The position numbers and the translations under genes were made by a program. Below the pieces are notes generated by a model. That model was not told the origin of the DNA. It saw nothing but the letters and a program-made list of their open reading frames with translations, and did not search any database. A DNA stretch of 64,000 nt, taken from Rhodamnia argentea (taxonomy: Eukaryota; Streptophyta; Magnoliopsida; Myrtales; Myrtaceae). Shown piece by piece: positions 1-64,000 of the stretch. The stretch's first letter is position 1; each line of letters begins with the position of its first letter. The stretch lies in the NCBI RefSeq assembly GCF_020921035.1, contig NC_063158.1, positions 26,584,962 to 26,648,961 of the forward strand, written 5' to 3'.

Positions 1-1679
1 AAGAAACATTGGCGCACGCGTACGATCTGCGAGCAGGCACATGCACAGGATACGACGGAGATTGGAGGGGGAGAGAAGCAAAAAGCCGCGGAAAATTACC
101 AGCAAAAGCGAGGGTGAAGAGCAGAGAGAAGAAGGAAAGCACGAACAACAGGCGAATCATGGCAGGGCTGTCTCAAAGACTCGATTTTTTTTTTTTTTTT
201 TTGGGCCAGAAAAGGCTCGATTTTGAAAGGTTGAAACGGGAAGCGTCTGCAAAGGACTTGGAAACTAGGTGAGTGCAACTCGGGAAGGAACGAAATCGCC
301 CCACACCCAGTTCTCCAATATTACGACAACCGAAACAATTCAAATCGACTTCAAAACCATTTCTATACTTGTGTTGTTTGGTTCTTCTCCATCGTCTACG
401 AGGCGAATGTTCTCGACGGGGATCTGTCCGGTTATTATCTCATGAGGCACAGCAGAAACAGTACGACGAAGGAGGAGGAGGAGGAGGAGGAGAGGAAGAA
501 GAGAAGCGGATCACGGAAAGAGAGAGCACAAGATCAAAAGATGGCCACTCAATCCTGCACGCGGTGGCTGGCTGGTGGTGGCCCGTGACGATTCCCGGTG
601 GGCCCCGCTTCCTTTGTCCAGATTCTGAGCCCCAGTCTTGTCCGCATATTCATCTTTGGCTCTGGGCATTTCACATAATGCCCCAGCCATGCGTTCCGCG
701 ACCCTTGACGTGCTCCTCCTCTTCCGGGACCTTTCTTGTTTGCTTTTGTGAGGACGTTGGACACCACCATCCATTTAATATGGAGGAGGAATGTGACGGA
801 TTCATCTCCATTTCCTTGGATATTACACCATCTGAACAATGCTTCTTCAGATGCACGTATTCAAGAGGAATATGCAAGTTGATGGCGGCCGATGTAAGGG
901 GGGGCAAAAAAAAAACGCATATGGGCCCCATGCCAATAGTGTGCGCCACGTCACCATCCACACACCATTGTTTATTGACTTCAATCATTGTACTCTTTTA
1001 TTACAATTTGTCCAAGGAATCCTTGTCGGTCCCCTCGCCATGCCATGAGATTGCCGGTTAGCCCATGCACGATGATCTTATTGCTTATTTAGGAGTAGAT
1101 CGGATTAAAGCTATAGTTAGTGGGTTCTGACCTGGAGTTATGTTGCGCATCCAGGTCACTGCTTTTCTCTTCGTACTTTGTTGCCATGGAGCCCGTGCTG
1201 TGCTTTGAATCCTGAGTTCGGATACGATAATAATTTCTAAGTATAAAAGCGCCTTCAGAATGTTTCTCGATACTGATTCGAGCACAACAAAAGCATCGAT
1301 ATTTGGTGAAGTTTCAGAAATCTTTTGGGCTCAAACCCAGACCTTTCCAGTGTAACTCACCCCCATCTTTTTGACTTTTTCTGCTTTCTTGATAAACAAC
1401 TTTAGGCCTATCAACTAAATCCGTTTCCTCTCATGCCTTTGCATCTGCATTTGATAGAAAAACAGAGACAGGGTCGTGGTGGCCGCAGCCAGATAGAGAG
1501 GCGGGGCCGTGCGACTTTGGCATCGCCTCGCCGGGTCGTGGGAACCTGTAACTACAGGGGCGGCGGCATTTTTGGTTCTGAATTCCCTGAGGGCAAGCAG
1601 AGATAATTATTACATCACTCATTTTTTACCAGCACCGGCATCTTAGTGACGAAACAATGGTCCACAACTCAGTTGTAGG
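1..1679. other. gene-free stretch with simple repeats
   Basis: No gene recognised on either strand. It contains an 18-base T tract (185-202) and a GGA trinucleotide run (471-493). A long plus-strand ORF (273-1061) crosses the GGA run, so its glycine run is repeat-derived. It shows no family motif, and I do not call it a gene. Confidence 0.6.
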
Positions 1680-1840
1680 CTATGAAGCACCGACACGCCA
1701 AACCCCTTGGCGTGTCGGTGTGGACACGCGGACTCGACACGCGTCCGATACGCTCCGACACTTTCGACACGCGTCAAGCGTGTCGAGGTCTGAACGTAGT
1801 CAACGCCACACACGCGGGGACACGCGAGTCGGTGAGGAAA
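1680..1840. repeat. truncated hAT-like repeat with perfect hairpin
   Basis: Begins CTATGAAGCACCGACACG, very like the left end of the element at 4536-4975 (CTATAAAGCACCGATAC), and continues with similar GACACG/TCCGACA words. It contains a perfect 13-bp stem (1688-1700 pairs with 1708-1720) around a 7-base loop. No right end or target duplication was found, so it looks truncated; the right boundary is approximate. Confidence 0.45.
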
Positions 1841-2359
1841 GAGGCCGGGAAAAGTAGATCCGAAGGGCGAGGGTAAGAGCGTTTGGCCATGAGAGATGAG
1901 AGAGGAGCCTACGCGGCGCCAAGCAGAACGCCTTCGTGTCGCCGGAGAGAGCGAAAAGCCGAAGAAGCGAGCGCGAGGACAGCGAGTAGAAAATCATGGT
2001 GGTCGACGCCGGGTTGGTTTCGCGAGAAGGCGGAGAGGGGGTAGATTTTTCAGGAAATGAAGAGACAGAGGGGGGCAGAGGGGGGTTTTGGTGGTTTTTC
2101 AAAAGAAAGGGGAGAGAGAGAGGGAGGAGAAAGGTGTCGATTTTTAAAAGTAAAGAGAGGAGGAGACGTGGAGAGCTGGATAAAGAATTATTTTTATTTT
2201 TATTTATTTTCTAGGTTTGGGATCAATACGGAAGTATTCATGACATGAGCTTTCTTTGATTATAAGAACTCTTTGATAAATTTTCTATTTTTTAAAAATT
2301 ATAAAATAATAATATATCATGCATATATAAAATATATTTAATATAACGTTTTTTTTTTA
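1841..2359. other. intergenic, no gene recognised
   Basis: A GA-rich segment (1990-2200) followed by AT-rich sequence. A 100-codon minus ORF at 1800-2102 has no recognisable motif and is compositionally biased (Ser/Pro/Arg), so I leave it uncalled. Confidence 0.5.
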
Positions 2360-2612
2360 GAAGTTTTCGTTCCTTTTTAGGTTGTAGGTCAGCATGGCAC
2401 AACGGGAGGTGAACTTGGGGAAAGACCAATTCTCTCGCACGGCAACGATTCTAATGATTGCCGACGTGGTCATTTTCTCGGCCGCCACTGGAATTATCGA
2501 GGATTCATTTCTACAACAAAGCCACCGGCTTAGGAGGGACTGGGATTTACCCAAAGCTCCCTAGTTTGACACGGAATCGGATTGTGAATTACTTCATGGA
2601 TCTTAACCGGTA
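2360..2612 (+). pseudogene. QRT3-like polygalacturonase fragment
   Basis: Three reading frames together spell a central piece of the QRT3-like protein encoded intact at 20140-22133. Visible pieces are GQHGTTGGELGERP (compare GQHSTVGGDKRERS in the intact gene), DVVIFSAATGI (DVVIFSAAVGI), and YNKATGLGGTGIYPKLPSL followed by TRNRIVNYFMDL (YNKATYFGGIGILVKLAGL, then SQTRLDNCYMDY). Frame changes and small deletions separate the pieces, including loss of the GQANMVTG segment. Nothing before the SFLGQH region or after this stretch was found, so it is a decayed partial duplicate, same strand as the intact gene. A hAT-like element begins 12 bases downstream. Homology is clear from the motif order; extent is approximate. 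Confidence 0.75.
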
Positions 2613-2623
2613 TTGTTGTTGCA

Positions 2624-3535
2624 TAGAGATGTCAAATAGATGGATTTGAATCGGGTCGAATATGGTCCGACTCAAATAATCCGTTTTGACCCATTTTCAT
2701 GCAATACAAATTTAACAACTCATATCCGACCCGACCCATATTGTTAAAATACTTCAATATTTAGTTATATTTAGGAAAATTCGTGTCTTATATATTTTTG
2801 AAAAAGAAAAATATATTCCTAAATTATTGTGGATAATTTTTATAATTTTTTTAAAAAATAATATTTTTTGTCCTTTTTCTTTTTTTTTTTTCTTTTCTTT
2901 TCCTTCTTCCTCCTTTCTTTGTCGATTGTCGTGCCTCCGCGACAGCCGACAGTTCGGCAATTGGCCATAGACACGATTGATTTCAACAAGCTCGAGGCTT
3001 GATAGATTTTAAGTAAGACATAAATAGGTTTTTTGAATATTTTAAAAACATTCAATTTTTTTATTATTTATATTTTGTTTTTTATTCTTACTTTTCTTCT
3101 TATTTCTTTGTCCTCCAACCTCCACCGCTGCGGCTAGTCGACAACGGCCACCGGCAAGCTCGGGCGACCCTCGAGCTCACCGGCCTAGGCCGAGCGCCGA
3201 CAAGCTTGAGACTCACAAGTGGCCATCACCAGCCAGTGGTAGCCAAGGCAAGAGGAAAACGAGAAACGAAAGAAAAAAGAAGAAGAAAAATTACCATAAA
3301 AATAAAATATTAAAATGTTAAAAAAAATAAAATTATTTTAGAATATTCATAAGACCTATTTATGACTCACTTAAGATAATTACCTTACCTAGCCCATTTA
3401 AAACCCATTTATGACCTATTAAGTTTCTAAGTAACACATTTATGACCAAATTAAATTTATGTTTAAGAATTAAGCCAACTCATTTATGACCTACAACTAC
3501 TAGATATGGGTTCCAGACCCATTTTGCCACCTCTA
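2624..3535. mobile_element. hAT-like non-autonomous element
   Basis: The ends are imperfect inverted repeats: TAGAGATGTCAAATAGATGG at the left, and TAGAGGTGGCAAAATGGG read inward from the right. Flanks are TTGTTGCA (2616-2623) and TTGTTCAT (3536-3543), readable as a slightly eroded 8-bp duplication, as hAT elements make. No transposase is present. The middle (about 2790-3300) has T-rich and A-rich blocks around a GC-rich core, which may be a further insertion. Confidence 0.6.
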
Positions 3536-3666
3536 TTGTTCATAAGAACCCACACAACTTGTACAACTTGACCTCATTAATAGTCTCTTCCTTGGTGATG
3601 ATAATTAAAATATTAACTCATATGTTCATCTAACAATTTTTTTTTTTTACGAACTTCATTAATAGC

Positions 3667-3758
3667 AATAGGTTTAAGATTTTTTTAGTACCTTTCCTAT
3701 TCACTTCATCTAACAACTTAAGTGAATGGGAAAGGTACTAAAAAATTTTAAACCTATT
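3667..3758. repeat. 39-40 bp near-perfect hairpin
   Basis: The left arm 3667-3706 pairs with 3720-3758 across a 13-base loop, with only a few mismatches. The right arm is the start of the TIR element at 3725-4461, so the left arm appears to be an extra inverted copy of that element end. Confidence 0.7.
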
Positions 3759-4461
3759 GTGTTAGTACCAATTTAATTCAAAATTTCTCAATCGGACTAA
3801 TTTAATCCTAAATATTTTTGTATTGGTGTTAATTCAATCCACCTAGTCAATTTAAGCCGGAAATGCCGACGTTGACGTTGACACCGGCGGTTCTACGTGG
3901 TACCACCGGCACCGACATGAATATTTTATATCATTTTTCAAACTTTTTTTTAAAAATTTTTTCATATTTCTTTCCCTTTCTTATTATTCTTTCCCAATTC
4001 TTTTGCCGGTGGCTGGCTGGCAAGCACCCTTGCCAATGGCTAGGTCAACCCTCGTTTAGGCCAAGGTGACCTCACTAGACCTTGCCTTGGCTTGGTCGAG
4101 TGATTGCCTAGCTAGATCTAGCGAAGGGGCCTCGTTAGCGCTCACCCGGGCCCGGCCCGACCACCAACAAAAAGAAAATGAAAAAAAGGAAATGGAAAAA
4201 AATTCAAAAAAAATTATGAAAAATGTCCATGTCGACGTCGGCCATGCAATTGAATTTTTTTTATTTTAGTTCGATTGTATCTACAATGTCATGTAGGATA
4301 GCCGGTGTACATGTTAGCGATTTTCGGCCTCAATTAGCCGGATGGACTAAATCAATATACAAATACAAAAAAAATTAGGACTAAATTAGTTCAATTGAAA
4401 GGTTTAGGACTAAATTGGTACCGACATAATAGGTTTATGACTTTTTTGGTACTTTTTCATT
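3725..4461. mobile_element. TIR-family element copy 1
   Basis: Non-autonomous element. The left end reads AATGGGAAAGGTACTAAAAA and then AAACCTATTG. The right end read inward gives AATGAAAAAGTACCAAAAAA and then AAACCTATTA, and similarity continues for over 70 bases (TACCAATTTAGTCC type). The interior has a short ACGTTGACG/CGACGTCGG motif near each end and GC-rich GGCCAAGGTGACC-like words. No ORF for a transposase. See copies at 5527, 22694, 44855 and 47572. Confidence 0.65.
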
Positions 4462-4535
4462 TTTAGAACAGTTGGCAATAGTCCCATAAAATTTTACAAA
4501 TACATTCCTTTAAAATTGTTAAATGGTGTCATGGG

Positions 4536-4975
4536 CTATAAAGCACCGATACTATTTGGGAGCCTCCATGTCGCATCGGACACTCTCCGACATGCTATCG
4601 ATATGTGGTCATGACTTCAAACATGCCAGCACCACGCCAGCCCAACATCCCGACATGCTATTTATCCACGCATGGGATCAATTTTAAGTATTTTCAATAA
4701 ATTATGGGTCAAAATATAAATTTATCAATAATATATATGCTTAAGTAAATATCCAGACATTTCAAAATTAATATACCCAACTAGCGCAAAATAAAAATCT
4801 AATCGTGATTGATATTTTTTATATATACATGATAAATATCATGTATATATATATATATACATTTAATATACAACATGTCTAACGTGTCAAAATTCTTTAT
4901 TTTTTTAAGAAATGACATGCCGGTGTGTCGTGTAGTATAGTGTAGTGTCACGTGTCGTATATCGTTGCTACTTAG
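4536..4975. mobile_element. hAT-like non-autonomous element with 8-bp TSD
   Basis: A 440-bp element flanked by a perfect 8-bp direct repeat GTCATGGG (4528-4535 and 4976-4983). Ends are short imperfect inverted repeats: CTATAAAGCACCGATA against CTAAGTAGCAACGATA (12 of 16 match). The interior is non-coding and rich in GACATGC/GTGTCG words, with a TA dinucleotide run near 4844-4858. The 8-bp duplication points to the hAT superfamily; the end sequence is not a textbook hAT end, so assignment is an inference. Confidence 0.65.
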
Positions 4976-4983
4976 GTCATGGG

Positions 4984-5526
4984 CAGGGTCTGTTAGAAAA
5001 TATCATCGAGAATTGGATGAAATGGAATTAAATTTCAAGGCGTGATAAAACTCTCTTTAAGTATTTATTTGGTCCGTAACGTTGCTAATGGTTTATGACA
5101 AATATCCTCCAGGATATAATAAAGTTTCAAGAGAGAATAGCATATAACAAATTATGGTATTTCTCTAGGAGAAGAACGCCGTATTTTTTTTTTTTTCAGA
5201 AAAATGAAAATCGGAGTTCTTATTTTGAAAATGAACAGAATAGTTGAGTATGTAATGAGAAAAGAACACACCATTTCATGACTAAAAACTATAAAAACCC
5301 ACGCAACTCTTTGTTTCCAAAGGAGGTTAATTCGGATATAACTCTTCATGTCCAAATTGATAGTTATGTACAAACATGCACAAACACTTTAAAGATTATA
5401 AGAGTGTCGGTTTGGTAATTCTGTCCAAACATACACAATCTTTTCAAATAGATAGTTATGTTTGAACATACATAAACCTTTCAAAGGTCGTAAGAATGAC
5501 TCATACCATTATGTATAAAATAAAAA
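4984..5526. other. intergenic, no gene recognised
   Basis: AT-rich sequence without a credible coding region. It has a 12-base T run near 5185 and two related copies of an AACATACA/AAACATGCA-type word around 5370-5480. Confidence 0.5.
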
Positions 5527-6652
5527 GAAAATTACCAAAAAAGTCATAAACCTATTGCAATTATGCTAATTTAGTCCTAAATATTTTTTTTTTCCAATTC
5601 AGTCCTAAACCTTATGCAATTGTGTCAATTCGGTTCGTTCGGTGAATTTTGGTTAGCCGGCTATTGAATATTTTATTAATTTTTTTCAAATTTTTTATTC
5701 TTTTCTTTTCTTTTTCTTTTTTTCCCTTGCCTTCCCTTCCTCTTCCCTTGTCCCGTTCTACCTACAACTTCTCTGTTCTACCTCCACCGGTCGTTGAACC
5801 TCAGCAACCGGCCAAAGAATGACCGACGAGACTCTCGTCGGCCTTGCTATAGCTAGGCGAGGCTTGACCTCATAGTGGTTGAGTAGCGCCGAGCTTCACC
5901 ATGGCCGGGTTAGGCTGACCTCACCCGTCTAGATGTGGCTATATAGGATAAACACGCCATCACAATGGGGGAAGAACTCGCGAACGGACAAGTCGAGCGA
6001 GTGGTGATAAGTGATTTCCACGGCCGGGGTCAAGAATAGAGCTCGTCGCAGTACTTTTGTCCCGACTTGATCCAGATAGTGACCGTGCTTGACGACTCCA
6101 AGTTTATGAGCCTATCCGTTTCGAACTAGAATAAAGTTAAGAACTACGTCCGCGCTTCACCTAATCGATCGCGGCTCATCAAAGGCAGTGTCGTGATGGG
6201 AACCAAACTTGATCTAGCTCCTTTTCCTTTCCTTCCCTCTTTAAGTCAACCATAGCAAGGCTGACCTCATTAGATCTAGGCTGGCGAGGTCAGCCTTATC
6301 CGGCCATGGAGAGGCCCAGCCTTGCTAGGCTACGGTGAGGCTGGCTAGAGCTCATCGGTTAAAAGGTCAGACGATCGATAGAGGTAGAATAGAGAAACAG
6401 AGAAGCTGGAGGTAGAATGGGAAAGGAGAAGAGGAAGGGAAAGGAAGGGAAGGGAAAAAAAATATTAAAATATTAAAATATTCGGACGTCGGCCGGCGGG
6501 CATCCACATCATAGCCGGCAAGCCAAAATTCGTCAGATAGATTGAATTGGCACAATTACAAAAGGTTTAAAAATGAATCGGCAAAAAAAAAAATAGATTT
6601 AAGACTGAATTGGCACAATTGCAATATGTTCGAGATTTTTTTGGTAATTTTC
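5527..6652. mobile_element. TIR-family element copy 2
   Basis: The longest copy (about 1.1 kb). Left end GAAAATTACCAAAAAAGTCA; the right end read inward gives GAAAATTACCAAAAAAATCT. Inverted similarity runs on through ATTGCAATT, CCAATTCAGTCCTAAA and a poly-T block (about 60 bp). Flanking TAAAAA occurs on both sides (5521-5526, 6653-6658) but is low-complexity, so it is weak evidence for a duplication. The interior is GC-rich with repeated GGCGAGG/GACCTCA words. No transposase. Confidence 0.65.
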
Positions 6653-7441
6653 TAAAAATAAATTGAATTCAAAATTGAAAAATAAAATAAAAATAGTAAC
6701 TCCTACTTGAACAGTTACACTGTTCTAATGGGTCACGAAATTTGTTTTATAATTATAATTTCAAAAATAACAAATAAAAAATATGCTCAAGCCTAATAAT
6801 CGCGCACCGCCATATAGATAACGTGGATGTGGCTCATCAAGCCCATTGTCTTGATTTATAAGACTAGAAGACCTATGACCCATAAACTACAAACTTTCCT
6901 ATGTAGGACAAGTTTAAGCACCATCTTGTTTGTTTTACAATCAAACAAACAACCACCAGGGTCAACATTGTCGACGACTTGTTTCGCGAGTCTAAAAAAG
7001 GAATTGAGATAGATCGATTAAATGGTCCTTTCAAGAATTTGATCAGGTTAGAGTTGATAGGAACAGTGTGAAGGGGATGGGATGCCCGTGAGATCAACAG
7101 TTGCTCGAGGATCTACCGGGAGCGAACGGGACATCATGGATAGTCGATTTCAGCTTAATCCTTATATCTCCCAACCTCATAAACTACTCACCACATTCGC
7201 TCAACTCAAGTATCTTAGAACCATGTGGTCACCATTGAGTCGATCTTGCCGTCTCTGCAACTATTTATGTTAAAGCTACTCAATGAGAGCCAGAACGAAT
7301 ATGATGTGATTGTTGGTTGGTTGTAGCTGAATGGGAAGGAAGGATGAGTAACTGAGAATAAATCTCTAAAAAAATTCGACTGCTCGGATGATCTCCTATG
7401 GAACCATCTCAAGAGGTTTTTTTTTTTTATAGAAAGTTTGG
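6653..7441. other. intergenic downstream of the dead PORR gene
   Basis: Contains what would have been the 3' untranslated flank of the PORR gene (minus strand, below 7442). Several 60-75 codon ORFs occur on both strands without recognisable motifs. A short word LDDLLWNHLKR-like at 7385-7415 (plus) hints at an old gene piece but is too little to call. Confidence 0.4.
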
Positions 7442-7474
7442 TCAATCACTCTCTGAGTTTTCTTGCCATTTGTT
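7442..7474 (-). pseudogene. last codons of interrupted PORR gene
   Basis: On the minus strand these bases read NKWQENSESD and then stop (TGA at 7442-7444). If the retrotransposon 7475-18568 and one target copy are taken out, this joins in frame to CIHLMN encoded at 18574 upward. This is therefore the severed C-terminus of the PORR pseudogene at 18574-19430. The joined frame ends naturally at this stop. Confidence 0.7.
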
Positions 7475-7861
7475 TGTTGGAGTATGGGTCTTATGGTGTG
7501 CCGTCGGGCAACCACACCCAACCCACTGCAAATAATTGCCAAGGCAGTTATCAGTAGTTAATTTGAAACTTGAGAAAGTCACGTCTTTTAATAGACATAA
7601 CTTCTCTCTCTCCCTACATATTAGTTTGTCATTAGTTTTCACATACACGAAATAGAGAAAGAACGACGCTCTCTTCCCTCTACTATTGAATGGCATTCGA
7701 GCTTAACTGAACTCTCGAGACTACAAAGGCAACATCTAATCTGTGAACTATACGGTACGTCCCTCGTGTAATGTATCATTTGATCGGTGATTTAAGTTTT
7801 CGATATTTTAGGCTTGTTTCCACACATTTGATGTTTAGAACGGAGGATTTAGTGCCATTCA
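7475..7861 (+). repeat. 5' LTR of outer copia element
   Basis: 387 bp, TG...CA ends. It matches 18185-18568 along its length with scattered substitutions and small indels (shared blocks TTTGATCGGTGATT, TTTCCACACATTTGATGTTT, ACTCTCGAGACTA). The PBS starts 2 bases after it. Confidence 0.85.
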
Positions 7862-8511
7862 TTGATATCAGAGCATGTTTACTTGTTTTTTTTTATTATA
7901 CGCTCACCGATTGAACCATGTTTCATACACTGTTGTTAGAAGAGTTCTTTGTTCGTTTTCATCAGTATGTTGTTCATTCTTTTTCTGGAAAATTGGTTCA
8001 ATGAAAATACAATGTGTATATATATGGTTAGTATCTACCCGTCCATATGAGTTTAAGAAGTGGTCGCCCATCGCCGGAGGAAGCTGGAAGACACCACACA
8101 GCATTACACGCACTATGATGGGGCGACGCTCCTCGGGGACCGTAGTGAAAAATTGTAGTTTCGTGAACTTTCATTCAACAAAAATGCATTTTGATCATAT
8201 CATCGGAATGGTCTTGGCCATACAAACATTTTGAGGGGAAGAACGTCGCTATCGAACAATGGACGAAGCCGTTCGCGTCAATAGAGCGATCTGCACGTGG
8301 GCCTCGGGCACCCACGTATGTCGCACGTGCCGGGAACCGTCTGCAATCGCTTGCCGACGTAGCGCATGGGTGGCGATAACGTGGCTCCCTACTTGGCTCT
8401 GTACATGGCCGATGATGTGGCAGTCTGACCTGACCTAGTTGACCCTTTGACCGTTGACCATTAATAAAAAAAAAACCATGTTGGGGTTCATGCGGGGCGT
8501 ATGACGTCCAA

Positions 8512-8939
8512 TTGGGGGTAATTTTGGTACCGATATGTTCGTATCAAAATTTTCTACAATGTGGTATATCTATTTTACCATATTATGCGTCAAGGATTTT
8601 GATTAATCCCATTTTTTCCTCATTGATTGTAGGAAAAATGCCTTGGATGATGCGAACCCCTATAAGAGTGGACAGTGATGAAAAAGAAGAAAGAATCTTA
8701 AGGCTCAAGAATACCTTAGCTCTTTACCGCTGGAATGCTCAAATGGCATGATGTCACATATAAAGAAGGTCAAAAAAATGATCCAGGAGATCATTTGGAA
8801 AGGTCATAGAATGCCAAATGACACGAGGGTCACAACGCCGGGAACCACTCTTCCTATGGAGTGGCATGGGGTCATCGATCATATGTGGGATATCAACCCC
8901 TGTTCATGCAAGAGTTGTGGAATTAAATTCCTAAAATGA
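8512..8939 (+). other. ORF pair in long leader of outer element
   Basis: Two adjacent plus-strand ORFs (8512-8751, 79 codons; 8748-8939, 63 codons) overlap by 4 bases within the unusually long (about 1.7 kb) stretch between PBS and gag. They contain a basic/acidic segment (DSDEKEERILRLKNTLALY) and a Cys-rich tail (NPCSCKSCGIKF). I do not recognise either. They may be remnants of sequence captured by the element or chance ORFs. Confidence 0.25.
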
Positions 8940-9557
8940 GTATATGAGCAGGGTGAATGCAAAGGACGTCGACCCTGGCTATGAATGGGTCTTGGCAGAG
9001 GCAAAATGCCTCCTAGTGTAGGGGGAGTAGTACCCCAAGAATGGGTCTTGTAGACTCAAAGATTTTCCTGGTTTTGACGAGTTTGTGGAGTCATTTCCTG
9101 TTGTTAGAAAATGATACTGGAGAGGAAATTGATGCTTTGTTTCAATTCCTTTAGTTTCTAGGTTTGTGAATATCTCAATCATGTTGTTCTTGGAGTTAAT
9201 TTGTCAGTCCGTGAATGCTTCCTACTGTTGTTGGTTGTGAATATTTTATGAAATATTTGTTTGTGAGTAAAATATCAATTTCTATTTTATAATACTTTAG
9301 CAGTACTATATATTTGAATGAGGAGTTCTAGAGAGTTTTAGTGACCTTTAAAGAACTTGATTTTATCTAAATGGTTATATTAATGATAATTTCAAATGAG
9401 GAACCTTAGACGATGATTGGGAACTTAGTAAACTTTCGAATCTAAGTCCTTATGTTAAATTATACATTAGTATAATTAATTAGTGCAAAACGTGTCCATA
9501 ACTATTAGGCAATAATAATTCGTGTGAAATGTCTAAATTACCTCATATTCAAATACA

Positions 9558-10440
9558 ATGGTAACGGCTTTAAAGAACATCGTGGATGGGCTCATTAAGG
9601 GCGATAAGTTAAACGGTGAAAATTATAAGATTTAAAATATGAAAATCCAGTATGTGCTAGAAGAGCTAGAGGCACTAAAGGCCATTTAACTTGATCATGA
9701 CAGAACTAGAAGATGGAACCACTACGCAGCGTAAAAGAGATAAGGATGCCTTTATCGCTTGGAAGAAAAAGAGCTCAACTGTTCGCATTACATTGCTAAG
9801 CAACATGGATAATGATACAATGCAAAAGTTCAAGCAGCATGAGAATGCAAAGGATCCGTAGGTTACATTAAAGATTAGGTTTGGGCGGACTTCGGTCACC
9901 AAGTTGAGGCAACTTACAATTAGATTCGACACATATAAAATGCCACATGGGCATAATATGAAGCAGCATTTGACGCGCATGTCGAACATGATCAGTGAGC
10001 TCAAGGATGTTGGTCACATATTATTCGATGACCAGCAAGTGCAAGCAGTGATCCGTTCTTTGCTCCATAGCCGAAAACATATAAAAGTTAACCCGACCCA
10101 TAACGAGAATGTTAAAACCTTCGCGGATGATATGCGTCACCTAGAGTTGGAGGAGGATAGCTTTTTGGCGGCTAAACCACAAACTAATGTATATTTTACT
10201 AGCTCTCGCTCACATAGAGCTTCTAGCTCCAAGCGCAAGCATCCTAGAAGGTTCAAGAAGTGGAAAGGTAAATGAGCGGAATCATTTGGCAAGAAATCAA
10301 AGTTTGAAAAACATGAAAAAGGGAAGCGTCCCTTTAAGAGAAACATTTCAAGCGTGAAATGTTATAATTATAGCAAGAAGGGTCATTTCGCTCGCAATTG
10401 TGGCAAGCCGAAGAAGGTGAAAACCCTTGGTACACTTAAA
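9558..10440 (+). pseudogene. gag remnant of outer copia element
   Basis: Starts MVTALKNIVDGLIKGDKLNG, a typical copia gag opening, then breaks at stops (near 9630 and 9690). It continues in the frame of 9904-10275 (INxxxxTYKMPHGHNMKQHL-type region with EMxxL spacing, ISELKDVGHI) and ends in a nucleocapsid zinc knuckle at about 10357. That knuckle reads CYNYSKKGHFARNC, where the second cysteine of CX2CX4HX4C is replaced by Tyr. Codons are interrupted by several nonsense changes, so no functional Gag can be made. Confidence 0.7.
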
Positions 10441-10539
10441 AGTGTTAGTTATATATCAAGTTCTATATTTCTAATTGAATCTCATCTTTTGAAGGGGAAG
10501 CTTTCATGGTTACTGCACTAGAAGAGGACAAGCTAAGGA

Positions 10540-11230
10540 ATGTAAATGAGGCTCTATCTTGTCTTGATAAGAAAAAATGGATGAAAGCAATGGAAGAACA
10601 AATGGGGTTAATGAGATCAAACTAAGTTTAAAACTAGTTAATCTTTCAAACAAACGCAGTGCCATTAGGAACAAATGGGTTCTTAAAATAAAATATAAGG
10701 CTAATGGCTCAACTGAAGGATACAAGGCTCACCTTGTGGTGAAGGGGTATAACTAATAGGAAGGGATTGACAATGAAGACACTTTTTCTCCCGTAGTAAG
10801 GTTTACCTCAATTAGCCTTATTCTGGCAATAGTGGTCGACTTGGATCTTAAATTACAATAAATGGATGTAAATACTACTTTTCTCAATGGACAATTAGAA
10901 GAAATCTACATGAAATAACCCATTGGGTGTTACTGAAGGCCAAAAACAAAAAGTATGATGACTTTTGAAATCGATATATATATATAGCATTAAGCAGTCT
11001 TCAAGATAATGGTACATACGATTTCATAATGCCATATTGGCATATGATTTTCAGATGGCTAATGAAAATAATTGCGTATATATCAAGAGATCCAAAGGTC
11101 ATTTTATGATCTTATCATTATATGTCGATATACTAATTATCTTGTCAAGATAGTCAAAAGTTGGATATCTTTAATTTTGAAATAAAAGATATGAGTGAAG
11201 CTATATACATTCTTGGAGTTAAGAATTCAA
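10540..11230 (+). pseudogene. reverse transcriptase remnant, outer copia
   Basis: Begins with the copia RT opening (KKWMKAMEEQ, then NKWVLKIKYKANGS and YKAHLVVKGYN). It continues through DVNTTFLNGQLEEIYMK and reaches the catalytic region at about 11115, which reads LSLYVDILII: one aspartate of the YVDD box is gone. Multiple stops (for example adjacent TAA and TAG at 10753-10758) show it is dead. No protease or integrase lies between the zinc knuckle and this RT, implying an internal deletion before or after insertion. Confidence 0.7.
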
Positions 11231-11599
11231 GATATCGTTCGAAAAGGTTGTTGTCTCTTTCGTAAAAGACATACATAAATACAGTCCTTGAACGGTTTTG
11301 TATGCAAAACTATAAGTCCATTGATACTCTTATTGCAAAAGGTGAGGGTTTGAGCCTCAAAATGTGTCCTAAGACTCTACAAGAACAAGAACGAATGAAA
11401 AATGTTTCTTATACAAGTGCCATTGGATAATTAATGTACGCTATGATATGTGCAAGACCTGATATTTGTTGGATGGTTGGATTGGTGAGTAGATACCGAT
11501 CCAAATAATCCAATCCAGGTCAAGTACATTGGACTGCTATCAAGAGAATCCTAAGGCATCTAAAAGCTATAGCTGATTATGCAATGAGTTATCAAAGAA

Positions 11600-11964
11600 G
11601 TGATCCGCACCTTGAGAGCTAAACCGATGATGATTGGGGAAGAGATTTAGATGAGAGAAAATCCACATGTGATAATGTGTTCTTACTGAATAATGGCACC
11701 GTATCATAGAGCAATAAGAGGCAGAAGTGTGTAGCTTTATCTACCATGGAAGCCGAGTTCGTGACTTTGTCGACGACAGTGCATGAGGGTGTCCGGCTTA
11801 GGAAGTTTTTGGATCATGTAGGTGTTACTAGTGATATTACAAATCCAGTTTTGGTATACTGTAATAGCCAAGCATCAATAGCTTACACCAAAGATCTCAA
11901 ATTTTATTGTAAGACCAAATACATAGACATTATGTATAACTATGTTAAAGATGTAGTTGCATGA
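11600..11964 (+). pseudogene. RNase H remnant, outer copia
   Basis: The longest piece, 11746-11964, starts MEAEFVTLSTTVHEGV, the copia RNase H core around the AEF/AEY catalytic segment. It continues with PVLVYCNSQASIAY (equivalent of the CDNQSAI motif) and KTKYIDIMYNYVKD (equivalent of RTKHIDIRYHFVRD). Upstream pieces (DDDWGRDLDERKST near 11628) supply the first catalytic region. A stop at 11707 precedes the last piece. Confidence 0.7.
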
Positions 11965-12454
11965 AAGGTTATGAGCATATAGTATATATCTACACATAGA
12001 ATGTTAGCAAATCCAATGAAGAAATTGATTCCTAGGGATGTTTTTCATAGTCATGTGAAATCTCATGCACTGCATAAAATGTAATATACCGAATATTGTA
12101 ATTTGCCCGAACGTTCACGATTAATGAAGTTTGAAATGATTGCCTATGAATTTTTTGTAATATTTATGGACAACAAAGCTTGGTGCTTCATGTTGAGAAG
12201 GTATGTCAAACGGATGAGAGATTAGCCCACTCACACGGGTAAGCGCCTCTATTTATTGCGTGATGAATAGAGATGAGATGAAATTTAAGCTCATTATCTA
12301 TGTGATAATTGAGAGCTCGAGCTTAAATATAGGTGTCACCTCAACAAAATGTTAAGATGAAGACTTAATATTTATTATGTCCGAAAGTGAAATAATCCAC
12401 ATATTTCACTTTATCTATCTTTATTGCCAGATGTGAGTTCTAATAAACACTTTT

Positions 12455-12641
12455 TGTGGTCGTGAGCTATTTTAGCCTGTTTGTTAGGAAGTTTTATTAT
12501 TATATAGTATACTTCCTAGTATAGAATCCTTCCTATTGTATATCTCATAATTGGAGTTATTAGATGTCTTATATATATATTGAATATTGTAAAATGTATA
12601 GAAAAAAATATTCATGGAATGAAAAGAGAGTTTTCTCTTCA
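12455..12641 (+). repeat. 5' LTR of inner copia element
   Basis: 187 bp, TGTGG...TTCA. It matches the 3' copy closely; the main difference is a TA-repeat length change and about 11 bp of net length. It contains a TATATATATAT stretch likely serving as promoter TATA region, and an AATATTCATGGAATGAAA block shared by both copies. Confidence 0.92.
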
Positions 12642-12730
12642 TGGTATTAGAGCCTTAGGGTTTGATCCTTTGGGTATTGCACGTCAATCGTCGACTACGG
12701 CGGTCCCGATCTTCTTCGGACTTTATCTCA

Positions 12731-13720
12731 TGGTTGACAAACAGCCGATTGTTCCAACTAACCAAGCGAATGCTAGTGCCTCTGCTACTACCATTCTAGC
12801 GGACCCGACCGCTACGATGAAGCGGCTCTTGACCTAGCAAGCCATGCCGCCGAGCGTTGAACCTCCTGCTGCACCGATTGCTGTCAAGCTTGATGGAAAA
12901 AAATTATGGAGTATGGTCACAGGTTGTTGAGATGTACGTCTCGGGCAAAGACAAACCGGGCTATTTGAATGGTGGTTCTCCCGAGCCCCCTCCTACCGAT
13001 CCGTTTTTTCGACAATGGAAGACCGATGATTCTATGGTAAAAGGTTGGCTTTTCAATTCTATGGATCCAGCCTTGATACCAAACTTTATTTGGTTTCCTA
13101 CTGCCAAAGCCGTATGGGATTCTATGGCAACAACCTTTTTTGATGGATCTAATACCTCCCAAATCTGTGATCTTAAGAGGCGATTTCTCAATCGAAGCAA
13201 GGCGGTGGACCCATCGAGAAATATTACAATGATCTTCAAGGGCTCTGGCGTGAGATTGATTTCCGACATCCTAATCCTATGCAATTCTCGGCCGATATTC
13301 TAAAGTATAATTACATTGTCAATGAAGATCGAGTTTATACTTTTTTGGATGGTCTCGATGATCGCCTGGATAATGTTCGTATTGACGTTACGAAGATGGA
13401 TCCATTCCCCACTAGCGAGCAAGCTTATGCCTAGGTCGGGCGAGAGGATATGAGCCAATTTGTCATGCTCTCCACTCCTGTCGGGGTCACCTCCGGTTCC
13501 ACCATGGTGTCACAATGGGGTAAGGGTGATTCGCACCTCCAGTTAGTGTCTTACGCCCCGGGAGCTCACCCTAAACCTTGTATGCCAATTCAATCCGAGG
13601 GGTGCTCTCACTGTGGGAATCCTAAACATACAGCAACATCTTGTTTTAAATTGCATGGTTATCCGGACTAGTGGGATGATTTTCGGACCAAAAAGAAGCA
13701 ACAAGGCTCATAGAAGGGGC
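12731..13720 (+). pseudogene. gag remnant of inner copia
   Basis: Opens MVDKQPIVPTNQANAS and is broken by TAG at 12835-12837 and a frameshift near 12895. It resumes as the copia N-terminal/UBN2-type gag (YGVWSQVVEMYVSGKDKPGY, then TDPFFRQWKTDDSMVKGWL and NSMDPALIP). A further break lies near 13220, and TAG occurs at 13432-13434. It ends with a single C2HC knuckle (CSHCGNPKHTATSCFKLHGY, intact CX2CX4HX4C) before TAG at 13669. Family: short-LTR copia of the Ale/Retrofit kind, by resemblance. Confidence 0.8.
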
Positions 13721-13743
13721 GGAATGGAGGGCAAGCCTCCTCG

Positions 13744-14740
13744 GTGATTAGCGGCTTGTCATTAATTCCCATGGAGTCTCGAATCGCTAATGCCAAATCT
13801 CTTAAAGGTAATTATGGATTTTCCTTTGCTAATGGACGTGGTGCTGATCATCATGGGTGGATAATTGATTCCGGCGCCACTAATCATATGACTCGGGAAT
13901 CTGGTGACCTTCTTACATCTACTACACCACGTTGAGATCATATTTACAATGCCAATGGGCATAGCTTTCCTGTGATGGCTACTGGGCGTGTGTCTATCAC
14001 GCCTTCTCTCTCTCTCTATCTCATACCTTACTTGTTCCTACATTGTCTAATCATCTATTATCGGTTGGACAACTTACTAGTGAGTTAAACCGTGTTGTGC
14101 TTATGTACCCTGTTTTTTGCCTATCTCGGGACATACTCACGAAGGAGATTATTGGGCGTGGTACTAAGAGGGAGGGGCTATATTTTGTGGATGAAATTAC
14201 TTATGGACGGACCTATCATTCTCATGGACAGTTAGCTCAAGAGAAGGAACTTTGGTTATGGCATCATCGTTTAGGTCACTCATCCTTTGGGTATTTACGA
14301 CATTTATTTCCCAAGTTATTTCATGGTCTATCGGACTCTAGTTTTCAATGTGATACATGTATTTTGGCAAAAAGCCATCGTACCTTCTTTCCTCCTAGTT
14401 CAAATATCAATTCCACTCTTTTTCCTTAATTCATTCTGATGTATAGGGTGCGTCTCCTATTACTACTGTATCTGGGTTTCGATGGTTTATCATCTTTGTT
14501 GATGATTGCACATGTATGACTTGGCTATATTTGATGAAACATAAGAATGAGGCTGAAGCTATCTTTCGAACTTTCCACCGTATGATTCGGACTCGGTTTG
14601 GGGCCAAACTTCAAGTTCTCCGGTCTGATAATGGTGGTGAAGACTTAAGTAAACCTCTTGCGGCTTATTTTCGGGAACATGGTTTGATGCATGAAACTTC
14701 TTGCCCTCGGACTCCTTAGCGGAATGGTGTTGCTGGCGCA
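13744..14740 (+). pseudogene. protease and integrase remnant, inner copia
   Basis: The protease active region reads WIIDSGATNHMT (13857 onward), the copia D-S/T-G motif, then a TGA at 13933. The GAG-pre-integrase segment follows (ELWLWHHRLGHSSFGYL, then CDTCILAKSHRTFFP), carrying the HHCC zinc-binding residues. The integrase core follows (FIIFVDDCTCMTWLYLMKHK, then LRSDNGGED), so the D,D part of the DDE triad is visible. A one-base frameshift near 14420, TAG at 14444 and TAG at 14717 interrupt it. Confidence 0.8.
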
Positions 14741-17230
14741 AGAATCACCATCTTCTTGAAACCACTCGAGCACTGTTGGAGGGTAGCCATGTTCCCTATC
14801 GTTTTTGGGATTACGCCATAGTCATAGTTGCTTATTTATTGAATTGCATGCCTTCTCGCATTTTGAGCTATCGCACGCCAATGCAATCGCTTGCCAACCA
14901 TGTGTCTCTTCCTTCGGTTCTTACATTGCCTCCTAAGATGTTTGGGTGTGTCACTTATGTCCATCTTCACAAAAATCAGCGGACCAAACTTGACCCTTGT
15001 GCGATCAAATGTGTGTTTCTTGGCTACGGCCCTTCTCGGAAAGGGTATCGGTGCTATGATCTTGCCGGGAAGCGCACGTATGTCACCATGGATGTAACAT
15101 TTATCGAGGCAGAGTCCTTTTTTCCTTCCCCCCGGTGTCCTGTTCGGGGAGAGACCGGATGTAGAACCGGACATTGGTGGGAGGTTGGGACCGTAAGAGC
15201 GACGGATGGGTGCGCACGAATGCACGATTCCGAGGTTGAAGTTTTTGAAACTGCGCCTTACGGTAGTGAGATAAGCGCATGGCCGGGCAGCACAGAAACA
15301 GTGGCAACCGAGCTACAAACGCACGATCACGCGCTCCGGACCATACAACCGTGAGGCAGCACCGAATTACTGCATGGGTCCGAACAGGTATCAACCAATT
15401 CATAGCTGCAACAGCCTCCCTCATCTTCACCCTCTTCGCCATCTTCAATACCACTCCATGCTCCCGAGAATGTACCTCGGGTAAGTACTTCCACCGTACT
15501 TGATTCTTTTGAAGATACCAATGTGCTTCTTGGTTATAAGCTACCTAATAGGCATAATAGGGGTAAACCACCGAATCGATATTCTCCGGATATAGAGGAC
15601 CACCGATCTCGATATCCTATTGTAGACTATGTGTCTACCAAGAGGCTGTCCACACCACTACAAGTCTTCTTGTCCATGGTTTCCTCGGTTCAAGTTCCAA
15701 ATAGGGTTGAAGAAGCCATGAAGGATCCGAAATGGCTTTAAGCAATGGAGGCAGAGATGGAGGCGTTGGAGAAAAATCGAACCCGGAAACTTATGGAACT
15801 ACCAAAGGATAAAAAGCCTGTTGGATGTAGGTAGGTGTTTACAATCAAACATAAGGCAGACGACACTATTGAGAGGTATAAGGCGCGACTGGTAGCTAAA
15901 GGGTATACACAGACTTATGGGGTGGATTATCGGGAAACATTCTCTCCGGTTGCGAAATTAGACACTATAAGAGTGTTGTTATCTCCGGCTGCAAACTTAG
16001 ACCGGCCTTTGCATCAATTTGATGTAAAGAATGCATTTCTTCATGGAGATCTAGAGGAGGAGATCTATATGGAGCTTCCACCTGGATACAGATGTGCAGA
16101 TCAGTCGAACATGGTTTGTAAGCTGGAAAGATCATTGTATGGGTTGAAGTAGTCACCTCGTGCATGGTTCGGTCACTTTAGCTCGACAATGAAAAGGTAT
16201 GGATACTCCCAAAGTAATTCAAATCATACTTTATTCTTAAAAGGTGCTCAAGGAAGAATAACGGCTCTTATCATATATGTAGACGATATGATTATTACGG
16301 GCAATGATAGTGTAGAGATTATGAGACTGCAGGAATTATTATCTAAGGAGTTTGAGATGAAGAACTTGGGAGATCTGAAATATTTCCTCGGAATTGAGGT
16401 TGCTAGGTTGAAGGAAGGGATTTACTTGTCTCGGCGGAAGTATGTTCTTGATCTTTTGACCGAAGTTGGCATGCTTGATTGCAAGCCTACGGACACTCCT
16501 ATGGTACAAAACCGTAAGCTTGGAGAGTACCCCGATTAGACGCCTACTAATAAAGAGAAATACCAAAGGTTAGTAGGCCGATTGATTTACTTATCACATA
16601 CACATCCTGATATTGCTCATGCAATAAGTGTGGTGAGTCGGTTCATGCATACACCTAGTGAGGATCATATGAGTGCTGTGTTGCGCATCATTCGATATTT
16701 GAAATCAACCCCAAGAAAGGGGTTGCTATTTGCAAAGAATGGCCACCTTGAAATAAAGGGTTACACAAATGCAGATTGGGCTAGAAGTGTGACATATAGG
16801 AGGTCTACATCGGGGTATCTTACATTTGTGGGAGGCAACCTTGTTACATGGAAAAGTAAGAAACAAAAGGTTGTAGCTCGATCTAGTGCAGAAGCTGAAT
16901 TCGGAGGTGTAGCAAATGGGTTATGCGAAATTCTATGGCTTCGGAAGTCGCTAACCGAGCTCGGGTATCCACCAGGTTTGGAAATCAAATTGTTCTATGA
17001 TAATAAAGCAGCCATAAACATTGCTCATAATCCAGTTCAGCATGATAGAACCAAACATGTGAAGATTGACAGACATTTCATCAAAGAGAATTTGGATGCA
17101 AAAATGATCTAGTTACCATTTGTCAAGTTTGAAGATCGGTTAGGCGATATATTGACAAAGGTTGTGTCAAGTAGAGAATTTCATTGCTCACTTATCAAGT
17201 TGGGTATCAAAGACATCTTTGCACCCACTT
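14741..17230 (+). pseudogene. integrase tail, RT and RNase H remnant, inner copia
   Basis: The integrase C-terminal part (LLNCMPSRILSYRTPMQSL, KCVFLGYGPSRKGYRCYDL) runs to about 15130. RT starts near 15745 (AMEAEMEALEKNRT) and continues with [20 protein letters not shown] and [20 protein letters not shown]. It has an intact YVDDM box (about 16281-16295) and DLKYFLGIEVAR. RNase H (ADWARSVTYRRSTSGYL, SSAEAEFGGVANG, FYDNKAAINIAHNP) ends with the KHVKIDRHFIKE block. Stops at 15739, 15832, 16150, 16537 and 17110 break it. The catalytic residues themselves look preserved. Confidence 0.85.
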
Positions 17231-17239
17231 GAGGGGGAG

Positions 17240-17437
17240 TGTGGTTCTGAGCTATTTTAGCCTATTTGTTAGGAAGTTTTTTTATTGTATAGTATATTTC
17301 CTAGTATAAAATCCTTCCTATTGTCTATCTCATAATTAGGGTTATCGGATATCATATATATATATATGATAGGATTGAGTATTGTAAAATGTACAGAAAA
17401 AAATATTCATGGAATGAAAGGAGAGTTTTTCTCTTCA
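17240..17437 (+). repeat. 3' LTR of inner copia element
   Basis: 198 bp, TG...CA ends, immediately after the purine tract at 17230-17239. Followed by target copy CTTTT (17438-17442). Confidence 0.92.
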
Positions 17438-17442
17438 CTTTT

Positions 17443-18184
17443 GAGCAGATAGGTACGTGAACTCAAGTTAGACTTTGAGTATGTCAAGCTATTGTATGTA
17501 CGGTATTAAATGGATAGACATACATTCCATGGGGAAGGAGAAAATACCGTAATATGTATTTCATATTACGTATGCATGAATCGACCAATGAGAGTAGGCA
17601 GAAATTTAAGCTCAATTTTTAAGCTTGTGAGGCTCTCGATGATAAGAATTCCTCATTTGGTGCCCTCACGATTCTTCATTATTCTCAAGATTTCTATTTA
17701 GTGCTTGCTATCTCAAAGTGTTGCCTACGGTTATGAGATTGATTCGATCTAATGCGAAATTTCTAAAAAAGCAAGCTGAACTAAGATTGAGAGGTCTAAT
17801 GGAAAAGGAAGATCGATATAGAGTTATAAGTCATGTCATAGGTTTGTATCATAGGCTGATCGGTTATAATTATTTTGTGTGATCATAATTGTGAATATAA
17901 TATATCATAATTAAAAGAGATCGAGAGATATATATGTATGTGACTGATCGATCTATGATACAACATATGAAAATCTATTTTTGATTATATCTAATTTTGA
18001 GCTATTATATACTCCCAATAGATGTAAGGCAACGAGCTCTCAGTATATGTTGGTCGAATGGATTATTTATCAATATGAATTTTGGAAAGAAGAGAGTTAT
18101 ATTTGACTCTTTGTGGGCAAGTGGCATTTGTTAGTCCCCCATGGGCAAGTGAGAGTTATTTGCCCTACATGGGCGAGTGAGAGA
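17443..18184 (+). other. 3' non-coding part of outer copia element
   Basis: The outer element's sequence between the inner insertion and its 3' LTR. It has no coding motif. Near its end a 26-28 base word (ATGGGCAAGTGAGAG-like) repeats about three times (18110-18184), ending in GAGTGAGAGA, which is purine-rich and could be the polypurine tract. Confidence 0.6.
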
Positions 18185-18568
18185 TGTTGGAGTATAGACC
18201 TTATGGTGTGTCGCCCATGTGGACAACTACACCGAACCCATTCGAGATAACTGCCAAGGCAGTTATTTTGAAACGTGGCAAAGTCATGTCTTTTGATAGA
18301 CGTAACTTCTCTCCCTCTCCCTATACATCGGTCCGTCGTTAATTTTCACATATATGAAACAGAGAAAAAATGATGCTCTCTTCCCTCTATTGTTGAATCA
18401 CATTCGAAGCGAACGGAACTCTCGAGACTATAAAGGCGACATCTAATCAGTGGACAATACGATACGTCTCTCATGTGATGCATTGTTTGATCGGTGATTC
18501 AAGTTTTCGATGCTTTAGGCATGTTTCCACACATTTGATGTTTAGATCAGAAGATTTAGTATCCTTCA
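18185..18568 (+). repeat. 3' LTR of outer copia element
   Basis: 384 bp, TGTTGGAGTAT...CCTTCA. Pairs with 7475-7861. Divergence between the two LTRs is clearly higher than between the inner element's LTRs, in keeping with the outer element being older. Confidence 0.85.
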
Positions 18569-18573
18569 GTGTT

Positions 18574-19430
18574 CATCAGGTGAATGCACCTATTCCTCAT
18601 CTCCATCAAAGGATGCTGCTCGACTAGGGAACCCCCTTTTAAAAATGCCTCTTTCAAACTTTTGACATATTCTCCCTCCCTCTCTGTGTTCTCGGAAACA
18701 AAAAGGATTTTAGAAGCTCATTTATGACCAGCAACGACCCGTTATCAGATTCGGCGATAAATTCGACCAGCAGAGGCAGAGTCAAGTCAAATCCACTTCT
18801 TTAACTTCTTATCCATCTCAAAACCTTTCGAAAAATGCATAGTGAACTCGATTCGGCATACCCTTTCCTAGGATCAACCGCTCTCTATTCTACGACTGAT
18901 TTTGCCAAATATCTGCTCCGACGGACCAATTCAAGAACTCGAAATCCCTCGCCATGCCCACTACACGGAAATAATAAGGGAACTCAGAAACAATGCTCTG
19001 AACAAACTCTTGTGGGGCGCAAAACCCGCGTCCCATTTCAGCCGCTCAATAATGTCGAACGGCATTTTGAGGACCTCCGATATCATCAATGGGGGCGTAT
19101 CGGGATAGGGAAGGCATCTCTACTCTCGGCGATCAGGGAAATGGGGAGCGATTTGGAGGGCTTCCTATCTGAGGAGGTTCTTGAGGTTTGACATCAAGAA
19201 CTCCTCTTTGTCGAAGGCGTGGTCGAGGCCGGGGATCGTGGATGGATTTGACGGGTGCCCGTCGTCGCCCCGAGGGCGATCGAACTGGGGTCTGCAAAAG
19301 GGCATGGCTTTCATAGAGAGGATCTTGCTAATGCCAATGCGTTTCGGGAGAAGATGGTGTTTTTGAGGAAGAGGCTGCGATTCAAGAACAGGGTTTTTGA
19401 GAGCATCCCAGGGCTTAAAAGAAGAGGCCG
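18574..19430 (-). pseudogene. PORR-domain (WTF1-like) pseudogene
   Basis: Minus-strand pieces match the plant organelle RNA recognition (PORR) family, which binds group II introns in chloroplasts or mitochondria. In order they are: GLDHAFDKEEF then SNLKNLL (about 19170-19215); KPSKSLPISLIAESRDAF (19105-19160); LKMPFDIIERLKWD then APQEFVQSIVSEFPYYFRVV (about 18960-19065); MHFSKGFEMDKKLKKWI (about 18790-18840); INELLKSFLF; and GSLVEQHPLMEMR then NRCIHLM (18574-18632). Stops and frameshifts separate them. The middle of the domain, between the FPIPIRP and LKMPF pieces, is missing, so the gene is much shorter than the usual 350-450 residues. The true C-terminus lies across a retrotransposon at 7442-7474. 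The N-terminal (transit peptide) start is not identifiable. Confidence 0.8.
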
Positions 19431-19470
19431 TTGCTTCCTTTCTCTCTGCTTCTAATCTTATAATTGGAAT

Positions 19471-20063
19471 TTTTTCAATCTATCTCGATTAAAATAATGC
19501 CAATTTGGTTCAATGTCAATCTTATAGGAGTTGTTTTTCATATCCTAATGACTTATTCAGTTTCCAATTCATATAATTTGTTCTCGGGTTATTGTGTTGT
19601 TGACTACATTGTCTCGTTGATCGAATCCTTTCTAAGATCGTGTCCAATTATCATATATTATATCGTGGGACGGTAGGGTAGTCTTGAATGCAATGAACAA
19701 CTTGATCAATTGCAGCATTCTCCAATTCGCAAATGTCAAATACAGAGATTGCCCACACATCTTTTTGTGAGACAGACGGCTCGTTGGCATAGTGGTCTAG
19801 ATCAAACTTTGACATCCTCTTTCTTTTTTTTTTTTTTGGGCGCTCCTCGATTGATGGTAATTCCTAAGATTGATGTGTTTTAGGAAAGTTCCAAACTTTG
19901 GTTAGCGATGAAATCTAAGTTGGATGGCCACTCGAATGCTATTTATATTAATGATGGTCAAGATCTTGTAAAACCAAAACCGAGACAAAAGGAGCGCAAA
20001 GACCAAGTCCACTGTGGAGCTCGAAACAAAGGAATCGAAGCGCGATAAACAGTTGAAGCAGAA

Positions 20064-20101
<38 letters not shown>

Positions 20102-20139
20102 TGCAGGACAAAAACCAGTACATTTGGTCGACCCATCTG
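19471..20139. other. intergenic/upstream region of the QRT3-like gene
   Basis: AT-rich spacer, no further gene. A pure CT run (20068-20097) lies just upstream of the start codons of the next gene, a common plant 5'-leader feature. In one frame the ORF reads through this repeat (Ser-Leu repeat from 20014), which I attribute to the microsatellite. Confidence 0.5.
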
Positions 20140-22133
20140 ATGATGAACACCCTTGGTTGGAGTTGCAAAGGCAAAATGATGAAACTTTCGTCAGCATTGT
20201 GCTTGTTTCTCATTCTCATCGTTGAAGAAGCATCTTGTTCCATGAGACTCCACAAGCTCTCCGAGTTCCATGCCAAGCTCCAACAGAGAGTGGCCTACAG
20301 TCCAGAGGAAGACCTCGCCGCGCCCGTCGCCACGCCTGGTCCAGACGGTGCCAAAAGGGTAAGCGAACTCGCCGTTTCGTTTTCTGCATTTCTTGGCCAG
20401 TGTCCGAAGTTTCTTAATGTCTAAAGGAATGATGAAATGAAGGCCAATGTGGCTGTTTTCACTAGAACATGTGTGGTGGGTTGGTGCCTTTTTTTTTTCC
20501 AGATGGGGAGGGTATTCTATCCAGTGGGGTATGGGGGTGACCCAACAGGGAAGCAAGAGAGCAGCGAGGCCATCGTAAGTGCTCTGTCTGATGCATTCCG
20601 GGTTCAAAGTGACGAGCAAATGCTGCCTGGAGTGACTGCCTTGGGTGGTGTGGTCATTGATTTGCAAGGTGGAACCTACCTGGTCGCCAAACCCATCAGG
20701 CTTCCTGCTTCCGGGGGAGGCAATGTTGTGGTCAGTCTCTCTCCTCTCTCTCTCTCTCTCTCTTGATTGTATCTTCAGTGCTTCTCTTTTCAACTTTGGT
20801 GGGGTGTGTGTTGAGTCTTCCTCATTCAAAATTCTCCACTCCCAAAAGGTGCTGCTTTTGAGAATCAAGCATTTAAGGCTATTTACACTCTACCAACTGC
20901 AGTCTGTCCATTGCCAACTCCCTTCCCCAGATAAGCCTCCAGTGGTAAGCAATAATGAACTTTTGCTTCCTCTGAGGACATCATCAAGTTCATCAATTCA
21001 TTGGATCGAGTTTCAATATTCTGTTCAAATTCACTGCTGCTTATGATACAATGTCGCCGATGATGCTGAATTAGGTACAAGGGGGCACCCTGCGCGCATC
21101 AGAAACATTTCCCGGGGACCGGCATCTCGTTGAACTCTGGTCCCCGAATTCTCCAGGTGCCAATGACCAATCAACATGTTACCCGATGAAGGTCGAGAAC
21201 GTCGGAATCTACTATGAGGACATAACTTTCAGAGATGTGCTCTTTGATTCTAGTTTCCGAGGAGGAGGAATTTACGTGGTTGATTCGGCGAGAATTCGCA
21301 TAACGGACTGCTTCTTTCTTCACTTCACCACGGATGGAATCCTAGTGAAGAAAGGTCATGAGACATTCATATCAGGATGCTTCCTAGGACAACATTCGAC
21401 AGTCGGTGGGGATAAAAGAGAGAGAAGCTTCACAGGCACGGCCATTGATCTTCAGAGCAACGACAACGCGATTACTGACGTTGTCATCTTCTCCGCTGCT
21501 GTGGGGATTGTTCTGCGAGGCCAGGCCAACATGGTCACCGGAGTACATTGTTACAACAAGGCCACATACTTTGGTGGGATCGGAATACTGGTAAAACTAG
21601 CCGGACTATCGCAAACCAGACTAGACAATTGCTACATGGATTACACGGGCATAGTCATGGAAGACCCTGTTCAGGTACACGTTACTAACGGATTCTTCTT
21701 AGGCGATGCTAATATAGTATTGAAGTCGATAAAGGGTCAAGTCTCGGGGTTGAATGTAGTGAACAACATGTTCGACGGTGACCCACAACGTCTGAATCCA
21801 ATAGTAGTCCTGGATGGCCAATTCCCTAATGTCGATGAAGTGGTGGTCGATGGCAACAATGTGAACGGAATGAGTTTAAGAACGACGGTAGGGAAAATGA
21901 CGTTGAAAGGTAATGGGACCAAATGGGTTGCTGATTTTTCGTCTACACTGCTCTTTCCGAACCGGATAAATCACTTCCAGTACTCCTTCTATGCTCAAGG
22001 AGAGATGGGGTTCATCAAGCATGAGATAACTAATGTATCGAACAACGCAGTGGTCGTCGAGAGTGAGAAAGCAGCAAACGCCGTAGTTTCCGTTGTCGTC
22101 GACCAGTACAGCATGGCTGGAGAAGTCATCTAG
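20140..22133 (+). CDS. QRT3: QRT3-like polygalacturonase
   Basis: Three exons: 20140-20358, 20503-20730 and 21075-22133, both introns phase 0 with GT-AG ends; 501 codons plus stop. QRT3 proteins degrade pollen-mother-cell-wall pectin so that microspores separate from tetrads; they are secreted. From the second Met pair (20176) the protein opens MMKLSSALCLFLILIVEEAS, a good signal peptide, so 20176 may be the real start (489 residues; Arabidopsis QRT3 is about 480). Exon 2 starts MGRVFYPVGYGGDPTGKQES, the N-terminal pectate-lyase-3 fold segment. Exon 3 holds the beta-helix: GGTLRASETFPGDRHLVEL, GILVKKGHETFISGCFLGQH, RSFTGTAIDL, NKATYFGGIGI and GIVMEDPVQVHVTNGFFLGD. The reading frame is fully open. 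A decayed partial duplicate lies at 2360-2612. The second intron starts next to a CT run (20740-20763). Confidence 0.88.
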
Positions 22134-22693
22134 TTGTAGAGAAGGCGAAAGTAATGCAGTTCTGCTCTCGTTTATGGTGCTGGGGTTAATCTATGAAGTG
22201 CCTACGAGAGAGATTCTAGGTGAGGGGTATTGAGATTTTGAGATGTAATGAGATACCCTTCTAGTGTCAAATTGTGTTTGACCCTTTGGCAATAGACACA
22301 GCACGAGTAAAATTGCATTGGGAAAGTCTTAATAGCAAAAGACCACAAAAACCCACTTTCCGAAGATCTCTCAAACTTAGTGAAAATGTCAACAAGACGT
22401 CAACAAACATTTTAGAATAACCAATGTTTTTTTTTTTTTTCATTTGATCTTGGAACGCTAAACCACCAAAGTAATTTTATACTTTTTCCACCGGCCAAGG
22501 CACAATAGAAATTTTAAAAAGTGAGGAGCAAAAGCTTAGGAGATGTTGCCGACTTCAGATCATGTTCGATGAATCAAATGTTTCATCTCCGCGTGCATAT
22601 TCTAAATGGCCTGACCCCTTTGGATATCCTCCTCTTCCTCACTTCGGTGATCCAACGTTATATCCTAAATCTTTTCCTTTGCATAAACCAAAG
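22134..22693. other. 3' flank of the QRT3-like gene
   Basis: Presumed 3' UTR then spacer; a 15-base T run near 22427. No ORF of interest. Confidence 0.5.
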
Positions 22694-23301
22694 GAAAAGA
22701 TTACCAATTTAGTCCTAAATCTTTTTTTTTTTTTTTAATTCAGTCTATCAAGCCAACTTTAATCGGCCGGTCTTGAGGTGAACGACTTTCAATAATATCC
22801 TAATATTTTTTTCTAAATTATTTATTTATTTATTTTTCCTACTCCTTTCTCTAGTCGGATGTCGAATTGGTAATCAGCCAAAGGCAAGGGTTGGCAAGGG
22901 CGAGGTTGACCTTACCCTAGCCCGGATTTGGCGAGGCCAAGGTTCGCCATGTCCGGGCAAGGCTAACCTAGCCGTTCTTTGGGGAGCTTGGCCTCGTTAA
23001 GCGATGGCAAGGGTGGCCAGCAATCGCCACCTGCGGGAAAAATGAGAAGGAAAAAAAAAGAAAAAAAAGGAAAAAATAAATGAAAATTTTGAAAATATAA
23101 TAAAAAAATTGTGTTGATAGCGCCATACATGTCGGTGCCGAGCGGCGTCCATGTCGGCCCCAGTCAATCAAAATTGACCGGATAGACTGAATTGCCACAA
23201 ATGCAAAAGGTCAAGGAATTGGCCAAAAAAAAAAAGTTTATGAATAAATGACACAATTGCAATTGCAATATGTTTATGCCTTTTTTTTTGTAATTTTTCC
23301 C
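22694..23301. mobile_element. TIR-family element copy 3
   Basis: About 600 bp. Left end GAAAAGATTACCAATTTAG followed by TCCTAAAT and a poly-T; right end read inward GGGAAAAATTACAAAAAAAA with CATAAACATATTGCAATTGC. The left end has lost the AAAGTCATAAACC part that other copies keep. The interior has the same GC-rich GGCAAGG/GGCTAACCT words as copies 1 and 2, and a CATGTCGG-type motif before the right end. Confidence 0.6.
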
Positions 23302-23416
23302 AAATCAAAGAGAAACCCTTGTCCGAATTCCTAAATGCACTAACTGTCGTGTATACATCCTCCAGGAAACAACGTTACACACCATCGGGAAGAAAAGAAA
23401 CAAAGAGCTAAAACAG

Positions 23417-23842
23417 GGGAAAAGTACACTAGAAGTGTCATAACTTATGTACGGCGTTTACTTGAGTGCCATAACTTTCAAAACGTTCAGTTAAATGCCA
23501 TAACTTTCAAAAATCGTTCAGTTAAATGCCATAACTTTCAAAAATCGTTCACTTGAATGCTACGTCGGAGCAAAATCGTTCACTTGAGTGCTACAGTAAC
23601 ATTTCCGGCGTGACACGTCGGTTTTCTAAAGTCTACAATAACTTTTCCGCGCGTGTTACAATAACTTTTCCGACCTCTACAGTAACTTTTCGGGCTGTCA
23701 CGTTAGCTTTTCCGGCTACCACGTCAACATAGCACTCAAGTGAGATTTTTAAAAGTTATGACACTTACGTGAACGTTTTGAAAGTTATAGTACTCAAGTG
23801 GACGCCGTACAAAAGTTATGGCACTTCTAGTATACTTTTCCC
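23417..23842. mobile_element. Mutator-like MITE with 10-bp TSD
   Basis: 426 bp. The left end GGGAAAAGTACACTAGAAGT and the right end read inward GGGAAAAGTATACTAGAAGT are nearly identical, and the inverted match continues for roughly 75-100 bp (ACGGCGT, CTTGAGTG, ATAACTTTCAAAACGTTCA). Direct repeats GCTAAAACAG (23407-23416) and GCTAAAAAAG (23843-23852) differ at one base. Long terminal repeats with a 9-10 bp duplication are the Mutator-superfamily hallmark. The inside carries sub-repeats: ATGCCATAACTTTCAAAAA twice or more on the left, and AACTTTTCCG units in the middle. No coding capacity. Confidence 0.8.
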
Positions 23843-23852
23843 GCTAAAAAAG

Positions 23853-24493
23853 TTATCATTCTTCTCATTGCGAAGCAAAAAGAAATGCGCCGACGATAGT
23901 GGTATCCTCATGCAGCCATCTTAACTTAGTCAACATCTTTCTCCTTTCCAACATCAAATGCTGACCTAGACGAAGGAAAGCTATAAAGACGTGCCTAATG
24001 GTCGACTTATGAGATTAACGCCCATTTCTTCAGAGAAGTTATTGCATGATCTGTAAACCCTATAGTACGTTTTTCATTTTCCGACAGCAAATTCCACTTG
24101 TTTAGCTCTTCCACGACATGATACCAAACATTCTTACCATGTCCTAATTCCCAACTCCAACAATAGGTGTTCTTTGAGGTTTTTTGCTTTGAGAATTCTC
24201 TTCATGAATAGCAAACACCTCAGTGGTGCTAAGCGAACGAGCAAAGAAGATGAATGGCAACAAAATACACGCCATTTCTAAACACAACCACAGTGTTAAA
24301 AATAGTCAGATTCCTCAAATAGGTACTACATTCAGATGTGTCGAAGAGAACTTCTCCCTTTGCAATAGAAATGGCAGAAAGCACCCATTGAGCACAAAGG
24401 CCTAGTCAAGCTCATAAGAGGCGAGAGGTCCATCTAATACCCCCATACTTGCCTCACTTTAAGAGCAATCAAGACATAAAAAACCAACCTTTA
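23853..24493. other. 3' flank of the CCT gene
   Basis: Spacer, no gene recognised. The region nearest 24493 is presumably the 3' UTR of the minus-strand CCT gene. Confidence 0.5.
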
Positions 24494-28744
<4,251 letters not shown>

Positions 28745-29944
28745 GGCCTTCACCCTTCCTCCTGCTGCTTCTCTCTTCTTTCTTCTTCGGCAAAGCAACG
28801 TCGCACCCAGCCTCTCGCTCTAGCTCGTTCCCGATCGACGCGAAGGAAATGGAATATTCCTCTGTACGTACGGTACTGCGTCGATTGACCGCTTGACTCA
28901 GCTCACGCTTTATGAAATTGGCCGTCCGATTCAAAACCAAAAAAGATCTCGTCCGTCCAAGCAATCTTAAAGCATTCACTGACTGATAATTTACTAACAT
29001 CCAAGATTCATTACCGATCGTGGAATTGTAATTTTTACAATCGGTTGAAAAAAAATTATGACAGCCAAGGAAATCATTTTAAAATAAGTTTTCGTTAATT
29101 TATGAACTTAAAAATCGATGTTATGATCTCTTAGCTAAACTTATTAAGAACGATTAATATGTTTAATGATACATTTAGGTTTCTTATTATTTCTCAAATA
29201 AAGTTACGGTTATTAAGACCTACGAGAGAATCTGAGGTAATTGATCGTGGATAAAGATACATTACATGGACTTAAAGGTAACTTAAGATTATCAAGATCA
29301 AACAATTCTATCGCTCACATAATTTGAGGTTAGCTACTACGGCATTGATTAGTTACCGAGTGATGATATTCTTAGTTCACCAACCATATAGCTAAGTCAC
29401 TTTTGGAACATAGAAATTACTGGCATTGAAGATATAATTATGAACCACATGAGATATGAATTATCACCTCTTGAACTTATTTTGTTCTTATTTAGACATA
29501 GTTGCTAGGGGTATGAACCGTAAAAATCGGATCGGACCGGACCGGATGGAATCTGTCGGCGTTCAGCAATTCCCGATTTGGAACCGAGAATAATCAGTTT
29601 GGTTCCTAGTTTTACTTGCGAAACCGAACCCTCGCATCAGACTAATATGTCTTTTCTTTAAATTTTTTTTTCTTTCAAAGAACAAAGAAAAGAAAATTGT
29701 TATCTCAATTTCATGAACATAGCCACGTAGGAACCAGCCTGCCGATCCGATTCTTGATCCTATGATGGACCGGACCAACCTACCTGAGAACCGATCATTC
29801 TTAATAGTTGAACAGCAAACATCTTTGATTTTCTCAAAACATGGCTCAATCAAAAGAATGTATGCGAAGTCAAGAATGGAATTGCAGATCGATCACAGAA
29901 CATGCCTCGATCAAAGGCAGTTGGATCCCAAGAGGACCCGACCG
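28745..29944. other. spacer between CCT and RRM genes
   Basis: Presumed CCT promoter/5' UTR at the left. About 29500-29830 holds an interspersed-repeat-like stretch rich in CGGACCGG and GAACCG words with partial inverted complementarity (GGTTCC/GAACC). No gene recognised. Confidence 0.4.
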
Positions 29945-30682
29945 TTACTCAGCCGCCTGATCATCGCGCGGCGGAGGAGGACCGCAAGTCCGAGGCCGAT
30001 CGTACGCTTCCTTCCTGGGCCTCGCGAGCTCCACGTAAACCATCCTGCCGTCGAGTTTCTGCAGCGAAAGAGATTCAGATGATGGGCAATGGATCGAAAG
30101 AGAGCGGAGGGAAAGAGAATGGGGGGGGTGGGCTGAGGCACCTTACGGTCCATGTTCTCCAGAGCAAGCACCGCATCGTCTTGGCAGGTGTACTGAATGA
30201 AAGCGTACCCTTTCGACCGTTTGGTCGCTTCATCCTTGGCGACTTCGACTGGGACCAAGGAATCAATCAGAGAACCACCAACAGACATTCCACGCAAATC
30301 CAATTTGGAACCGGAGCTTACCTTGGGCGACGTGTCCGAAAGTAGAGAACTCCTCGAGCAATCTACCTTCGTTCAGAGAATAGGGTATATCTGGCGAAAG
30401 GAACAGAACCCAGGACCAGATAATTCAATAAGTATGCTCGATCTCCGATCAAATTCTATCCTTTGTAATCTTCTGCTGCCTCAAGAGAAAGACGATGGGG
30501 GGGGGATGGGGAGACATCCACTTACTCCGAACGATGATTCGGCTGGCGAGGGGGTAGTCGAAGAAGGAGGACCTCACTCTCAGCTCGTTCCACTTTCTTC
30601 TGAATTTGTCCGAGTTGGTGGTGCCATGGGAGGAACAGGAGAGCGACGGGGGAAGGGGGATTTGGGTCGGCGCTGCCCACAT
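29945..30682 (-). CDS. small single-RRM RNA-binding protein
   Basis: Four exons (minus): 30682-30526, 30390-30322, 30248-30142, 30058-29945; 447 bp, 148 residues. All junctions are GT-AG and the frame is continuous; an in-frame TGA lies two codons before the Met. The N-terminal 45 residues (MWAAPTQIPLPPSLSCSSHG) are Ser/Pro/Arg-rich and could be an organelle transit peptide. A single RRM follows: RNP2 is RIIVRNIPYS (residues 48-57) and RNP1 is KGYAFIQY (about residues 89-96). The loop LEEFSTFGHVAQVEVAKDEA precedes RNP1, and KLDGRMVYVELARPRK completes the fold. The tail is Pro-rich and short (GPPPPRDDQAAE). It resembles the short plant organelle/glycine-poor RRM proteins; I cannot assign a specific target. 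A GA microsatellite (30734-30754) is in its 5' leader. Confidence 0.88.
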
Positions 30683-32353
30683 AACTCACGAGAGAAAATG
30701 GAAGCCGCCGCACTTTGGAGCTGCCGCAGTTGCAGAGAGAGAGAGAGAGAGAGATATGGGGAGGTCTGTACTGTCTGTCGGTCTAGAGGGGATAAGCTCA
30801 ACTCCAATTCTCCAAGTATTACTGGGCTTAAGGGTTAAGCAGAGGCCCGCCCAAATTACAATCTTCCCACCCCACCACAACATCCAAGGAAAGTTACAAA
30901 AAAAAATTCTCAAGGCCTGTCTTTCGCTCATCAGTCTCTCGCGCTAAGGAGGAGACGAAGTCCTCAAATAGACTAGAGGTGCCCAAAAATGGAGCTAATC
31001 ACACTTGTTCCAATGAAGATAGCTATGAAAATCATCTCGAACCACTCTCCAGACGCGACGATATCTCGCGAGAAACATGACAAATATGAAAACTCACGAT
31101 GGTACACAACCCCAATTCACTTCAGGGGAATTGAACATCTCTGTGTAGTGTATAGGTTAGATTTGTGATTTTAAGATGAAATAAAGTCGAAGTTGGCAAA
31201 AGGTTATCCGACTAGTATATAGAGCACACAGGCTGCAACTGCAATGGAGCTTTATGTCTGTACATTCGACCAAAGCGCCTCCACAACTTCACATACTCTT
31301 CTTCTTCTTTTGCCCTCCGGGTACTCTTAAACTTTTCACTATATCGATCCTCAAACTTCTTGTGATGACATGCAGTTTGATGATGAGAGTATGAACCAAA
31401 TAGCTATAGCAAACTAATTGGGATCCCCATCTTGTTGTGACGTATCAAGTGACGATTTTGAAATCGATCAGTGCTATTCATCTCTTCAAACGGCTCTCAG
31501 ATTCTCACCCGTCACCCGACGTGGGACCAAGAGAAGTTGCTGAAGCTGACTTTCACTGACTACAGGGAACAATGACGCAAAAACTAACCGATTTTACAAT
31601 TCAAGGCAATTTCGAGATAAGAAAAATTACTAGCAAAATTAACTATGGACGATAATAATGAAGCTAGACATTTTCGTAATTCGGTCAAAGTGCCGAAACA
31701 TACTCTTCGGGATTGCCAGCTGCCAAGTAATCCACCATCGCTCAAGTGTTTCCCAATCCCCAATCACACCCAAAGCAAACCACAAGCATTATCCAATAGT
31801 CTCTCATAGATAATTCGATTAGAAACTCACTAAAAGAAACCCTAATACTCTTCTTGCTTGCTCTAGTGTTTGCTCACCAAGTAAAATTTCATCTCATACA
31901 TAAAAAGTACATAATATTTCAAATCCAAAATAAGAAATCTCTCTTTCGTAAATATGTTCAAACTAGGAAACTACTCAAACTAGGAATTCCTGCACGAGCT
32001 GAGACTTGATATATGTACTCAACACTGACTAATCCTCGCAAAGAGAGGTACATTGGCGTTTGTGTTTGTTGATGCGGGAGCAGCGAGAAACTCTAACCAC
32101 TCTGTCGTGGAACAATAATTTTACAATCGCGTTCATCAAAGAACAAGAACGAAAGAGAAAACCCCAAACCACATGCAGATCCTAGGGAAGCCAGAATTAG
32201 AGGCATATATAGGTAAATTACATCTTCAGTACTGATAAAGTAAGACTGTGCAACGACTTAAGATTTTGAAGAACTGGTCTGTGTCTAATACATGCTAACC
32301 AAGTATGTTTTAGTTGGTTGTCACCATTTTGGATCAAGGATGAAGCTAGCTAG
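30683..32353. other. spacer, no gene recognised
   Basis: Right of the RRM gene promoter, AT-rich, no coding motif. The part next to 32353 is presumably the 3' UTR of the VQ gene. Confidence 0.5.
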
Positions 32354-32977
32354 CTAAACTTGGTAAGGCAGATCGTCCATGGGATACCCACTGAAGATAT
32401 CCTCAGTCGCGACGTCCATGAAGTTGCTAGACAGCGGCATGGTCGAAGCAAAAGCATCATCAGTGTCGGTTACCTCATTGAATGAGGAATTCATCATACT
32501 CGCATACTCCGATTGCTCCTGGTGCAACTGCTGTGATGGCCTAGCTTGATGTTGGACTTGGACACCATAGGAATAATCGCTCCGAAGAGATGCCTCCGCA
32601 GAAGAGACCACCTGCTGCTCGTGCCCGAAACCCACAAAACTCAAGTTGAGCGGGCTGCAGCGGTGGGTCGACCCGAAAGAGATGGAGGTGCTAGGGCAGC
32701 CAGTGAATTGCTGGACCAGGGCTCTGAAGTTGGTGGTGTTGGCATTAAGGATGGTTGTCGGAGTCTTCTTCGACGCTCTTGATCTTCTTCTGGTTGGCTT
32801 TGATTGGCTCTTGATGATGCTGTTGCTGTTGTTGTTGCAGCCGGGGTTGGCGGGATTTTGATCGGTGCTGTTGCTTGAGCTCATGGAGGTGACAATGGTG
32901 GAGTCAACAAATTCAGCCTGCGGATCAACGCTCTGCTGGTAATACTGAACCCACTCCTCACTTCCATTGTTGGTCAT
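32354..32977 (-). CDS. VQ22: VQ-motif protein, VQ22/JAV1-like
   Basis: Intronless, 207 residues. The VQ motif FRALVQQFTG is at residues 84-93, preceded by the basic segment RRRSRASKKTPTTILNANT, an arrangement shared with the Arabidopsis VQ22 (JAV1) group. VQ22/JAV1 represses jasmonate-dependent defence and interacts with WRKY factors in the nucleus; function here is inferred from that family. The N-terminus EEWVQYYQQ is also typical (EWxQFY of VQ22). The C-terminal half is Gln/Ser/Asp-rich with a conserved-looking end (SSNFMDVATEDIFSGYPMD). Upstream there is a TATA box at the right distance and two W-boxes. Confidence 0.88.
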   Translation of the reverse strand: MTNNGSEEWVQYYQQSVDPQAEFVDSTIVTSMSSSNSTDQNPANPGCNNNSNSIIKSQSKPTRRRSRASKKTPTTILNANTTNFRALVQQFTGCPSTSISFGSTHRCSPLNLSFVGFGHEQQVVSSAEASLRSDYSYGVQVQHQARPSQQLHQEQSEYASMMNSSFNEVTDTDDAFASTMPLSSNFMDVATEDIFSGYPMDDLPYQV

Positions 32978-33070
32978 GACCTGATGATCTCTTCTTTTTA
33001 TTCAAAGTCTAACGCACTTGTCTTGAAAGGGATTAATTAAGAAGGAGCAAAGCCCATCCAAGTTCCAAAG

Positions 33071-33080
33071 TATTATATAG
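33071..33080 (-). promoter_or_regulatory. TATA box of the VQ gene
   Basis: Reads CTATATAATA on the minus strand, about 95 bases upstream of the start codon at 32977, giving an expected leader of roughly 60-70 bases. Confidence 0.5.
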
Positions 33081-33104
33081 TGACTGAGAAAGGGACAAAG
33101 TTGT

Positions 33105-33136
33105 GGTCAAAGGTAAGACAAGTAAACTCTTTGACT
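33105..33136 (-). promoter_or_regulatory. two W-box motifs upstream of the VQ gene
   Basis: GGTCAA at 33105-33110 (TTGACC on the minus strand) and TTGACT at 33131-33136 on the plus strand. These are WRKY-binding cores placed just beyond the TATA box. This is a plausible feedback arrangement for a WRKY-partner gene, but hexamers of this kind also occur by chance. Confidence 0.35.
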
Positions 33137-35852
33137 ATTCCTATGAGACTGAGAGAGATTGATTTAATGGCGAAAGGGAGATGGATAGATAAGAGAGGCT
33201 TGGCTTCCGGGAAGCAACATCTGTTAACATCAGTGAGGTCTTCAACATCGTCCCGTGTCCCCCGCCTCAACAATCTTATATTGCATGTGTTGGAATGTGT
33301 TTTGCAGCCCCCAAAATAGTCAGAATAGTGTTAGATCGACGACTGATGAAGGGTGTTAGGAACTTTTGCATATGGAAATGGAACTTCTATCCCTTAGCTG
33401 TTAAGCGTTGGTGGAAACTAAACTAGGAATCACACAGCTAGCTTTTAGAGTTCGTGGAGAAACCTTAAAATGTCCGAGTCTGTCATTTACATATATATGG
33501 CTTGCTGCTCATCTGTGCCTCCCCCTCCCTATCTTCTTCCTAATCATGTAGGTTTAAACGTGATAAACTTAACCTTAGGGTTCATTTGACATTGTTGTTG
33601 CTCGGGACGTGTTGCAGGGGCGTTCTTCTCGGCAACATAACATTTGCAAATAGAACAACCAAAGCTGGGCGTACAATTTCTTGAAATCACTAGCAACATC
33701 CTGCTCGTTCGGTTGATAACTTGTTGCGTTTGAATCACACGCCTTTAAAAAGCCAAAATCTCATTTTTCATAAGCTTGTAATTGCGGTAATTTGTAGATG
33801 ATCGACGATTCATCTGGTTGCAGTTATTAGAGTTTAAGTTCATTTGTTGATGTACGTATATAGTTATGTTCAGCTTACTACTAGTTACTCCTTCACATTA
33901 CATATACACGGTTAACTTGCTATCAAAGTAATGAACTTTGATTATGCCGTACCTTACTGTACTAGCCTGATCGAGTCAAAGCGTTATCTAGAAAGATAGA
34001 AGTGGTCCAAAAATGATGCTGTAACAAACCACTAGGAGAGATTATAGCTTGTACAGCAAGCACATTAGATATGTGATTTGACCAGAGGGCTACACGCCTA
34101 ATCCCCTTCCAAATCACGCCAAATCCTTTTGAAATTGTAGACCTTTCACATCAAGTGAATTTCCCTCCCTCTTAACAGTATTAGAGTTTAGACAAATCTC
34201 GGATTCCATTTTCAAGTGTCTTGCGATCCTAATTAATTAAATTGAATCGATCTTAAGAATTGTACCCACGTTAGGAGCTCTAATTGGAGTCAAATGGACT
34301 CTTTGTACGGGCATTATCAAGACAAAGGTGGCGAAGATGGAATTGGATACTCATAAAATTCCAAGCACGAGGTGATGTATCGGGTGACGACCGCCACTGT
34401 ACAAAGCCGTTCTTTCTCTAAGATGTAAAAAATGCCGTGGGACCCAAGATCAATCCTATCTTGAATGCTACGCTACACATTTTAGTAATGATTTCCCCTT
34501 GTTCGCTTTAAGGGTTTTGATTTCTTTGCACCGTCTGGTCTTTGGACATTTGTTTTGACGAGAATGTGAACGTGATGACCGGCGAGCACGAGCTGACGCG
34601 GAGGCTGATGCAATGAGTGCACTTGAATATAACGTCTCGATCTCGAATCATAGTCCTTTTATGACCAATCCTCGAATCCGTTGACTTGGTCCCTCCCCTG
34701 TTATCTCAATGCGTTGATCGTTAGGGGTAGTCGTCTGCGATGAGCTTGGGATACGCTATTTGTTTCGTGTTATGGGGAATCAACACTTTGGAAATTGAAA
34801 CATATCGTGTTAAGTATACTTAACAAGTGTCCGGAAACCGGTCGACAAGATCCTTACAAAAGAAAAAATTCTTTCATTTCATCCTTAATTGCTATTTACT
34901 GGAGTAGGTGTGGCGAAATGGAATGGTAGAAGTGCGACAATTGCGTATTATCACAGGCAAAGTAGTCGTTGGTGTCCTCGGGCGGAACAGTCAAACTTCA
35001 AAAAGAGACTCCCCCCGAAAGTGAAGACTTTGAAGTTTCTGGTTTGACCAATAAGTGTGGTTCCCACCCAGATGCGGTGCGTGCTTTATTCGCAGCTATT
35101 CTCTGAACATGCTTCATCTGTTTGAATGTCCAGTTATAATCCTACTACATGGGGTGGAATTTGTCAATTTTGCAGACAAAGTCCTAGCACGCACCTTGTC
35201 GCTTTTGAAGACAAAAAGGAGACGGGTTTCTGGCGTACCTGTTGCTTAGGCAGTGTCGTATCCATCAACCTCATCAAGTTTTACTGGTGTCCTGAGCAAT
35301 TCGGAACTCACAAACGCGGTTCTCGACCGATAAGCGCGGCTCGTATCTTTCTCACTCATTGCCTTAGTTGAATGGATGAGTTGAACTAAAAGCAGATGCG
35401 TTATGACAGATCTCAGGTTTTGTTTCTGACCGAGGAAACTAGAGAAGTTGCAATTGCAGCAAACTGACTCCTCCAGGTGCAGGCATGGTAAGTGAGTGCA
35501 GAGAAGAGCACAGAAAGCGGGTTAAGCCAGATCTTTCGTTTAATCTTCTCATTCAACCCAAGAACAACCACACCAGAAACCCAAAAGAAGAATAAAAATT
35601 TTACAGCATATTATGCATGTGACATTTACATTCAGTGGGGTGGGAAAAATTACATCCCCATCATCATACAAGTGAAAAGAATGGTAAAAAACGTAGACAA
35701 AACTGGGATACTCATTTCCATTCACACACATTGTATCCCATGTAGTGTCTTCCCTCACTCACTAAGCTGAAAGCTACAACAACATTCTTGTCCCCGCGAT
35801 CTCTCTTTTTTCCCCTCCTCTGAAAATTCTCTCTATTATTCTCCTTTCTAGT
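33137..35852. other. spacer, no gene recognised
   Basis: Remote upstream DNA of the VQ gene and downstream flank of the ATPase gene. Scattered short ORFs (35055-35371 plus the largest) have no family motif. Confidence 0.5.
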
Positions 35853-38800
35853 CTACTCTACCGTTATTTCCAGAATAGTCGTAAGTCTTGGCTTTTTGTA
35901 TCTTCTGAGGAGTAAAGAAGAGCACACGACACTCACAGACGAGAAAGCCATGCACGCACCAGCCACCCACGGTGGCAACACTATCCTCAACCAAGGGAAG
36001 AAGGCACCGGCCGCAACCGGTATCGCAATCGTGTTGTAGGCCATTGCGAAGACGTAGTTCCAGCGGATCCGTGCAAAGGTCTTCCTAGATAGATCAATGG
36101 CTGTAATCACATCTTCTAGGTTGTTCCTCATAAGAACATAGTCGGCAGCTTCTATTGCTATGTCAGTCCCTGCCCCAATAGCCATGCCCACATCCGCAGC
36201 AGCCAGAGCAGGAGAGTCGTTGATTCCATCACCAACCATAGCAACAATGCTCCCATCCTTTTGGAATGAGCAAATAACTTCCGCTTTTCCTGCTGGCATT
36301 ACCTCCGCCCTCACATCTTCTATGCTGACCTGCATAGGGACGAGAAACATCAGACGCTTAGAATTATGCACAGAAGCAGGATATTTCCCATTGACAAGAT
36401 AATTACCCATCAAACACAAATATAAATATTTGTTTCAGACTCAATGTGAAGCTACATATCAAATTTGTAAGAAAATTAGCACAAGGCCAAATTATCCATG
36501 TCAAATCTCTTGAATGCTTTTGAGAGGTGCACATATTAAGTTGCGAGAGGAAAGTGAGAAGACTCCATATGTCTTATGTACAGAATCCACTAACTCCGCA
36601 AACTCCTGCAAATGCATTTAAATCCCTGGAAAGTAGTGATCTCTACGTACCTCCTTGGCAACAGCTCGAGCTGTCCTCCAGTTATCCCCTGTCACCATTA
36701 CAGGCCTTATACCCATCTTCTTAAGACCTTCTACAACCACAGCGGCTTCCCTTTTCAGCGGATCAGCGACCCCTAAAACACCGATCAAGGCATCACCACA
36801 TGCAACAAGTATGCCCGTTTTTGCACTTTCTTCAAGCTCTACAACAAAATTTTCCACATGAGTTGGAATGGCAATTCCACTTTCAGCCAACAGCTTCCGA
36901 TTGCCAACCTGTCAAGTTATGTGTCCAACAAGCATGTTAACATTCTATCAAAAGGCATATAATTTAGTTCAGCAGCAAAACTTTAAATCTTCACTTCGGA
37001 AAACTCACCAGTACTAGCTTCCCTTCAATAAAGCACTGAATTCCCCTTCCTGGAAGAGCAGAAAAACCTGTGACATCTTGGAGCCAGCCAGAAATCTTTG
37101 ACTCCTTGGAGTTGGTAGAGTCATCAGTTTCAGAAGGATAGTCAAAGAAATGGAAATGGCGAGCATACTCCACAATGGCTTTCCCCAGAGGGTGTTCACT
37201 GCTAGCCTAGTTGAGATAAGCATGGTAAACAATTAAAATGCAATGTCAAAAACAAAGTCCAGAATACCAGCATATAACAAATCATTTAAACTACAGCCTA
37301 CATCTCCAGAAAAGCCAATGCAAGCAGAGTCCTGTACTTTGAGCTAAGGCACTCAAAAGTCTACAGACCAAATTTAGGTCCACAACAATTGCAAACTAGG
37401 AAAGTTTCTATTTGAAGTCAGCTTTCCATGTGACTAAATTAGCTTAACTTAGTAAAGCAGTTAGGTATCATGTTCCAAGGCAATCATATCGCAAATATAA
37501 AATGCCTGCATAATTCTACAAATCAATTACCCAAATCATGTCTTAAGTATCCATGATTGGTAAATTTCAGTAGGTGATAGTACTTTTTAAAATGTTTTCG
37601 TAAAGGTTGCGAACAAGTAGAATCTCTTTTAAAACAAACCCTGTCCAAAGCTAGATGGTTCAAGATATGATCCTCACACAATCAGTTCAGATTTTCTATA
37701 CAGTGATGACATAATAAGAACTGATGTTTATGGTCCTGTTCTACCATGGCCATTGCAGTTTTCTAAAATGTCTGCATCTGCAATTCCATTTGAACAAAAT
37801 ACTGCCATGTGTGTGCATTTCTCTCTCTTTCTGTTCTTTCTCTCCAGGAGAAATGGGGAGCCGGGACTTAAATAAACAAACAAAGAAGAGATAGTTACCT
37901 CTGCGGAAGCCACCAAATTGAGGAACTGTCCACGGTCCATCTCATTAAAAACTTTTGCCGTTGTGACAGTGGCTTTCCCCTGTGTAAGGGTGCCTGTTTT
38001 ATCGAAAATTACATACTTAACCTTCTGGGCTCTCTCCAAAGCCTCTCCACCTTTTATCAACACACCATTGTTAGCACCAACCCCTGTTGCCACCATCACA
38101 GCAGTAGGTGTTGCCAACCCAAGGGCACAAGGGCAAGAAATAACTACTACTGATATTGAGAACATCAGGGCAAGAACAAAGTAATTGCTCTTATCTGGCA
38201 GCCACTCTTCTGGATAAGCTCCAAAAGCGCCCGCAACATACCTGTAGACAAGTAAAAAGGGTCTTGGTGATTGTGCACACCTACCACGTAATATCCAATA
38301 ACAAAACTACTTAGCGGTTCCTCAAGTTCAGTTAACTTCGCAGTTCGATCCCTGATTTTGAAAACTGAGATTTTACTCTCCACAGTTCATTTTTGTGTGA
38401 TTTTGATACTCTGACCTTATTTACGCTGAACTTGGGTGACCATTCTCGTATGTCACGAAAATACGGGACATAAACGGGGTCATATTTTGACTGTTTCTAT
38501 AGTTTCGTAACTATGTGGTGATTCAGCTAAGCCATGTGGAAGAATTATGAACCAAATTCAACACAAATAGTGGTGAAAGATCATAATTGCAAAATATTGA
38601 ATGTTTAAAGACTAGATACCAAATTACAGAAAAGGCCAGCTAGGGACTATGAATGCCGTTTTCTCTTATCAAATCATATTGAAAATCATATTGAAAGTGG
38701 ATCAAACGTAGAACAAGTCAGGTATTGTACTCACCAACCCAAAAATGTCAAAAATGACAAAGCCACAACAGTGGGGACAAAGATGCTCGCAATCTGCGAG

Positions 38801-41800
38801 TAGAAAGTACCAATTAATCCACAAACTAGAGAAACTGCAAGTCAACTAACTACATAAAGCACTCTAAACTATACGAAGCTGCAATTTGCCACCACAAAAT
38901 TCTAAAGTTCATAGAGTAGATAGCTTTATTATCAACCAATGCCCCTTGATAGTTTGAGAAGGCTCTAAAAAGAAAATGTGCAATGCACATACCGCTGGAA
39001 TCGCCAGTTTAAAACAGTGACCCAAAATCCTCGAGTGCCATCACAGATAGTACATTTCGTAGTTCTCTTTTCTATTTAAACTGTCATCCACTACCCTTGT
39101 TTACCCCCCTACTCTCTTTCTTCTCAACATAGAAGACCAAGTGAAGATAAGCCCAAAAACACTAGAAATAAAGTACTCAAAGTACAACTCAACCGAATAA
39201 CCAAACTGGTCTTCCCGTCCACTCCCAACATCCCAAATTCCGCCCTCCCATCAGCTCTCATTACCAGTACTAAACCACCATCCACATGTCAAATAAAAGC
39301 CTAACTCTGGGTATTGATCATCTGTTTGATCCCTAGAGAGCCCATGACTTCCACTAGCATCAGGAGAGGAGCTAACATCTCTAAGTCAAAACTGAACGCC
39401 CTCAGAACCTCTATCAACTTCAAAGGAGCACGCCAATGATAGCTTTCCCCATCAGTAGTGATAATATTATATCAAGCAAAGATATCGCTGAAGGATCAGG
39501 TCTTTCAATGTCTCCATTTCAGACCTTCTCAAAGTCCAGGACTAAAGAGATGCAGTTGAAAATAAATGCAGGGTATGAGATGATGCGCGTCTTCATATGC
39601 ATTGGCACCTTGCAGATGTTATCTTCTAGTTTCCATTTGATATGAGAGGGAGAAAGCAAAAAAATGACAGAAAGTGAGTGCAACAGCATTACTTTGTGTA
39701 TAATTCTCTTCATCATTTATGTCATGGTGACGTTAACCCTTTTTGAGCCACATGGCATTAACACGACACAACTATATCTGCTTTTTACATAAATTGTTGC
39801 CATAAACGAACCGATAACAAGTGATGATCCTAGCTGCAATTCGGGACTCATAAATGACTCTGGACGTCATTATCTATCATTCCAGGAATTCAAATGCTCA
39901 GCATATGACATTTAAAGACTAGAAAGCCAGGAAACATAATCCAACAGGATTTCAATAGACTGCAAATAGAAGAAAGTTTCTCACTGTAAAAGAATTTGGT
40001 CCATCAGCACTACTATCTCCTCCAAAACCGATTATTAGTATCGGCGCAAAGACATAATTCTCAAGATGCTCCTAATTATCAAAACAACATACTCAGAATG
40101 CTCAAATCCTTCCAGCATTGGTTTTAAACAATGATTAAAATACTCCAGTACTGACTTCACACCACAAAAGGATTTCCACAGTCTCACAGAGGGCGAAAAA
40201 GTCATTCGCTTTAAACATTAAAGCTTTCCTGTACCAAGATTTATCTAAACAAGGAAAGTTATCAAATATGTCACAACTTGGCCTTGTTAAAGTACTTACA
40301 AAATCAGCAAACTTCTGTATAGGAGCTTTGGACATCTGTGCTGTCTCAACCAAGCTAATGATCTGACTCAAGACTGCATCACTTCCTACTTTGGTAGCTC
40401 GTATGTGAAGAACACCGTGTAGATTGATTGTACCTCCAATGACTGACGAATTGACCTCCTTCAGAACGGGGACAGATTCACCGGTTACCATACTCTCATT
40501 AACATAACTAGATCCCCATTCCACCGTGCCATCAGCAGGAACCTTTGTACCAGGCAGAACTTTCAATATGTCACCTGGCTGAATTAGCAAAGCATCTATT
40601 TCTCGTTCACCAACAGACCTTCCGCCTGCAAAATCAAAAATTTACTCCAATTTACTATAAAAAGAGTTAAATCTCCTACTCAGAGAAAAAGGGCACCACA
40701 ATTATTAGGTTGAGCATCAAATATCTAAAGCTTCTCTCTATTTAGTTAAAAGGAAGTACAATAACCTTTGTCCTTGACAAGCAGCAACGCTGTTGCAGGT
40801 GCAAGTTCCACAAGCTTCTTGATGGCATCAGATGTTTTCCCTTTTGCAAGAGACTCCAAGTATTTCCCCAACAGTACAAAAGTTATCAGCATGGAGCTTG
40901 TCTCAAAGTATGTAGGAGACCAAAACCCGGTGAGTGCACCATAAAGAAGTGCACCAACAGAATAGAAATAAGACGCAGAAGTTCCCAATGCAACCAAAAC
41001 ATCCATATTAGTTGAACCATTTCGAAGAGCTCTGCCAGCTGCGACATAGAAACGCTTGCCGATCACAAATTGCACGACGCTCACCAATGCCCACTTCAAC
41101 CAGTCACTCATTATAAAAGGTCCACAACGCCATAGCAGTAGAGAGTAGACCAATGGTATTTGAGGACAAACTACCCGAATGAGAAAGACCGGAATCTACA
41201 ACCAATACATCAAGCACAAACTGTTAAGACTTAAATGAATTTAAAAAAAAAGACAAAAGTTAGCAAGAAGGCTATGTCTAACATTTGGACCCTAAATTAA
41301 TCCTTTACCCACGTGTCACTCTAAACATCCTTAGAATGAGTGATCCTGGCATAAATGTTAATGACCACTGATCAAGAATTCCATCAAGGTAGAAAACATA
41401 TATCCGAGAGGAAGAGCCTCCTCCTCAAGGCGACCAGACAATAGAAACAAGAAGGTGAGAGCACATCTTTCTCTTAGTAGTGTGGAAAGAGAAGGCAAAT
41501 AGGAAGTGAGATACTCACACTTAAAAATAAGCTATATGTGAAAAGCCGAAACATGTTAGTTGTTTCTTCAACATCCTTAGAAGTCATCCTCGAATATGGG
41601 TTCATGACGTGTAACTTAAATTTGCCACTGCTCGCTCCCTCAATTGAGTCGACTAAGGAGCGGGAGGTCACAACTTCAGGATCAAAGAGAATATCAAGTT
41701 CTCCCGACATCCTGTCAAAGCGAAACTGTCTAACACCCTTTAAGCTGCTTAGTATGCCTTCTAGAAAATGCACATCCATCCCACTGAATATCCCAGCTAC

Positions 41801-43365
41801 ACCAAGTATGATCTTATCCTGTTGACTACTTTGCACCAGTGAAGCTTCAAAACCAGCATCTTCAATCGCATTGACTATATCATCTTTGCTGATTACGGAA
41901 GGATCGTATTCAACTTCACCTAATGATGTCGCCAGAGCAACTACTGCTCCCTTAACACCAGGAAGACTTCTCAAGATGCCTTCGACAGAATTAACACAGG
42001 CTGCACAAGTCATTCCTCCGATAGTGAACTGACCTAAAAGAGTTTTTGGCTGCTTTGTTTTTGAAGAGCTTGGTTCAGGCAGAATCTCTGCCTCAAAACC
42101 TGCATCTTCAATTGCATTCTTGATGTCTACTTCCTGAATCACGATGTAGTCACAAAAAACTGTCAAAAGTAAGGAATAAACAACTCAGTACTTAATAAAT
42201 AAGCCACAAAAGCAAAATTAGACAACAAATAGGCTAAGTAATGTCTTCTTCAGAGGTAAGTCACAATGAAGCATCCGCATCCCACGTTGATTAAAAAAGA
42301 AAGTGTTCACTATGGCTCGAAGTTCATCCCGATTGATATCAAATCAGACCCATTACTAAAATTGCAAGGAAACCCGGGCCATAATAGGAAAGTCAAATTG
42401 GACTCTTGCCAACAGGATCGTGGGCGATGCAAAAAGCTCACCACTTCCGCGTTAGCCATAAAGAGAAGGAAGTCAAATTTCGCTCCGACAACACTGGAAG
42501 AGACATAAATTATGCCTCACAATATCAAACAGATGTACCCCGAATAGTTTAGTTCAGCAGGAGAATCCACAAAATCCTACTTTGTCAATGTTGATGAAGT
42601 CCATCAGCAGAATAGGTGAATAATCACAAAATGAAAGTAAAGAATGATCCAAAAAGGTTTGGCCATTAAATTCTGTAATCCAGGCAAGATGCAATTACAA
42701 TGGAAATCTAGTTTCTGAAACAAAGGGGTAATGCTAACAACACCACAAGAGAACTCTGAAGAATGGGACACTGACCAACAGTTGGAGTTGGAAAATAAAC
42801 TGAACAAAGCTTGAAGCAGGCGATCCTCCTGAGATTACTTGATCTAATTGTGAAGAACAGAAAGAGCAAGCAAAAATGGCCGACTTGAGCTCACGAGCCA
42901 CTAAAATAAACGAACTTCTCAAGCTTTGAATCCACGACCAACTAAGTCTACCAATGATCCACGAGCCATCTCCAACTTTGCAAAAGATGCACAAAGTAAA
43001 AGATGAGGAGCAGAATCCAAGTAGCATCAACTGACCTTGACCAAACTAGGATCGTAGACGACGTCAGCCCTGTTCTGCAACAACGCCACGGAGGCTCTCA
43101 AGACGCCGTCGACGCTCCGGAGAGCCTCCTCCACGGAATTCGAGCAAGCAGCACAGGTCATCCCGGTCACCCTCACCTGAATCCCCCTCATCCCCTCCTC
43201 CCCGGCGCTCTCCGGCGAGCTGTCCTCGTACGAATCGAGAAGCCTGACGTCCTCGAGGTCCCCGCCGCCCTCCAAGTCGTCTCGGGCGAGCGCGGCGGCG
43301 CCGGCTTTCCGGTCGGCGCCGCCGGAGAAGCGCGACAGCTGGAGGTCGGCGAAGCGGGGCGCCAT
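35853..43365 (-). CDS. RAN1: copper-transporting P1B-ATPase, RAN1/HMA7 type
   Basis: Pumps Cu+ into the secretory pathway; the Arabidopsis orthologue RAN1/HMA7 loads ethylene receptors. Nine exons (minus): 43365-43036, 42133-41519, 41195-40766, 40625-40300, 38793-38735, 38241-37899, 37206-37009, 36908-36651, 36329-35853; 3036 bp, 1011 residues (RAN1 is 1001), every junction GT-AG and in frame. Two heavy-metal domains with GMTCAAC are at residues 68-74 and 150-156. A third HMA-like domain (about 213-280) lacks CxxC, as in RAN1. Catalytic parts: TGES 506-509, CPC metal site in the sixth membrane helix 623-625, phosphorylation site DKTGT 667-671, SEHPL 704-708, TGDN 840-843, GDGIND 886-891. The C-terminal membrane helices carry YN and MAFSS metal-site motifs. 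All residues needed for activity are present. The fourth intron is the longest (38794-40299). Confidence 0.96.
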
Positions 43366-44854
43366 CGGAAGGGGACGATCGGAATGCGAAGCGAAGGAGG
43401 AATCAAGAAAGGACGGCGGGGTGGGAAATCGAATCTCTTCTACACGCGAAACATGAGAGACGAAATGGAGAGGAAGCAGCAAAGGCCGAGAAAGGATTAC
43501 GAACTTTCTTCTTTCGAAGGCTCCGCAGGGGGAGGAGGGGGCGAGAGACAGCAGTCGTCTTTAACGGGGACGACCGGTGGATGTCTTATTTACGGTTGTG
43601 CCCTCGGAGATTTGTCTGCATGGACCTTCTTGTCCTTGTGTAGTACCGGCGGTTCTGGTTGGGGGGGACTTGTACTGCAAAAAGTTTCCCCGGGTGTTGT
43701 AAATAACTAAAACGTGTAATAACGAAACAAGCCCATTTCCAAACATGCAAAATGCAAATCTAGATTTCAAGCTCGAATGCCATGAATGGCAAAAATATCA
43801 TCAATGCTCAATTGTGAAAAATCAAAAACTTACACAACAGCCACAAAAGAGAAAAGAAACAACCAACTTGACAGGAGAATCACAATCACGACTCTTTGAA
43901 TTCGATTTCGATACATATTTTAAGCTTCCGTTCTTTCTTTCTTTTTTTTTATAAAGATCATCATTTTCACATGTTATGAATCGAAATTGCTTCGATTTAG
44001 TACCAGAACGCATCAAAGCTGTACGTCCCCAAAGTATTTTTTTTTTTTTATCAACTTCCAAACACGTAGGGGAAAATGTTTAGGAAAAGGACCCATTCTT
44101 TTTTTTTTTTTACTTAACAATTTAATTGGGGTTTAAGCTTCTAGAATTAGAATAAAGAAAGAAAGAAAGGGTGGAATAGGTGGGAAATTGGATGAGGGGT
44201 TAGTTAGATGAGCAAATCCCACCTGACAAGTATTGCTTCTTTATTCTTAATTTTTATTGCGGAAAGGGGTCCCCCTCTCGACCTAATTGATGGAGACTTT
44301 GTGGCGATGGTGTTGTTGCTTCGAAGCTGAGTCAACAACAACAACAACAACAGCAATTTGTTGACGAAACCGTGGAAAGGACAAACCAATTTTGGGTATT
44401 CGATTGGTCTGAGCAATTTGGGACGTTTCGTGAAAATTCCCAATGCTTTTTTCCTCCACAACAAAAGGGGTTGTCTAACTTATGAAAGTCCCCAAACAAC
44501 AATTGCACACAACATTTTTTTAGCTCAATTATTATAAGAATTTATATAAATAATGTTGTCATTCGATATCGGTGACAAAATAGGATTGAAAATGGATTTT
44601 ATGGACGACCGTTCCGAAGACTTTTTTGTTAAGTCAAACTTATGCATGGGAAGTTCGTAGCTTCCGAATATCATAAATGATAAAGCAAATTCTTATACCG
44701 CGAGATGATTAAATAGATGAAGAGTCTCCTTTTCGTGCTTTCAAAAGCATGTCAATGAAAAATATTATTGGGGTCGATCAAACGGTTCTAAAATTGATGA
44801 ACCGGCTTTTAGACAACTTGATTGCTATAAACAGAAAATTATGACACATTTATA
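43366..44854. other. upstream region of the ATPase gene
   Basis: Promoter and 5' leader of the minus-strand gene, then AT-rich spacer with several T tracts (43941, 44037, 44100) and a CAA repeat (44333-44350). A 235-codon plus ORF at 43003-43710 is the antisense shadow of exon 1 and its leader. Confidence 0.5.
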
Positions 44855-45135
44855 GAAAAAATACCAAAAAAGTCATAAACTTGTTGTACTTATGACAATT
44901 CAATCCTAAACTTTTTAATTTTATCAAATTAATCGTAAATATTTTAACAATGTGCCAATTGAATCATTCGGCCCAATATTGACCGGACTATCGTTGACGT
45001 CGATACCGACCGTCCCACATGGCACGGTCGGCTCTGACGTGGACAACCTACGTGGTACAGCCAGTGCAATAAGTTTAGGACTAAATTGATAAAACAGTTT
45101 TCGGAGGACCAAATTGTTACAAACAGAAAGTTATG
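44855..45135. mobile_element. TIR-family element copy 4 (short, divergent)
   Basis: Left end GAAAAAATACCAAAAAAGTC then ATAAACTTGTTG. The right side has TTTAGGACTAAATTGATAAA, the inverted complement of the internal CAAATTAATCGTAAA-type part, and a GTCGATACCGACC core like the other copies. The right outer end has diverged. Only about 280 bp, so probably an internal-deletion derivative. Confidence 0.5.
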
Positions 45136-47571
45136 CGTTTTTATTGAGAGAAAAATGTAAGAACTCATCTCAAATGTCTAATATTATGGGCAAGACGATT
45201 GTCGGACACCCTTTGTTGAAATATCTCGTATCAAAGAAAGGAAGGTACATTTAACCACGCACAAAAAAAGTTTGTCTAGGCACATTTATCTGTACATTTA
45301 TTTAACACTAATAGATTAACCACGCAGGCATGCTTAATTTAGGGTCACATGGCCTGAAATCACGTGCCGGCAACGTGAGTGGACCAAAGTCAGAACGACA
45401 GATGCCTCCAAGAGTCCATGGGTTGGCCACGTGAGATGCATGTCATTATTATTATTATTATTTTTCATTTGAATAGTGCCAACTAAATTTATACAGAGAA
45501 ATAATTAATTGATTTTTTTCTTTACAAATTAATGTAAATGGCTCTAATTAGATTCTTTTGTTTTGTCATCGCCCACGTGTTTGAAAATCCCGAACATCAT
45601 ATAACATTAATTCAACGCATATGTTTTCTTGTTGATCTCCTACACAAACTTAGGCCCATAGAAATGTTCGAAAGTTGCGTTTACCACGCTTCTCCTTTCA
45701 ACAGCATCTACGCGTGAATTGGCGTAATGTGTAGCCGTGGTGTCCTCTTCCCAATCACAATCGTAACATCACCAATATAGAGTTGACCATTCCATCGTTT
45801 AAAGGATTAAGATTCGACACCTGGCTCGCACATTCACGGTCGGTGCCCGATGATCCGGTCGACCCAAGATAGTCGATAGAGGCTTATAATGATTATACGG
45901 TATAGGTTGATATTAGCTCCGAGTGATCTAAGGTGCATACGCGACGGAATTGCGCTTTTTTTGTTAGTGCTATGCGCACAATCGCCACGAAATAGAAAAT
46001 AAAAGCAAGAAAAAAGAAATCGAGACATGAGATTTATCATGATTCACCATTAAACTTGGGCTACATCCATCGAATGATTTCATTGTAATTAGTACATCAT
46101 ACATATGGGTTACAACTCTTAATTACAAAAGAAAGAGATTATATGTAACCGTATATATTTATGGGCCCAAACCCAAACTACCAATAAAATACGAGTTCGA
46201 ACAGTAAATGCACCATGGAGTACCGGGGGGTGCTGCCCCTTGCAACCCCTACCAGGGCGGCACCCTCGAAACCCCGGTTAATGAGTTGCTGAAACTGAAA
46301 GAACAACACCTAACTGCCAAGTAAGTAGTCAGTATTGTCCCCGAGGCAAGTAACCTGGACATTGCCGATGAATCACGGACAACTCGTGCTTCTCGAGGGT
46401 TTATTGGATCGAAGGAAAGCTTTTACTTTCGTTTTCTAAGTCCCTACAAGCACTTTTCCTTTTCGTGAAAGATCATAAACCAGATGTTGAATTTTCCATC
46501 CTCAACGCCTCCACTTGAAAATAATCTCATTTTGGTTGCCGTCGCCACGTCACAGCAAGACACATAGATGATTAGTGTCTATATCTTGAGCAAAACCTTT
46601 TGTTTTACTCAGGCTGATCAACGCGACATGTATTGACACCCAAAAAATGACCAATTTTTTATTTTTATCGGCAAGTATCATACTTAGCCGATAAGAGCAT
46701 AATTTGATCAATAATGAACAAAGTGACCGACAACTTTAAAGAAATTTGGCAACTCACTGGTGAAATCATCAATAACACAATGTGAAGTTATCAACTAGAG
46801 TTTTGAAGTTTCTTGTAAAGCCATTGGTATCTATGGTAAGCACCGACATGGCAATAATTGTTGGTCGGTTATGTTTTTATCCATTCATAAAGTAAGTTCC
46901 GATAACCACCGAAAGTAAGTTATTCGAATATAACCGTGAGTTGGTTACACCTTATTCATTTGTGCAGTAACTTATGGTAACCACAAAAAGAGAGTTATTT
47001 GTTCTTTCTAATTTGGTAATTGTTATGTGTAACTGTCATTTTTAACGGTTATAAATATCATAAGTGTACTCTTTATAAAGCCCTTTCATCAAGGACATAG
47101 CTCAACATTCTTTACTTTTATCTTTACTTTCTGCCAAAAAAAAAATTTTTGCAACTCTACATTCCCGTATTTTTCAATTCCAGCACTTTAGACAGGAGTT
47201 TCGAATACTTAGTCATCGATTAAATTCCAGATCTGTATCTATCTATCATCTCACTTTGTCATCAATTATTATGGCAAAGTTTTTTGTGCTTCATTGGTGA
47301 TTAGACTTGGATAAAGCATATTTGTTCCTTGTGATCCATTGAACCTCTTGTTTGGAATCGCCACAGAACCCATCTCTTTTAAATAAAATCAAAAAAACAA
47401 CGTTTAGTGAAAGGTATGTCGTTGTGGACATTTTCGGCAAAAACAACATGTGATAAATTTGCAGATGAATTCCTCTAATGAAGTCACCCACGTACTACCT
47501 AACCGGTTGTTATCTCGCCATAGTTCAATTCGATTATGCATGAGCATCTCGTACGCCATATGTTACTTGTG
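45136..47571. other. intergenic, no gene recognised
   Basis: Holds an ATT microsatellite (45447-45462) and an imperfect hairpin with GGGGTGCTGCC/GGCGGCACCC arms (about 46224-46282). About 46625-47340 has an LTR-like look: a TGACACCCAAAAAATGACC opening, then a TATA-like TTATAAATATCA and CTTTATAAAGCCC. I found no partner LTR, PBS or target duplication, so this is only a possible solo LTR. Confidence 0.35.
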
Positions 47572-48088
47572 GGGAAGATTCTCAAAAAGTCTTAAATTTA
47601 TTTCATTTTTACTAATTCAACCATAAACATTTTAGTTTTACCAATTGAGTCATTAACCTTTTCGTGTTTTGCCAATGAAGTCCATCTGTCCAATTTTGAT
47701 TAGAAATTGCCGACGTGGATCTTGGCCGGCAATGACGTGAACAGTTTTTAACAATATTTTGAATTGGTTATTAATTTATTTTTTTCTATTTTCCTTTTCT
47801 TTCCTTTTCATTTTTTTCCCTTTTTTTTTTTCAAAGGGTTGATTGAAAAAGAAAAAGAAAACTATCAAATTTTTTTTTTTTTAGTGTTATAGCAAAATTT
47901 CCACCTTAGCACTGGCCGTGCCACGTTGGACGGCCGTGTCCATATCAGCGGTTTCTTTCCAAAATTGATTGGATGGACCCCATCGGCAAAAATTTGAAAA
48001 ATTTTAAGACTCAATTGATAAAATTAAAAAGGTTTAAGATTGAATTGATAAAAATATAATAAATTTAAGATTTTTTTGGATAATTTCC
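47572..48088. mobile_element. TIR-family element copy 5
   Basis: 517 bp. Left end GGGAAGATTCTCAAAAAGTC; right end read inward GGGAAATTATCCAAAAAAAT. Both continue CTTAAATTTATT then TTTTTACTAATTCAA against TTTTTATCAATTCAA. The interior has TTGCCGACGTGG near the left and GGACGGCCGTGTC near the right plus poly-T/poly-A blocks. No ORF. Confidence 0.65.
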
Positions 48089-49890
48089 CGTGCTTTTTTC
48101 ATAAGTGCTTATTACCACAATGCGCTCCAAGGTGGCAGAAAAGAAGATGGTGCAAACTTCCGTCTTTATGGAGCACGAAAGGGCCTTTTGATCCTTGGGG
48201 CAACGAAGTGGGGGCAAAAGCAAAGAGCAGACACTGAAATTTAGGAGGGAATCAAATCGCAGGTTCTTCGATCAAAGCAAAGATTCCGGTTTTTAGAGGG
48301 GAGTTTAAAGGCATGAAAAGCTCTAAGATCAACACACGGTGTGTTGAGAAACGACGCCGTTTCCACCGTGCGATTACGAAGTCCAGCTGATTCCACGTCA
48401 CACCGCACCTCAAATTACAAAAAAGGGCAATACGAGAATGGAGCTCCAAATCCTCCCACCAATTTCATCGTCTTCGTCTTCTTCTTCTATTGCAGAAATC
48501 TCCAAATGGCCCCCACCGGCCGCCCACTGATTCTTTTTGCTCCGCCCATGGTTTCCGACGTGGACCGCATACATTTTATGTCCTGTCTTTGTTACACCTT
48601 CTCCGCAACAATTTCAAAACTGCTTTTTTATTTTTTATTTTTGCATCTGGACCCCTGGAGCTTACCAAAAGTCAAGAAACTTAACCGGTCCCGTGAGGAT
48701 TGTGAGGTTGTTCTATGGACTTTCGGAATCATTATCAAATATTCTAAAAATTTAAGTTGCTAGCTAGATAAATACGTAGTTTAATATTTAATTATTTCGA
48801 AAGATCTCGATTTCCTACCGCGTAATTGGAAAAAAAAGTAGGGATGCGGAATTTCCTATCCCTTTTTTGATCACGATGTGGTCTCGTATTTTCAAACAGG
48901 AAAACCCTAAGGCGCTAGGGTGATATAGGCAAACCTTCTTCTAACCTTAAAACGAAAGTAAGATCCCAGGCGCATGATGCGTTGAAAATGACAAAAGCAA
49001 AGACAGAAGAGGACAGAAGGCAGAAGAGTGAGTGGGTGGGGTGGGAGCATGTGGACGTCTAAATCGAAGGCCTTCTCCCAATCCGAAAAAATGGTTTTGC
49101 TTTGTAATTCACGCCCCCAACCCAATCTCCGGCCAACCGCTCTTTTCGTTAAATTTGTATGGTCAACCACCAACTCCTCCAACATCGCCCGAAGACCCTT
49201 TTGGTTACCTAAATTTCGTCCTTTTGTTTGATGGGTCGGTTGTCCGGGCCTACCCATGCCCATGCCCATGCCCAAGCCCAGGCCCAGGGTGCGCGAGCCC
49301 CTTTTTGAAGCCAGACCCGCCCAATTATATGGGGCTAAAACACTCCTCTTAACATGATTTGGAACGCATCTTTAATCCATGAAAAAAATGACGGGGAGTG
49401 TGGAGAAGGGGAAAGAGGGTGATGGTCGGGGGCTCGTGGGTTACTGAGCAGAGCTGAGCTGAGCTGCCCATCGTGTAAATCAATGAGAGAGTTGGGGGCA
49501 CGAGATGGCGAGGAGCGTTGAGCACGACTAGGACGGGAGCCACAACTGAGAACCATGATGAGGAGAAGGAGAGATTGTAAAAACGGTGTTCCCAAGTAGC
49601 TAGCTCATCAACCGAGATTCCAGAGCATGGAAAACTGGTAATTCCAGGCCCAAAACTAGTACCAATTTTGTACAATTTCATTCCAAATTGCGTGGGCTGT
49701 GCAGCTAAATGACGCCACACAATATTGAGCTGGACTGACTGATGTCCAAATGGTCCAGGCCCAACAAGACGTGTCGCGCCCATATCATTTCTATCAGCAT
49801 CGGGTTTGCTTTCTTTCTGGTTTTCCTGCACTGCTTCATTCCTTCATTCTCTCTCTCTCCTCTCTCACACACACACACACCCCCGCTAGA
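48089..49890. other. upstream region of the thioredoxin gene
   Basis: No gene recognised. The 140-codon plus ORF at 48341-48763 has no motif and ends in low-complexity sequence. A tandem CATGCC hexamer run (about 49253-49286) is present. Confidence 0.5.
49648..49763. promoter_or_regulatory. two site-II (TGGGCC) motifs
   Basis: GGCCCA at 49648-49653 and again at 49758-49763 (TGGGCC on the minus strand), 130-240 bases before the thioredoxin start codon. TGGGCC/T elements are common in promoters of nuclear genes for mitochondrial and ribosomal proteins and are bound by TCP factors. The location fits; the function is inferred. Confidence 0.45.
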
Positions 49891-52572
49891 ATGAGGAGGT
49901 GTGCGGCTCTGTTGCGGCGATCCTGGAGCTTGAGCGGTGGCACCGCAATCGGGGGCTTCCGTCGACGACCCCAGTTTCGCCTTCCTCTTCTAAGTTATGC
50001 TGATGACGCACGACGAGCCGTCCCTTCCGTGGTCGCCTCTACCTTCACCGCTCTCTCTCTTCCCCGGACCTTCTCATCCACTTCGTCTCCTTCAGGTGCG
50101 CTCTCTCTCTTTCTCTGTCCCAATTCATCAATACCCTTTTCGCTACATTCCCCTCTCTTCCTTCCTTTTGATCCCTTTCTCGGTCTACTTTATTGATATG
50201 TATCCGAGTCTTGCATCAGCTATTCCCTGTTCCTGGGTCGGTACCATTTGTACTAACGAATTCGTATACTCGCACCTGAAGAAGAAAGATTGGACTTTTG
50301 ATCGCAACTCTCTTAGTTGGAGTTCAGGGCTCTTCCTGCTTTCCACGAACCAAACTTCCTATTCACTACGCAATGGGCATTAACCAACTGTGAACTCTTG
50401 TCTATATTTCTCCCTCTATTGGTATGAGGAAGGGTGATAGTTGGACTTGGAATGGGAATCCATGCGCGAAACTCACGGTCGCCAGTTATGGACAGTCTTG
50501 CTCATGCTTTTTTTTTAAAGTCTGACAAATTCGGACCATTATTGTTGCTTGCTTATTTTCCTCTTGAAAAACGTAAGCTCCTTTTAGTTTTAGCTCAACC
50601 AAGGGCTGTGCAGTGCATAGTTTCTGCCTCTTGGATGAACTGCATATTCTCAATGGCTCAAAGTTTGTAATCCACTATGGCCAATCTTGCAATCTCAGGT
50701 TCGTCGAACATGCACCTTATCAAGTCAGAAGAACAGTTAAATGGTGTGCTTGCCAAGATCCGAGGTTCGTTCTTCTTCTGCTACCGACTCCTTATTGCTT
50801 CATGGCTAGACACGTTTGAAATGGAACCGATGGGATCGCAATTCTCACCACTTAGTGGGCCCCCAAAAGATGAAGGATCTTATGCTTCTGTCTGATTGAT
50901 TTTGATAGATGAGTCCTCACCAGCAATTTTGTACTTCACTGCGGCATGGTGTGGTCCTTGTAAGTAATCTCAACCATCTAGGCATTTGTCAATGTCCTCC
51001 ATTAACTGGCACTTCTTCCTCTTGATTATCCTCTGTTACTTGAATAAAAAAGGTTGTTTTAGCCTCGACATTAATCTTTGTCTTGCAGGCAGATTCATGT
51101 CCCCTGCCATTGAAGCACTGAATGAGAAGTACCCTCACGTGACTACATATAAAATTGACAATGATCAGGTAATGCCTCCTGCTGCTTCTCTGGTTTCCAC
51201 ATTTTGCCTCTAGACCACTCTTTAATCTTTGTGGAAGTTCTCCGTGGTGATGTTAACAGCTTTCTCTTCTATGATAGAAAGGCTTTCTACTCTTGGAAGC
51301 TAAGGTTGTTGATTTGTCTGCAGGAGGGCATTCAAGACAAATTGATGGAGCTGAGGATAGACTCTGTGGTACGACAATGTTTATGCGTGTTATTGGATGC
51401 TATTTTCAAGCAATGTATACGGTGTTTGTAACTTCACTAACATAGATAATCTGAAGATTGCTTGTCTATTTGATGCTGCAAATGGGGGAACGTTGTCAAA
51501 ACTCAAGCTTGTCTTGGGAAGAAATTCGTGTCTTGAAGCCTCCTCCTTATTTATGGAAGAAAATTCTGGATTGTGATTTAAAATGTCTTCCATACTGTGG
51601 TCATCGATGGTGGTTCCTACTGATAGAATTTATATCTTGGTACAGACATAACAGCTCTTTTCTGTTATCAAACTGCTCGTACACCAAAGCACCAAATCCT
51701 TTGCTCCTATGAGCCCACTGCAGTTGTTGCTTCTATCCATACTGTTCACAGTAGTTGTAACTAGGCATAAGAGTTAAAATGCTCCGACGAACTTGGTCCG
51801 GCAATGTGCCAACTCTTGAAGTATGCCTGGTCGTGTGCCTAGTGCTTGTGGGTAGAAATGGGGCTAGATGCAAAATCCAAGATATGGAAAAGATGGACAT
51901 GAACAGTGTTCCTGGAGGTGCATGGCACCCTAAAGTTGTACAAAAAACCCGAAGGAATTCAAAACCAAGTTTAATCAACTGGAGTCGAACAAGAAACGTT
52001 GAGGTTTAATCTAGTTCAGGTGGTTTTTCTTTTGACTTTTATTTGTCCTTGCTATAGGTTGGTTCATGCCATAAGAAGCGGAAATGGTCGGAGTTCGAGT
52101 TGAACTGAATTGTTGCTGCTTCAAGTTCTCAATTGTACATATATTCTTCAAGTTTGTTTCGACTCTGTGATGTGTCGGCATTGGGCTGATGTGGTGCAGT
52201 TAGGGTCAGATTGGGTTTGTGCAGAAATTGATCTGGCCTAATTGGCACCCATCAAGTAAAGTGAAGTGCTATGAGTTTGGCATGATGAAAAAGTTGGAAG
52301 CTTCGTCATTGTTTTCTGACGTTTTCTGTCCTAAAACTATGCATTCTGATGGATTTTTCTTGAGAATGCCAGCAAGAACTGTGTGGGAGTTAATTTTCTG
52401 TCTTCGGCTTCATTAAACTCTCATCCGTGTGGTGCTTTTTTGAATGAGAAACTGATTTCGAATTTTGCTGCAGCCGAGGCTTCATTTCTTTAGCAAGGGG
52501 CAGAAGGTAGATGAAATTGTGGGAGCTGATATTGAACGCTTGAAGCATACAATGGATAGGCTATACAAGTGA
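49891..52572 (+). CDS. TRXO: thioredoxin o, mitochondrial type
   Basis: Reduces disulfides of matrix proteins. Six exons: 49891-50095, 50699-50764, 50909-50959, 51089-51168, 51324-51368, 52474-52572; 546 bp, 181 residues, all GT-AG, frame continuous. Residues 1-70 form an Arg/Ser-rich, acid-poor presequence (MRRCAALLRRSWSLSGGTAI) suited to mitochondrial import. The thioredoxin fold follows: AILYFTAAWCGPCRFMSPAI with the WCGPC active site at residues 104-108. An intron splits the second active-site Cys codon. Then come YPHVTTYKIDNDQ, the cis-proline region VPRLHFFSKGQK (Pro150) and a C-terminal helix VGADIERLKHTMDRLYK, nearly the ending of Arabidopsis TRXO1. After the cis-Pro this protein has Arg where thioredoxins nearly always have Thr. 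A CA repeat (49866-49880) sits just before the start codon. Confidence 0.93.
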
Positions 52573-53340
52573 TTCTCTTCCGTCCTCTTGGGCCTCAGTG
52601 GCTGACATAACTGTTCCTACCTATTGGGCCTCAGTGGCTGCCGCCCCTGCATAGGAGGGCATCACCTAGTGTAAAGTTTATCAGGTGACGACCATATATT
52701 TCTCTGTTGTGTTTGTCTGAGACTTTTTGGACTGCGTTTGGTCATGTTTTTCATTGATTAGAACTACCTAGCGTGAAATAACGCATGTTCTGTCGATGAA
52801 AGCCTCTAATAAAACATTGGGATCTTTCTCTTGGCTGCCTCTTGCATGCATACCTGGTGGCAACTTTCTCTTGGATGTGGATATGCTAGTTTTGTAGGGG
52901 TTTACATAGTTTTGGATTGGACCCGAACCAAACCTATTGGTTTAGAACTGTTCCAGCCCATATCCAATCTAGTCCTGATTGTAACGTTCAGCCAGTGAAA
53001 TGTACACTCTTTAGTTCAAACACATCAGAGGAGTGCACTTAATTGCTTGTATTAAACCGGAGGGATGTTAAAAAGGATTGTTCTAATTTTAGTTCAAATA
53101 TAGAAAGGGTTAATGACAATTGAAGGGATTAAGGAATTAGAAGATGAGTCCATCAGATGCAACTAATGAAGAGAGTCTAGTTCTTCCAAGCCTAAGACTA
53201 GAAAACATAGATACATGGACAGTTAAAGTAAATAGTGTTTGCGAATTATTCCCATTCGTTAAATCCTACGAAGTTGCCGACGCAATCTCCTTGTGGCACC
53301 GTTTCGGCTTAGAATTCGGATGTGTTTGGATAAGTCATGG
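52573..53340. other. 3' flank of the thioredoxin gene
   Basis: Presumed 3' UTR, including a duplicated GGCCTCAGTGGCTG word (about 52590-52640), then spacer. Confidence 0.45.
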
Positions 53341-53492
53341 CCTCAGTGGATGTCTGGGAAATTTGATTATAAGGCAAGTAAAGTAGGGTAGGCTGAGCGC
53401 ATAAAGAGTATGGAACCAGCAAATAGCAACTGCTAGTGTCAGCCTCGCCCACTTTACTTGCCTTGTAATCGAATTCCCAACATCAACTGAGG
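53341..53492. repeat. inverted repeat, 55-58 bp arms
   Basis: The left arm 53341-53398 (CCTCAGTGGATGTCTGGGAA...) is the imperfect reverse complement of 53438-53492 (...CATCAACTGAGG), with a 39-base spacer. Both share the word CAAGTAAAGTAGG/CACTTTACTTG. A third copy, right-arm orientation, lies at 54681-54734 (TCAGCCTCGCCTACTTTACT). It may be the end sequences of a small inverted-repeat transposon; no target duplication was found. Confidence 0.6.
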
Positions 53493-55036
53493 TGGTAGGA
53501 CCTTATCCTGGTGGGATTTTACGGCTCCTTCTTGTGTGCCGTGTTGCTGATCCCCTTCTATTCGTTGGGTAAAGCACATCCAAGTAACGGAAGAGCTCAG
53601 CAATATCGTCAGTTGCTAATTGCTGGTTGAAGCCGAGAGTCCTAGCCTTTATTTCTTCTTTTTCTGGCAGGACTCGTGTCCATTGTTTGACCAGGGAGAT
53701 GTAGGAGCAGAGCGCAGAACTTTTGAGGAAGGGCATAAATCAATCAGAGATCAACCCATTTCATCAGCCAACAGCTACACCACTCCACCAAATTTACAAT
53801 AACATGAGGTATGGAGCATCCCCTCGCTTAAGCTGAGGTCTCCGCTCAGCAGCCGACAATAACATTAAACCAGAAGTAAATCCACACAAGCAAATCATGA
53901 ATAACTAACTGCTCATGAAAATCTGACGCAGAAGGACACTAACATTCCACTTGTTGAGTATATACTAGTCGCCGCACAATCCCTCGGGCCGTTGAAGACG
54001 CCCATGCAACTCTTGTCCCCGGCAGGCCGACATCCACCATCCTCGGCCACCACCGTTGCTCTCGCTATGACCATCAATCAGCACCATTTGTTCTGCCCAA
54101 TTAGCCTCATTTCCTTGTTCCTTGGTCATTAGCCGAGGCACATATATAAGACCCAAGGAAAATGAGCCATTGAGAGGTTACAAGTAAGTTTCAATGGTTT
54201 TACTACTGGTATCGTGCTACGTGTGGTTGTTTGAATTTCCAACCTAGATGGAGATGCGATATGAAATCCATAGACTTTGCTATATCCTATCCACTGTTTA
54301 GCAAATCGCAATAGTAATGCCGAATAATTTCGCATCTCTTATTATGTCCATTCTCTAATAAAATTTTATGAAATGGTGAATTATACTAAGACACCCTAAA
54401 ATACCCTAAACATATAGTAACAATAAATACTATATTTATATAGGTGTATATTGAATTTATATTATAAGATAGATAAAAATCCGAAAATATAAAAAAATAG
54501 GTATAATTGAAAACGAAATTTTTGTTATTTATTTACATTCAAATATTACGTTAATTTTATTAAATTTAAGAAGCTTATTATTCGAGAAAAATTACTTTTA
54601 TATTATGAAAATTAGAGATCATATTCACCTTTGTCTCACCTCCATCATGGGATAAATTTATTCGTATTTTACGTGCATTCTCAGCCTCGCCTACTTTACT
54701 TGTATTATAATGGAATTCTCACTATCCACTTAGGTCACAAGAATTATCATTAAAGGATTTTGGGTTTCCATGCGATGCCACAAGGTAGAAAGCCCTTTCG
54801 GAAATGTGTTCTAGATCAAATCGATCGCAATTCAAGAATTCGATCAGTTTCATCTTCACAAAGGTATAAATATAAGTACCATATGCCAATATCATACCAT
54901 ATTATTAATTTTTTTTTATTCGTCGAAACTCTGTGATTGATTTATGTCGTCACGATCGTAGGTTTTTTCTTTTATCACAAGCACCACCTTGACAAGAACG
55001 GCCGATGAGTACGTTTTACTCATTCATGATGAAATA
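53493..55036. other. gene-poor stretch
   Basis: AT-rich, with short ORFs I do not recognise. The best-looking are minus 53503-53736 (contains KARTLGFNQQLATDDIAEL) and minus 53965-54156 (contains GRGWWMSACRGQELHGRL). They may be exons or decayed pieces of a gene but lack any family motif I can name. Confidence 0.35.
54681..54734. repeat. third copy of the 53.4-kb repeat arm
   Basis: Shares CAGCCTCGCC, ACTTTACTTG, TATAATGGAATTC and CCACTTAGG with the right arm of the inverted repeat at 53341-53492. Same orientation as that arm. Confidence 0.55.
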
Positions 55037-55200
55037 TTATTTTTCCGCCTCATGTTTTTGGCCAAATATAGTTAACGAAAGAGATCTTGAATGGGTCGAC
55101 ACTTCTGATGAACTCTCTATTCCTAAACCTTCAAAGTTTTGCCCGACTGTGAAATCCGGCCCCCATCAAAACTGTATAGGATGGTCAACAGATCTTCACC
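55037..55200 (-). pseudogene. fragment related to the right-edge gene
   Basis: Minus-strand reading gives DLLTILYSFDGG, then after a one-base frame change PDFTVGQNFEGLGIESSSEV, then unrelated codons to a stop at 55037. The gene at 63625-64000 reads DLSSILYSFDGADFMVTQNF then EGLGMESSLDV. The two are clearly duplicates; this one is frameshifted and ends early. Product unknown. Confidence 0.6.
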
Positions 55201-57192
55201 TCGATCCAACAAAATAATTCCCATGCATACAGAGATTAATTAGTTATTTCGATGTAAAAAAATTAAACTGCTAGTTGAATGTGCGGTTCGATATATTTTA
55301 AACCCGCAACCGCTTCGAAGATGGCCATTGATCAATTGTACGCCCGTCTTCTAGAAATGTTACTTCTTTTGAGCTCGAAGAACATGTACCAACACTTATG
55401 TTGCCTTAAGAATGTCTCGAACAACATCATATTAAGATCCTTTGCAGTCATCTTAATCACGTATACGTAGGCTAATGAAGAGAAGAAACGAGGTTGAGAA
55501 AGGACTCTCCGAAACGACAAGAGGAAGAAAACAGCAACTAATGATTCCATTTGGTGCATGTCCTTTTCAAAGTTCATCAATACCCATGTATTCGTCGTGT
55601 CCTAATATTCAACTTTTGGAAGTCAAAAGAATATGGCGTTTCCTGGAAAAAAGCAGCAGTCAATGAGCTTTTCAAGATCGTCAAGTCGAACCACAAATTC
55701 CCACCCGTCACGTGACCAACAACCCAAACCTTGACTGCCTCAATGCCCAGATTTACATGACTTGGCTTCAATGGCTAGTCATGGAAAAGAGATCTCCGGG
55801 ACAATAATTAAACCAGACAGTAATGTGTATGGACCGTTGTGCCAATCTACGTACGGTGGTTAATAAGGTTGTCTGTCCGTCACAAGTACGCAGAAAAAAA
55901 GGTTCTCTTTACAAGTAATCACTGTAAAATTTGATGGTAAGTTTTCTAATTTTGCAGGCTCCAACTGGAGGAGAGAAAGAAGGCAGCTGTTGGAGATATT
56001 TAGCGCATAGAGGGCTGCTAGCACCGTGGTCGAACCACAAAGTTTCCCTTTCTTAGAACACAAAGGTGTAGAAGTTTCCGAGCAAAACACATATCTCTTT
56101 TGTGTTTTCTTTTTATTGCTGGAAGAACCATTGAGCCCTCGTGTAAATAATTCATGAGAACAGGAATTTCAAGAAATAAATGAAGAGAGATGGATGTGTA
56201 ATCTGGATATAAAAGTTGCGGGTACTCTTTTTTTTCTTTTGAAAGCAACAGGTCAAGGGGGAGCTTCTTCTCAACGTCGTTGACAGCGTAACGTCGTCGC
56301 AACATCTTGATCACCATTAAATTTCACTTTGAAGATTTCCAGAGTTTGTATTGTCTTGGAAGTCCTCTGCATTTACACACAAATAGCCAATCGATCCAAC
56401 TCAGCCCACTCGTTCGACAGGTGTGTTCCTAGATTAGATTGTTTTGAATTCAAGGATCGAAACCAGTGAATGCAAGGCAGCTGGGGCATCACTCAATCGA
56501 TTTTTGACCGATTCTCGGCTGCTGTATTTCAGCCTAGCTTGTCTTTATTTATAGGCCGATTGTTTTGGCCTTTTGATTTCCCTGTGTATTTCTCTATTAG
56601 AGTTCTACCCCTTTTCTTTGTATTCTCACTCAGGCCGCTCTTGTACTCGTGGTGACACTTTGTGGTGTGTGGTCGAGTTACGTTTTGTTTTTTGCGCCTT
56701 TGTTGGTTAACAAATTTCTTACCTTACCACCCCCAAAAAAAAAAAACATTTAAAGAACGAACAACCATTGAATCGATGAACCACACCTAGGATTCTTTTC
56801 GAATGCCATAGTGTGTACAACATTGATACCATCTTGGTCTTTTCAGGCTAAGATTTTTCCCATATAGGCTCGCTTAAACCATCCAAACAATGCCTTGAAT
56901 GTCTTGAGGTTGTGGTTCCTGATGGTAAACATGAATTACAGCCTCGTATCGGCTCGTTAAGTCTTCGATGGACGATTTGCAAGTTGAGAGGAATTCAGCC
57001 AACATCTCCATCTCATGTTCACTTTCTTTTTCTTTTTATTTTCGAAAAACGTCCCACCTATATTCACTTCCATATGTAACCACCCATTTTCTCGTACCTA
57101 TACAACAAATGGCACAAAAAGTAAAATCCCTCTAACATCGTGCTTAACATCCTTCTCTTATCATTCTTTTCCAACATAATTGAATAGACATC
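55201..57192. other. gene-poor stretch, no gene recognised
   Basis: Many short ORFs on both strands without motif. Lies between the duplicated gene fragment and the third copia element. Confidence 0.45.
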
Positions 57193-57959
57193 TGTTAAAT
57201 ATGTCTCGAGTTTAAAATTGTTATTGGCACCACAAGACAAAATATGGGGACCACGTTTGATCATTACTCAAGATTTTGGTCTGATAGGAAAGAAAGAAGT
57301 GCACGACCTTTTTTTTGAGTAATGGTAGATCAAGAGATCCGTGGGTCCCGGAGAGTTCAAAAGAAAGAAGAGCACATGGCTTCTTCATGCAATTGTCGTT
57401 CACAAAAGAGAAGGAAATTTTGTGGGCCCAGCGGTGGTGGATGAAAGGAATAAAAGAAGAAAAGGTGGTAGGATTGCTTTCCCCTTTTCTCTTGAACCTG
57501 CGAAGCCGTATAGAAGGAAAGAAGGGTTTCTTGTATATTATAATGAGCACCCAAAAGAAGAGAGGGAGGTGTGCTGCACAAAGGGCTTCTCATCGCACAA
57601 AGAAGAAGTTGCGAAGGCACTAAGAGAAGGGGATTACATTTCTTCTTCGGAAGAAGAGAGCGCGAGTGTAGTAGATTTGTGCTTCGTGAGTTTTATTTTG
57701 TTATATCCAAGTAAGTTGTTTATTTGTGAACACTTTGGGTTTGGGTATAATCTAGGTGCGGGAAACACGGCGTATTGAACGATTGTAATTCCGATTCTCC
57801 GATTATAGTGGATTGTTCTTTTGGCTCTCCCGTGGATGAGTTCGATATTCGGACCGAACCACGTAATCCTTGGTGTCATTTATCGTTCCTCGTTATTTTC
57901 TTGGTGCTTTCGCATTGATTTATTTGCAAGATGGTTAGCTTCGCGTTATATTTACAACA
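57193..57959 (+). repeat. 5' LTR of third copia element
   Basis: 767 bp, TG...CA. Aligns end to end with 61567-62292. Long identical blocks (for example GTTATATCCAAGTAAGTTGT, GGGTTTGGGTATAATCTAGG) are separated by small gaps in the 3' copy. Confidence 0.9.
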
Positions 57960-58059
57960 ATTGGTATCGAGCCTTGGTTCGGATATTCTAGATTGTGATT
58001 TGGGGCTTTGCTTGTCGATTATTATCTGGATATCTTGTGATTGCAATTATGTGGAGTGA

Positions 58060-58800
58060 AAGCTGAAATTGAGAAGTTTAACGGGAGGAACAACTTTGGG
58101 TTATGGAGTCTCAAGATGGGGCGATATTGACAACTCAAGGTTTAGCGAAGCATTGGGCCAGAAACGATGACAGATGAAAAGGATGTGGTGATGAGGAAAG
58201 CTAGAAGTTTAATCCGTTGAATTTATCGGATGAAGTGTTAATAGAGGTGGCGAGGAGAAGGATACCGCGGCATTGTGGACAAAACTTGCGCTCTATGTAA
58301 CGAAGGGTTTGAACAATCGCTATACATGTTGAAGAGGATGTTCCGGTTCGGGTGTATAAGGGTCTATCGAACCCATCTAGATGAATTTAATAAACTCATG
58401 ATGGATTTGAAGAATGTCGGTAAGACACTTGATGATGAAGAGCGGGGCATGATGTTGTTAGCTTCCCTACCGAGTCATGGGAGCACTTTCGATTCATCGT
58501 TGCGGGGGCGTACTACGATTACCTCGGAAGAGGTAAAGTCCGCCTTATTTTCTAAAGAGTGGCGGAGAAAGTTGCGAGATGACATAGCGCAGGATGTAGC
58601 GCGAGGACTAGTGATTCGGGGTAGAGAGCAACAACGAGGGTCCAGCAAGCAGAGGTAAGGGATCTAAGTCACGCCATAGAAAGTCCAAGGGACGCGTGAA
58701 GTGTTTTGAGTGTCACGAAGAAGGACACATCGGGAGAGATTGTCCTAAGTTGAGAAATAGAGGTGATAAGGTAAAGCCACAACCGGTGTGGCGAATGTTT
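58060..58800 (+). pseudogene. gag remnant of third copia
   Basis: Starts EIEKFNGRNNFGLWSLKMG, breaks repeatedly, then reads RTHLDEFNKLMMDLKNVGKT and DDEERGMMLLASLP, EEVKSALFSKEWRRKLRDD. It ends in an intact zinc knuckle CFECHEEGHIGRDC (about 58700-58740). Frame changes between segments are one- or few-base indels. Confidence 0.75.
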
Positions 58801-58844
58801 TAAGAGAGCACTAGTGTTGATGAGGTCGTTTGTGTGTGACCGGG

Positions 58845-61440
58845 GTTCATCGGGAGATGAATGGGTGCTAGATTCGGGGTGTTCTTATCATATGACGCCT
58901 CATAAGAACCGGTTTACTACTTACCGTCGCAGATGGTGGTAGAGTTTGTTGGGGAATACGACTGCAAGGTTGTGGGGATAGATTCGATGCACGATGGCGT
59001 AGTGCGCACATTAGCGTGAGGCATGTACCGAGCTCGGAAGAACCTTATTTTTTCTGGGAACACTCGATGATATCGGGTGTAAGTACTTGAAGGTGGAGTG
59101 TAAGATATCTCGAGGTGCTATGACGGTGATGAAAGGGAAGAAAGTGGTTCTCTCTATCATCTCTTGGAGAGACCTGTTTTTCGGTGAGTCGTTGATCTAA
59201 CTCTTTTGGCATATCGTCTGGGCACATGAGTGAGGCGGGTATGACGATGCTGAGTGATAGAGGGTTGTTAAAGGGTCGAAGACAAGTAAGTTAGCTTATG
59301 TGAGCACCATTTATTGGAGGATTAAGTTTGCTACGTGTATTCATTCACCAAGCAGGTAGAATATATTCATTCGGACGTTTGGGGTCGTCTCGTTCCTTGA
59401 AAGGAGGTGCTCGTTATATCGACATTTATCGACGATTATTCCGGAAAGTATGGGTATACTTTTAAGCCATATGTGTTTGATCGGTTCAAGAAATTTAAGG
59501 CATTGATTGAGAAGCATCGATAAACGGATCAAGTGCCGAGCATAACGGCAGTTGCGAGAGAGAAGGGATTGTGAGACACCGCACAGACTGGGACACCGAG
59601 AATGGCGTGGCGAACGGAAGAACGACTTTACTTGAGCGGGCTCGAGCATGCTTTCGCATCTGGAATAGGCAAGGAATTTTGGGCGCGGTGAACATGACAT
59701 GTTACTCGATTAATCGATCTCCATCATCGCTTCGAGTGGAAGACTCTCGTTGATTACTCGGATTACGAATATTCGGATGTCGCGTATGCTCATGCGAGTG
59801 ATGGTAAGCTTGAGCCGAGGTCGAAGAAGTGCATATTTGGTTATGACATGGGGTGAAAGGCTACCGGTGTGGTGCCCGATCCCGATCACCCGGTTTTCTA
59901 ATGAGATGTGTTTTCGACGAGACACAAAAAACAAAAAAAGAAGAAAAAAAAAAAAAAAAAAAAGAGACAATCTGGTGTTAGTAGTGAGGTGGAGGCTTCG
60001 AGCCTCGCAACAGACAGAGAAGGCAAATTAAACCACTACGTTATGCTTTACATTTTGTTATGCTTTACGTAGGTGATGAGGTGGAGACGATGGCCTTCGT
60101 CTTCTCGGGCGATGGTGTTTGGATATGAGTGAAGAGATGGAATCACTCCATCGAAATGACATGGGAGTTAGTTAAAGTACCCAAGAGCGGAAGATTGTCG
60201 GAGTAAATGGGTCTACAAACGGAAAGAGGGCATTCCTAGTGTCGAGGCGGCGAGATATAAGGCGAGACTTGTTGGAGGGCGAGAAGGCATTGACTACGGT
60301 GAGGTGTTTTCTCTGTGGTAAGGCATACTTTATTCTGTTTTACTTGATGTGAAACGGCGTTTTTCACGGTGAGTTGGAGGAGCGATTTACATGAGGAGCA
60401 CGAGGGATTTGCTATTCGGGTAAGGAAGATCATGTTTGCTTATTAAAGAAATCTTTGTATGGGTTGAAACAATCTCCTAGACAGGTGGTATAAGGGTTTG
60501 ACGCTTTCATGGCTAGTCGGGACTATTCAAAGAGTCGGATGGATAGTGTGTTTATTTGGGAGATTGGAGGCGGTCTTTGATATATTGCTATTATATGTTG
60601 ATGATATGTTGAATAGGGAAAAATATGTCGATATTGATGTTAAGAGGGTAGTCGAGTTTGAGATGAAAGATTTAGGTTTGAAGAAAATATTGGGTATGGA
60701 GATTTTGCGTGCAGGATTATTACGTCGTCTCAAAAGAAATATATTGAGAAAATTGTTGCACGTTTTAATATCGTCAAGTAGTGAGTACGCCATTAGCAAA
60801 GCACTTTAAACTTTCGGTTAAGTTATCGCCGCAACGAGGAGGAAGAGGAACATATGTCTCGTGTTCCTTATTCTAGTGCGTGGGTAGTATTATGTATGCT
60901 ATGGTATGCACTAGGCATGATATTTCACAATTGTCGTGTGGTTAGTCGTTATATGAAGCGTCGGGTAAAACTCATTGGGAAGTCGTGAAATGGATCCTCG
61001 ATATTTGAAGGGGACATCAAACGTTGGTATAGTATAGGGGAGGGACGGTAATGGCGGTGAGACCATGGTTTTGTGGATTCGATCATGGGTGACTTGGATG
61101 AGTGCGGGTCTTTAGCCGGGTTGTTTACGCTTGCGGGTGGTGGGTTAGTTGGAAGGCGTCCTTACGGGACCGCGTAGCCTTGTCCGCGAGGCGGAGTACA
61201 TGGCACCGACCTTTGTAGCGAAAGAGGCGATATGGTTGCAAGGTTTGCTCATGGACTTTGGGTTAGAACGGAAAAGTGTTGATATACACTGTGATAACCA
61301 AGGGCGATTTATCCGGCATATAATCCGGTTTATCACGAGCGAACGAAGCATATCAATATCGGTACCACTTCATCCGAGATGTCTTAGCGAAGGGTAAGGT
61401 TGTTGTGAAAAAGATTGCTACGGAAGACTGCGGACATGAT
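58845..61440 (+). pseudogene. pol remnant of third copia
   Basis: The protease region reads DEWVLDSGCSYHMTPH (about 58857). Integrase is heavily broken (traces such as EYIHSDVWG-like and SAEHNGS-like pieces, 59360-59700). RT shows KSLYGLKQSPR (about 60450) and LLYVDDM (60591-60611) with EFEMKDLGLKKILGMEI. RNase H shows EAEYMAPTFVAKEAIWLQGL and DIHCDNQG, then traces of the HIxxxxHF block to 61400. Almost every domain is interrupted by short deletions. Confidence 0.75.
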
Positions 61441-61566
61441 GACTAAGCTTAGCTCAAGCTTTGCTTGAGCACTATTGGAGAGAGTGAGCGCCGTGGAGGC
61501 GTTGGGAGGAGGATAGATGATGAGCATTATTAACTGGCTTCAAACATCGAGCCAAGGTGGAGAATT

Positions 61567-62292
61567 GTTAAATATGTCTCGAGTTTAAAATTGTTATTGG
61601 CACCACAAGACAAAATATGGGGACCGCGTTTGATCATTACTCAAGATTTTGGTCGATAGGAAAGAAAGAAGTGCACGACCTCTTTCTTGAGTAATGGTAG
61701 ATCAAGAGATCACGGTGGGTCCGGGTTCAAAAGAAGAGGCCATGGCTTCTTCATGAATTGTCGTTCACAAAGAGAAGGAAATTTTGTGGGCCAGGTGGTG
61801 GATGAAAGGAATAAAGAAGAAAAGGTAGGATTGCTTTCCTTTCTCTTGAACCTGAAGCCGTATAGAAGGAAAGAGGGTTTCTTGTATATTATAATGAGCA
61901 CCCAAAAGAAGAGAGGGAGGTGTTGCCAAAGGGCTTCTCATGCACAAAGAAGAGTTGAAGGCACTAAGAGAAGGGGATTACATTTCTTCTCGGCGAGAAG
62001 CCGACAGGCGGGCTTGAGTGTAGTAGTTTGTGTTGTGGTTTTATTTTGTTATATCCAAGTAAGTTGTTTTTTGTGAACACTTTGGGTTTGGGTATAATCT
62101 AGGTGCGGGAAACGTATTGAACGATTGTAATTGATTCTCGATTATAGTGGATTGTTCTTTGGCTCTGTGGTGTAGGTGATATTCGGACCGAACCACGTAA
62201 TCCTTGGTGTCATTTATGTTCTCGTTATTTTTTGGTGCTTTCGCTTGATTTTTTGCAAGATGCGGGTTAGCTTGCGCGTTATATTTACAACA
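61567..62292 (+). repeat. 3' LTR of third copia element
   Basis: 726 bp; the same ends as the 5' LTR. It is 41 bp shorter, almost entirely through many scattered 1-4 base gaps. Confidence 0.9.
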
Positions 62293-63624
62293 ACAGCTAT
62301 ATTTGTTCAACTGCAAATAAAACCTACATTAAGTTACGAAGTTCAAATAAAAGTGAGCATAATTGTAATTGAGAACTTGCACAGTGTCTAGTCAAGTATT
62401 AAAAGACAAGTAGCTGCTTAGGCGCATCGACATATGTCTAAGGACACTCATTGACTAAACATGCTAATCGGACGATTTCCAAATTTGAAATTCAATTGAC
62501 AAACTGGATAATTCCCACAAAATTAATCCCCAGCATTGACTTAATTGGTTAGGGTATTGGAGCATTTTATCTCAAGAATTGAAGGTCATCCATTTGAATC
62601 CCATTAAAAACTTGCTAATTGCTCTATACAAAGTGCTCATGGTCACGATGCCCGTGTAATACACAGGTCAAAGATGCTTGGACCTAATCGGTTCATGGGA
62701 CTTACAAGGTATTTCATAAATCTTTAGATAGCCGGATCTCCATGCTCGTACCTCTAAATTATGCTTCTTGAAGCGAGAGTTAGGGCCCGCGGTATTTTCG
62801 GAAGGACGGAATTTTCCCTCGCTGCATGACGTGGAGGAGAATGTACGTCTAGACCTGGAATTTCTCAAGCATCATTTGAAAAGTTTATGTAAAAGAATAA
62901 AAATGGAGTACCAACAAGCGTTCGAGAAATCTGACATAACCATGTGATGCCATCTGACTCTTCCACTTGGGTCGTATGTCCTTATCACATGGCTCGGGCA
63001 ACAACACCCAGTTCGCCAAGTGGCCTCACAGGATGTACTCCTGAACCTGCACCAAGCCTCAGCCACCCACCAATAATTCCAATTGTTTGAGCACCGTCAG
63101 AATCCTGGCCTTTGTTTCTCCTCTCGTCTGGATTTTTTCTTATCACAAGCGCCGTTCACCACGAAATACTTTATTTGATCTGCGGCTCGTGTATCTGGCA
63201 AGATGTATAGCTGGTGAAAGAGAGACTTTTGAAACTCATGCAGCGATGAGTTTGTGGACATTCACTTCACACGTGCTTGAAATTAAAAGGGAAGACCAAC
63301 CGCGCTCTTAAACATAAGAATGGATACGTAACCACGTATAACGGATGCAAATTCCACTACACCGGATACAAAATTGGCGGATCTGTATCCACCTGAGCTA
63401 TGGTGAGCAACATAAATTGCACCTTGTCGTTACATTTAGATAGATAGGAAAGGAGAATAATGCTCGATACGAGCGCTGTCCGTAACGTCGTTTGGTCACG
63501 CAATTATGTAGCTAATAACCTATGAGGGAACGTAGTAGGGGTAGTACTTGGAGGAAAATATTGCATGTGGGGTAATAGTGCTAAGTTGGAAGTGAATGAA
63601 TTGATTCAGGACCCAGGGAGGCGT
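62293..63624. other. gene-poor stretch before the right-edge gene
   Basis: No gene recognised. A minus-strand reading near 62990-63055 (IIGGWLRLGAGSGVHPVRPL) looks protein-like but I cannot place it. It could be an upstream-gene exon or a decayed piece. Confidence 0.4.
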
Positions 63625-64000
63625 TCAGGAAAGAGGAGCCCTATGAGGAGCTCCTTTTCTCCTGTTGCTCAGAGACAAGACAATCCCAGGGATGAGTTTA
63701 TTACCACTCCTTTTGTTTTTCATTTTTACCGCCGTCTCCTTTGACTGATGGGCATTGCGCAAAACTCCCGACGTATTGCTCATGGCCTCACTACTCATGC
63801 ATGACGTCGAGTTATTGTCATCGTATTGACAATCGTGATGTTGCATTGAGCGATGATCTTCATCTAGGAGTGATGAGCTTGGCGTGGCTTGGCCATGATC
63901 GATCAGAACGTCCAATGAGCTCTCCATTCCTAGACCCTCGAAATTCTGAGTGACCATGAAATCCGCCCCATCGAAACTGTAGAGGATGCTGGACAGATCT
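63625..64000 (-). CDS. 3' end of an unrecognised gene (partial)
   Basis: An open minus-strand frame enters from the right edge (first full codon at 63999) and ends at 63625, about 125 codons. It reads DLSSILYSFDGADFMVTQNF, then a Ser/Asp/Asn-rich low-complexity middle (STSCMSSEAMSNTS). It ends with a basic tail (KMKNKRSGNKLIPGIVLSLS, then NRRKGAPHRAPLS). There is no domain I recognise; acidic-then-basic composition would suit a nuclear or regulatory protein but that is a guess. A frameshifted duplicate of its first part is at 55037-55200, on the same strand and on the other side of the third copia element. The 5' part lies outside the window; internal introns are not excluded. Confidence 0.5.
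   Translation of the reverse strand, partial: DLSSILYSFDGADFMVTQNFEGLGMESSLDVLIDHGQATPSSSLLDEDHRSMQHHDCQYDDNNSTSCMSSEAMSNTSGVLRNAHQSKETAVKMKNKRSGNKLIPGIVLSLSNRRKGAPHRAPLS

Follow-up and report, generated by a model that had tools for sequence, protein, structure and literature searches.

Does a retrotransposon that sits in the last codons of a decayed plant gene mark the cause of the gene's death, or did it land in a copy already dead? This question is raised by a locus of Rhodamnia argentea within the 64,000 nucleotides of contig NC_063158.1 analysed here (26,584,962 to 26,648,961; hereafter the window). An outer Copia-type LTR retrotransposon (7475-18568) lies inside a minus-strand copy of a PORR gene, in the opposite orientation. 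PORR (DUF860, Pfam PF11955) is a plant organelle RNA-recognition splicing-factor family that includes OsPORR1/FSE5. In the available part of one report the family is described as plant-specific, and group II intron splicing activity is given for relatives (PMC12359027). At this locus an old insertion, itself hit by a second element, has left its empty site legible, which makes it a clean example of its kind. Comparison with related species could put a date on one loss of a PORR gene in the lineage of this plant.

Outer Element and Target Site

The 5′ LTR of the outer element (7475-7861, plus strand, 387 bp) starts with TGTTGG and ends with CATTCA; the 3′ LTR (18185-18568, plus strand, 384 bp) starts with TGTTGG and ends with CCTTCA. 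Alignment of the pair covered 377 bases at 83.0% identity; the differences comprise 50 transitions, 14 transversions, and 3 indels, and the K2P distance is 0.199 (standard error 0.027). Directly at the LTR edges, the TG...CA ends are flanked on the plus strand by TTGTT (7470-7474) on the left and GTGTT (18569-18573) on the right, which agree at four of five bases. Agreement at four or more positions was found in 389 of 20,000 random pairs of 5-mers drawn from the window. Because the identity sits exactly at both LTR ends, the two copies were taken as a target-site duplication with one later change. The initial annotation had read TTGTT/GTGTT in the same way, and its coordinates for the insertion proved right to the base when the flanks, both LTR ends, and both duplication copies were re-read. 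A primer-binding-like site, TTGATATCAGAGC, adjoins the 5′ LTR (7862-7874, plus strand) and resembles the initiator-Met type.

Coding remains of the outer element were located on the plus strand. The gag remains (9679-10518) consist of a match to Pfam Retrotran_gag_2 at 9904-10272 (2.1e-07), a second one under the family cut-off at 9679-9858 (0.03), and a zinc-knuckle-like piece at 10276-10518, which was seen by eye and had no Pfam match. Remains of a reverse transcriptase followed by an RNase H-like piece, the latter recognised by eye, occupy 10571-11961; two RVT_2 traces were detected (8.6e-05 and 0.024), both under the curated cut-off, and 11710-11961 was matched in Pfam by two other families, each below threshold, but not by RNase H. 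No integrase was detected in the eight pieces of the outer element submitted to the Pfam scan, which were taken from outside 7862-9678 and 17443-18184. The outer integrase seems to have been lost, since a mere 52 bases separate the open piece ending at 10518 from the one starting at 10571. Between the 5′ LTR and gag, nothing was recognised by eye over about 1.8 kb (7862-9678), and this stretch is perhaps an unrecognised insertion.

Nested Inner Element

A second Copia element (12455-17437, plus strand) is nested in the first and is flanked by a perfect duplication, CTTTT (five of five bases; 12450-12454 and 17438-17442). Pfam matches to gag, pre-integrase, integrase, SH3-like, and RVT_2 domains were obtained, among them gag_3 (8.5e-06) and RVT_2 (4.2e-35), with rve (6.6e-13) at 14447-14716 upstream of RVT_2 at 15835-16149. 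For the RNase H-like piece (16540-17109), Pfam returned no family. The LTR distance is 0.098 in the inner element against 0.199 in the outer one, roughly a twofold difference, and the two distances therefore fit the nesting order, the inner element having inserted later.

Both elements resemble nested plant Ty1/Copia elements in their paired TG...CA LTRs, their 5-bp duplications (four of five bases in the outer and five of five in the inner element), the primer-binding-like sites beside their 5′ LTRs, and their domain content, with Retrotran_gag_2 and sub-cut-off RVT_2 in the outer element and gag_3 and RVT_2 in the inner one. They differ in that the outer element is worn, with RVT_2 traces below threshold and no integrase in the eight scanned pieces. 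Such wear is nothing unusual for old plant elements. The event as a whole is of an ordinary kind, one Copia element nested in another within a PORR copy that has decayed.

Identity and Lesions of the PORR Copy

The main part of the gene copy lies right of the outer element (18574-19406, minus strand), where nine pieces chosen by eye can be read in order from a possible start codon at 19406 to CIHLM. The resulting read-through of 293 codons matched PF11955 with 70.5 bits (E=1.6e-19; cut-off 22.3), which bears out the earlier PORR identification for the part adjoining the element. Three single pieces matched the profile in its own order, at positions 129-156 (E 0.039), 187-208 (E 0.025), and 292-323 (E 6.1e-06), and the C-terminal piece alone reached 25.9 bits against the same cut-off of 22.3. 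Overall, PORR was matched by four of seven queries in a first Pfam set (the three single pieces and one combination; two other pieces had no match at all) and by five of eight in a second set that included the read-through, the remaining three being one N-terminal piece and two pieces that included the stretch preceding the C-terminal block. In a third set one of three queries matched, the C-terminal 71 residues at profile positions 294-323. Judged by these matches, the C-terminal two thirds of the copy are PORR. Neither the first 109 residues nor smaller N-terminal pieces of the read-through matched a Pfam family, and the frame piece for profile positions between 209 and 294 had no PORR match (at best VPS9 in the first set, E 0.23, and nothing in the second); we tentatively assign both to PORR by their order. 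The N-terminus read from 19406 looks presequence-like by eye, and the copy would once have been functional.

A second PORR copy was not found in the window by tblastn (best of four matches outside the locus, E=1.4). Neither of two matches in a search for a solved PORR structure was named as PORR (best E=0.14), and when bacterial and archaeal genome contigs were searched with the 52-residue C-terminal piece for a plant contaminant bearing a PORR gene, none of 188 pattern matches was confirmed.

According to the available part of its description, rice OsPORR1 has 399 aa with the domain at 65-385, a short tail behind it, and conserved Phe-Tyr at positions 344-345, and is encoded by a single exon (PMC7947098). 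The copy resembles PORR factors such as OsPORR1/FSE5, as far as that part describes them, in that its C-terminal two thirds follow the profile in order and its tail is short; it differs from the rice protein in being broken, in being shorter at 293 codons read through, and in having an N-terminal third that Pfam does not recognise (PMC7947098).

As read by eye over the nine pieces, the copy carries eight frame changes and two internal stops, and the stop count is too low because the pieces were picked for being open. Pfam backs two of the eight frame changes. Joining a frame 1 to a frame 0 piece (profile 106-156) raised the score to 28.5 bits, vs 13.4 for frame 0 alone, and the other is the return to frame 1 for the piece matching profile 187-208. 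Profile positions 210-294, 85 in number, are represented by only 44 residues, which leaves about 41 codons missing there; this lost stretch ahead of the C-terminal block would presumably have carried the conserved Phe-Tyr of the family. With the domain incomplete in this way and the first 109 residues outside any family, the copy is, on the evidence of its sequence, a pseudogene rather than a working member. If the presequence was as long as the 64 residues given for rice OsPORR1, we estimate that about 60 more codons are missing before profile position 106, which would bring the original total to about 394, near the 399 aa of the rice protein as described in the available part of that source (PMC7947098).

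Elsewhere in the window, a long direct repeat pair (57193-57960 and 61566-62293) probably represents the LTRs of another element. The two copies show a single difference in their first 89 bases, but over its full length the pair is interrupted by 25 short gaps, of which 21 fall in the right copy, and just 27 of its 57 substitutions are transitions; the gap pattern is perhaps a local assembly error. As this indel pattern could reflect assembly error, some of the PORR frame changes may be unreal too. That several of them are errors, leaving the copy less damaged than it appears, is nevertheless quite improbable: the outer LTR pair beside the gene is rich in transitions (50 of 64 substitutions, with 3 indels), the pattern that true ageing should leave, and the copy lacks profile positions as well.

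Joined Flanks and Candidate Gene End

When 7475-18573 is excised, the minus strand reads VEQHPLMEMRNRCIHLMNKWQENSESD and then a stop (CIHLMN-KWQENSESD-stop). The last codons beyond the element (7442-7474, minus strand) are N, K or T, W, Q, E, N, S, E, S, D, and stop. The residue after the N had been given as K, which holds with the left duplication copy; the right copy gives T (N-T-W) equally well, with the frame unchanged. The initial annotation had also rested on the two flanks joining in one frame. They do read through to the stop, but the join carries no information, because the left flank is open for at least eight codons in all three frames (10, 25, and 8) and chance opening is common, with 12,114 of 20,000 random positions open for 10 codons. 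The Pfam match stops on the junction codons, at profile position 322-323 of 326, and the tail past the K lies outside it. The insertion point and the sequence of the empty site stand. The claim to have found the original gene end was overstated: it concerns just 33 bases, and by chance a frame of this length is more likely open than not. As a candidate, (K/T)WQENSESD is a plausible true C-terminus, since rice OsPORR1 likewise has a short tail after the domain in the part of the report available (PMC7947098). Among the matches listed in a search of paper texts for the C-terminal peptides IHLMN and YIHLM, none was on PORR by title.

A run of 12 A (7417-7428) is present 13 bases past this stop. 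Its place directly behind the stop is what would be expected if the copy were a processed retrocopy. The longest word common to the 37 bases behind the run and to 19380-19700 is only 6 bases, a length reached in 407 of 500 shuffles, and the window holds 13 runs of A or T this long, the one at 7417-7428 included. The absence of introns cannot discriminate here because OsPORR1, in the part of its description available, is itself single-exon (PMC7947098). A retrocopy origin is very improbable, and we rejected it as no duplication was found flanking the run at 7417-7428.

Effect of the Insertion and Order of Events

Whichever LTR end and whichever duplication copy is taken (four combinations), the reading of the interrupted gene runs through LMN and four further residues to a stop. 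Nine tail residues were thereby swapped for four LTR-encoded ones and the end of the PORR domain was retained, while the original 3′ side of the gene is now 11 kb away. For the C-terminal piece, the Pfam score was 25.5 bits when the joined tail was attached, 26.1 for the LTR tail, and 24.4 without a tail. Since a change of the tail alone leaves the score nearly unchanged, the insertion by itself need not have broken the protein, and the case illustrates that an insertion in a coding region need not be the killer of its gene. It is conceivable, if unlikely, that the gene worked on for a time with its last four residues and stop, perhaps also its 3′ end, supplied by the LTR, and died later of other causes.

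The following order of events is, taken as a whole, highly probable. A Copia-type element would have inserted in the opposite orientation about 10 codons before the PORR stop, making the 5-bp target duplication, and a second Copia element would later have inserted into the first. The first insertion would have spared the end of the PORR domain, replaced the nine tail residues by four, and cut the gene off from its original 3′ end. Decay of the copy through frame changes, stops, and internal losses would have followed, or had already begun. Loss of the 3′ end or silencing may have affected the PORR gene.

The amount of decay bears on whether the element struck a living gene. Neutral change since the insertion was set to half the outer LTR distance, and 3000 simulations were run for stops. 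Two stops were observed in the read-through against 2.2 expected (1.1 to 3.8 for distances of 0.05 to 0.2). The indels expected since the insertion number 3.4 for 866 bases and 4.5 for an assumed original 1160, and eight frame changes were read by eye; one-sided P ranged from 0.16 to 0.48 across five settings with 6, 8, or 10 frame changes. These values fit neutral drift since the insertion, with death at about the time of insertion.

It is a serious prospect, somewhat short of an even chance, that the PORR copy was already dead, for example as a partial or decayed duplicate, and that the element hit a pseudogene. The excess of the eight frame changes over the LTR-based expectation (3.4-4.5) points this way, as do the roughly 41 missing codons, for which the insertion itself does not account. 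However, this excess lacks statistical significance (P 0.16-0.48) and disappears once the count is limited to the two Pfam-backed frame changes, and the number of stops equals that expected since the insertion. It is about as probable, again short of an even chance, that the insertion began the death of the gene through loss of the 3′ end or silencing rather than by breaking the protein. A decay roughly equal to neutral drift since the insertion and a 3′ side removed by 11 kb agree with this, but the insertion would have left the domain end undamaged, with a new four-residue tail behind it. The initial annotation had left undecided whether the insertion killed the gene or hit a dead copy, and this caution was justified, as the decay counts are not decisive. 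Among the matches listed in a literature search for PORR genes with a retrotransposon insertion or PORR pseudogenes, no such case was found by title.

Other Features of the Window

Several gene-like features were noted in the window outside the PORR locus. A right-handed beta-helix protein is encoded on the plus strand at 20191-22133, with a Pfam Beta_helix match (2.1e-06) at 21186-22130; we take it to be possibly polygalacturonase-like. On the minus strand, a piece at 29911-30303 carries part of an RNA recognition motif, and a VQ-motif protein is encoded at 32354-32977. VQ genes are generally of plant origin. Open frames resembling, by eye, exons of a heavy-metal P-type ATPase extend over 35853-43482 on the minus strand, with HMA domains at 41474-42166.
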